Origin: Podaxis mareebaensis
Taxonomy: Eukaryota; Basidiomycota; Agaricomycetes; Agaricales; Agaricaceae
NCBI GenBank assembly: GCA_018524725.1
Contig: JAEUWP010000314.1
Location: 1-54,397, forward strand
DNA length: 54,397 nucleotides
Reading direction: 5' to 3'
Position numbers and translations under genes: made by a program. Below the pieces are notes generated by a model. It saw nothing but the letters and a program-made list of their open reading frames with translations, had not been told where the DNA came from and searched no databases. How positions within the stretch are numbered: position 1 is the stretch's first letter; every line of letters starts with the position of its first letter. Positions 1 to 54,397 of the stretch are shown here, one piece after another.

Positions 1-201
1 TCGTATCACACCTTTTTGCCACTATAATAACACTAAAATCTCCCTTACCTTTCCCTACTGTCACTTCAGGCGCGAGACTCAACCCAACGTCCAGTTCACC
101 TCATTATAGTAAGCGTCTTCTAGTCCCTCGGTCTCGGATATATTCCAATCTCTCCACCTGTTGACTTCGGCTCCGCGGGCTGACAATTCTGAATCACGGA
201 C

Positions 202-525
202 ATGAAATCCATCTTTACTCTCATCACTGTTGCTATAGCTTTGCTCCTCTTAATGACATTAATTGTCCTTGGAACCCCACTCGTTGAAGATATCGCAGTG
301 TGTGCCGATGATGCACTTCCTGGGCCTTACCCTCGTGCATGCTGACCCACGAGGCTCGGGTGTGCTGTAGATTGGAGCCCTTTCCAAGCAAGGCACTGTT
401 GTATTTGTTGTGAGGGCGCACCAGAGCCAAAACCGGAACCAGAGCCAGAATCGGAATTAGACCCGGAGCCCAATCCTCAGCCTCAGGCATGCCTCCATGA
501 AGAGGCGAGTTCGGGGTTTAAAGCG
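202..525 (+). pseudogene. Decayed copy of cysteine-rich secreted protein gene
   Basis: An ATG at 202 opens a signal-peptide-like stretch (MKSIFTLITVAIALLLL, then VLGTPL) matching the start of the intact genes at 2235 and 3879. The frame stops at 343 with TGA. Past the stop, in a shifted frame, is a W-S-P-F-Q-x-x-x-C-C-I-C-C motif followed by a Pro-Glu linker, the same order as in the intact paralogues. The six-cysteine motif is damaged, so this is a relic. Confidence 0.75.
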
Positions 526-1029
526 AAGAGTGCCAGCGTCCGTCTGGCGTTGAGAGTGGTTATGGGTTGAAGCGAGATAGAGAGTCGAGAGCGAGGAGAG
601 AGCAGAGGGAAAATTGGGGGACAAGATAAGTTGTATTCGTCGTACCTACTACAACGTTTTATACTACCTATCTTTCAAGGTCCGAGCCGTATGGTATATA
701 ACATAGGAAAATACTAGAAAATTGAGAAAAATCGTCAATAGAGCGAAAAGAAAGGGAATGAGTCACGAGCAAGCCTTGTATCACCACCTCGGAATTTCGT
801 CTCCTAACACTGAATTCCAACGTTGCGGGATTCTCGAGACACAAGGAACAACAGGCATTCTTAGAATGAAATCGGAGGTCGGAAGGACGTATATGGGATG
901 GTGAACTGGTGGAGCCGTTCCGTCGTCGACATTGCTGAGCCACCTTCCGAGAGCGGAAGGCAGTGGTTGTATAGGCAGTGACGTCGTTATGGATGGTCCG
1001 GGTATGTTGCGTGGCCGGGGAACGAAGTC

Positions 1030-1186
1030 GGCGGATGTCGAAGTAATGGGAGGAGGATGACGGATGGCGATTTCATGGCCAGCCGGCGTCCGATCTCCAC
1101 ATCCACATCTGTTCGGCTCATCCGATCTCATGTGCTTCAGGTTGGAGTCCTGAGCGGCTTGGGGAGTGTTGAACCTGCTGTAAAAA
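1030..1186 (+). pseudogene. Relic of the second cysteine motif of the secreted protein
   Basis: At 1128-1184 the + strand reads S-C-A-S-G-W-S-P-E-R-L-G-E-C-stop-T-C-C-K. This matches the C-terminal motif of the gene at 3879 (GWSPKQLGSCWTCCK) with a TGA replacing the conserved Trp. Sequence 5' of it is too decayed to align by eye. An overlapping - strand reading of about 150 codons has no recognisable domain and I do not treat it as a gene. Confidence 0.6.
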
Positions 1187-1375
1187 CTCCACTTAAAATC
1201 AGCGGTCATAATAGGACGACGGTCAAATGATACAATAGTCAATTGGTACGAGCGGGGAGTGGTCGTTCAACGATATCAGTGTCTTTGCGACCACATCTAT
1301 ACATAAACACTGTGTGCGGGATGTAATGGAGCTCCAGTCGAATCTTGTGAAGATGGCCCCGGCGTGGAATATAGT

Positions 1376-1700
1376 TCAGATATTCGGGAAGGCATGGCAA
1401 AGGCATATCCGATTACACCGACAGAACACGGGCCGGTCTGCACTCTTGTTGCTGCAGCCACCAATCACATCCAGTACGGTCTGAAGTGGCTTGGACACAG
1501 ATCGTCTCGAACTCATCTTCGCTGATTTCAGCAAACATACAATCTGTCCTCTTCCCGCTAATATACCCATTCAGCCAACTAAAACCTTCATGAATGGGGA
1601 AGAGGGCTAAGACTATGTGCGGGATGTGATCGAGCCCATAGCCGGATCTCGTCGTGACTATCCCAGCGGCGTTCCAGAGAATTGATATCAACGTTCAAAT
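1376..1700 (-). pseudogene. Relic of HtrL/YibB-like gene
   Basis: The reverse strand carries pieces of the intact gene at 4305-5682: LFPIHEGFSWL (intact LFFPFTGTFSWL), then AEISEDEFE (intact AEISEGELE), then WWLQQQECRPARVL (intact WWLQRQECKLARVL). The pieces are collinear, but most of the second exon is deleted. This is the remnant of the YibB half of an older block in the tandem array. Confidence 0.65.
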
Positions 1701-2096
1701 TACCTGACGGCGAAGTAGCCGTGGCATGACACTCGTACAACCCAAACTCATGCTTCTCCGTCTCCTTTACACTCCCAACACATTCAAAATAAACTATCAC
1801 AGCACCAACACGGCACTCCAAAATCTCCGCACCTTCCTCTCAGCGCGGATCTAGCCAAGCCCAAATTCATGTTTCTGGTCGAGCACGCTTACCACGGATC
1901 ACTTTGAGGCAACTTCTACGGCCGGGCTGGACGCGAACAGAAAGCTGCTGCGGCCGCAATGAATATCCATCAAGCCGATCCCATAAGCCCCGTCCAGCCT
2001 CTACCAAACACCAAAATCGTTGCGTAAAGGCTCCAGGGGTGACCTCAAGCCAGAATAAACTTTCCATCGCTCCAAGATCACTACCCGAAGAACGGA

Positions 2097-2106
2097 CATA
2101 AAAAGG
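2097..2106 (+). promoter_or_regulatory. TATA-like box of cysteine-rich gene (copy A)
   Basis: CATAAAAAGG lies about 130 bases before the start codon at 2235. The same sequence at the same distance precedes the copy at 3879, inside a conserved upstream segment. Its position fits a TATA box in front of a leader that contains an intron. Confidence 0.5.
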
Positions 2107-2158
2107 CTCAATAACTGTTGGGTGACCTCAACACCACTGGTGCCCACTTCAGTGAGAG

Positions 2159-2232
2159 GTACGTTCTCCCTCTCTAGTCCTTTATTCATCCATTAAAGTT
2201 AAATCATGACTGAACTTACCGAACCGACATAG
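2159..2232 (+). other. Probable 5' UTR intron of cysteine-rich gene (copy A)
   Basis: A 74-base stretch opens with GTACGTT and closes with CATAG, two bases before the ATG at 2235. A TGACTGAAC branch-like sequence lies upstream of the acceptor. The paralogue has an equally long stretch (3803-3876), also GTACGTT to AG. Inferred from splice signals and paralogue conservation. Confidence 0.5.
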
Positions 2233-2234
2233 AC

Positions 2235-2597
2235 ATGAAATCTACATTCGCTATCCTCACCGCCGCCACGGCCACATTATTCTTGACGACGCCCGTCGCC
2301 CTCGGAACCCCACTCGCAGGGGGAATCGCTGCTCGGCAAGACGCGCCTGGGGCTTGCTGGTTCGCTTGTTTCCCCGAGAAACAGGAGTGCCCTGCTGGCT
2401 GGGATCCTTACCAGAGCGGAGAGTGCTGGACTTGTTGTCAGAATGCTCCAGCGCCGAAGCCAGAGCCAGACTACGAGTTAGAAAAACGTCAGGCTCGGAC
2501 ATGCCTCCGCATTTGCGCGCCTTCGCCAATCTCCTGTGGTGAAGGATCGAGTCCTACGCAGTTGGGAAGTTGCTGGACCTGCTGCGAGGACGAGTGA
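2235..2597 (+). CDS. Small secreted protein with two six-cysteine motifs
   Basis: This is a 120-residue protein with a clear signal peptide (residues 1 to about 24, ending ALG before TPL). The mature part has two motifs of identical spacing, C-x3-C-x6-C-x11-C-x2-C-C, at Cys 41/45/52/64/67/68 and 90/94/101/113/116/117, joined by a Pro/Glu linker. A Lys-Arg pair at 84-85 and AARQ near 32-35 look like Kex2-type processing sites that could release the two modules separately. It is unspliced within the coding region, with a likely 5' UTR intron. The start is fixed by the signal peptide and by the paralogue at 3879. I do not recognise a named family. It could be an effector, a defence peptide or a cell-wall-associated protein; secretion and disulfide bonding are inferred. 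Confidence 0.8.
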   Translation: MKSTFAILTAATATLFLTTPVALGTPLAGGIAARQDAPGACWFACFPEKQECPAGWDPYQSGECWTCCQNAPAPKPEPDYELEKRQARTCLRICAPSPISCGEGSSPTQLGSCWTCCEDE

Positions 2598-2699
2598 AAT
2601 TGGCGAGTTGGAGCAGTTGGAACGTAGTCAGTGTGTGTAGTAGTATATGAATTACAGGTTATGATGGACACCGACAAACTCGAATCTCGGCGGCTACTC

Positions 2700-3262
2700 A
2701 CGCCTCTTCACACTTTACCAAAAATGTCCCAAAGCATATCCCGCATCCACAGAACGCGGGCGAGCTTGCATTCTTGTTGTTGCAACCACCACTTCACCAT
2801 TCCCATGGCCAGGGGAGTCTTTCCAAGCTCCTCATCCATTGTTCCCGCATTGTTTGTCGTCCTTAGTCTGGCGCGAGGAGGAATTGATAATAAAACCATG
2901 TGCTTCCACATGCACCCAGCGCTCCTGAGTTAAAGTGCGGTGTCCTAGTGCGGGCACTCGGGTCGTCAAACCATATGCCGAATATATGAGAGAGAAAGAG
3001 TAGAAAGAGGGTGTTTACGGGTGTCTGATCTTTTGTCCACGAAAGGGCCTTTTCTGAGATAGTAATCATAGTAGGTGTAGTAGGCTCTTGACCACCACGA
3101 GACCGTTTCGGGAGATCCTCCGAAGAATGATCCTGGAGGAGCCAAGGCGTCATGAGATCGAAGAAGCACAAGCGCCTGAGTTATAAAAAGAACACTTGAG
3201 CACGATATGAAATGGCTTGGACAATAGATCATGTCCAACTCATCTTCACTAATCTCAGCATC
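2700..3262 (-). pseudogene. Degenerate second-exon copy of HtrL/YibB-like gene
   Basis: The reverse strand reads, in several frames, GSFFGGSPETVSWWSRAYYTY, DPSARTRTPHFNSGALGACG and WWLQQQECKLARVLWMRDML, all close to exon 2 of the intact gene at 4305-5682. Upstream (3231-3290) the end of exon 1 (REDDGLVDAEISEDELDM) is still visible. The frame is broken by indels, and the rest of exon 1, including the membrane anchor, is absent or unrecognisable. It belongs to the duplicated block headed by the gene at 2235. Confidence 0.8.
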
Positions 3263-3743
3263 TACAAGTCCGTCATCTTCCCGCTACCAACATTCAAATT
3301 TCCCGCCAGCGAAGTTGAGTAGTCATGGCATGATGCTCGTACAACTCGGCTCATACTTCTCCGTTTCTTTGACATCTCCAACACGTTCAAACAAACCACC
3401 ACAACACCACCACAGCACTCCAAAATCTCCGCACCTTGCCTCAGTGCAGATTTAGCCAAGCCTAACTTCATACGTCTAGCCGAGCACGCATTAGCGTAGA
3501 TCACACAAATCACGCTAAGGCAACTTCTACGGCCAAGCAGGATATGAACATAGTCAGAAACTGTCTTCCACCACACAATGTACTGCAGCCGCGACAGATG
3601 TTTATCAAGCCGAACCCATAATCCACGCTAAGCCTCTGCCGAATATCAAAACTGTTGCGCAAATGCTCTAGGCATGACCTCAAGCCAAAATAACCCGACA
3701 TCACCCCAAGACCAGTACTCAAGGAACGTACTCAAGGAACGAA

Positions 3744-3754
3744 CATAAAAAGGG
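3744..3754 (+). promoter_or_regulatory. TATA-like box of cysteine-rich gene (copy B)
   Basis: CATAAAAAGGG lies about 130 bases before the ATG at 3879. It corresponds to the element at 2097 in the paralogous block, in both sequence and distance. Confidence 0.5.
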
Positions 3755-3802
3755 TTCACCATTGGGTGAGACTTCCACACCGTTGTCCCCACTCAGTACG
3801 AA

Positions 3803-3876
3803 GTACGTTGCCCGTCTCTAGTCCTTTATTTATATATTAATGTTAGACCATGACAGAACTTATTAAACCCACACAG
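3803..3876 (+). other. Probable 5' UTR intron of cysteine-rich gene (copy B)
   Basis: A 74-base stretch runs from GTACGTTG to CACACAG, ending two bases before the start codon. It has the same length and position as the one before the gene at 2235, although the interior has diverged. Confidence 0.5.
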
Positions 3877-3878
3877 AC

Positions 3879-4208
3879 ATGAAAGCTATCCTCATCACTG
3901 CTTTAGCCACGTTATTCCTGGCGACACCTGTTGCCCTCGGAACCCCACTCACAAGGATCGCTACTTGGCAGGACACGTCTGGGAGTTGCTCGTTGGCTTG
4001 TCTCCCCGAGGGACAGGAATGCCCTGCAGGTTGGGATCCTTACCGGAGCGGAGAGTGCTGGACTTGTTGTCAGAATGCTCCACAGCCAGCGCCAGAGCCA
4101 GAGCCTGAACTATGCCTCCTCATTTGCGCGTCTTCAGAGCTCCCCTGTAGTAAAGGATGGAGTCCTAAGCAGTTGGGGAGTTGCTGGACCTGCTGCAAGG
4201 ACGAGTGA
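3879..4208 (+). CDS. Small secreted protein with two six-cysteine motifs (paralogue)
   Basis: This 109-residue paralogue of the gene at 2235 has a signal peptide (residues 1 to about 21, ending ALG before TPL). The two C-x3-C-x6-C-x11-C-x2-C-C motifs sit at Cys 37/41/48/60/63/64 and 79/83/90/102/105/106. The linker is a short Pro/Glu run, and the Lys-Arg site of the sister copy is missing, so this protein probably stays as one two-module chain. All twelve cysteines are kept while the loops vary, which suggests selection for a disulfide fold. It converges on the YibB-like gene 97 bases downstream. No characterised family recognised. Confidence 0.8.
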   Translation: MKAILITALATLFLATPVALGTPLTRIATWQDTSGSCSLACLPEGQECPAGWDPYRSGECWTCCQNAPQPAPEPEPELCLLICASSELPCSKGWSPKQLGSCWTCCKDE

Positions 4209-4304
4209 AGTTGGCGGCTCGTAGGAATTGGAATATGATCAATGTGTGTAGTAGTATATAAATTACAGGTCATGATGGACCTCGACAAACTCGAGTCCTG
4301 TCGG

Positions 4305-5682
4305 CTACTCACGCTTCTTCACACTCCACCCTTTACCGAAGACATCCCAAAGCATATCCCGCATCCACAGAACGCGGGCGAGCTTGCATTCTTGTCGTTG
4401 CAACCACCACTTCCACCCTTTCCACGGCCACTCGAGTCTCTCCTCCAAGCTTCTCATCCACTGTTCCCGCATTGCTTGTCGTTCTTCATCTGATGCAAGG
4501 AAGAATTGGTAATAAAACCACGTATTCCCGCATGCACCCAGCGCTCCTGAGTCAAAGTGCGGCCTCCCAATGCGGGCGCTCGGGTCGCCAAACCATACGC
4601 CGAATGTACGAGAGGGAAAGAGTAAAAAGAGGGAGTTTATGAGTGTCTGATCTTTGCCCACGAAATGGCCTTTGCTAAGATAATAATCGTGGTAGGTGTA
4701 GTAGACTCTTGACCACCACGAGACCGTTTCGGGAGATCCTCCGAAGAATGATCCTGGAGCCAAGGCGTCATGAAATCAAAGAAGCGCAAGCGCCCGAGTT
4801 ATAAAAAGAACACTTGAGTACGATATGAAATGGCTTGGACTAGGTCATCTCCAACTCACCTTCGCTAATCTCAGCATCTACAGGTCCGTCGTCTTCCCGC
4901 CAATACCTCTTTAACCAACTAAACGTCCCGGTGAACGGGAAGAACAACAAGTCTTTGCTATCAACGTTTAGCCCAGCATCATTCACACGTGTGACACCAG
5001 CCTCCCACACCTCCTTCACGCGTTTTGGGTCCGGCCATCTCGTGTAGTGATGTTGACTCCTAAAACTCCCCGCATCATTCCAAAATGCGTACTCGTACAC
5101 CTCGCCCTTTTCCGTTCTCAGCTGCTTAACAGCATTATCGAGTAACCATGGTTTCGCGTTCCACACTGCATACAGTTCCGAGTTATGTACAAGGGCTTCT
5201 CGGTCGAGGGTATGGAGATGTTTGTATGCGGGCTGTAAGCCCTGGAGAGGTGGGATGTCAAAGGGTGATGTGAAGGTGGTGTTGAGGTATATTGGAAGGG
5301 GGCCTCGGACGGAGAGGACTGTGGAGGCGAGGGAGGGGTGTGCGTAAAAGTATATCGGGGTTGTGATGGACCCGAGGAAGTTGGAGAGCCAGGATCTGTA
5401 TTCTGCGTGAGAGTGTTTAGATTTGGAGAGCGGAAAGAGCGCAGAGACGAGCAAGATTCTGGGGTCTCTGTCTTCCCCTATGATGGGTGCTGGGGATAAA
5501 AGGGAAGAGGTGGTCGAGTCGACACCAGAGCCCGGACGTGGAGTTGCCACGAAGGTTGGTGGGGGTTCGTTGTAGCCTAATAGTGCCGTTTCTGTGCAGA
5601 TGAGGTAGATGACGGCGAAGAGAGTCAGTCCATACAAAGCATTTCTGCGGTTCTTGGGATTGCGGAAAGCGTAGAAAGGCAT
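4305..5682 (-). CDS. HtrL/YibB-like type II membrane protein, probable glycosyltransferase-like
   Basis: There are two exons: 5682-4860 and 4753-4305, with a 106-base intron (GTGAGT to CAG), giving about 423 residues. Residues about 15-33 form a single hydrophobic segment after a short basic cytoplasmic tail, typical of a Golgi type II protein. The lumenal part shows the features of the HtrL/YibB family: a YRSWLSNFLG region, WNAKPWLL, EYAFWNDAGSFR (an acidic W-N-D motif), FPFTGTFSW, and FGGSPETVSWW just after the splice junction. The family's function is poorly known; a glycosyltransferase-like fold is an inference from motif style. A GTGAGT overlaps the stop, so a further 3' exon cannot be excluded. 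Partial copies lie at 2700-3262 and 1376-1700. Confidence 0.7.
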
Positions 5683-6223
5683 CAGTCCAGGGTTGGCGCC
5701 ACGAGTTTCATCACTAAATTGTTGAAAAACTGGTGTGACATTTCAGCAGTGACAGCTCAAAAACAGGTCCAACGAGCACTATAGTGCAATATATTGCAAT
5801 TATATCACCTTATATTGTCACATATTTTATTCGGCAGTATTACATGAAGTTACCATGATGGGGAAGGTATTATATGAGCATATCCCCTGCCATCTTAAAT
5901 GGAAGGAATCATTATAAAAATGATAAGGGAAAGATCGCGTAGGAGGTCCTCAGATAATGAGATATCTGGTTGAGATCAGGATTTTCCAGTCTGATTTTGT
6001 TATGATTTTATGTGGTCATACTTAAGACACAATATCTAGAAGATGATGTTTGAATATCATACACTATAAGTATAATGAGAGCGTGATAACCAGTGTATCA
6101 GCTGGTGACCGCCATGTCACTAGATATTAGCTATAGTCACAATTTTATAGAGGACTAGGCACTTAAACACATATATATCCAAGCCTTTGATAATTTCAGA
6201 AAATACAACATAATACAAAGATG
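5683..6223. other. AT-rich gene-free stretch with stacked palindromes, probable transposon end
   Basis: No coding region is seen. At 5776-5787 there is a perfect 12-base palindrome (GCACTATAGTGC), directly followed by a second one (TGCAATATATTGCA, 5785-5798). The sequence beginning CACTATAGTGC would suit the terminus of a CACTA-like element whose transposase gene ends at 6224, but no matching inverted terminus was found on the far side. Confidence 0.35.
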
Positions 6224-9200
6224 TTATAGGGCATCATATTCTTCGTCGTCATCACTTTGATTATTACTATCATCCTCTAAACTCTCTGATTCACTATCCC
6301 ATGCAACACTTTCATTGCTCTCAGAGTCCTCCTCAGCTCCTATAATCTGTCCATCATAAGTTGAGGTTTCTATGTCATCAGCTACCTCTGTGCTTTCTTC
6401 ATTAGAGGTGAAATTGCTGGAGGGGCTAGAGGGGCTTGGAGATGATGTAGCGCCATCTAGATGGCCAATACCCAATCCCAGATATCTCATGTACATATCG
6501 CGATCAACAAATCTGAAGTATTAGAGTTAGTTCTTAATGATAAGTTATTCGTTTCACACATACATGTTAATATAATAATTCACCCAGTCATCTATTTCCC
6601 CATTTGGCCTTGCCTCTGTTGGCTCTTTCCACCGTAGCAACTGCTCAGTTCGGCCTTCAACAAATGCTGGTATTAGGTGACAGCCCCGAACAACCTGTGA
6701 GGGATCAAGGAAGCCAAATGCAAAGTCGTCTGTATCAGGAACAAAGCCAAATTTGGGAAGCCTAGCTATGTGGCAATTGGACACATAGTCAGGTTCAATC
6801 CCTAGCCACTGCACCCAAAGGAAATCCATAGTCCTCCAGCTAAGATCTTGAGTGTTGATTCCCATATGCTGTACATCTGCATGGAAGACTCCAATGATGG
6901 CAGCATACCAGAAGGGGTGAGCTACTGGGTTAGCCTCTGTTTCAGGTGACATAACCATACAGAATGGATGGTTCCGGGGGTTAAGTGTGTCATAACTGTG
7001 GTGAATGTCATATGTTGTATAGTTGATACGTATAGTCTGGTGTCAGAAAACAGTATTGTTCTTGATTCAAATTGTGTTGCGATTGCTATCAGTGAAATCG
7101 TCATGCATATCGCCATCAAACTTCTGTCCTAGAATACAGCCCAATAAATAATCCTTCAGCTTGGTGATAAATTCCTGTTAGGTACCAGATCACTATTAGC
7201 TGAAAGTTCAGAGTTTCACATTAAGTAGTAAACAAGTCTTTCCTTTTTTGCAGGATCAGTGCAGTTGGCAACAAAAGTATACAGATTGATCAGGTTATTT
7301 GTTGAGTATGAGATGACGTGGTGTTTTGCAATATGCTCTGGTTTACTGGCTTCTTGTTTCTCTTGTTTTTCAATTGCATGAAAGGCTTGTTGGCGAAGGT
7401 GTTTGGTACCGATCTGGCGTAAAGAGTCCTTCTTGTTAGTTAGCTTGTAAAGGCTCTTGATTGATTGATGTGACTGTTCTGCCTATTAAATAAAACCCAG
7501 TATATTAGACCAGGCTATCCAAACTGTGAGAATTGAAGAGATGCATTGACATACCAGTTGAGTTGAGTAAGAGTCAGTAGTGCCAAATAAGCGGATGTGG
7601 GCCACGTAGTCTCCCATGAAATGAAATTTGACAGTAGCAAGGTTAAGAGCCTTTGAATGCTGGTGGCTAGAAGATCTAGAGGAGTTGGATGACGTGTTGA
7701 TGGGCTGGTTAGCCTTCTGGCATTGTCGAGCAGCCTTCTCCTGTGGAAGCTCCAAAGTTGTAAAATTTGAACTCGTATGAGCCTGAAAGTGTCGTAGTAA
7801 TTGACCAAGTTCCTTAGTGAGACTGTCAAGTAAATTAAGAGTTGTGTCGGTGTGCACCCGTAGTTTGGCAAGAGCATGCCACTCTGCAAATCTATACAGT
7901 AATTTTGTTAGATAGCGGTTATGAGGTTCGGGCAGTAGTCCTTCAAAGCATGGAAGAGCACACTAGTAAACTTATTAGTTATCATGCTATTCTAAGAATA
8001 AAATGTGGGCGTAGTATACTTTACCTGAAGTAAATCCTCAAAGTCTCGTGCAGCCATCTTTTTCATCTCAGAACAGTTAGAAGAAAACTGGCATATGCCC
8101 CTGTTACCAGTTCCAAAAGATGAGATTGAGTGATACCTGTTCTGACATTGTAAGATGCCTTAAAGAGAGCTATTATATATGTAAAAGTCACTTACCACTC
8201 ATCCAACTGGTTTACAAGGTGATTGTGATTGCTACTTGCTGCATAAAGGATGCGGATGAGATGGGTAAATAAGCTTTTCCAGGTCCCAAGCTCAATTTCA
8301 TGAAGAAGGTCAACTGTAAGCATTCTTGAGGGATTAAAGTGACCCCCTATTCACTCAGCAAAAGCATTCTAGTAAATGGCATTTTATCAGTGATTGGCCA
8401 ATTAGAGAAGGAAGTTGATGTTCTACATACAACAGTGGGAACTCCTGAGATTTTGCAGAGCAGTGCCTCAACAGCAGAGCTACGTATGGATAAGCCAAGG
8501 TTATAGATTGCTCTCTGGGCAATAGAGACATTTTCAGCTAAGTAGGAGCGGAGATTCTTCGCTCAAATGGTCTCATCGTGTCTGAGCCCAAGGTTTGGAA
8601 GTTCAGATTTGGATACCAAACACCTTGGGCATGGGAAAAGGCCCTTGTCACGAATTGTAGCCAATAGAGCCCTACAGAAAATCATATAAGACAAGGAGAG
8701 TACAGAACATATAGATTCATAACTCACTTTTCTGGATAATCAGCAGAATAAGTAAATATGCGTGGATATACACAACACTCTATGCTGTCAATGCATTTGA
8801 TGACAATTCCATACTTGTAGGTGTGAATGAAGTTGTCATCAAGTAAGGTATGCCAGACTGCATGTACTAGCTCACAGCAGCAATGAGCTAGGATGTCAGC
8901 CTTTTGGGAGTGCCAGGAAGAGTGAAATAGTGAAACAAAATTTTGGAATGAGTCAGGAAGCTAAAACTGGATATGAGCTGACTAGAAAACTAGAGTGTGT
9001 TCAATGGCCTACTGTGGGTATATATGCCAAATGGTGTATAGCACTAGAGGGTTGCTGAGATCGGACGTATTTTGAGATGTTCCCTAACATCATATATATA
9101 GGCCAGGCTTTCGTGTTGCCAAAGTCTGCCAGATGGGTTGCATCTGAAGCAAACATGAGAGCTGCGACAGTCTTTTCACGCCTACAATGGGGATCATCAG

Positions 9201-10427
9201 GAGGTAGCTTTCCATGCAATTGAACGTCCTCGTGTTCTGCAAGAAACGCATCTGAGGAATATATCTCACCATAAACATGTTCATTGCCTGTCTCCATATT
9301 ATGGAAGAGTTTGAAGGGAGAGTGGTGAATGAGATGAGCAAGAGGATCGTTATATGCTTCCTGGATTACAGACATGAGTTTTCGGTGGAGTAGACCAGGA
9401 ACAGAGAACTTTCTTGGAGGAATAGCAGATGATCCTGACGGAACATCAATTTCGACTGACGTTTCATGAAAGTGACCCCAGAAACCTGAATTCTGAAGTT
9501 CCCTATCCATCCTCTTGTTCTCTTGACACGCATTAAAGTTGGCCATGTCTTCAATGCAAAAGTCAGGTGATAGAACCCAGTCTTGAACCAGAGCATTTGC
9601 CTCTGACTCTGACTTTGATGTGTTTCTGTTGTTTAGCCATGCCATGAATTTCTGGATTGTTTTGTTGGGAAAAGGCCAGTGTGAGGGCTTGTCAGTCATG
9701 AAAGTAGCAGGGGGTTGAGTTGGAATAGCATCGGCAGGAGGGGGATTGGTAGTGTGGGCATTGGAAAGATCTTTGAGGGTAATGCAGTGATCTGGGTCAA
9801 AAGATGGACACCAGGGGTAATCGCGCCATAGGCCAAATTGATTTGCCACAGTTTGCAGGTGGTCCCGTACAATAAGCTTGACACAACGAATTAGGCCTGA
9901 TGGAGGGATAGGTTCTAGCTGACAGTTTTTTGCTGCTGGTGGAACAGGAATGAGAGGCTCTGGTAGGATGTCTTGAAACCGTTTTGGTAAGTGATAATTG
10001 TGTCGAGGTCTCCCTGATGATGTGATGGGAAAGGGAGGGGAGGATGAGCTGGCTGTACCATTGATGGATTCCAGTGGAGGGGCTTCTGAATATATAGAAG
10101 GTGGAGGGAAATTAAGAGTATCCAAGTCTGAGCTGATTATGTTGTGAGCTGAAGATTCTGGAGACTAGAAATATGCTATCAGTGAGTTTGTCAGGCATTT
10201 TGTAACCAAACAGATTTTACCTGTTCAGAACTGCATACAAGAAGATCAGAAGCCTGAACTGAGGAGGCTTTTGAGGGGTTGCCACTAGATTGAACCTCTT
10301 GTGACCGTTTGTGGGCTCGCAGAAGGTGGAGGCAGGTAGCTTGATGTCGAGTAAGAGAAACAGACTTAAAAAAGCTTTGCCCACAGCTCGTCACACAGAA
10401 GTGCTTGCCAGGTTGACTGGGGGGCAT
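6224..10427 (-). pseudogene. Plavaka-type (CACTA-like) transposase, multi-exon, decayed
   Basis: Read from 10427 down. An N-terminal zinc finger (CVTSCGQSFFKSVSLTRHQATC region) is followed by a linker, then FNACQENKRMDRELQNSGFW, FASDATHLADFGNTKAWPIY, the split AYIPT / LPDSFQNF with an intron between, YPRIFTYSADYPEK, GLFPCPRCLVSKSELPNLGL, DLLHEIELGTWK, KFHFMGDYVAHIRLFGTTDS, and finally RLPKFGFVPDTDDFAFGFLD with RGCHLIPAF. The acidic C-terminus ends at 6224. This order is that of basidiomycete Plavaka transposases. Conserved introns are still visible. In-frame TGA codons fall where relatives have Arg (NTI-stop-IKNN near 7070, ETI-stop-AKN near 8560, AE-stop-IGG near 8350), and Arg pairs read Cys-Cys (HCCCELVHAVW, IECCVYPRIF). 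The protein is therefore broken. Confidence 0.85.
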
Positions 10428-10646
10428 TGTAGCGAGAGCAAACAGCAACAGAAATACAGCCAAAAAGTGCACTGGATATAGAGGGACAGGACGCTTTAGA
10501 GGCCAGCACAGCAGCATAACGGCTGTTACTTGAAAAGACACAGCCAGGGTCCAGGAAGGCTGATGTAACCTGCTTTAGTGCTTGGAAACTGCGCTCATAG
10601 AGGGAGAGTTAGCTAAAATATATTTGTCATCTAAAACAGAACACAA

Positions 10647-12614
10647 CTACTCAAGTATTTCTCCTTCCTCCAACTCCCTCTGTATTCTGTTGTATTTCAA
10701 TTCATCTAACATGCTCAGTAAACCCAGCCCTCTTTTCCACCTATCTGCCTTCTGCTTCATGACAAGCATAAAGCCGTCTGGATCCTCCTTCTGAAAGACA
10801 GCCTCAGTCCTAAACCTGTTGTCGACGTGCCTGAAAATGCCTCCTGGGCTATAGTGGGTGATAGAGGCCCTTGTCTCATGGGAGCAAACGGGAATGTTGC
10901 TGTGTTCAATTGTGGCTGAAGGGAATAAAATAGCAGAGGCCGAGGGAAATTCAACAACCAGCTTGAGGTCATGGAGTACAAGATGGCCACCGCGAGTAGG
11001 GTCAAAGCTCCCTAGGGCCAAAACTGCACACCAACCAAAAGGGAGGTTCATGAAGTCACGATGTCGAACTGTGGAAGCCTTGGGCAGGCTGTTGGCAGAA
11101 GCATCAGCAAATACGCTTTGGGTGCTAATTCTCCGAAGTGGTTTCAGGTGTGGATGAGAAAAAATCTTGTCCATGTATTGCTGGTAGTACTGGTACAGGT
11201 TTGGTGCCCACAAGCTGAAAGCAACTGGTTCTGTGCCAGAGAGCAATTCTGAATGAGCAAAAGTGAAACACATCCGAAAAGAAAGGACTTACAGTTGATG
11301 AAGCCTAGGGATCTAAGGAAAGGCTGGAACTGAAATAACTTCCACATCATGTCATGTAAGGGGCCTAGCTTCAAATTATGGATGTATGTGTCACCCTGGG
11401 CATAGGTGATTCCAGTGTCAACAGTAGGATAATCTCCCCAGTGGTGTTTTCGATTGGAGAGGGGAAAGTCTACCTCAGCAGCATACCAGCTCATAAACTC
11501 ATGGAGCTTAGCGCAGTCTTCAAGGTAAGTGACATCTCCCTTGGGTCTGCCAGCAAGGACAGCGATCACCCTGCCGTCTCCATCAAGTAGTGGCATAGGC
11601 AACTCTCCTTCAGGTGTGTTATAAGCAACAGTGTTGAGCTGGAAGTTGGCAAAGTGAAGAAAGCCTACCTTTCCAGGGAACATAGCCATAGCCCTGCAGA
11701 AGGTAGTAGTCTATGCTGTTTTCTGTGAGGGCATTGCAGGACTCCTGGGCTGGCATTGCAGGACCAGAGTCACCCTTCTTGGAGGAGCGGAGTGCAAGAT
11801 ACCCACATTTAGTGACTGATAAATTGTCTGTGCAGAAGTCGGTACGAATTGGAATGCTTTGAGAGGCAAATTGTGTTCAAAGGGATTTCACAACAACATA
11901 ACTGCCTTTGCTAATTGAGGAGTCCCTGTCCCGGGTCCTCTTCAAATGACGAGCAGGGATGGCCCTCCCATCCACAGCAGTAGGGCTGGCCTTGGGAGGT
12001 GGTAGGGACTCTTGAGAGTCGGGTGTAGGGGAGTTGGGAGTAATGGAGTCGGGAAGGGCATCGGGAAGAGCGTCAGGAAGAGCATCAGGAAGGGTGTCAG
12101 GAAGGGTGTCAGGAAGGGCATCAGGAAGGGTGTCAGGAAGGGTGTCAGGAAGGGTGTCAGGAAGGGTGTCAGGAAGGGCATCAGGAAGGGTGTTGGAGGT
12201 AAGGGAATCAGAAGTAGGCATAAGAGAGCTAGGTGCAGGGGACTCTTGAGAGCAGGACATAAGGGAGCCAGGTGGAAGGGACTCTTGGTAGTCAGGTGTA
12301 AGGGCAGGCGGCATGGCAGTAGCAAGCTGCATAGACGTTGAAGAGGTTGAGAGCTGGGTGGAATCAGGGGAGCCTGGGGAGCCAGCAGGGAGTTCACATA
12401 AGTTGGAAGGCTGCCGAGCTAATGAGGAACTTCATTTGCACTTGACTCCCTGTACTGGTAGGCGGTCCAAGCCACAAACTGCCTGCTCCAGCAGGAGTTC
12501 AACTTCAGCAGCTCTCCTCGAAAGAGAAGCAAAGGCATTAGCACTGATGGCCCGGACTGCATAGACGCATTCGTACTGCTGGCCAGATCGTGACTTCAAG
12601 GAATAAGCTGGCAT
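10647..12614 (-). pseudogene. TET/JBP-type 2-oxoglutarate/Fe(II) dioxygenase, transposon-linked
   Basis: The catalytic C-terminal part (11273-10647) shows the HxD iron ligands (VRHRDFMNLPFGWC), FDPTRGGHLVLHDLKLVVEF, the distal His in SATIEHSNIP, and the 2-oxoglutarate Arg in ETRASITHYSPGG, all intact. Upstream (11689-11290) is the family's conserved IAVLAGRPKG block and GDYPTVDTGITYAQGD. The N-terminal half holds a basic stretch (RAIPARHLKRTRDRD) and a Leu-Pro-Asp repeat. Such dioxygenases, related to enzymes that oxidise 5-methylcytosine, are known to be expanded in basidiomycetes next to KDZ transposons. TGA codons at 12432 and 11877 interrupt the N-terminal frame, and the intron near 11290-11256 does not join cleanly in phase, so expression as one protein is doubtful. 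DNA as substrate is inferred from family. Confidence 0.75.
12047..12190. repeat. 12-bp minisatellite, 12 units, inside dioxygenase gene
   Basis: Twelve tandem 12-base units (variants of tcaggaagggtg and tcaggaagggca) encode, on the - strand, Leu-Pro-Asp-Thr or Leu-Pro-Asp-Ala repeats in the N-terminal linker of the dioxygenase. The unit is a multiple of three, so length changes keep the frame. Confidence 0.9.
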
Positions 12615-13216
12615 GTTCACACCTCTGCATAATAACACAGGCCTACCTCTCGAACACGGTACTCCCCCAAGAGTACAGTCCCCACCCCCTCTGACATTCT
12701 GGAGAAACAAAAGAGGCTATTCTGAAGAGAGGGCAGCAATTCTTGTACTGGCCAGACCCGTTGTGTAGGTCAAAGCCAGCTCACTGAAGTTGAGGGGAAA
12801 AGAAAGTGTGGGTGCAGCCTTTAATAGCTGCTGGAGTGTGTGCTTTGTTTGCACTTTGAGGTAAATGAGGTGGAAAACACATCTTGAGAAAGTGTCGTTA
12901 TTGATTACATCAATCCTTATGCAGTATGCATCGTAAGCACTCCCCTCTGGGCTACATTTATGGTGGGAAGTGTTGCTGCACTCAAAACCTCCCCAAATAA
13001 CCTTACAGCCTCCTCCTCAGTCGCATCCCTACCTAACCTCCTAAACCTCCCAAGCAGCTTCTGCAATTCACTCACCAAGAACCCAAAGTTGTTAGGCTCA
13101 ATCTTGTCTTCCTCTGCAGGCTTAGTAGGTATGCTGGATGCAGCCGTGGGCTTAGGGGAACTGGGAGTCACTGTGGCTGCTGCAGGATGCTGTAGACGAA
13201 AGCAATTAGATACATC
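12615..13216 (-). other. Unassigned coding-like stretch upstream of dioxygenase
   Basis: The reverse strand keeps a readable frame at 13171-12917, containing the charged helix-like ELQKLLGRFRRLGRDATEEE followed by VRLFGEVLSAATLPTIN. A further readable stretch follows towards 12730. A GT...AG intron-like junction near 13210-13240 would join it to the ABP1-like exons. I recognise no family; it may be part of the same captured gene or a separate captured piece. Confidence 0.35.
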
Positions 13217-14192
13217 CTAAAAACTTAACAGAAGACAAACCAATGCGCTGAAAGCCGGTCGAATAGTCGTAGGTAACATAGGAGGACGACTAGAAGTGGG
13301 AGGAGGGGGAGGTGCAGGGGGCATAGGCCTTTCTTCTTCAGGCCATGTGTCTGTGGGTGCAGACCCACTCAATGTGCTTTTCAGTGGCGTGGGTCTACCA
13401 TACAAAGATGCAGCAGAGGTAGTGGGCTTGTTCAAACTAGAAAATGCAGGGTGAGTAGAAGCAGGCGGAGGTGGAGGTTTTGGAATGCTCGGAGATTGCA
13501 CCTTCTTCAATTCATTTATATCAACCTTGCCTACTGGGGTGTAGTTCGTTCCAATAGGTGCGATTGATTCAAATTTGTGGGGTGCTTCTTTCTGTGCTGT
13601 ATACTTGGTGCCAGAAGCAGCTTCAACTCAGGACATGATGAGCGCAGGGGTGACATCACTCTGCAAGGAGGGTCCTGTCAGGCCTAGTTCCCCCCTTACT
13701 CCTTCATCTGGGGACCACATACCTCGTTTCAAGCATTGATAATGACGTGAGTACCATGAAGAAACCATCCAACAGTGCTAGAATGAGTATGGAATAACCC
13801 CTTCTTGGCTTCTGGAATGCCATCACCACACCAGTTGATCTGGACAAACTTGGGCAGATGGCTCTGTGAGAAAGAATCAGCATTCTGAGAAACAGGGCAC
13901 AAGATGAAAATGTACATTTGGATCTTGTACACGAGCAAAGGCATATTGGATCCTATGCCATGTTATTGGTATGTATCAATCTGGTAATCAGCAATATGGC
14001 GAGTGATGACGCACTTCCCATCTGAAACTCTTCTTCCAGTTCCTCAAGTCTGCCATTTCCGGTGGCTTGCACCTTCAGGTCGTTTGTGCCCTTCTTGTAT
14101 GTGAAAATCGCCCAGTCTATGTTCTTGCCATTGATGACATCTTGGTACGTGTCCAGGAGATCTCTGCCCGAGAGATTGACCTGAAGAGACAT
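13217..14192 (-). pseudogene. ABP1: Captured ABP1/drebrin-like ADF-H gene fragment with introns
   Basis: From an ATG at 14192 the reverse strand reads the start of an actin-binding ADF-homology domain (NLSGRDLLDTYQDVINGKN, FTYKKGTNDLKVQATGNGRL). It continues through introns into YAFARVQDPN, SHLPKFVQINWCGDGIPEAK, KGLFHTHSSTVGWFL and VIINA. A later exon has GTNYTPVGKVDINEL and a Pro-rich tail, exactly the order of fungal ABP1 (drebrin-like) proteins. GT-AG introns are kept, so it was copied from genomic DNA rather than by retroposition. TGA at 13729-13731 (INA-stop-NE) and 13628-13630 (LIMS-stop-VEAASG) fall where the family usually has Arg, consistent with CGA to TGA. The SH3-bearing C-terminus was not found. 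It lies between transposon genes, so I read it as a captured, decayed host fragment. Confidence 0.75.
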
Positions 14193-14392
14193 CGAGTTCT
14201 CCGGTCTGTGATCCTTGTTAGTTGGCACAGCTGAGCAAGAAGATGCACATACCAATGAGGTTGTTTGGCCAAAAGTTGAACGAGCTGTAGGTATGGCTGA
14301 TGCAGGTTTGAAGAAGAGTTGAATATGACGCACTTGCTACATACGTACTTAGCTATATCTACCATCATGTGGATAACATTTATCAAATTGGC

Positions 14393-14620
14393 AGCTGGCC
14401 CAGTTCTTCATACACTGCAATCAAAGCATGCCATACCAATGGCTGAACCCCTCCTCAGGCATCCACCGAATCTCATATCTCACCACCGGGAACCCATGGG
14501 CCATTGCATCCCTTACAAAGATCTGTCCAGGAAGATACGTCTGACTGAAAGCCAGCACGACGGAACCCATCATGCAACAAGACTTCAATTTCATCAACCA
14601 CCATGAACACAACACCGCAC
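14393..14620 (-). other. Unidentified protein-like fragment within mobile block
   Basis: The reverse strand gives a readable stretch (SVVLAFSQTYLPGQIFVRD, then AHGFPVVRYEIRWMPEEGF) with composition unlike a random frame. Overlapping frames are also open, and I cannot place it in a family. Given neighbouring captured ABP1 and probable POL5 pieces, another captured exon is plausible. Confidence 0.25.
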
Positions 14621-15079
14621 ACAGGGACTACATCACGTTGGGCAAGACTACACCATGTCAGGCAACACTGCATCAGGCAAGACCAGGGACGGCTCCTGGG
14701 GCACTGACCAAGTCTAAAGGCCAATCTATACAAGCCTCAGTTTTGAAGATCAGACCCATTGCAAGCTGCCATGCAGACATACCCACAGCTATATCTAAAC
14801 TCAACACTGGAAGTGCATTTTGCAGATGCAGAGAAAACTGCTGAGGTATGCTCTAAAATGCTGAAATAACAAACCTCCCTCATTTCAGCTCTATTCCTAG
14901 AAACAACTCAATGAACTTGAAAAACAAATCACAGAAAACATGGCCCAACTAGCAGACGAGAAACTCCAGTTTGATACAAACACGGCTCGTGCACAGATCA
15001 TCGGTGTCTTCGCGACTTGTACTGCCTTCAAATCTTCATCCGCCACCCATTCGTATCGCCACCCCAAAATCATACTCCT

Positions 15080-15250
15080 GTGACATTTCCCTCATGGGTG
15101 GTATGCAAAAAGGCTGAGAAGGACATGAACGAAGGCAAGAATGTTCATGAACCTGTGGATATCCTCGTGGACACTATCATTGGGTTCCTGGAGGAGTCGA
15201 TGGCGTACCTCAGGACTACTGCAAATCAAGTTTTTGCATTGGTCATGAAA
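15080..15250 (+). pseudogene. Probable captured POL5/MYBBP1A-like exon
   Basis: The + strand reads KKAEKDMNEGKNVHEPVDIL then VDTIIGFLEESMAYLRTTAN and QVFALV. The PVDILVDTIIGFLE-x-S-x-A-Y-L-R-T-x-A-N-Q-V-F pattern resembles the HEAT-like segment of the rRNA-associated DNA polymerase V (POL5/MYBBP1A) family. The frame stays open to 15543, but the following residues are less typical. Only this segment is recognised, so it looks like a captured exon. The assignment rests on one motif. Confidence 0.45.
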
Positions 15251-15864
15251 TTCGCAATAAATGCTTTATGCTTGACACAATGCCAGGCTCCTGAGCAGCT
15301 TCCAATGATTCAGAAAGCAGAACTATGGATATCTCTCAAGAGCAAGTTGGATAATTGTAAGTGCTTCGAAAACACCCCTGGCCTCCACCAAATATGCGAA
15401 CAAATAACCAACACAATCAAAAATCCAGAGTCCAGCTCAAAAAACAAAAACGCGGCAAGGCCATGCTGTCACATCCCTGAGCCATACAGCCATACCAGAG
15501 ATCTGCCGTTGCCCCACCTACAGGTAAGTATCGATTGGGATTAATGCGACGTTGTGATTAATTGGTTGCGCCGCGCCATTGCTGTGTCGGCAGACACAGA
15601 TAGACGCATTTACAGTGGATGTCATCTTACTGTTGAACATCTAGAGTGGGAAAAGGACGGGTTTCACACTGAATTCAAGGCGGGGGATGGGGGGTCTGCA
15701 GAGGTGTATGAATATGCTCAAGTCTTGTGAAAAGGGTGAGATCACCCTTCACTTTGTCAGCAGATGTGGTACCTGATTGATTGTAGATGGAGTTCGACCT
15801 GTTAGCACTGGTATGAGTCCCACCTTCCATCCCATGCTCTACTCTGAATCCAATCAGGGATAAT

Positions 15865-16309
15865 TTGACAGAACTCACATGTGCAGAAGACATGACAGTC
15901 AATGATGATGCACATCCTCCATGTTTTCAGAGTCGGAAGAGACGACGGATGGAATCAAACAACCCCGCTTATTTGGCGTCTGGCCTTTCTCATGCCACAA
16001 GCGACTCCATATCAAGCCAGACTGTCTCAACTAGGTCAATGCCATTGTCACCGAATGCCATCTCATCCACTTCCACTCCCATGTTCCAACAGCAATCTAA
16101 TATGATTACACCACAGAATTTCTCCCTACCCATGTACAGCACTGAGCTCAGTGCTTCCCAGCATATGGCCAACTCAATCTTTCCGATACAAGTACTACAA
16201 GACAGGTTCAAGCAGTGTTTCCTGCTACGTCTGGGTTCCTTGACCATGGCCATTCTATCTCACAAACAACAACCATCACAAGCACCCCAAAATGTGTTGC
16301 TTAAGGTAA
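15865..16309 (+). CDS. Hypothetical Ser/Thr/Pro-rich exon with basic cluster
   Basis: An open stretch encodes a low-complexity polypeptide with a nuclear-localisation-like SRKRRRM near its start, then a Ser/Thr/Pro/Gln-rich region, ending at a good splice donor (AAG then GTAAGT at about 16306). It precedes the DUF6698-like gene on the same strand and could be its upstream exon or an independent transposon accessory gene. No domain recognised. Confidence 0.3.
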
Positions 16310-16742
16310 GTCAATGCATCCCTGGACAAAGATCTCAACTTACGGATGCAGCATGGCCCAAAGGACTCTGGGAGATGTATTCCCACATATAACTTGATTA
16401 GAGTGCCAATCCTCCCTACTTCCCTCTATTGGCCTCAGTGGAGATTTTGACAGGAATGAAGACAATAGGTAATAGTTGACCGCACGAATTTGACTAAATC
16501 CATCTGCTACGGGTTCAGTAACTCTGAATTACTATGCTCTCAAAGAGGAAACCCTCGCCTGAGGACACCCAGCCAATGATTTGCAGACTCAACCTCTCCA
16601 CTTCCCTGCCACTGCCCAATTATGGCCCTCTATTCTTCCAAGTTCGTCAGGGTTTCTGGCCTTCAATGTCATGCATATGATCCAGAGATCAATTAACCAG
16701 GTATTTAAGTTTTCTCAGCAGAGACAGCGCTATTCTAACCCC

Positions 16743-19738
16743 ATGTCCTCGAACACAGACCAGTCCTCAACCCGCCCAATATGTGGCTTGAAATGCCATG
16801 TGCACCACAGCTCTGCACCTCTTGGTAGTGCTGACACTATGGCTTCTACTCCAGAGACTCCTCGGAAGCACATTCCTTTGATCTTTCGATCAAATCAGAA
16901 GCAAATCAAGACTACCGCCAGCAATGAACCTGTGACAGACCCAATGCTGAGCTCTTCTGACCATGCCAGCCTCTTGACTCACTCACCAAGTCCAGCCACC
17001 CCAAGCAACAATATGGAAGCTCCAACACGTCATCCTGCTCCTTCCACCCCTTTGGTTGTAACTGAGAGGGGCTCAGGCACAAGCCCTCCTCTGACCTTGA
17101 ACTCCCCAGTCGCAGAAGAACACCAACCAGTTCCACTCAAAAGGAGGTTTGCAGTCGCAGGTGCAGTCTAACTTGCCTTTTGATTATGTTCTTTGGCTAA
17201 TGTGATTCAAGATCTTGAAGATGAGAAAGAAGTATTCCAAGCTCTTCAGAGAACTGGTGTTGATGATGCCACCTACATTTCATCTGAGGCCCAGTCACCT
17301 GCAACACCAACTAGATCTCCCCAGGCTCACACCCTTACCCTCCCCCATCTTAGCCATGGACAGAAGAAGCACGAACAAAGGGAGAGTGGAACGAACAGCC
17401 CGCTTCACAACAAGGGAAAGCGTAAGGTTAGTGATATACCTTGTTGTCTACTTTCTCTCAACTTTCTTTACAGGCCACTGAATTAGAACTGCTGGACCTT
17501 GGTGCTGGCACTGATGAGGGTCAGGCCTATTGAGGAACCTAGGGAGGGTCAACACTGTGTCACCACTGATCAGGAGTAGTCCAGTAGTACAAGTAATAAG
17601 AGTAAGCAATGAAGAACAGCCTCGATGACTCAAATCTGTACCTGTACCGTAATTCTTCAAATGTATCAGAGCAATTTGTAGTATACTTATCTAGTGCCAT
17701 AAAATGGATCCTTAATTCTGCCATACTACACTCCTCTGATTTGCCAGAGGTTTAAGCTTTTTGGTCCCAAGTGTTCCTGTTACTATGTCTTTTTGGCATT
17801 CACTGTACAAGGAATGAATATAAGGGGTTTTGAATAGAATGATATATCTAGCACTGAATCTTCATGCCCATTGTCTGTAGCTGAACAGATTGTCGTCATC
17901 AATTTACTTACCAAGCTTCAGGTCCACAAGCATTCAGCACGAGGTGCACGGAGAATGGAAATGATTCACTTGGAATAAAATTTAGTCAAATTCGTCCATT
18001 ATATTCTAACATCTGCATAATAACCTCTTGGTACTAAGACTGATATATCAGGTGGGGATCAGGTGGGGATCAGGCGACAAATGGTGCTATGGTTCCTCAT
18101 CAATCATTACTGTGGCAATATGGACCGACTTGTTCTTCAACACATTTGCCCAACATAAAGCCATGGCGTTTCAAGTTGAAAACCACCATGAGTTGCTCTA
18201 CCTCCCCCCCATCATTGTCTACTCCTGATGAGGAGATTGCTGCTCTAAAGCATCAGCTGCAAGCTTCTCAAGAACAGGTTGCCAAAGCATCTAGTAAGCA
18301 TTGCACCAAACGGCCTTAGTATGTTCACAAGCTACCTGTCTTTACTTGCATGGAAGCTTAACTTTTTGCAGCATGACTAGAACTCATGGCCGAGCCATTT
18401 GCCGACTTGTATCATGCTATGAAACTATTCTCTCCATCATTGGGGAGGCTGATCGCCGTACTCTTGCTGAGGCAGATGGTGTATCAAGTGGCCGAAGGTC
18501 CTTGTCCCCTAGCAGTGAAGACTATGATGAAATTGTTCATGAGTACGTCAATCCCTTACCCCTTTTCATATCTTTCAATACTCAACCTTCCGCCATGCAG
18601 CCGGGACTGTACATTCAGAGCTTTCAATCTCCTCATCAAGCTGGTTCCTTGCCTTACTGGGCTACTCAAGAGTCCCGATCTTGATGCACTAAATGCTTAT
18701 GCTCATGAGGTATAACATACGCACATTGCTTATGACCTTCACTCATATCTGCTACTGTGGCAGCTCCAAGAGGGTGCCAATTCAGCTCAGACTGATGACA
18801 ATGCCCGTATCAAGTGGGAACTTGCCTTCTGGATCAATGACAAGTACAATCCTCAAGATCGCCTTGATCCAAGGAACTGTATCAACCGTGGACTTCAGCA
18901 TGATGTCTGTGGGGAACTTTTGTGCCCCATAGATCTTGATTGGAGTGATCCTGAGTTAGCATTCATATATATATGAGATCTCATACACTAATGTCTTTGA
19001 AGGGTTCACACCAGCATTCGAAATGGCACTTCAGATATCAATGTCAATGGAAACTATTTCTTATGCTGCTTATACCCTGATGGACATGGTGATCCTGAAA
19101 ACGTGGAAGAAAACTTTCTTCGCAGCCAATGGCTGCTTCTAGTACACTCTATTCAGTTATCCACTTACCATCTACTCAAGCCTTTTCTACCACCATCCTA
19201 GATGTTTTACACAATCTTCATATCGCCCACGGTTGATGAAGGTCACTTCAGCTCTGGCACATCGGGCAAGCACCCACATCATCGAAAGCAGAAGCTCAAC
19301 CACTGGAAGCCCAACGTCTCTACCATCCTGAATATGGATGGGAAGGTCACAGGTCGTGCAATTGCTTACGCTGCTGTTATAGTCTGTCCTGCCACCAATT
19401 TTATGTCTATTGAGAGCTAATTTTTGCCCTAGTTGGTTTTTAATCTGACTGATGCTATGGCATGGACTGAGTCGCACAATGGCTTTAGCTTCCATGGTTT
19501 CTATAATTTTCTTGTTGATTTTTTTGAGGATACTCCTGATTCTACCTCGAAAGCTCGTGTCCACATGCTCCTCAACTGGTGGAACAAGTGAGTCATTTCT
19601 TATATGGTTCAGTTACGCATTTACTCATATTATCCCTCTTCTAGTCAAGTATTTCATGATTTTGTTGTTTTAACTACAAATTCTCAGGCGTCTCATCAGA
19701 AGCTGGCTGCTCAGAGGGCTCGTCGTGCTACCTCGTAA
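16743..19738 (+). pseudogene. DUF6698-like transposon-associated gene, copy 1
   Basis: This is a multi-exon gene. From ATG 16743: a Pro/Ser-rich start with RKHIPLIFRSNQ and LKRRFAVAG, an intron, DLEDEKEVFQALQ, a short coiled coil (EEIAALKHQLQASQEQVAKA), HGRAICRLVSCYETILSIIG with EADRR, KLVPCLTGLLKSPDLDALN, LQEGANSAQTDDNARIKWEL, DVCGELLCPIDLDWSDPE, FLCCLYPDGHGDPENVEENF, GKVTGRAIAYAAV, NLTDAMAWTESHNGFSFHGF and a final exon ending QKLAAQRARRATS at 19738. The order matches the DUF6698 family, which is common in Agaricomycetes and of unknown function. A paralogue lies at 35155-37694 with the same intron positions where checked. AIC-RLV at 18400 carries Cys where relatives have Arg. I found no clear premature stop, but exon phases were not all verified, so it may still be partly functional. 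Confidence 0.6.
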
Positions 19739-21145
19739 TGTATTAGTCACCTTATTGTAGTATGATATATCATATAAAAAGACCATTTTATGTTTAAGCA
19801 TTATCTCAATCGTGAACCAATTTGCATACCCACGGCCACTGGGCACAAAACTGAATGCTAGCCGCCATTTTTGGTGCCTCTGTGATGGAAAATGTAACAA
19901 TATATCGTCTAGTTTTGGAATGATATAATTGCTCTATTTATGTCAGCATTGTAGGCCCACATCATTTGCTTAGGTATTATGAGAACGATACCGGCACTTA
20001 GCTCAACATCACAATGATACAGCCATGTCATCGAAATAAGCCTGGCAGCAATTATCATGAAGGTTAGACTGCGCTCAATGATGATATACCCGTCCTATCT
20101 TTATCAGAATTTCACAAAATATAATGGCACCCCATTTAATATAACAATGACATCAACGTCCTATCTATGCCAGTGCGACTCAAGAGTACCATTGTTTGTC
20201 AGGGAGCCACATCGACTATTCTAAACATCAGTGTATATCATGACTTGTGCAAATGAGGAAATGTCATCTGCCAGGTGAATACTTATATATGGTTATCAGT
20301 AAGTCAGGTCATGGCGCCTATTATCAGACTTTGCTGAACTGGTAGGCACTGGTGACGTCCAACCACAACGATGAATATATTTTGTCATCTGGCTATTTTC
20401 GCCTAGCCATATCTGGCGTTATCAGGGGTCCAATAATATTATCTCAGATTACTTGCCTGAAGGTGGATTATGAGCATCCGATTTATCCGATATTCCCTGA
20501 TCAGAAATCCTAAATTTTAGTGATGTTCGTTCTTGTGGTCTAATTTGGTCCTGATGTATTTGAGCTCAGAAAAGTTCACCACTGCCCTGCCTCGGCCATC
20601 AGTGGGCGCCTGAGCGCTTCGGCCTCAAGGACATACAGTCTCAAGTTGCACTTCGGATGCGCGGAATGGCTTTATTCATGGACAATATTGTATTATTTCA
20701 CGGCCACCCGAAACTGTAGTGGCTGTTATTTGCTGTCGACGGTTGAGCCCAGCGGTGTTGTTGGGATGGGCGTGACAGGCTTTCACTGTTCAGTGTCTCC
20801 GCCACAAGTCGTTCAAGCCCGTTGGAGTTGCGAGCTGCCTGTCGGTACAATAGAGCTTGGCGGGCCACATGAATCCGTTGTGAGTCTTCTGAAGGTCAAC
20901 CTTCGTTCCCAAATCACAACACGAGTTATGAGTGACTATTCTTTATCGATGCCTCATGCGGGCCCCGTGTTATCTGTGTTTTCTACGGTATTCTGCCTTC
21001 ACAATAACGTAAGTGAGTGGAGACTGGATGGAGTCTCTTAGGCCTCTTCGTCAGCAGAATATGCATTTATCAAGTGGTGCTTTGTGCAGTACACATCTAC
21101 TTTGCTGTGCATGACTTCATTGTTATCGCGTGACATGGTACATAA
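19739..21145. other. Gene-free stretch between mobile block and F-box gene
   Basis: AT-rich to about 20.6 kb, then closer to genic composition. A + frame of about 130 codons at 20646-21041 has no recognisable domain and atypical composition; I do not call it. No tRNA, rRNA or clear terminal repeat was found. The right boundary of the mobile block should be near 20.6 kb. Confidence 0.5.
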
Positions 21146-22537
21146 GTGTTATGGTCACGGATATGGACGCGAATGCCTCTTCCAACCTACCACCACACTT
21201 TGACCTACAGGCCAATGCTGGCTATCTTACTTCAGTCATTGCGCCTTGCCGAGCCGCCAGTTCGGAAAGTCTCACAAGTCCCGGGTGTCTCTTCTGGTAT
21301 CCACGTATTACCAGACGATGTGCTCCAAGAGCTTTTCGAGTGGATTGTCCGCGATACACAGCCTACCATCATCAGCGCCTCCACATCCATGCCCCCACAA
21401 CTAACGTTGGCTAGTGTCTGCCGGCGTTGGCGTGTGGTTATAACATCACTCTCATACCTATGGAACGACTTCATCTTGGACTGTGTCCATTTTGGAGGCA
21501 GTCAAGCGCTGCCAAATAGGCAATTAGGGGTTTTTCTCAGGTGGAGCCGAGAATTACCCATTTCACTCGACCTCATTGGAGTCGATCGCGAAAACCTGTT
21601 CCTCAGCCTTCCATTGGAGAGGACCTACGGGCAGTTGCTAGATGTCATAGTACCGCACTATCGTCGTTGGAAGAATATCAAAATCGTCCTCGACCATAGT
21701 CTGACCAGGAGAATCAGCTACATAATTGACAATCCACTTCTCATGGAGAACCTTGAATCGTTAATCGTCGATTTCCGCACACGGTATTGGTTCGACCAAG
21801 ACCCTTATCATATCCCAGCCTCGCTCGTAACATCGATGATTCGCTTCCCAAAGCTCGAGCGCTTTGATTTCAGAACCTGTTCGCCTTGGTCGTACATTCC
21901 CAAAGCGTCCGAGGTGCCGTATTGGGAGAAGCTTACGCACCTTAGCATTCACGTCAGCTACGGATTGCCACATCTCGTTGGCCTGAAGTTGCTGCAGTAC
22001 CTCACTTCAGCGGTCTTTATCAGGATGAACGTCACTGTGCTCCGTCAGAGGGCCGACGGGATGACTCGGGAGGTGCTCAAAGCCGCAAATAGCATGCGGA
22101 AATCCCTCCCGGAGCAGATTGTATTGTCTCGGGTTCAGGAGTTGATCCTTTCGGTTGATCACGAAGAGGAGGGGCACGAAAGGGTGTTGGACACGATCGT
22201 GGCGCCGAACATGGAAACACTAGCTTTGTCATTGGATCCGGTGTCAAACTATGACGGGAAGCAGCTTCTTCGTGAAGCTAGGCGGCTTGTGGAAGCGGCA
22301 CCCAAGCTCAAGACCGTCTATATTCGACTTTGGGGTTCACAATACTTTGAAGTCGAGGACGTTATACCGCTTATTTGGACGTTGTATGAAAAATCTGTGT
22401 CGAAGATTGACATAGCAGGAGACCATGCGTTCATGCTGCCGGAGTTGTGGAAATGGGTGAGGACGGACGAGAAGCTGGCGGCTATAATGACGTTTATATC
22501 TGTACAAGGGATGTGCAAGTTTGACAATTTGAAATAA
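21146..22537 (+). CDS. F-box protein with LRR-like C-terminal region
   Basis: An intronless frame of 463 codons. An F-box-like motif (residues about 48-100) reads LPDDVLQELFEWI, followed by LTLASVCRRWRVVITSLSYL and WNDF, the usual basidiomycete F-box layout (LPxE/D-[IV]L-x-[EI]-[IV]F, then VCRxWR-x3-xxPxLW). The remainder is Leu-rich with recurring helices, as in F-box proteins with degenerate leucine-rich repeats. The expected role is substrate recognition in an SCF ubiquitin ligase; the target is unknown. The Met at 21173 may be the real start, because the first nine residues look like leader. These families are strongly expanded and fast-evolving in Agaricomycetes. Confidence 0.75.
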   Translation: MLWSRIWTRMPLPTYHHTLTYRPMLAILLQSLRLAEPPVRKVSQVPGVSSGIHVLPDDVLQELFEWIVRDTQPTIISASTSMPPQLTLASVCRRWRVVITSLSYLWNDFILDCVHFGGSQALPNRQLGVFLRWSRELPISLDLIGVDRENLFLSLPLERTYGQLLDVIVPHYRRWKNIKIVLDHSLTRRISYIIDNPLLMENLESLIVDFRTRYWFDQDPYHIPASLVTSMIRFPKLERFDFRTCSPWSYIPKASEVPYWEKLTHLSIHVSYGLPHLVGLKLLQYLTSAVFIRMNVTVLRQRADGMTREVLKAANSMRKSLPEQIVLSRVQELILSVDHEEEGHERVLDTIVAPNMETLALSLDPVSNYDGKQLLREARRLVEAAPKLKTVYIRLWGSQYFEVEDVIPLIWTLYEKSVSKIDIAGDHAFMLPELWKWVRTDEKLAAIMTFISVQGMCKFDNLK

Positions 22538-22753
22538 ACAGGAGGCTGTTGTTTTGTTCCCACGGGATTGATGGAGGGATAAGTGTTGACGGTTGCTGTG
22601 ACAGGTCATTCCAACACCTCCCGTCACTGACCGTCACGATATTGTCACTGAACGCCCGCTCAGGCCGTTGCGCACGTCACGCCAGGCATCACCTCGACGG
22701 GGCACGCCGTCCCAGTCGTCGACGACGAGTTAAATACATTTTCCTGTAGTTTT

Positions 22754-23901
22754 ATGGACAACTCCATGCAGGCGTCAACGGGCTCCTCCTCACGCAAGCG
22801 GCCCCGCGAGGGCGAAACCGAGAGTCAGAGGATCAAACGGGAGAAGGCTGCTGAAAGGCAGCGTCGCAAACGGGAGAGAGATAGAAATGCAGCAGTGGGC
22901 ATGATTGCCTACAGTGCCGACGCCAACCAGCAGCAACATCCGCAGCATCAACAACACCCGCCGCACCATCCCCTTCAACAGCCACAACACATTCCGCCTC
23001 CCCAGCCGCCACAACAGGACATTCAACAACCGGAACTTACGCCAGAGGAGATTGCGAGGAGGGATAGGGTACGAGCAGCGGCGAGGGAGAGACAACGGAA
23101 GCATCGTCGGATGGTCAAAGAGCGCAAGATGCGGGAGCTTGGTCTTGACATGGGGAACGAGATGATGCAGCCTATCGACGACGTCCATTACCGTAATCCA
23201 CCAGAGGCCCAGTATCCGCCAGTTATCCCCCATGATCTCCAGCAGATCCCTCCGCCACATGCCCCGATCCCACACGAACCGCCCTTCCCTCAGGGACCAC
23301 CCATAGGTGGCCAAACATTTGCTTCCACCCTCCTGCTCTCCTTCTCATGTGCGCCACTCTTGAAACAGCACCTTTTACGCACTCTCAACATGACGAACGA
23401 TGAGCTCGCGTCGTTGGAGCCTGTTATCGCCGAGGCATGGGATCGTTGGGACCACCAGGTATAATTCACCTTGTACCCCGCACGCGTAACGCGCTAACTC
23501 TATTTTCTGTTATTCTGTCACAGCGACGCATGCACTATGCTGAACAGGCTGCCAAGGGGGCGGGGGCTCCTCCTGGTCCTCCACCCAACCTTGGTGCACC
23601 ATCCTATATCCCCTTAACCCACGACGAACACGGCAATCCCACCCCGTTTGGTGCGCCGCCACCTCCGGGCCCTCCACCGGGCGATCCTAACGCTAACGAA
23701 TTTCGGGCACGGTTTCACCGACCTCTCCTAGCTCAGCCACCGTTTAGGGCATACACAACGGACGCTCAACAACAGCAGCCGGCGCCCGCAGCACCTCCTG
23801 CGCCTGCCAATCCGGCCGGGTCTAACCCCGCAGAAGCCATTGATCCACACCTCAGTGGAGGGCAGCCCACAGCCCCTGGCGCTGCCAAGAGTGGGTATTA
23901 G
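22754..23901 (+). CDS. Basic, Gln/Pro-rich protein with two repeated basic motifs
   Basis: Two exons (22754-23458 and 23524-23901) flank a 65-base intron (GTATAA to CACAG), giving 360 residues. Two related basic helical motifs are visible: RIKREKAAERQRRKRERDRN (about residues 27-46) and RDRVRAAARERQRKHRRMVK with ERKMRELGL (about 101-130). Between them is a His/Gln/Pro-rich tract, and the C-terminal half is Pro-rich. The basic motifs look like half of a bZIP basic region or an RNA/DNA-contacting helix, but no leucine zipper follows. Nuclear location is inferred from the basic clusters. I know of no assigned function. Confidence 0.65.
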
Positions 23902-24780
23902 GTTTTCCTTGTTATTCCGAACACGTTCTGATGCATTTTCGTTGCCTTAGATGAAAATAGAAGCTGAGGACTTATCTCGCTGAAAATTTCTTGTCCTACG
24001 TCGCTGCGCCGATTGCCCCTGACCATTCGTCGCTTTTATGACTTTATGAGCTTTATGCATACGCAATAGCTTGTTGGACTTTCTCCTCAATATCCCATCT
24101 TATCCCCCATCATCCATCACCTCAGACTCTTTGATTCCTCATTTGCACTCGTGGCAATGACACCTCCTTGCTTGACCAATCGCTTGGGTTGGCGAATGGT
24201 CGGCCGACAGTTACTCCTCTTCTTCACTTGACCACGCCACACTCTACCTACTCACTATTATCTATTACCTTCTCACCGCTCATGACCCTTCTATGCTTCC
24301 TCATTGTTCCCATGTTCTCCTCGGATCGCGCAAGAGGTAAAAGACTAGCATGTTGGATACGATATTGACTCTTACGCCGTGTTTCTACTAGCTTTTACCC
24401 TCCTCCGAGCTTTCTTCTCATCCAATCTCCTCGCATTATTTCTCCACGATAGATCGCCATCCTGGATGAACTCCGTCTTGGTTGATCCGCGGGAGACTGT
24501 TCCATTTGTGTGCATGTCATAGTGCCAGTGTCATGATTGTTATAGTACTAGCAGTATTCTATTATATGCTCTCACCTACTCGGCATCTCCCAGAGCCAGA
24601 ATAACCTGAGACGCAGATTCTGGAAACGAGAAGAATACTTAACCTGGAACTAAAGACGCCAGGATTACTTTTTGGTGGGTATTTGGCAAGACCATCGTCG
24701 GAGTTGGAAATTTGCCAAAACACGTCAACACGCGTCGTTGTACAGTCTTCTCTCATTTTCCGACTTGCTCTCGTTCCGTC
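23902..24780. other. Intergenic, no gene seen
   Basis: About 880 bases with short unsupported frames only. It holds the 3' end of the basic-protein gene and the upstream region of the SCD6-like gene. The start of the latter is preceded by a pyrimidine-rich stretch, as is common for fungal promoters. Confidence 0.6.
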
Positions 24781-26324
24781 ATGGCTCTCAGCTTTATTGG
24801 GTGCGTTGTGAACGATTCTATCATGGTGCAACAGCTGACCGGGAACACAGAAAACCTATATCGCTCATTTCCCATTCCGATGTTCGTTATAGAGGCATCT
24901 TAGCGGGCATTGACCCCGTAGCCTCAACTATCCAACTGTCCAACGGTGCGTTGGTCTCTTGTGTTCGCTGAATTCTGCGTATTGAACTTCTGCTACTAGT
25001 GTATTCTATGGGTACCGAGTCTCGTCGGTGCGGATTTTTTTTGGAACACGCATAGGCCTCGAGCTCAACAACGTAAATTTGTAGGCCGCCAAATGAATTC
25101 ATACCCCCAGTCCAGGAACCATATCAGTACATCATCTTCAGAGCCTCCGAAGTGAAGGATCTGGCTGTTGATGAGCCTGTCCCACAACGGAGTGTCCATG
25201 ATGATCCCGCTGTGTTAGGGGTGAGTCACAATTTACTACCTTCCCCACTTTGATCTATCCCCTTCACTGCATGATGAAACCAATACGGATGTAAGAAACT
25301 GTTTATCCGAGAGCGCATAAACACTGTGGATAACTCCGTTGCCTTCCTTCTGAACTTGCCTTTCGCGTTTGATTTTCAAAGGAAATATCATGTTGACTAT
25401 GTTCTTCTGTAGGCTTCTGCCCCTGGTCCTGTCCCTCCCGCCGGTTATTCCCCTTACCCTGCTTCTGCCACTGCTGCTCCCGCTCCCGGTATACCCCAAC
25501 AACAACAACAGCCCAACTATCCTCGCCCAGCTCAACAACCTAAACCACCCGGACCCCAACAATCCCCCCAAATCCCGGGTCAAGCACCGCAACCACAGCA
25601 ACCTGGGACACCTCAGCAGCAGCAGCAGCAACAGCAGCCACAACAGCAACGTTCCAATGCCGGTGCGAGCCGCCGTGGCGGCAACCCGGTGCAGAACGCC
25701 GCTGCATCTTTAGAGAGTGTCGAACGCGCCCTCGGTGATCTTCGCGTCAGCAACGCGCAAAACGGAGGTCGTGGAGGCAGGCGTGGAGGTGCCCCGGGTG
25801 GAGGTCGTCAAACCCAACAACCAACCGAACAACTCAAAGTCCCTACAACAGATTTTGATTTCGAGAGTATGAATGCCAAGTTTAATAAGGCTGCCCTTGC
25901 ACAACAGCAACAGGCCGCTGTGAACGGAGAGGGCAGTGCGAATGGAGAAAGTGCTGATGGTGATGAGGGCAAGGAGAAGGCCAATGGCGATGGTGCAGCA
26001 GCTACGTCAGAGAAGAAACCCGTGCCGGCGTATAACCCACAGAAATCATTCTTTGATTCGCTTTCGTCGTCGACTTCGACACCGGCTGGTGGTGCCCAGG
26101 GCGGTGGAGGTCGTGGAAGGCGCGGTGGAGGTAATGCTGGCAGGAATAGGAGGGAGGAGGAGCGAGAAAGGAATGTAGCTACGTTTGGTGAGCCTGGTGG
26201 TGTTGGCTTGATGGGACCGGGTGCGTATGTCGGCGGATGGGGCGGCTACGGGAGGAGAGGTGGGCGGCCAAGGAGAGGCGGTGGACAAGGAAACCAGGGA
26301 CAAGCTCATTCGACCAGGGGATGA
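24781..26324 (+). CDS. SCD6: SCD6/LSM14-like mRNA decapping activator and translation repressor
   Basis: Five exons: 24781-24800, 24851-24945, 25000-25027, 25085-25220 and 25413-26324, all with GT-AG introns and phases that join exactly (396 residues). The N-terminal LSm14 domain starts MALSFIGKPISLISHSDVRY and ends at YQYIIFRASEVKDL. After a Gln/Pro-rich linker come the FDF box (TDFDFESMNAKF), the FFD box (KSFFDSLSS), the TFG box (NVATFGEPGG) and several RGG/GRGGRRGG patches, the canonical order. Family members bind eIF4G through RGG repeats and DDX6/Dhh1 and Edc3-type partners through the FDF region, acting in P-bodies and stress granules. Very short early exons are typical of basidiomycete copies. 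Confidence 0.93.
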
Positions 26325-27788
26325 AAGTTGTGTTGGGGTGTGTTAGTTTTCTGTTGCCCGCTTTTCCTTCTCATTCCATGTCGTTCGTAGTTTATCATGT
26401 TTTGAGGTTTGATGCATGTGTTATGTGGCCGCATAGTACCTCTACCCAATGATTACTGAGGTTTCTGTACATTAGGTGTTAGTTCGTCAAAATACCCCGA
26501 CCGTTCTTGCTGAGTCCCATTGATCCCAGACAACCTTGAGAGAGATGAATTGATCACTGTGAGCGCTTATTTGCATGATTAAAATCATTACACCCCCGTG
26601 ACGCCATACTTTTGGCGGGATCTTCAAGAGCTCCTAACTTAGTGCTCAGTGCTGAAGTACTGATGGCCGAGATACAGATGAAATGGAATTCCCCAGAGGC
26701 TAAGAACAGAACAACTATGGCCCGAGGAAGCCGCACTTTCTAAGTCCTATAATATACCCTTGTGACAATTTCGGAAGAGACTCCGTTATGTAGGTGGGGA
26801 TTAGTCAAGGTTAGCCTGACATCACATATCCCTTCGTCCACTCGGCAAGTTGGAAAAAGCCTGATATTCACTCACGGTTTTATCGCATACTCAGCGCTCA
26901 GGATCAGCGGACCGTCGATGGCAAAGGACGTTCGGAAAGCAGTCGGCATAGCCGTGGTCGTTGACGGTTACTGGCTCTTTATTGGTGACCTCGGCCACCC
27001 TTCCGGCGCTGTTTCCTTTCTCTTTTCTTCTCCCGGCGATTGGCATAGAACGCTCTGCGGAGATTGTGTAGATGCTTAACTGAAAACCCGGAATCTTGGT
27101 TGGAGACTCCCAACGAACTCCTTCCAATGTTGTAATGTCGCAAATACGATGAATCACGATACCCTTTATCCTTTCGTTCTGATGCCACCTGGGCCGCTGG
27201 ATTCAGCATGAAGCCTGTTACCTGTTGGGCTAACAAGCCTTAATCGTGTGTTCTTCCTCTCTACGACTATCTGTGGCCTCCCGATGGCATGTATGTTGGG
27301 CTTCGAGTCTTTCCCAGTACTCATTCCTAAGGTGCCCGTCTTCAGCATCTTTAGGACTGCAGCCACAGCCAAAAGCACTCCGCCAAGAGCCCATGGTCTT
27401 CAGGATTCGGCATATTATTTCTGGTCCTCCTTCGGCTTGCCATATGCCACGGACAGAGAAATCCTCCGATGTCCTGTTTTCAGACGTCGCAATCCCTCCA
27501 CGAATCTCATGATCAATCGGCCCCATGAGACAAATGGCAAACGGCATCGATGAGGTCGGCCTCTAAGCCAATGAGCGCATGGTACATGCTGGGTTTCGTG
27601 ATGCCGGACGGCGAAAGTCCCCTCTTCGTTCCATTCTTTTTTTTTCATTATTTATAGACCTTGAGTTCACCCGCGACAATGACTATCTGTAAGAGTACAA
27701 AATGGCGCAATATCATCTCTTTGAAGGGCATCGTCTCGAATTTCCCCAGTGTCTATAATTGTTCATTGCCCAGGAAGCGCTAGCAATT
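26325..27788. other. Region without assignable gene
   Basis: About 1.4 kb with overlapping short frames on both strands. On the reverse strand 27378-27166 a hydrophobic stretch (MLLAVAAVLKMLKTGTLGM) followed by a basic tail could be an exon of a small membrane protein like those at 27789 and 29246, but no continuous exon chain could be built. A poly-T run lies near 27640. Confidence 0.4.
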
Positions 27789-28320
27789 ATGGCCCAGACA
27801 AAGGCGGTTGGAGCTGTTCCTACAGCCCTCCCTGACACTACTGCTGCTGCTCGCATTAGCCACCAAATCAAAGGGCTCACCATCACTTCTCTGTCTCTCC
27901 ACTGCCGCCCTTGTTTGCTCGATGGTCGGCTCGTTAGGGTTTACCTCCTCGGAGTTCACCCCAGCTGCATTTGCCCTCACAGTATTCCATCATGGAGCTC
28001 TCCTGCATTCGGACACAAAACACATGAATTTTAACACACGAAAACCTTCCGCTGCCACTACCACGATGAGAGGGAAGTCAAACATCCCACTCTCTGCGTG
28101 GAAATCTATGATTTCCATCATTTGGTTGATCGTCCTCCTATGGCTCGTGGCTATTGCCTTAAACCTTCGTTTCTTATCATTGGCATTCGAGGGATCTGCG
28201 CTACGCAAGGAGGTTTCCACGCTGCTGGAATTCCTGTTGATTGTCTTTGAGGTCGCGGTTATGAGCACTCTTGGCATTTTGACCATGAAAGAGAGGAGGG
28301 TTGTCCTTCATGAGGGTTAG
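27789..28320 (+). pseudogene. Small multi-pass membrane protein, frameshifted copy
   Basis: From ATG 27789 the frame MAQTKAVGAVPTALPDTTAA with ARISHQIKGLTITSLSL aligns with the start of the related gene at 29246. From about 27897 the similarity continues in the next frame (STAALVCSMVGSLGF, AAFALTVFHHGALLHSD, SMISIIWLIVLLWLVAIAL, LLEFLLIVFEVAVMS, ending MKERRVVLHEG). About four hydrophobic segments are predicted. The switch falls in a CT-rich run, which suggests a one-base deletion. A shorter functional product from ATG 27808, with an unrelated first 25 residues, is possible but less likely. Function unknown. Confidence 0.5.
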
Positions 28321-29245
28321 AAGGCGGTGATCGAGTGGCGTGATGCGCCTCATGATAAGGGAGACCTAGGATCAGTAAGTCCTTTGCTTTTGAAGCCATT
28401 TATTGGAATGACATGGCGCAATTGACAGGTCATATTAGCGTACATATTAGGAGAACTGTTAGCAGCTAGGGGACATTATCGAACGTGTATGATCTGAAGC
28501 GAATGGGGGACTCAGCCGTAATCTTAGTAAATGTATCAAGGACGTTGTTGTAAGGAGACCCAACAATAACCTTTTGTTTCCAGTGAGTGACGTCCTGAAT
28601 CATCAGACATGAAGGTCGTGAGTCACTACAATGTAGCAAGGTGGGTCTCCTTTGTTGGTTACGCACATTACCTCTGGGCCTCCGGGGTAACCGACTGATT
28701 TCGCCTCTTAAGGATCATTTCACCGCTTAGCGACAAATCGGAACCAGTGGTAATATTTAAATATGACCTCAATCAACCGTCTTCCGAGCAGGAGCTGCGG
28801 ATGCACCCTTCACCGGACTAGGTGGTGGCAACATAACCATGAGGGTTCTCCGTTGCGTTGCACAATTCCCATGGCCCTAACGCATGAGGCCTCGGAGTGG
28901 GGACCTAACTCAGCCTCAAACCTAATAAACCACCGTACGTTTGAGCAGTACCACCAGTCACCTCTTGGTGAAGAATTTCTCTTGCTCAGAATGGATAAGA
29001 GGTTGTGGTTAGCAGTCTTTTGCACAGAGATAAATTTAGATCCACATTCGCTGTAATAAATAACACTCCCCCGATAGCCACACCCTCAGGGGGCAATTAA
29101 TAGAACGCCTCGTAGTTAGACGTGGACCTCATCCTTTACTAATACTTAATGAGAATGCGCAGCACTCTAAGCTCTACGTTATAATACATTGCCGCTCTTC
29201 ACTTAGTACTCCCCACATAGTACTCCCCAACAGCACCTGCTCGAC
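28321..29245. other. Intergenic between two related membrane-protein genes
   Basis: About 920 bases with no supported gene. Short frames on both strands lack domains. This stretch separates the two paralogous membrane-protein genes. Confidence 0.5.
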
Positions 29246-29857
29246 ATGGACCTACGACCTCTTGGTGAAAAGGCTGTCAGCCAACGAATCACGAAGCTGG
29301 CAATTGCTTCCTGTTGTATTTCACTTACCGCATTCGCATGCTCCGTTCCCCTCCTTGGACGCAGATCACTATACCTCAGTCCATGTGCACTTCTCCTAAC
29401 CCTGCTTCATCATGGACTTATTTTCAATGATCGAAGGAAGTCAACTAGGATAACTACAGACTCTGTCCTTCCTGTATTTGCGCACCCATCCTTGACTTCA
29501 CCACCTCGCCTTCCACTGTCGGCCAGGATTATTATGATTTTGATCGTTTGGCTGGCTGGGGTCACTTGGCTGGCAGTATCTACTGTTGTCGCTTCCCTAC
29601 TTGGCATTTCGTATTCAAGTGAGGAAGTCGAACGGGGCGCGCTCATTGCGGAGGTCTTGTTGTCACTCCTAGAGGCGAATCTATTGATGGTCATGGTGGT
29701 TTGGTGTTTCCGGGAACGAGAGCTCGTTTATAAAGCTGGTGAAGTGAGTGCTTCCCATGATTTGTGCTATAATACCCGGCTGATTCCGGTTAGGAGTCGG
29801 TTGGGCCCAAGTGGTAGAAAGTGGGGACTTCGGCAAAGTTGTAGGGACAGAACGTGA
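29246..29857 (+). CDS. Small multi-pass membrane protein
   Basis: The frame encodes a protein with about four hydrophobic helices: ITKLAIASCCISLTAFACSV, LSPCALLLTLLHHGLIF, ARIIMILIVWLAGVTWLAV and IAEVLLSLLEANLLMVMVVW, then a charged end (CFRERELVYKAG). A GTGAGT directly after GAA at about 29745 is a likely splice donor, so the true C-terminus probably differs from the last 40 residues of this frame. It is paralogous to 27789-28320 (shared L-T-x-x-H-H-G and K/R-E-R endings). Similar four-helix proteins are common in Agaricomycetes without known function. Confidence 0.6.
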   Translation: MDLRPLGEKAVSQRITKLAIASCCISLTAFACSVPLLGRRSLYLSPCALLLTLLHHGLIFNDRRKSTRITTDSVLPVFAHPSLTSPPRLPLSARIIMILIVWLAGVTWLAVSTVVASLLGISYSSEEVERGALIAEVLLSLLEANLLMVMVVWCFRERELVYKAGEVSASHDLCYNTRLIPVRSRLGPSGRKWGLRQSCRDRT

Positions 29858-29908
29858 AATGTGGTTTTCTACAGTAATTACAACAGGAATATGTACGTAA
29901 CTGCGTAA

Positions 29909-30835
29909 TTAGACCCGAACATCAACGACGAAATTTCCAGAGTCCAAATATGACTTCGTAAACTGACTGAGCAATCTTCCTGTAACTGGCTGCTCCACTT
30001 GTATCGTCAATTCGCGCAATGAGTTGGGGGGGATTATTGGCGCTTCGAGGATGTTCATCGAATGTCGTGAATAGGGAGGGAGAGAAGTAACCGATGTACG
30101 TCGGAAGTCAATATTTAGGGACCGGAGGTTCTTGCATCGTTGAAGAAGTAGGAGGCACTCCGTCATGGGAGGTGGAGATGAGAGCAACAAGTGGGTGAGT
30201 TTCTCCCAGTTGAAATCCCGGAGATCAAGTGAGCCCATAAAGCCCAGATCCATCGAACAATGTAGTTGACGGAGGAGGGGGAAACGTTTCTGGTCGAGGA
30301 AGAACTGCCAAATCCTCTTTGAGGTCTCTGTAGACAGAAATACTCCACCCTCGATGATTGCCTTCTCCAAAATTGATGGCTCGTACATCTGCACGCAGCC
30401 AACTTCTGCTCCATGGCCTTCGTCGAACCTTTGTAGAATATCTTTCGCCGTGTCTTCATCGAACCAAATACCGATGGACCGCCACCTGGTCATCCGTGAC
30501 AGCAATAAATCCAGGACTCTTGGATCTGAGCGGTTCCCATCGAATGACCACAAAAAGACGTACAGGGATAGAGGAGCTTCCCTGGCAAGAGTAAGGAAGT
30601 GGGATATAAGGGGATATGAGAGACGGGAGTCAATGGTCAATGTCGACCATATCGTCGGTGTGGAGAACGCGACATCTCGCCAGTATTGGCAAACATGCGA
30701 GACTAAAATTGGACCTAAGTCTCTGCGGGGCTGAGACGATAGGCCTGAGCTTGAAGCGGCGGCGTCCTCGACATATTTTTGGAATATTGTACTGAGGATG
30801 TCGTACGGGAGTGGAAGATGGTTGCTCGGGATCAT
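29909..30835 (-). CDS. F-box-like protein
   Basis: An intronless frame of 308 codons. The N-terminal F-box-like motif reads LPLPYDILSTIFQKYVEDAA, then GPILVSHVCQYWRDVAFSTP with TIWSTL, the pattern of the large basidiomycete F-box-like family. The rest is Leu-rich with strand/turn spacing (LRQLHCSMDLGF, LTHLLLSSPPP, NLRSLNIDFRR) resembling degenerate leucine-rich repeats. It is shorter than many family members (400 to 550 residues), so the C-terminus may be reduced. The likely role is SCF ubiquitin-ligase substrate adaptor. It converges on the membrane-protein gene at 29246, with about 50 bases between the frames. Confidence 0.75.
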   Translation of the reverse strand: MIPSNHLPLPYDILSTIFQKYVEDAAASSSGLSSQPRRDLGPILVSHVCQYWRDVAFSTPTIWSTLTIDSRLSYPLISHFLTLAREAPLSLYVFLWSFDGNRSDPRVLDLLLSRMTRWRSIGIWFDEDTAKDILQRFDEGHGAEVGCVQMYEPSILEKAIIEGGVFLSTETSKRIWQFFLDQKRFPLLRQLHCSMDLGFMGSLDLRDFNWEKLTHLLLSSPPPMTECLLLLQRCKNLRSLNIDFRRTSVTSLPPYSRHSMNILEAPIIPPNSLRELTIQVEQPVTGRLLSQFTKSYLDSGNFVVDVRV

Positions 30836-32094
30836 AGGAGCGCTGGGTGGGATATCGTCCTTGAGCTTGAGCTATGATTTGGAGGGAAGATGATCCACAA
30901 TCTCTACGTTCGTCCTTATATTGGCCGAAAAAACAAGGGTCTACACGGTGCAACACGATGTCACGTTCAGTTGGCGCCACGTTTAAAACGGACTTGGCAG
31001 TTACGTACTTAAGAGAATTGTCTGTCAACACCGTCGTTGACTTGTGGATTTGGGATTGACCAAAGATTGACAGTGCGAGTACCTCGTCCCGATCGTTTTT
31101 ATATGATCCTGATGCGTGACCCCCGGAACCTCGCTTTGAGGACCAAGGGGCTCCAAGAAGCGCGGATAGGCGAGGAGTACGAGCTAAGCGGGCTGTCATG
31201 TTCGGAAAAGAGGAGCAGTGTCAGATGGGATTTGTTACCATCATGATGTCAGGTCTGGGTTTAGGATATGTTAGCAACTGGGTAGCACACTTCATTTTGC
31301 CGAACTTGACTGTCAATATCAAGTTACCTGCCATGTTTAAAATCCGGCAAGTGAATTTGGTACTGTTATCCGGTGGGCCAGAAGGACTGTGGAGCCACGA
31401 GAACTAGATGGCGTCTTCAAATCACCTTCGTGATTTTGGGCTGATGGGACAATAAGTAGCGACCAATGAACCGTGTTGCCTGTCCAGAGGAACAGATAAT
31501 GTTGCAAAAATAGTTTGATTCTCCAGCAGGTCAATGAAGCTGTACAATACAAGAGCGCGAAATCTTGTGGAAGTATCAGTATTGTTGATCAGGAGTCTGC
31601 CAGATAATCAACAAATGGAAGAGATGCAGGAACAAGATGAAGACATTGAAATGGCCTACTGCAGTAGGAAAATGCAGGGAGAGAATTAGCCCGCAGCGGC
31701 CGGGATAAGGAAGCTCCAGTACTTGCAGAAGGTTAGGCTACTTTCGATGTGGCATATGGGTAGACCCAATGGGGGAAGACGTGAAATACTGAGGCGTACC
31801 TATGCCGAGGGGCAACAAGGATTATTTTGGTCCTTTGCGTGTCATTCGAAGGATTAAAATGAAAGGCCAATCCAGTTTGGACAACAGAGGAGTATATTTG
31901 ATGGATAGTGCCGAGATCTCGAGCACCAAGGGCGATTAGAAGTACACCATTAGGTATTAGGGTGAGATAATGAGCAGCAACACGAATGACCTCTTGTCCG
32001 CGTAAGCAGCGCGGACCGGTAACACCTAAGATGCCTAGAAAGTTCATGAACGTTGCCCCCATAGACCGACGGCGGGAACGTACCATGAAAAGAA
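30836..32094. other. Intergenic, no convincing gene
   Basis: About 1.26 kb. A - strand frame at 32086-31733 (117 codons) has near-natural composition but no domain, start context or paralogue; other frames are shorter. No RNA gene recognised. Confidence 0.5.
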
Positions 32095-32515
32095 CTATTG
32101 CGTCGACATGAAGTTCCTATCCTTTATTCTCTGCTTCTTCTCCGCCCTTCGCTTCACCCGGTCAGCCTTTCCTCCAGGTCCATCATCCGCATAGACTTTC
32201 GGTTTCAAGATGGTCCACAGCCACTCTGGGTATTGATCATCCGGAAGTGCAAGTACTGGAGCCTGTCCTTTGAGGTAGTTTACACCCTCAAGCTTAGTAT
32301 CCGCGGGGCATGAAGACAATGGTGTGGTAGAGGTAGCTAAACAAACAGTTAACAAATGGCACTCTTCGAGCGAGAGGTTGCGTACCTGGGGATGGCTTTT
32401 TGGATGTAGATGCACCTGCACTTGCCGCTGCTCCCGACGTTGTATTTGAAGCATGGCGACGCGCAAGATGGGTCAGGCAACGCGTGGGCCGGTGCAGAAC
32501 GCGGAGAAAGGACAT
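32095..32515 (-). CDS. MRPL37: Mitochondrial large-subunit ribosomal protein mL54
   Basis: Two exons (32515-32386 and 32336-32095) with a 49-base intron (GTACGC to TTTAG) give 123 residues. The N-terminus is Arg/Ser/Thr-rich without acidic residues (MSFLRVLHRPTRCLTHLARR), a mitochondrial presequence. The second exon holds the mL54 signature: SSCPADTKLEGVNYLKGQAP, then LPDDQYPEWLWTIL and a basic C-terminus. The yeast counterpart is Mrpl37. Its start lies 176 bases from the start of the WD40 gene on the other strand, implying a shared divergent promoter. Confidence 0.88.
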
Positions 32516-32691
32516 TTTCGGTGTGACGTGACTGACAGTTGGGCAGTGTAACGTCAAGAAGTCACAAGCCCCTGTCAGGGCCTGCAATATCAATCTCCAT
32601 CCCACCCGATGTTAACAGTTGTTTCTCTGACTCAGTCCACCACAACACTGGGACAAGTTCTGCCGATCTATCATACCATAAATGATACTGT

Positions 32692-34083
32692 ATGACTGCC
32701 AACTCCCACACAAGCTCTAGCATGCACAAGTCCCAGCATTCAACTCAAACATACTGGATCGAGAACGATAACCCAAAGCATATCAGCTTCCCAGCACACG
32801 GCTCTGCTGTTGTCACTTGCCTTCTCTTCTCACATGGCCGAATCATCTCCACGTCGGATGATCACTCAATACATATCTATTCGCCCGTGACGGGCGAGCT
32901 CATTCGTTCACTCGAGGGACACGAAGGTGGTGTATGGGCACTTGCTGCGAGTAAAGACACACTTGTGTCTGGATCTACAGACCGGACAGTGAGGATTTGG
33001 GATCTGGCGACAGGAAAGTGTACGCATGTGTTTGGTGGGCATACGAGTACTGTTAGGTGTTTGGCGATTGTGAAGCCGGAAATCGTAGAAGTGGTGAAGG
33101 AGTCGGGTGAGGTTGTGAAAGAGAAGTGGCCAAAGAGGCCGTTGATTGTGACGGGGAGTAGGGATCATTCGTTGAGAGTGTGGAAGTTGCCTAAGCCTGG
33201 CGAACCAGAGTACAAATGCTTTGGGACGGAGGAGGGGGATCCAGTGAGTTGTTCTTTCTGTGTATTTTTTCGGGATGGTTTCTCATGTGATTGTCAGGAT
33301 GCTGAGGATAATCCGTACCACTGCTTACACCTGCCCGGTCATGATCATGCTGTACGAGCTTTGGCTGCTAGAGGAAGGACGTTGGTATCTGGAAGTTATG
33401 ATTGTACTGTACGGATCTGGGATATCATCACTGGTGAACAAAAATGGGTTCTAGTTGGCCAGACTCAGAAAGGTTGGTTTATTATCTCTCATTCAAGTAT
33501 TGTCCTGGATTAAGCCTCCTTTGCAGTATATAGCGTTGTACTGGATGTGAACCGCAAACAAGCATGTTCAGGCTCAATGGACGGAAACGTGCGCGTCTGG
33601 AACCTCGTTAACGGCCAATGCCAACACACACTCACAGGGCACACCTCACTCGTTGGTCTTCTCGGCCTCTCACCCTCCTATCTCGTCTCCGCTGCCGCAG
33701 ACTCGACCCTCCGAATCTGGGATCCTGACACGGGCGAGCTCCGACACACATTAGCGGCGCACACGGCTGCAATAACTTGTTTCCAGCACGATGAATTCAA
33801 AGTCCTCTCTGGGTCTGACGGGAATCTCAAGATGTGGAATATCCGAGACGGGACTGTTGTGAGGGACTTGCTGATGGGGATTACGGGCGTATGGCAGGTC
33901 GTATTTGAGGGCCGGTGGTGCGTTGCCGCAAGCAACAAGAATGAAACGACTGTGTTGGATGTATGGGATTTTGGGGTGAAGGTTGGTGAAGATCAGGCTG
34001 AGGGACCGTTGTTTGAGGTGCATGATGATGTGATGTTCAGTGACTGTGAGGATGACGAGGAGAGTATCGATGGGAATGATTAG
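32692..34083 (+). CDS. Cdc4/FBXW7-like WD40 protein lacking the F-box
   Basis: Three exons (32692-33243, 33298-33472, 33527-34083) with 54-base introns in joining phases give 427 residues. WD40 repeats run nearly the whole length: LVSGSTDRTVRIWDLATGKC, TGSRDHSLRVWKL, LVSGSYDCTVRIWDIITGEQ, CSGSMDGNVRVWNLVNGQCQ, VSAAADSTLRIWDPDTGEL and LSGSDGNLKMWNIRDG. The sequence, including VYSVVLDVN and the long insert between repeats, is that of basidiomycete Cdc4-type propellers, which bind phosphodegrons for SCF. The F-box and dimerisation domain that normally precede the propeller are absent, and the upstream space is taken by the mL54 gene. One repeat has GQTQKV where GHTQKV is usual. It may be a truncated duplicate, or a substrate-binding protein without ligase function. 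Confidence 0.8.
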
Positions 34084-34155
34084 AGAGGATGAAGGTGTGG
34101 AGGTTGTGAGGGAGGAGCGCGTTGTATGAGCGGAGAACAGGAAACATGTAGATGG

Positions 34156-34311
34156 TGAAAGAACGAGAGACTCAGTATCTTGTATACGATACGAGAACTG
34201 TATTATTGTAACTACCTGAAAGAACGAGAGACTACGGGCATATTAGCGTACACTAAAGGAGCGGTATGTTAAGGTACCCACCTCGGTATCTCGTATACGA
34301 TACGAGAACTG
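34156..34311. repeat. Short direct repeats with palindromic core
   Basis: A 17-base sequence (tgaaagaacgagagact) occurs at 34156-34172 and 34217-34233. A second sequence containing the palindrome TCGTATACGA or a one-base variant, followed by TACGAGAACTG, occurs near 34180-34200 and 34286-34311. They lie just past the WD40 gene stop, at the edge of the next mobile block. Function unknown. Confidence 0.6.
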
Positions 34312-35154
34312 AGGTGACGCGTCAGCCTACTACACCTCAAGTATGGGACTACGCTAAGGGTCCACGATCTATCTACAGGGTCATCACTAAATTTTTGGAT
34401 CCTGGGCCAGGGAATATAATTTGCACCGGAGGCAATAATCCAGCACCGGAGGCATAATGTTGCACAAGTGTGATGAGGGGGGTTGTAATGGCAGGTCCCG
34501 CTCACGTGAACTGCAAAATGTCTGTAATACTTGCACTGCAGTGCTTAGCCTCCACCAGTCAAACCAGGCTGGTAGTATATGATGATAGATACCACTCCGC
34601 TGTGCAATGAAAACAGACTACCAAACACTACCTATCAGATTCTTCTGCACGCTATTGTCGGTTGGCAGTGGAGTGACCCTGCAGGGTAATAACGCATCAA
34701 GCTACCAGGTGGTGCTGACCTGGCATAACGGTTGTGCACATGATATGCATATATATTGGCGAGGCTGAGTGAGAGACTACTGTCATGCTCGGAATAATGG
34801 TGTAGATAGGCCACATGGATCTTTCTGTGGCTAAATGGAATATTGCTATCATTTCCGCGATGCTATTGTAAGTATGGCTGGTTCATTACCGCAGTGGACC
34901 TCAGTGCAGGTTTACCACAGGTGTCAAAATAGTGATGTAAGTGACCGATATAGACCACTATGGAGTCACAGGAGACGTCATTATAATATGGCTTTAGGGT
35001 GTCATTAAGCAACAGGCCCACAGACATTTGCATACGGCATTCCATTCAGGAACCAGTTTGGTCGCTTCAATAGTGAATATTATAGAATTTGTTTATCCTA
35101 CATATGATATACTATGTGCAGGGTGAAGTAAATTACTTGCTAGAATGGACGATT
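34312..35154. other. Gene-free stretch at edge of second DUF6698 copy
   Basis: No gene seen. A perfect palindrome GCACTGCAGTGC lies at 34533-34544. It shares the CACT-NN-AGTGC layout with the one at 5776-5787 and could mark an element terminus. Confidence 0.35.
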
Positions 35155-37694
35155 TTATACTGGATTTTCAACAGATGTAGTGATGCATGCTCACTGAACA
35201 GCTAGCTTCTGACGGGAAGAGTGATGGGGATTAGTTGATGGAAGAGCACGGCCTGGAAAAATCTGTCTGGAGTAATGCACATCAATAACTTGCTGGCCTG
35301 GATATCATAAAGTGTTGACACACCTGTTCCACCAGTTGAGGAGTGCTGAAATGCGAGCCTTTGCTGCAGTGTTAGGAACATCTTCAAAATAGTCAACAAG
35401 GAAATTATAAAAATCAGGAAAGCTAAAGCCATTGTAGTTCTCGGTCCAGATGGTGGCATCCGTCAGATTGAGAACCAGCTATCACCAAAATCAGTACCTG
35501 GGCTCTCAAAGAAGACAGTATTGCAGTGCTAACCATGACAGCAGAGTAAGCGATTGCATGACCAGTGACCCTTCCATCCATCTGAAGAAGCATTGCATTA
35601 TTAGACTTTGAGCTTCCTCGGCACACTGGGCTTTTCTGCTTTTGGTGTGGTCTGCACTTGTCTAAGTTTGTGAAATGATTGTCGTCAACAGAAGGTGAAA
35701 TGAAGATTGCATGAAACATCTATTATGAGTGGCAGTGTTGATTGAAATCAATGACATATGCAATTTAGACACAATAAACAGAATGTACCAGAAGTAGCCA
35801 GTGGCTGTGCAAAAAGCCATGTTCTATATTCTCAGGGTCGCCGCCATTGTCTGGATACAAACAGTGTAGAAAATAATTTCCATTGACATCTGAAGTGCCA
35901 TTCTGGATGCTAGCATGAATACTGTAGAGAGGTATTAGCACTTAGAGCTCTTATAAGAGAGTTAGACGCACTTTGGATCATCCCAATCAACATCAATGGG
36001 AGATAGAAGTTTTCCACATACATCGTGTTGGAGGCCACAGTTTTCACACAACTTTGGATGGAGCATAACTGCAGGGTTGAGCTTCTCATTCACCCAGAAG
36101 GCAAGTTCTTCCTTGATCTGGGCATTGTCATCATTCTGAGCAGAGTTAGCCCCATTCTGAAGCTAGTGAAGCCGTATTTCAGTGAAGAAGATATAAGTAA
36201 TATTCTGACATAGTACCATACCTCATTAACATAATTAGTAAGTGCATTGAGGTCAGGACTCTTGAGTAGCTCTGCAATTTGAGGGGTGACCTTGATAAGG
36301 AGGTTGTAAGTGGTGAAGGTGCGATCCTGCCTGTGAAGTCATAGTCAAGTCAGAGTGCTATGTACACTATGATAGGATAGGTGACATATGCCTGAGCTTT
36401 CTCAGCCTCATCCTCATTTGTAGATAGTTGGCCAGAGTCATCTAACTCATCATCTATCTCTACAAGAGCACAATGGTCTGCTTCACTTGTAATTGCTAGA
36501 ATATTCTCGAAGCATAACACAAGCCGTCAGATGGCACAGCCATGGGTGACAGTAGTGCTATGAGGGTCTGAGCACAGTGTAAAAGCAAATTAAAAAGTAA
36601 ACCTACAAAGGCCTTTTGTGCTGAGACACTCTAGTGAGCTTGCTTTGAGCACTGTGAAGCTGGCATTTGAGGATAGTGACCTCCTCCTTCAGTGGAGCTG
36701 GCAATTGGGGCTCAGAATCAGACTCAGTAGAAGAGAGGTGGTGGCTCATTGGTATGCAACTGGGACAGCAAGTGAATAACTGGCTTCTCTTTTATCATCT
36801 GGAGAATCATAGCTCAGTCTGCAATACAGAAATTGAGAGACTGTCACCTATTCAAGGATTCTCAAATGTCACCCAAAAGACTACCCCTCCATTCTCAGAC
36901 ACTGCATAAGGAGGAACTCCACTGCACTAATAAAGACAGTGTATGGCAGCATACAGAGAGATTCATTCTTGACAGCAAGGTACATTCTGTAAGGCACAGT
37001 GTGAACTGCAAATAGTAATTGTAGTACAAGTACAAAATCTGGCTATTTGGCTTTCTTGATCTTGTAACAAAAATCACCTTCCGGAATTCAATTGGAACCT
37101 GACCCTGCAGCACCCATAGTTTCACCTGCATTGCCGAAAGCAGTCTGAGGCATAGAGGATGCAGTCTTGTTCCGAGGGTTTCGCAAGTGAGCGTGCTGTT
37201 GTGCTATAGACACCTCATTTGTGTCTTCAAGATCTAATTTGTAGAATTAGTAGAGTATCTCTAGAAATATGGAATACCTTACCTGCAATTGCAAATTTCC
37301 TCTTGAGCGAACTGGACTGATCTTCTTCAGCTGGACTCAAAGCTCTTTCAGTCAGAATGGGAGATGGAGAAGGGGGATGTGGAGTTGGAGTGTCTGGTAC
37401 AGTAGTGGTAGCTGGACTTGGAGAGCGAGAGATAGAGTCCAGGCCCAGTAGGAGGGATGGGTTGCTCTCTAAGCTGTTTGTGCTACTGCTACCACACCTG
37501 GCACCTGCAGAGGGATTTTTGTTCTTCAACTGATTGGCATGAAAAATCAAAGGGATACGCTTGGTAGGGAGAGGAGTTTCTGGTACTAGAGGACTGTTAT
37601 GGGCTGGGTTACCAGTGGTGGTCTGAGGAGTAGTGTTGGGCTTAGCCTGCCATATCAACTTTGGGCGATCTGGAGTAGAAGGTTGATCTGGCAT
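35155..37694 (-). pseudogene. DUF6698-like transposon-associated gene, copy 2, decayed
   Basis: Read from ATG 37694. A Pro/Ser-rich start holds TKRIPLIFHANQ and LKRKFAIAG, then an intron, DLEDTNEV, CFENILAITSEADHCALVE, GRVTGHAIAYSAVM and the C-terminal QKLAV region ending near 35155. It is paralogous to 16743-19738. Decay is visible by direct comparison: GRAIC-RLV in copy 1 is AI-stop-RLV here (TGA, 36527-36529), EADRR is EADHC, and the C-terminal QRARR is Q-stop-AC. The Ty3 element at 37830 inserted 136 bases upstream of the start codon. Family function unknown. Confidence 0.6.
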
Positions 37695-37829
37695 AGTGTT
37701 AGGGGAACTAGATCCTTCGTATAGCAAATTTAAATACCTTCGATAAAAACTGAATAGTGTTTGAAGCAGAGGCCATAGCCCAGTTGATTAGGACTGCTGG
37801 AAGTTCTCCACCAGCATGTTGGCAGCAGT

Positions 37830-38505
37830 TGTTACACTCCTTTCACTTCCACCACCATCTATGCCTCTTTCACATTCCCACCTCGTCATTCGTCAGTTTC
37901 ACACTCCCACTTCATCGTTCGACAGCCGCCTTGCTGCCTCTTGACTCCAAGCATCCACCTTGACCTGTCTTCCATTGCAACTCCGGTTCCACCTCAGATC
38001 TTCCGAAGATGCACTATGTTTAGCACTCAGGCTTGGTGATATGTCATGTAATAATAGCTTGCCTTCTGTAGATCTCATCTTACCTTGGGCTTGGTCTTCT
38101 ATACTTAGAGTACTGAAGTAACTACGAAGATTCTCCTTTAGGACATGTAGAATAGCAATTGCCCTCGTATTTAGATAGCTCGTAAAGTAAGTAGAACTTA
38201 GCTTTACGATCATTTGTACATAGCGCGAGAATAGTGAGGACTGTCTTCCACTTTATCTTCTTGCTGCATGAGAGCTCTACCTGCCTCGACAGGATAACTG
38301 GTGTAACAGCTAAACCTATGGAGTAGCCTGTGACCTTACAAGTCGTATCTCTCCCTAGGCAGTCCCTGCGAGATTTCCAGCCAGCCTCTAGTTCTCTCTG
38401 GAGAATGGACGGGCATTCTGCTTCAGGAACTTAATAGTGCTGGGGTGTCTTAGGACAGTATCTCTCCGCACTGAGACGATGTGTAGAAACCGTCTCTACA
38501 TAACA
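37830..38505 (+). repeat. 5' LTR of Ty3/Gypsy element 1
   Basis: 676 bp, TG...CA ends. Compared base by base with the 3' LTR it shows 30 mismatches and no indel; all mismatches fall in 24 dinucleotides of the CG/TG/CA class. Confidence 0.95.
38168..38210 (+). promoter_or_regulatory. Probable LTR promoter and RNA start of element 1
   Basis: TATTTAG at 38168 lies about 30 bases before TAGCTTTACGAT (38199-38210), which is complementary at 11 of 12 positions to the block just after the LTR. This fits a TATA-like box and the RNA 5' end of a self-priming element. The start site is inferred. Confidence 0.4.
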
Positions 38506-38507
38506 GA

Positions 38508-38519
38508 ATCATAAAGCTA
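38508..38519 (+). promoter_or_regulatory. Primer-binding block of element 1, complementary to LTR RNA start
   Basis: ATCATAAAGCTA begins three bases after the 5' LTR end. Its reverse complement TAGCTTTATGAT matches LTR 38199-38210 at 11 of 12 bases. I saw no match to a common tRNA 3' end, but the check was by eye only. Confidence 0.5.
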
Positions 38520-38752
38520 TACTTCCACTCCTTTCTTTCTCTTTCGTCCTCATGGCTACGAGTTGACCCGAGTCTCCTGCAAGATAATTTCAGTGGAGCA
38601 TCCTTGGCCAAAGTCTCCTGCAAGATAACTTCAGTGGAGCACCCTCCAACCTTTCGTCCAGACCATTGTCCAACACATCTTGTTTACCCCTGCCTATCAC
38701 TAGGTGAACACCATCCAACCTGTATCCTTGACTCCCCCCTCCTTCTTACTGA

Positions 38753-41029
38753 CCCTTCTCTGATTCCCGTTTCACAGAAATCCAAAACCTCCTTCAGAGA
38801 GCACACTCTGAGAGCGACTTTCGAAATCAACTCGATAACTACACCCGTGGTACAGAGAATATAATCCTTATCAATGGCAAATCCTACACAAAACGAGAGC
38901 TACTAGGAGTCTACTACACCCTCTGTTATTCATGAGAAGGTGAAGCAGAACTTCCCAAATCTCCACTTGGTGTTTACCAAGACACCGACATCCTTCTTCG
39001 CTACAAGCTCCAGCACAGCTGGCAGTTTGAGACCCTTCCCACCTTTGTCGAGCATCCCACTCTCTTTGCACAATTTGAAGAACACTTTCAGCAGGCCAAG
39101 CAAGCCCAAAGTCTACATCTCCATTGGACAGGTTCCCCTCAAGAGATCGACCAAGCTGAAGCACTTCTCAGAGCTTTCAAATGCCATTTGAGCCATCGTC
39201 AGTGCACAACTACACCGGTACCCCTTCACTCAACCGCTACCTCAACCACCTTCCCTTCAACTGAGCAGACGGCTATCAGAGAGTCCAAACCCTCGAACCC
39301 ACTGCAACGGTTCCAAATTATCGAACCACCATCATATCATTCAACTCGACCATCAACCCCAGAACCAGTCCCAACCAACACTACCTGAACTGTTTTGCAC
39401 AGGCGTACCACATTGCTAACTGAGCAGTCAGAATCACAGAGTTCTACGTTTGCATCTGCAACGAGTGTACAACCCAAGACCCAGATTGATACACCTTTGC
39501 CCCTATCTCCGCACTCGTGGCTAGGACCAGATACATGGCCTTCCTCGAGGTACCCAGAAGTGCAAACTTCACCCTCAGTACCCATTACCCAAACCTCCGA
39601 TACCTTTGGAACCAATGAGTTACCATTGTCTTCATCCCAAACCCCAATGCCGACCGATACTACACCTCTGAGCCAATCTACTACAGAGATGCAGAGGCCA
39701 GAGTTACCTATCGATCAGACACACCTACAGAGACTGACTCCTCTGACACCGAGAGTACCAGGTACTACATCATCGACCTTGACTCTGTTTAATCAACCAC
39801 CATCTTCTCCTCCTCCTCCTAACCCACCACAAGGACCACCCACTCATCAACAGAACGCAGCTATGGCCACACCCAAAGCCCCGAAAATTCAACCATTTGA
39901 TGGTGAACCCCGCAACTTCCAAATGTTCCAGGATCAACTTCGACTTGTCTTTGATGACCATCGAGCCGCATTTCAAAATGCACAGAATAACATCAACGAC
40001 TGAAAGAAAATCCTTTACATGCTCCAGTACATGACCAAAGGCAACGCTGCTGGATTCTGCAATGCTTTTATGAAAGAAAAGTGGAATACCACCAATAACG
40101 CCTACAAGTATGGTACTTGGCATGATTTCAACATCCGACTTGAAGATCATTTCAAACTGAAGATTGAAGCCACACAAGCTACTGAAAAGCTTCGACATGC
40201 TCGTCTCAACATCTCCAAGATGGACATCACTGTCTTCAATCAGATGTTCACTTACCTTCTGAGTCAGGCGAACATTACTGATGACAATCACAAAGTTCAT
40301 CTCTACGTCGACTCTATTCCTGACTGGGTACAGTGACAACTCTATTTAATGACTCAACCTCCCACTACCTACGCCCAATGGCAAGCCGATGTTGCTAGGA
40401 TTGTTAATAACTTCCAGCAATATCAGATGCGCAAGACCGGCAGAGGACCCTCTTCACAACTATCTTATTTCAACGACGCCTTTAATGATGCCCCTCGAAA
40501 CAAATTCGTCTACAAAGAGCACCAACTCCCACCAGGTGAACCCATGGATATCGACGCACTTGAAGAATTCTCTTCCGGAGACGAAGAAGAAATACCCGAT
40601 TTCTCCTCAGACGAAGAAGATGACTACACTAAACAAGGCATCTCAGTAAATGCCATCCTGACAGATCGACAACAAGACCGAATGAAACATGGAGCATGCA
40701 TCACCTGTGGTAACATGAACCACTGGGCGCGCTCATGCCCCCTTCACAGGAACTGACAATCTCCCATGAATCAGAGACGGTTCCAGAAAGGAAAGCGACC
40801 CTCTTCTCAGCCATCGGCCTCAACTTCCTTCTCCTCCTCAAATCGACCATGTACTTCTCCTTCTTCTTCTTCTTCTTCTAATTCTTCTCCATCCTGTCTT
40901 AATACCCTTAACGCAATCAAAGTTGCTTTCACTGAAATGACTGCTGAAGATCAAAACAAACTGGCTAACCATGCAATGGCCAAGATCGTTGAAGAAGAAC
41001 AACAGTCTTTTCCGCAAGGACCAGAGTAG
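38753..41029 (+). pseudogene. gag: Gag of Ty3/Gypsy element 1, interrupted by TGA codons
   Basis: One frame runs to a genuine TAG at 41027-41029, with internal TGA at 38933, 39386, 40001, 40334 and 40754. The N-terminal part is unusual (LLRYKLQHSWQFETLP and other non-gag-like sequence), followed by a Ser/Thr/Pro-rich linker. Then comes the capsid-like core (FDGEPRNFQMFQDQLRLVFD, LYMLQYMTKGNAAGF), an acidic stretch and a CCHC knuckle (CITCGNMNHWARSC near 40700). The true start is uncertain. Pol follows in the -1 frame with a 37-base overlap (40993-41029); no canonical slippery heptamer was seen there. Confidence 0.8.
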
Positions 41030-44000
41030 AGGCAACACCTCTGAGTCCTTCTGAGTCTTCGAATTCTAGTACAAACCTTGAACCTCCTTTCAATATACAG
41101 AACCATTATGACTCTCATTGGACTGCTCAAAAATATCTTGCTCATAAAATAGAAAGTAGGAAACTGTCTAGAGAACCTCCTGTACCAGCTACAGCCTTGA
41201 ACTCAGATCAGATTTCGACTACCCACTCTTCTACCAAGCCAATGATAGCTGAAATCTGCTTGTCAGCATCGACCAACAACAAATCCCTGTATATCCCAGC
41301 CATACTAAAGAATCTGAATTCTTCCACAGTTGCCACTATTTACCCACTACTTGACAGCAGTGCTCAAGGAGACTTCATCTCTCCCTTGACCGTTCAACAG
41401 CTTGGGTTAAGAACGATACCCTTGACTAGACCCATACCAGTATGAAATGTCGACGGTACTATGAATGTAGGCCATGCCATTACTGCACAAGCAGAATTGC
41501 AGCTACACATAGATAATCGTGACATAGACATTACTTGCTATGTTGCAGAGATCGGAGAGTGACCGATGATCATCGGCCTCCTGTTTCTCGAAAAACACAA
41601 CCCTGACATTGATTGGACGAAACATACCTTTCGATGGCGAACCAGGAGATCTAAGATCCCTGCCATAAATATCGATAACATGGATACCAAAAATGAGATC
41701 CAGATCGATCATATCCAGTTAGCTGAAAAGGCAACTGAGAATGTTCCGCATTCCATCTGCAGGAAAGCTAGACTCGATTATGAAGCACAGCTTGACCTAG
41801 CACACGCTACCCTAGAGATCAATACCAAGATCTCAGAAGCACAGAAGTCCTATCAGGCATACCACGGCTCAAAGAAGTCAGTGGATCCGAAGGACATCGT
41901 CCCAAAAGCTTATTGGGATTATCTAAACCTATTCAGTGAAAAGGAATCGGAAAGATATCCTCCTTCACGACCGTATGATCACAAGATCGACCTAAAACCA
42001 GACTTTAAACCTGAAGCAGCTAAATTGTACCGCTTGATGGACAATGAACTGTTAGAGTTAAAGCAATTCTTAGATGATAACCAACGAAAAGGTTACATCA
42101 GGAAGTCTGAAAGCCCGCAAGCTGCACCCTTCTTCTTCATATCGAAGAAAGATGGAAAGCTGCGACCCGTTCAGGATTACAGACATTTGAACCAATTCAC
42201 GGTGAAGAATGCATATCCTATTCCTTCTATTTCTGGAATACTAGATCGCCTCAAGGGCACCAAGTATTTCACGACTCTTGATATTCGTGCAGGATATAAC
42301 AATATCTGCATTCGAGAAGGTGACCAATGGAAAGGCGCCTTCCGAACCCCTTTTGGTCTTTTCGAACCGAACGTCATGTTCTTCGGAATGACTAACAGCC
42401 CAGCCACATTCCAAGCAATGATGGACCACATATTTCGTGACCTGATAGACAAGCCTGGATGCACTGCAGTCATTGTCTACATGGATGATATCCTTATTTT
42501 CTCCGATGACCTCTCTTCTTTGTGAAAAGAAACTCGTGAAGTTTTGAAGAGGCTAAGAGAGAATGATCTCTATGTCAAACCCGAGAAATGTAAATTCGAA
42601 CAGACATCTGTTGAATATCTTGGGATGAACATTTCTCATAATCAGATCAGAATGTCGAAAGACAAACTGGCTGGTATCAAAGATTGGCCTAGACCGAAAT
42701 GCGTCCGAGATGTACGGAAATTTATCAGCTTTGCTAACTTTTATAGGAAGTTCATACATCATTATTCCCACCTATGCGCCCCTCTCAATGCACTCCTCTG
42801 AAAGAATCAAAACTTCAAATGGAACGACGCTGCAGAGCAAGCCTTCACAGCCTTGAAGGAGACCTTCCAGAGAGAACCCCTCCTTTGTACACCAGATACG
42901 TCCAGACCCTTCATCATCGAGACCGACGCTTCTGATTATGCCACTGGTGGAGTACTTATCCAGAAAGATGACAATGGAAATGAACACCCATGTGCATTCC
43001 AATCAAAGTCATTAACCCCAACAGAGCGAAATTACGCCACTCCTGATAAAGAACTCCTGGCAATCAAGCAAGCCTTCGATGAATGGCGCCACTACCTACA
43101 TTCCGCTCCCTACGAAATCGAAGTTCAATCGGATCATGACAACCTCTGACACTGGCAAGACACCAGAAAACTATCGAAACGACATGTCCAAACCTGGGTT
43201 GAATTGCAGGAATATAAATTCCACATTAAACATTATCCAGGCAAGGCAATACCAGTCGCTGATGCACTCTCTAGACGACCAGACCATGAAGTTGACAAGT
43301 CAAAAGAGAACATCGACAGAGTCCTCCTTCCGAAGGAGCTCTTCGTCAACGCTATCACAGCAGACGGTACACCAACTCCATCACCATCACTCCAGACTGC
43401 ATCACAATCACCTTCCCCATCACAACCATTGTTAGATGAAAAATGCGAGATCCTCACAAGACATCACGATCATCACTCTGCAGGACATCCCAGCATTGAC
43501 GAAACAATTCACCGAGTCCACACAGAAACTGATTGGCCAGGCCTTCGAGGCTTCATTTGAAATTATGTTACAGGCTGCCATATCTGTCAACAATTCAATA
43601 TTGACAGAAGACCCAATCACCCTTCCCTTCACCCCCTGGAACCATCACCATCATTACGTCCCTTTGCAGACGTGTCCATGGACCTTGTCACAGGTCTACC
43701 CGAGACCACAGAAGGCTATGACACCATATTGTCTGTGGTGGACTGCAGACTTACAAAGGGGATACTAGTACTACTGACTACAAAAACAGTGACCTTTGAA
43801 GACATAGCCACCTTGCTGACAAAGCACTTCTATCCACACTATGGAATTCCCACCTCAATTGTAGCAGATCGAGATCCAAGATGGGCAGGGAAAGCTGCTA
43901 AAGCATTTTATTCCACCTTAGGAATCAATTTACGACTATCCACCACCTACCACCCTCAATTAGACAGAGCAACAGAACGATCGCACCAAGAACTCGAAGT

Positions 44001-44763
44001 ATACCTATTGAAGTATTGCTACAAAGATCCCAAGTCATGGGCTGACAAACTGTCACACTTCGAATACAAGTATAACTCAACCACACATGCCAGAAACAAG
44101 AAGACACCATTCAAGCTTCTCTACGGATACATTCCCCCTCCTATTCCTGAACTCCTCATCCAAACCAATGCCCCTGCATTGAATGAACAACTATTTGATA
44201 TAGATCAATCCCGATGCAATGCTGCAGAAGTCATAAAGGAAAACACTAAACAAATGATCACCCGAAGAACGCCTCGAACTGAGACATACGAGAAAGGTGA
44301 CAGAGTTTGGTTAGATGCTAGAAACCTTCCATTACAGGAACAGAAAGTGAAGATTTGTCCCCGAAGATATGGCCCCTTTACTGTCAAGAAATGAAAAGGA
44401 CCACTCGCATACGAACTTGCCTTACCTACTGCATGGAAGCTTCACCCCACATTCCACGTCTCTCTCTTGAAATGATACAAGAAGACTGACCAGAATATCT
44501 CCGAACCCGAGCCTTCTCAGCCGGAGTTAATAGACGGAGAAGAAGAGTATGAAATCGAATCTATTATTAACCACAGAATTCGCTGAAGCCGAACTGCCTA
44601 TCTCGTCCACTGGAAAGGTTATCTGAATTCGGACAACACCTGGGAAGATGAAGAAAACCTGACAAGAAACGCTTCAAAGATTTTAGTAGAATATAAGAAA
44701 AGACATTTCATTCCTCCATTCCAAAAGCTCGCCACTTTCAAACCCACTCATGTCAAATGCTAG
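40993..44763 (+). pseudogene. pol: Pol of Ty3/Gypsy element 1, interrupted by TGA codons
   Basis: In order: protease (LLDSSAQGDFI near 41350, where DSG would be expected), reverse transcriptase (YMDDILIF near 42480), RNase H (FIIETDASDYATGGVL), integrase zinc region (HH...C-x2-C, CHICQQ) and DDE core (SMDLVTGLP, VADRDPRW, ATERSHQELE), then a chromodomain (YLVHWKGYLNSDNTWEDEENL region, near 44610-44660). TAG stop at 44761. Nine internal TGA at 41443, 41560, 42523, 42799, 43147, 43558, 44392, 44473 and 44584; no TAA, TAG or frameshift. Several TGA fall where Ty3 relatives often have Arg. The integrase TDG-type motif reads LDRAT, fitting GAC-GGA to GAC-AGA. Confidence 0.9.
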
Positions 44764-46387
44764 TTCCTTCTCTGTCAATGATTATGCCACCATCAAGCCA
44801 GCAACGTCCAGACTGGAAAGCTTCACAGAGCTCCTCCATGGAGACTCTCCGACCAGAGGATCTGATGGTGACTATGTCACGATGTCTCCCTCGGACCACC
44901 TCGAGTTCACTACCATCCAGAGTGAACCATCCCCAATCACTAGTACCAACCCGTTCCATCAACATTCATTCACTCATCCAACATCTATGACACCTACCTC
45001 CGATCCACTACATGCCAGTCTTCCAAACCACACAACGACTGTTCCAGAAGATGAAAACTATCAGAATTTCCTTCGACAAGCCCTTGCCACCACTCCCCAA
45101 AGGAACCCAGATTGTCATCCATCGGGACAACACCATTGAGTGCTGGACCCACGAACATCTGGAAATCCGACTGATCTCCCCCATCCATATAACCCCTCGA
45201 GTAATATCTACCAGACCGCTACCTCCCTTGCCCAGGCTGCTGGTTATCCAAATGCAGCTGATGTACTTACAGACCCGAGAAGCTGGAACCCACCAGCTCT
45301 GGAACCAGGGGATGAGTTATGGTTTAATTTCTGAGACACAGCTGACTGAGCAACACAACCCCTCTACAATGTCACTTCACAGTACAGAACCCAACATCAG
45401 GTCCAGTATGCAAAGAACCTTGTCAGACAGGCGTGCACCTTCCTCACTGCCACCTCAACTGCAGAGACCCCTGCCTTCATCGCCTCACTCCATCAACAGT
45501 ATGGAAGCAAGCACACCACGGCACACTCTTCCACCTCGAACCCCTCCTCCTCCACTCATGCCCAATGTGCAGAGATGGATCGAGTATCTCAGTCTCAAGA
45601 GTCCAGTACAACAGATACTGGAAGCCGAACACGAGTTACACCAGAGAACTACCCCTGGCAGTATCAACAAGATTGAGGAATCCTTGTTGCTGAGGGAAGA
45701 GCCTATTCCCATCGAGCACAAACCGACCCATTCGTCCCAGAGACCCTTCAGTCTCGAGCTAAGGCTTCAGTCGAACAGAAGCCTGACATCGCCACCTACC
45801 CGAACTTACCAACCCTCATAAACGTCTTGACTCTGCAAGGAGAGTTGAACCCCATCTCCAAATACCCCAACTGGGAACACCACATTCGACGACGAACTCT
45901 TCCTCTCACCATCACGAAACTTCTCCCTCCCAATCTTCTCAGAGTATATGCACAAGGCTGTTGGCTTTGTCTAGGAGTAGGGCATATCACCTCAGACTGT
46001 CCTAACCACATGTGCTGATTCTGTCAAGGACGAAATCACCACTCTTGGCAGTGCATTCAACATCCTCAAACTCCTGTCATCCCATCTCACTACCAATCCC
46101 CTGTCAATGGCCCGACATATGAAGAAGCCAAGAAGTGTGTCTGGTTTCTCACCAACGCTCTGACTCTTGGCCAAAGAGGACAACAGAATATGTTGTATGA
46201 AGACACTTTCACCCTTATCCCTCGACCTATCCCTCACGATTGTGGAGCATTAGAGAATACCACCACTGAGTATACTTTCAATCCTATCACGAAGCAGACC
46301 AAAGGACGACATGTCACCACTAACAACGTCCCCATCCAAAATCAGTCCAAACGACGCCTTGCAGAGATTGACACCTGTTATAGGTAG
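44750..46387 (+). pseudogene. Third ORF of Ty3/Gypsy element 1: paired zinc-knuckle protein
   Basis: An ATG at 44750 overlaps the end of pol by 14 bases. A single frame of 545 codons before the stop reaches TAG at 46385, crossed only by TGA at 45137, 45332, 45347, 45674 and 46016. The first two thirds are Ser/Thr/Pro-rich and low in conserved motifs. The C-terminal third has CWLCLGVGHITSDC (CCHC knuckle), followed by a second C-x2-C-x4-H-H-x3-C motif with a TGA in it, then a charged tail. The position is that of env in retroviruses, but there is no signal peptide or membrane segment. Element 2 has a counterpart, so it is a lineage feature. Nucleic-acid binding is inferred. Confidence 0.7.
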
Positions 46388-46421
46388 ATCGATCTGGAGT
46401 TCGATTACACAAAGGGGATGA

Positions 46422-47097
46422 TGTTACACTCCTTTCACTTCTGCCACCATCTATGCCTCTTTCACATTCCCGCCTCGTTGTTCGTCAGTTTCACACTCCC
46501 GCTTCATCATTCGACAGCCACCTTGCTGCCTCTTGACTCCAAGCGTCCACCTTGACCTGTCTTCCATTGCAACTCCGGTTCCACCTCAGATCTTCCAAAG
46601 ATGCACTATGTTTAGCACTCGGGCTCAGTGATATGTCATGTAATAATAGCTTGCCTTCTGTAGATCTCATCTTACCTTGGGCTTGGTCTTCTATACTTAG
46701 AGTACTGAAGTAACTACGAAGATTCTCCTTTAGGACATGTAGAATAGCAATCACCCTCATATTTAGATAGCTCATAAAGTAAGTAGAACTTAGCTTTACA
46801 ATCATTTGTACATAGCATGAGAATAGCAAGGACTGTCTTCCACTTTATCTTCTTGCCGCATGAGAGCTCTACCTGCCTCGACAGGATAACTGGTGTAACA
46901 GCTAAACCTATGGAGTAGCCTGCGACCTTACAAGTTGTATCTCTCCCTAGGCAGTCCCTGCAAGATTTCCAGCCAGCCTCTAGTTCTCTCTGGAGAATGG
47001 ACAGGCATTCCACTTCAGGAACTTAATAGTGCTGGGGTGTCTTAGGACAGTATCTCTCCGCACTGAGACGATGTGTAGAAACCATCTCTACATAACA
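46422..47097 (+). repeat. 3' LTR of Ty3/Gypsy element 1
   Basis: 676 bp, colinear with the 5' LTR, same ends, followed by the target duplication GCAGT (47098-47102). Confidence 0.95.
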
Positions 47098-47102
47098 GCA
47101 GT

Positions 47103-47384
47103 GATGGTGGCTATTATTGTCTAGATATTCACACTGCAAAGCCTAGCTATTTTGAGCTTGAAACGGACTGACAAATAGCAAAAGCACTTGAGAAATAATA
47201 ATGCTACACTGGGTTTATTGTACAGGATTCAATAAGGCACAGGATTGGTAGTATGAAGTGAAATACAGTCCATAGGGCAGAGGGCCCAAATACCTACTTG
47301 AGCCAGCGAGAGTGTATAATTTTGTGTATTCTATCAAAGTCATGCTCTATGTGTGGGGCTACAAATTCCTCCTCAACCTCCTCA
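47103..47384 (-). other. Remnant between two retroelements, possible gene tail
   Basis: On the reverse strand 47384-47294 a charged tail (EEEFVAPHIEHDFDRIHKII, HSRWLK) ends in TAG. Its upstream part would be cut off by the LTR of element 2 at 47385. It may be the end of a gene of the older transposon. Low confidence. Confidence 0.25.
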
Positions 47385-47394
47385 TGTTATGAAC

Positions 47395-47423
47395 TTAGTA
47401 AATGTTCGCTATACATTTACTAA
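47395..47423. repeat. Perfect hairpin at the start of element 2 LTR
   Basis: TTAGTAAATGT (47395-47405) and ACATTTACTAA (47413-47423) form an 11-bp perfect inverted repeat around a 7-base loop, ten bases inside the LTR end. Confidence 0.8.
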
Positions 47424-47729
47424 ATATGTTTTCATTCTATTTGTCTCTTGTTTTATTTGAAAGCTTTAATCTTTAGCTTATTTGTTCTATATCTTTTATT
47501 CATCAATTATGCTTATGTAATATCAAAAGTCGTACAACTTTTACGGATTGATAAGCTTTCACGTTATTATTAGAAAAGAAGACTTCTTTGATAAAGAACT
47601 TTTTGTATTGAACTATTATTAGTAGAATCATGCTTCCTTTGTTCCGAGTCAATCTCTGAGTCGAGCCTCAGTGCCTTAAGAACTTCCAGAAAGTTCTAAT
47701 GTAGATATATATTTAGATACACTGTAAAG

Positions 47730-47775
47730 TATATAAGTCATTGACACTAACAAGTAGAAAGCATTGTTTCTACTT
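47730..47775 (+). promoter_or_regulatory. TATA box and predicted RNA start of element 2
   Basis: TATATAA at 47730-47736 is followed about 30 bases later by GTTTCTACTT (47766-47775), which is exactly complementary to the block after the LTR. This places the predicted RNA 5' end in the complementary sequence. Confidence 0.55.
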
Positions 47776-48047
47776 GGTTAGGTGGAGACTCGAATATAAG
47801 TCTTTATCAACAATTAGTGATACGATCTAAGTTGTCTCTCTAATATCTATTGCTCTCTAAGTTGCTTAAGTCTTATATTGAGGAAGTAGACATATTGTGC
47901 GACTATAAGTAATAGTTATCTTGACGCATTGACTCTGTCAGTGCTTAAAGGTAATCTATCTGTTAGTACATGAGAAGTCTCCTTTGATACGATCTTCGGA
48001 TACATATCGGGCCTCTTTACGGACCGAAGCAGCCTCACTATAACATT

Positions 48048-48057
48048 AAGTAGAAAC
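48048..48057 (+). promoter_or_regulatory. Primer-binding block of element 2, complementary to LTR RNA start
   Basis: AAGTAGAAAC begins three bases after the LTR end, the same offset as in element 1. It pairs perfectly over 10 bases with LTR 47766-47775. Caveat: the LTR also holds AAGTAGAAA at 47753-47761, so a local hairpin could form with the same sequence. Confidence 0.55.
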
Positions 48058-48482
48058 GATCCTTCTCTGTAGCATGGAGTTGTTACCTTGTCTCAGCTGC
48101 TCAGCATTGATCACTGAAAGAAGCCCTACTTGAGCAGCTAGTGCTTTAATTTTGGGTCCTAGTTTCTGAAATTAGCATTAGAAAGAGAGTAGGCGTGCAT
48201 TGCCAACTAGTGCAGATTAGTTGAGGATTGTAGTCCCACAATCTAAAGGAAATTCCTTGACAGAACTTTGATTCTGGAGGATATTTCAATGAGTGAAGGG
48301 AATCACACTCATGATAAAGAAGTGATTACGCTTAGATAGAGCTATAATCTATCAGGATATAAATTTCCATTGAAAAGTACCACTGAGAAGAGGCATTGCT
48401 GTGGATGCTCAGTTATTGAAAGGGAAAGGAAATTTATTAAAAGTGAAAATTTAAAAGTTGCCAAACTGGATAATTCAAAATT

Positions 48483-50204
48483 GTGAAAACAACCACATTC
48501 GACAGTCCGACAAGAGGAAAAGTCTTCAAAGATCCCACAACAGGAGAGTGGTATTACAAAGACGCAAGAAATAAACCCCACTTCTTCGAAGGTTCAATCC
48601 AAAGAAGACTCAACGAAGAATATTCAGCAGAAGTCCAATATGAAAACCTTTCAAGACAAGATCAGCAACAAATTGATGAAATTCAGAGAAACCCTGAAAC
48701 CGAAAACCAATTTGCAGGACTCGCAGCAACACTTAACACACTGCAACAGGTCTCAAGACAACCAAGTGTCAAAGAAGTCACCGAGGATCTTGCCAGATTC
48801 AATCTCTCCTCTCAAACAAAAGGAAAGCAACCCCAATCTTCATCATCTATTCAAGAGCAAAGATATTCTAGCAATCCAACAACAACTGCTCAATCAATAC
48901 CAGGGACTGGATATCAGTTCTCTTCCTTGGCCGGAACAGCAGTACCACAAGCAACAACTTATCAGTCAATTAGCAGATCTTGGGGAACAAATCCGAGAAC
49001 TCCAGCTAGAAGAAGAACAACTTCAGGAAGTTCAGGAAATCACAGAAGAAGCCCTTCACCTCCACAATCTCCAGGAGCTACCATGTCTGCAAACCAGAAC
49101 ACCAACTTTGAGTACCCAAAGCCTATGAGGTTCTACGGAGACCCTGCACAGTACAGAAGTTGGAAATCCCTTGTTGAGCTATACTTCAAATCCTATGGCA
49201 TCACTGATCATGCCACAAAAGTCAACTATGCCCTTGCTCTACTCGATGGAGCAGCATCAGCATGGTGACAGGATTATCTTTCAATGCATGCGAGAGATAC
49301 AACTCAACGAACATGGGACGAGTTCACAAATGACCTCAACCAGTCTTTTGCCCCAGTACAACAGACATTTGAGGCTGAACAGGCATTACGAAACCTCCAG
49401 CAGCATGGCAGATATATCGAGGAATATATCTCAGAATTCTCAGTCCTTGCTTCCCAAGCAGGACTTACAGACAGTGTGGCCCTTTGGGCATACTTTGCGA
49501 ATGGACTTGACCCTGCTGTCAGACACAAAGCACTTAGAAGTACCACAGACACAATTACACAGTGGAAGAATGCAGCAAGAAATGCCCATAGAATTGTTCA
49601 GGAACAACGCAAGTATAGAGCAGCAATCAACAGAAGAATTTCCTACACAAAGAAAGGACAAAGGAAAACAAAAGGCTACAGAATCCAACCCCATTATCAA
49701 AATATCACCTCCCAACCAGTCTTACCTCAATACAGGAGAAGCAAGTGGGATATGGACATTGATCATCTCACTGACTACTTTGACGAGCTCAGATTCTCTG
49801 ATGGAGAATATGAGCAGGATTCTGATGAAGAAGAAGAAGAAAATGAATCAGAAGACATACAAGATATACAACCTCCCAAACCAGGAGTTCATAACAGTGA
49901 AAGAACGCCAAGTGACGCCATATCACACCTCATTAACAATGTACTTACCGACAAGCAGCAAACAGCAATCAAAAACGGAGAATGTTTCTTTTGTAAGAAG
50001 AAGGGACATTTCTACAGACAATGCCCATCTAGAAGAAATTACACCACAAAGAACAAGCAAAATAATTTTGTATCCAAAGGAAAACCAAAGAAAACCTTCA
50101 CCAGAAAGAAAAGACAAGTCGATCCAAACGCTATGGTCTATGCCATCGAAAATGGAATAGAAGATGAACAAATGGAAGAATTTTCTCAAGATGAAAATTT
50201 TTGA
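48483..50204 (+). pseudogene. gag: Gag of Ty3/Gypsy element 2
   Basis: The frame is open from 48474 to TGA at 50202, with one internal TGA at 49266. The N-terminal part is Gln/Ser-rich. The capsid region includes FYGDPAQYRSWKSLVELYF, WDEFTNDLNQSFAPVQ and IEEYISEFSVLASQAGL. An acidic stretch and a CCHC knuckle (CFFCKKKGHFYRQC, near 49985) follow. There is no AUG at the 5' end of the frame: a GTG sits at 48483 and the first in-frame AUG is near residue 200, so initiation is unclear. Confidence 0.85.
50195..50204 (+). promoter_or_regulatory. -1 ribosomal frameshift site, A AAT TTT before gag stop
   Basis: In gag frame the bases read A-AAT-TTT-TGA, a canonical X-XXY-YYZ slippery heptamer directly before the stop. 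The pol frame (-1) has TGA at 50192-50194 and opens exactly at 50195, so pol can only be entered here. Confidence 0.8.
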
Positions 50205-53200
50205 GTAGCTCAGAAGATCAGCTTAACATCGTTGATCTTCATGCATCTAAAGGAAAATGTCTACTAATTCCAACAGAAATACTAACACCCAAAGGAACAT
50301 ATAAAATCAAAGCATTATTAGATTCAGGAGCCAGTGGCCAATTTATATTGCCAAAATTAGTCAAGAATCTAAATTTAACCAAGAAGCCACTCAAGAAGAT
50401 ACAATATATTTATAATGCTGATGGATCAAGAAACTCAGGAACAAAAACAACACATTATGCTGAAATCAAAATCAAGATTAATGATAAGATCATGAATATA
50501 AAGCCTAAAATAATCAATCTAGGCTATAAAGAACTATTTATAGGTATCTCATGGTTACGAAAATACAACCCAGATGTAGACTGGGAAAGAAAAACATTAA
50601 AATGGTGCGATGAAGAATCGCAAACCATACAACTAACTGAATATAAATCTAAACAGATGATTAACAGTATTGACCTTAGTCAATATATAGATTCAGAAGA
50701 TGACGAAGAAGATCTAGAGATAAATGTTAAATATAACACAGCTCAAGATCTCTACAACAAAACAGAAGAAACCAAAAAGAAGGAATCTGATCCTTTGAAA
50801 GTAGTACCAAAGAAATTTCATAAATTTCTCAAGGTATTCAGTAAAGAGAAATCAGAAAGAATGCCACCAAGACGTCCTTGGGATCATAAAATCGAAGTTG
50901 ATGAAACCTTTATTCCAAAACGAATGCCTATCTACCACCTCACACCTCAGGAACGCAAAGAACTAGACAAATTCATAGAAGAAAATTTACGAAAAGGATA
51001 CATTTGTAAATTGCAATCACCAATGGCCTCATCTTTCTTCTTTGTAGGAAAGAAAGGAGGAGATTTACGCCCTTGTCAAGACTATTGCTATCTTAACGAT
51101 CACACAATTAAGAATGCTCATCCAATTCCTAACATCTCAAGAATAATGGATAAACTTAAAGGAGCCAAATATTTCACTAAACTAGACGTTCGTCTAGGCT
51201 ACAACAATGTCAGAATTCGAGAAGGAGATGAATGGAAAGCAGCTTTTCAAACCCCAAATGGTTTATACGAACCCACAGTCATGTTCTTCGGCATGACAAA
51301 TTCACCTGCTACATTCCAATCTATGATGGATCATCTCTTTCAAGAACCATTGTCTAAAGAAGAAACCATTATTTACATGGACGACATTCTCATCCCAGCT
51401 AAAACTATCAAAGAACTCGATCGCTATACAATTAAGGTTCTAGAAATTCTAGACAAAAACGATCTCTATCTAAAGACAGAAAAATGCGAATTTGAAAAAC
51501 AACATCTAGAATATTTAGGATTCATAATCAAACCAGACTCCATTGAAATGGATCCAATAAAACTCAAAGGAATAGAAGATTGGCCTATTCCTCAAACAGC
51601 AAAGAACATTCGACAGTTCATTGGTTTTTGTAACTTCTACAGAAAGTTTATCAAAAATTATGCCCAAATTGCACAACCCTTACATGCACTTATGCGAAAA
51701 ACAAAGAAATTCGAATGGAATCCAGAAGCACAAAAGGCATTCGAACTTCTAAAACAACAATTCCTACAATGCCCTGTTCTATCAATGGTAGATGAAAACC
51801 AACCATTCGAAATAGAATGTGATGCATCAGCATATGCTATCGGAGCAGTCCTCCTACAAAGAGACTCAAATGGAGATAAACATCCAGTAGCATACTTCTC
51901 TAAAGCACTAAACCAAGCCGAAAGGAACTATCATACTTCCGACTGAGAATTCCTTGCTATTATTGAAGCATTGAAGGAATGGAGACATTACTTGGAAGGA
52001 TCTGCACACCAAGTAATCATATGGTCAGATCATGAAAATCTGATCAGATGGCGAGAACCACAACAACTTAGTCATCAACAAGCAAGATGGATGCTATACA
52101 TGACTAAATTTAACTATGTCATCAAACATCTTCCTGGCAATCAAAATGTACTAGCAGATGCACTTAGTAGAAGACTGGATTTAGTACCTGAAGGAACTGA
52201 CAATGAAAATCTGATAGCCATCCCATCAGAAAAGTTCATTAACTTCCTTTCTGAAGACCTAAAACAAGAGATCATCAAAAAGAAGTCAAAAATCCACATG
52301 CAAGACCGATTCACATCAGATGACAAAGATTTCATCCGATTCCAAAATAAGATCATCATACCTGATGACCCGGATATCAAACAGAAAATTTTACAATTTG
52401 TACACGACCATCCTACTTCAGGACATCCAGGAATAAGAGATACATTACAGAAACTTCAAAAAGAAGTTTATTGGCCAGGAATGAACACTTATGTTCACAA
52501 CTATGTGAAAGGATGCCCAACATGTCAACAATACAAAATTAATCGACATCCAACAAAACCTCCACTACAACCAATCAAAGGACCAACTTCTACCCATCCA
52601 TTCAGTCAAATTTCCATGGATCTCATCACAGATCTACCCCCAGATGACGGATATGATGCTATTTTGTCTATAGTGGACCATGGACTTACGAAAGGGATAA
52701 TCCTAACAGCCACACAGAAAACTGCAACCTCTGACGACATTGCCGAAATCCTAATTGAGAAAGTCTTTTCCAAATATGGAACACCTCAAAAGGTCATCTC
52801 AGATCGAGACCCTAGATTTGCAGCCAAATCAATGTGAGAATTCTATAAGAAGCTAAACATAGAACCAGCTATGTCAACCGCTTATCATCCGCAAACTGAC
52901 AGAACAATGGAATGATACAACCAAGAAATAGAATTCTACTTAGCTGTTTATACTTCAAAGAATCCACACTCATGGAGAAGAGCACTACCCATAATTGAGT
53001 TTGTTCACAATACTAAACCACATGCAGGAAGAACAAACACACCATACGAATTGATATTAGGCTATAACCCTAAGGCAGTCATAGAAAGCAAAGAAGAATC
53101 TAAAGTACCTTCAATCAATGAAAAGATTCTATCTTTAGAACAAATGAGAGAAGCAGCACTTGAAGCACATGAACAAATGCGAAAAGTAATGGCTGCTAGA

Positions 53201-53650
53201 CAAAGCAAACCTTGGAATCCATTCAAGGTTGGAGATAAAGTGTGGTTAGACAATTGAAATCTACCTCTTCCATACACTTCAAAGAAGTTAAACCAAAGAA
53301 GAGAAGGACCTTTCACCATTCTAAGACAAACATCACCTGTTACCTATGAACTAAAACTTCCTGTAAAATGGAAGATTCACAACAAGTTTCATGCTTCACT
53401 TCTCACACCAGTAGTCGAGAATAACATCTATGGAAAACACCACACTAATCCACCACCAATTCTCATCTCAGGAGAAGAAGAATACGAAGTTGAAGCAATC
53501 TTGAAACACAGGATTCGAAGAAGATGCTTAGAATATCTGATACATTGGAAAGGATATGGACCAACTGAGGACTCATGGGAACCTGAAGAAAACTTAGAAA
53601 ATGCAAAACAAATACTTCAAGAGTATAAAAGACAGAAGAAACTTGCCTAA
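50195..53650 (+). pseudogene. pol: Pol of Ty3/Gypsy element 2
   Basis: One frame runs from the slippery site to a TAA at about 53648: protease (LLDSGASGQFI, intact DSG), reverse transcriptase (PFFxxKK-like region and YMDDILI near 51375), RNase H (FEIECDASAYAIGAVLLQRD), integrase zinc region (H-x-H, C-P-T-C near 52390-52530), DDE core (SMDLITDLP, ISDRDPRFAAKS, EIEFYLAVY) and a C-terminal chromodomain (YLIHWKGYGPTEDSWEPEEN near 53540-53590). Internal TGA at 51944, 52835, 52913 and 53255, no TAA/TAG. Two fall at positions usually Arg in relatives (YHTSD-stop-E, ME-stop-YNQE). The integrase TDG motif reads TDR, as in element 1. Confidence 0.9.
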
Positions 53651-53664
53651 CATTCCTCAGACCA

Positions 53665-54397
53665 ATGTCCTCTGCTACCAATGAAAACATCCTCTCTACA
53701 ACCTCGAATCCTCCCTCTCTGAAGCCTGAGGCAAAGGGAAAGACTCTCCCAAGCTGCCAAGCTTCGCCACGACCTCAATCAGGTCAAGCTGAAGTACCCA
53801 GTAGTGAAGTTGCCACCTTACAATGCATCTTTCTACATGAGGGAACAGCCTGCAACTTTATGTCCAGTTATGGCAGGAATCATAAATTCCTTAACCTTTG
53901 CAACTCCATCGGGCTTGCGCTTGATGAGTTTGCTACTGCGCGAAGCCATTATATTGCACAATCCAAGAAATTGGACACCTCTATTCGTGAACTGGCACAC
54001 AGTCTCCCTGCAGGTCCCTATATTGGGAACATCATCTGGAAAATCAGGACCATTGAGCCTGACTTCTATCTACAGCCTGCGGCGATCAGTAAGCCAGCTC
54101 CAGATGGATTTACACTGTGTCCTAGCTGCCCCCGAGAACTCGCAACTCAACCATCTACTGCTCCTTTGCCAGAATCTCCCAAATCTGATGAATTGGCTAA
54201 AGATGGTAACAATCATCCAACTAAGCCAACTTCGGAAAATGGTCGATACCCTCAAGAAACTCCCACCATATGTCTTCCAAATATATGACCCCAAAACCGA
54301 CCCTGCTGCTTATGTAGTCAAGTGGGCCATTTCCAGACACAGTGCAAAATGTACTACTGTGTCCACTGCAAGTGTTCCGCCCCTGGACACTTTTCCA
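53665..54397 (+). pseudogene. Third ORF of Ty3/Gypsy element 2, truncated by window end
   Basis: An ATG at 53665 lies just after the pol stop. The frame is open to TGA 54286-54288 and beyond it continues to the window end with CCLCSQVGHFQTQC and CVHCKCSAPGH, a pair of zinc-knuckle-like motifs matching the third ORF of element 1. A helical region (NLCNSIGLALDEFATARSHY) and KIRTIEPDFYLQP precede a Pro-rich linker. No signal peptide or membrane span, so it is not an envelope-like protein. Confidence 0.7.

What the first reader, a model, noticed from the sequence alone, without database searches (positions are those of the whole stretch)
37830..47097. LTR pair diverged only at CpG sites: 30 mismatches, none outside CG/TG/CA, no indel
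Aligning the two 676-bp LTRs column by column gives 30 mismatched bases in 24 dinucleotides. Every one is CG versus CA, CG versus TG, or TG versus CA (the last implying an ancestral CG hit on opposite strands in the two copies). No non-CpG base differs. Ordinary 5-methylcytosine deamination, at a few tens of times background, should leave many non-CpG changes in over 600 sites at this level of CpG loss. The pattern suggests an intense CpG-specific RIP-like process soon after insertion. Flanking bases are mixed (CCG, TCG, ACG, GCG), unlike the TCG preference described for rust-group fungi. CpG methylation of repeats is established in Coprinopsis; a RIP-like mutational burst in mushroom-forming fungi is, to my knowledge, not well documented.
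Basis: seen in the sequence. Interest (0 to 1): 0.9.

Follow-up and report, generated by a model that had tools for sequence, protein, structure and literature searches.

The report
CpG-only decay clock in mushroom retrotransposons
The two ends of this mushroom retrotransposon differ only where C is followed by G, and other retrotransposon copies examined in the genome show the same decay, hundreds of times faster than other changes and apparently building up step by step rather than in one burst.

Summary
It holds across the genome's sampled LTR pairs. Thirty-one pairs give 517 CpG-type dinucleotides and 37 other changes; without one saturated pair, 509 and 21, so a CpG cytosine changes about 470 times (bootstrap 303-836) faster than a non-CpG base. 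One genic duplicate gives about 2. Decay spans pairs without any difference to CpG-free copies. Hits in the two LTRs agree without excess scatter (p 0.89), match hits inside the element (r 0.94), and show no significant strand (p 0.11, 0.60) or spatial (p 0.86) coordination. TCG is hit about half as often as other contexts. This favours a steady, site-by-site, probably methylation-linked process over a RIP-like burst, by a modest statistical margin. CpG-biased transposon decay is already reported in Ganoderma, Tricholoma and Rhizoctonia; I met no report of this ratio or clock-like behaviour (searches in the Full report section). Passive deamination with poor repair and a slow enzymatic mutator cannot be separated here. 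Methylation was not measured.

The parts
37830..38505 (+). 5' LTR, 676 bp; 12 of 32 visible ancestral CpG sites hit (6 CA, then 6 TG)
46422..47097 (+). 3' LTR, 676 bp; 18 of 32 visible ancestral CpG sites hit (14 CA, 4 TG)
37825..37829 (+). target-site duplication GCAGT, left copy
47098..47102 (+). target-site duplication GCAGT, right copy
38506..46421 (+). internal region of the LTR retrotransposon, CpG O/E 0.59
40349..40756 (+). gag-like ORF ending in a CCHC zinc knuckle (PF00098, E 5e-4, just below the curated cut-off)
41566..42525 (+). reverse transcriptase ORF (PF00078, E 1.8e-25)
43561..44394 (+). open frame that looks like an integrase by eye; no Pfam match at 1e-3. Its place after the reverse transcriptase suggests a Gypsy-type order.
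   Evidence: reading of the translation

Best explanation
The LTR pair is an ordinary copy in a genome where retrotransposons lose CpG, and almost nothing else, at a steady and very high rate. After insertion a copy is probably CpG-methylated by the DNMT1-type and DNMT5-type enzymes that this genome encodes. Each methylated cytosine then independently becomes T, on either strand, at about 300-800 times the rate of other bases, until no CpG is left. Shown here: CpG specificity, the ratio, the contrast with one genic duplicate and with the CpG content of gene-rich stretches, the range from untouched to saturated, no detectable coordination between sites and strands, and lower rates at TCG. Inferred: that the hit CpGs are methylated, and that deamination with little repair is the chemical step.
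For: 31 LTR pairs give 517 CpG-type dinucleotides against 37 other changes; 30 unsaturated pairs give 509 against 21, a ratio of 468 per cytosine (Poisson 306-757, bootstrap 303-836). Lambda runs 0, 0, 0.14 ... 1.88, then the saturated C240; non-CpG changes rise with lambda (rho 0.49, p 0.006; log-likelihood -32.2 proportional against -33.8 independent). Hits in 5' and 3' LTRs are not overdispersed (chi2 19.1 on 28, p 0.89). The LTR hit fraction predicts the hit fraction at 56 strictly internal sites in 17 copies (r 0.94). No significant strand coordination: 301 of 580 neighbours against 286.5 expected (p 0.11); 296 of 606 against 298.7 in the copia 3' region (p 0.60). No spatial clustering (p 0.86). 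One genic duplicate: ratio 2.1 per cytosine. In-frame stops in all 77 copia RVT_2 matches: 123 TGA, 21 TAG, 15 TAA (tally); in 29 of the 30 best loci 36, 3 and 2. Two DNMT1-like, one DNMT5-like and one DNMT2-like gene.
Against: No methylation data exist for this genome, so the link is inferred. The ratio is far above what I recall for ordinary methyl-CpG decay (about 10-30). A thymine-DNA-glycosylase-like gene is present, so poor repair is not explained by loss of that gene. The preference for proportional over independent accumulation is modest: 1.6 log units in 30 pairs and only 0.5 in the first 26; the two pairs without any difference, chosen later, add to it. The window's own 5' LTR shows 6 CA then 6 TG (p 0.001) and one of five distance bins (200-700 bases) has 15 of 18 same-strand neighbours (p 0.008); I take both as chance among many tests. 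C374 has an internal CpG O/E of 1.04 although its LTRs carry 11 hits.
Confidence: 0.62

Rival explanations
1. An active, CpG-specific mutator coupled to the DNA methyltransferases (or to TET/JBP oxidases) works at low intensity over many divisions or meioses. It is a slow, CpG version of RIP, comparable to the Dim2-dependent mitotic mutator of Zymoseptoria.
For: The ratio of about 470 per cytosine is hard to get passively. With fungal substitution rates of 1e-9 to 1e-8 per site per year (recalled), it implies 5e-7 to 5e-6 CpG hits per cytosine per year, near the unrepaired chemical rate of 5mC deamination (recalled, about 2e-5 at 37 C and several-fold lower at 20-25 C). A TDG-like gene is present. 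Seven Tet_JBP matches exist. Dim2-dependent mutation in mitosis is shown in Zymoseptoria (PMC8016269, passages). TCG is under-hit, which could reflect a sequence-reading step.
Against: In Zymoseptoria the mutator hits CA, not CG. Nothing here requires an enzyme. TCG could simply be less methylated.
Confidence: 0.27
2. A RIP-like burst: each new insertion is mutated heavily at CpG in one or a few sexual cycles soon after insertion, triggered by repeat recognition.
For: Almost no non-CpG change accompanies heavy CpG loss in many pairs, for example C154: 19 CpG-type sites, 13 of them TG/CA, and 0 other. A model in which non-CpG changes are independent of CpG loss is only 1.6 log units worse.
Against: Graded hit levels; equal hits in the two LTRs; no significant overall strand or spatial coordination; correlation with non-CpG change. 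Two pairs show no difference, one of them in a family of three copies whose 96% partner is heavily hit. An 81% identical genic duplicate of about 1.3 kb is not CpG-depleted.
Confidence: 0.08
3. Artefact of assembly, gene conversion or damaged template DNA.
For: None found; reads were not available to test it directly.
Against: The same pattern holds in LTR pairs of several families on many contigs. Stops in copia reverse transcriptase frames are mostly TGA. DNMT loci and gene-rich stretches in the same assembly have normal CpG content.
Confidence: 0.03

Closest known systems
CpG mutation signature of transposons in Basidiomycota with Masc2/DNMT1-type enzymes (PMC4352252; also Microbotryum, PMC4469406; passages seen)
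   Same: C to T bias at CpG in transposons, DNMT1-class enzymes present, methyl-cytosine deamination proposed
   Different: PMC4352252 gives signatures per TE copy against a consensus or high-GC copy; its basidiomycetes are Puccinia, Melampsora and Microbotryum. Here it is measured on LTR pairs, with a rate ratio, clock tests and context, in a probable member of Agaricaceae.
RIP-like CpG hypermutation in Agaricomycetes: Ganoderma sinense (PMC4457147), Tricholoma matsutake (PMC6980582), Rhizoctonia solani AG8 (PMC4014442); passages seen
   Same: CpG bias in Agaricomycetes; in Ganoderma almost all affected TEs are methylated
   Different: Ganoderma also uses CpA as second choice. In Rhizoctonia genes are hit as well and CpG is about 40-50% of C/T changes. 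Here the CpG share is 509 of 530 differences and the genes looked at seem spared.
Dim2-dependent mitotic mutator of Zymoseptoria tritici (PMC8016269; passages seen)
   Same: methyltransferase-linked C to T in transposons, over 95% of mutations in methylated regions, running through mitosis
   Different: targets CpA, not CpG; other enzyme class; experimentally shown there, inferred here
Neurospora RIP (features recalled, partly stated in PMC4352252 passages)
   Same: C to T transitions that disable repeats
   Different: CpA target, RID-dependent, premeiotic, repeat-triggered; the burst signs tested here are absent

Membership tests
Repeat-induced point mutation (Neurospora type) | C to T transitions in repeated DNA | tested here: met
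   509 CpG-type against 21 other differences in 30 LTR pairs
Repeat-induced point mutation (Neurospora type) | CpA as preferred target | tested here: not met
   nearly all hits at CpG; 17 non-CpG transitions in 30 pairs
Repeat-induced point mutation (Neurospora type) | RID-class methyltransferase | tested here: inconclusive
   The PF00145 search gives four loci: DNMT5-like, DNMT2-like and two closest to DNMT1 among solved structures. No tree was made, and intron-split genes can be missed.
Repeat-induced point mutation (Neurospora type) | burst in one sexual cycle, hitting both partners of a duplicate | tested here: not met
   graded hit levels; one partner with identical LTRs and the other heavily hit. 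Indirect evidence; many low-dose rounds are not excluded.
Repeat-induced point mutation (Neurospora type) | premeiotic timing | not testable with these tools
   needs crosses
Methyl-CpG deamination decay of transposons in Basidiomycota | CpG specificity and confinement to transposons | tested here: met
   LTR pairs; one genic duplicate with ratio 2.1; CpG O/E. The genic side rests on one duplicate and few loci.
Methyl-CpG deamination decay of transposons in Basidiomycota | DNMT1-type and/or DNMT5 enzymes in the genome | tested here: met
   the RFD domain was not tested
Methyl-CpG deamination decay of transposons in Basidiomycota | the hit CpGs are methylated | not testable with these tools
   no methylation data for this genome
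Methyl-CpG deamination decay of transposons in Basidiomycota | rate excess of ordinary size (about 10-30, recalled; not a strict criterion) | tested here: not met
   about 470 per cytosine, bootstrap 303-836
TCG-biased RIP-like mutation of Microbotryum and rusts | preference for TCG | tested here: not met
   TCG hit 112 of 927 against 526 of 2525 for the other contexts (odds ratio 0.52)

The most novel reading that the evidence does not exclude
Mushrooms of this lineage run a slow but relentless enzymatic CpG mutator on transposons: a steady, methyltransferase-coupled counterpart of RIP that reads CpG, avoids TCG, spares genes and erases every CpG in a copy over time. CpG loss between LTRs would then be an internal clock several hundred times finer than ordinary substitutions.
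Probability: 0.27. Interest if true: 0.82.

Novelty: new variant of a known kind. Interest (0 to 1): 0.55.

Why it matters
A CpG-to-other ratio of several hundred is far above ordinary methyl-CpG decay (recalled) and close to what unrepaired deamination would give, so it asks whether mushrooms leave transposon T:G mismatches unrepaired or mutate them on purpose. It gives a very fine molecular clock for young insertions, where ordinary substitutions are still zero. It also warns that scans based on AT content can miss the process: in Agaricus bisporus (Agaricaceae) RIP was judged absent from AT content (PMC7473861, passages), a test that CpG-only loss moves little; the 12 and 18 hits in the window's LTRs change AT content by only about 2-3 points of 676 bases.

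Tried and rejected
Strand-coordinated runs as a sign of a burst. The window's 5' LTR shows 6 CA then 6 TG (p 0.001) and C70's 3' LTR has p 0.018 among 18 LTRs, but over 9, 23 and 31 pairs and in the copia 3' region there is no significant overall excess. Of five distance bins, one (200-700 bases, 15 of 18) reached p 0.008. Rejected as chance among many tests.

Loss of T:G repair as the cause. PF03167 found nothing, but the TIGR00584 model found two collinear pieces on C110, and the fetched stretch matches solved G/T mismatch-specific thymine DNA glycosylases at E 2.8e-6, so a TDG-like gene exists. The failed PF03167 search shows that intron-split genes can be missed here. HhH-GPD was searched but not followed up.

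TCG preference as in rusts: the opposite is seen. The context test reuses the same LTR positions in many copies, so its p-value is optimistic; the copia 3' region agrees in direction (TCG 0.21, others 0.25-0.32) and includes the 3' LTRs, so it is not fully independent.

Coprinopsis as the host: the best named hits of one window protein are Macrolepiota fuliginosa (73%) and Leucocoprinus leucothites (62%), and none of the 120 listed is identical.

Rows dropped. In one search, 3 of 12 tried pairs (C310, C251 Gypsy side, C336) had no partner LTR where expected. In one search, 4 minus-strand copia pairs failed because I had the wrong orientation; they were repaired. In one search, 3 of 7 (C345, C163, C101) did not align. 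C317 was cut to 494 columns and restored to 649. C240 is saturated and left out of rate estimates. In one search one of 30 RVT_2 loci (L066) was left out of the stop count; the lower-ranking rows hold relatively more TAG and TAA, and all 77 rows are tallied. Pairs came from top-40 similarity lists and from four further copia elements chosen by me, so very old copies are under-sampled.

Mended: the CpG O/E range of gene-rich stretches, the stop tally, the weaker 26-pair comparison, and results against the reading.
Full report
What is there. The window holds an LTR retrotransposon with 676-bp LTRs at 37830-38505 and 46422-47097, a 5-bp target duplication GCAGT on both sides, a reverse transcriptase ORF at 41566-42525 and a zinc knuckle upstream. 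The LTRs differ at 30 bases in 24 dinucleotides, all CG/TG/CA, with no other difference and no indel.

Is it special? Two LTRs are identical at insertion, so their differences arose afterwards. I fetched LTR pairs from the same genome (37 Mb, 429 contigs): ten pairs of the window's family (the window included), seventeen of a copia family, and four from three further copia families (with loci; analysed). In 31 pairs and 18,378 columns there are 517 CpG-type dinucleotides and 37 other changes; the 27 pairs and the four show no indel. Leaving out C240, whose CpGs are all gone or unshared (no CG/CG column, 16 other changes), 30 pairs give 509 against 21. With hits on both copies allowed for, a CpG cytosine changes 468 times faster than a non-CpG base (Poisson interval 306-757, bootstrap 303-836), and about 204 times faster than non-CpG transitions per G or C. 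The window pair is unremarkable in this set: about one non-CpG change is expected, none is seen.

Where it acts. CpG O/E in 1-kb bins of the window is 0.71-1.01 over 0-6 and 20-35 kb, and 0.10-0.73 elsewhere, where the transposon ORFs lie; 60 TE loci, some overlapping, range from 0.0 to 1.04 and five DNMT loci from 0.84 to 0.98. Four loci, three distinct elements, hold no CpG in about 3.3-3.7 kb. A tandem duplicate in the window (81% identical, 1271 columns; both copies encode relatives of protein P0001) gives a ratio of only 2.1 per cytosine (37 CpG-type, 152 other). This is the only genic control, and it is under coding constraint. In-frame stops in the 77 copia reverse transcriptase matches are 123 TGA, 21 TAG and 15 TAA, as loss of CGA codons would give.

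Burst or clock. (1) Hit levels form a series from 0 (two pairs) through 0.14 to 1.88 per CpG site and then saturation, and rise with non-CpG changes (rho 0.49, p 0.006); a proportional model fits better than an independent one by 1.6 log units, a modest margin. In the first 26 pairs alone the values were rho 0.40, p 0.046 and 0.5 log units. (2) Hits in the 5' and 3' LTR of an element agree without overdispersion (p 0.89). (3) In 17 copia copies the LTR hit fraction predicts the hit fraction at 56 strictly internal sites (r 0.94); internal sites were polarised by the majority state. (4) Neighbouring hits show no significant strand agreement (301 of 580, 286.5 expected, p 0.11; 296 of 606, 298.7 expected, p 0.60), and hit CpGs do not cluster in space with margins held (p 0.86). 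(5) Low-copy elements: C365 has no close second copy in the search and identical LTRs. The C166 family has three good matches; C166 has identical LTRs (9 shared CpGs), while the 96% identical C123 is heavily hit (66 sites hit only in C123, 9 only in C166). A pairwise, repeat-triggered burst would be expected to strike both. Many low-dose rounds cannot be excluded by these tests.

Context. TCG cytosines are hit 112 of 927 times, others 526 of 2525 (odds ratio 0.52), with the same direction in the copia 3' region. This is opposite to the TCG preference reported for Microbotryum (stated in PMC4352252, passage). TG and CA products are balanced (309 and 329).

Machinery. The PF00145 search finds four loci. 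Exon pieces match chain 7r76 (listed as DNA repair protein Rad8, E 4.7e-124; I recall it as Cryptococcus Dnmt5), DNMT2 and DNMT1. That resembles the toolkit described for Agaricomycotina (PMC13297926, passages). A TDG-like gene lies on C110 and seven Tet_JBP matches exist.

Mechanism. I favour CpG methylation of inserted copies followed by independent C to T change at each methylated cytosine with little repair (0.62). Methylation here is inferred; in Agaricus bisporus, of the family Agaricaceae, CpG methylation is almost confined to transposons (PMC7473861, passages), and in Marasmius repeats average 0.75 methylated while source copies of active elements are low (PMC9674265, passages). Using recalled constants, the implied rate of 5e-7 to 5e-6 per cytosine per year approaches the unrepaired chemical rate of 5mC deamination, so either repair nearly fails on transposons or an enzyme helps. 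An enzymatic version (0.27) has a precedent in Dim2-dependent mitotic mutation in Zymoseptoria, which however hits CA (PMC8016269, passages).

Known or new. CpG-biased decay of transposons in Basidiomycota is known, with methyl-cytosine deamination proposed (PMC4352252, PMC4469406, passages), and RIP-like CpG patterns are reported in Ganoderma, Tricholoma and Rhizoctonia (passages). My ten searches (the lists were capped) listed no paper whose title or abstract start reports an LTR-pair CpG ratio in mushrooms; Horns 2012 was not held, and of the papers cited I saw passages only. New as far as I could see: the size of the ratio, the clock-like behaviour, TCG avoidance, and the point that AT-content tests would miss this.

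Host. One window protein finds Macrolepiota fuliginosa (73%) and Leucocoprinus leucothites (62%) as best named hits, both Agaricaceae, so that family is likely; the species is not identified.

Noticed in passing
window 48474-52834: A second Gypsy-type element (protease, RT, RNase H and integrase zinc-binding domains; rve match with one TGA) follows the first towards the window's end.
   Followed up: partly
window 9004-10164: A Plavaka transposase ORF (PF18759, E 1.2e-16) lies in the CpG-poor stretch at about 6-20 kb.
   Followed up: partly
window 1969-3284 and 3604-4900, gene on the minus strand up to about 5667: Tandem duplicate, 81% identical, not CpG-depleted; both copies match protein P0001, whose relatives are widespread in Agaricales, two of them named glycosyltransferase family 15 in the list.
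   Followed up: partly
L010, L049, L121 (G000:C365): A copia element with no close second copy found, identical 159-bp LTRs and a 1453-aa open frame is nonetheless CpG-poor (30 CG, 230 TG, 244 CA in 3128 bases): perhaps a lineage that persists with few CpGs under this mutation pressure.
   Followed up: partly
L017/L061, L026, L034: Old-looking transposon loci with no CpG at all in about 3.3-3.7 kb.
   Followed up: no
window 12039-12287: Short tandem repeat array with units 80-89% alike.
   Followed up: no
G000: Seven Tet_JBP matches, four of them with stops, in a genome with strong CpG decay.
   Followed up: no
L041, L117, L118 (G000:C374): A copia element with 11 CpG-type differences between its 365-bp LTRs (8 in the 5', 3 in the 3' LTR) but an internal CpG O/E of 1.04 and a 1550-aa open frame.
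   Followed up: partly
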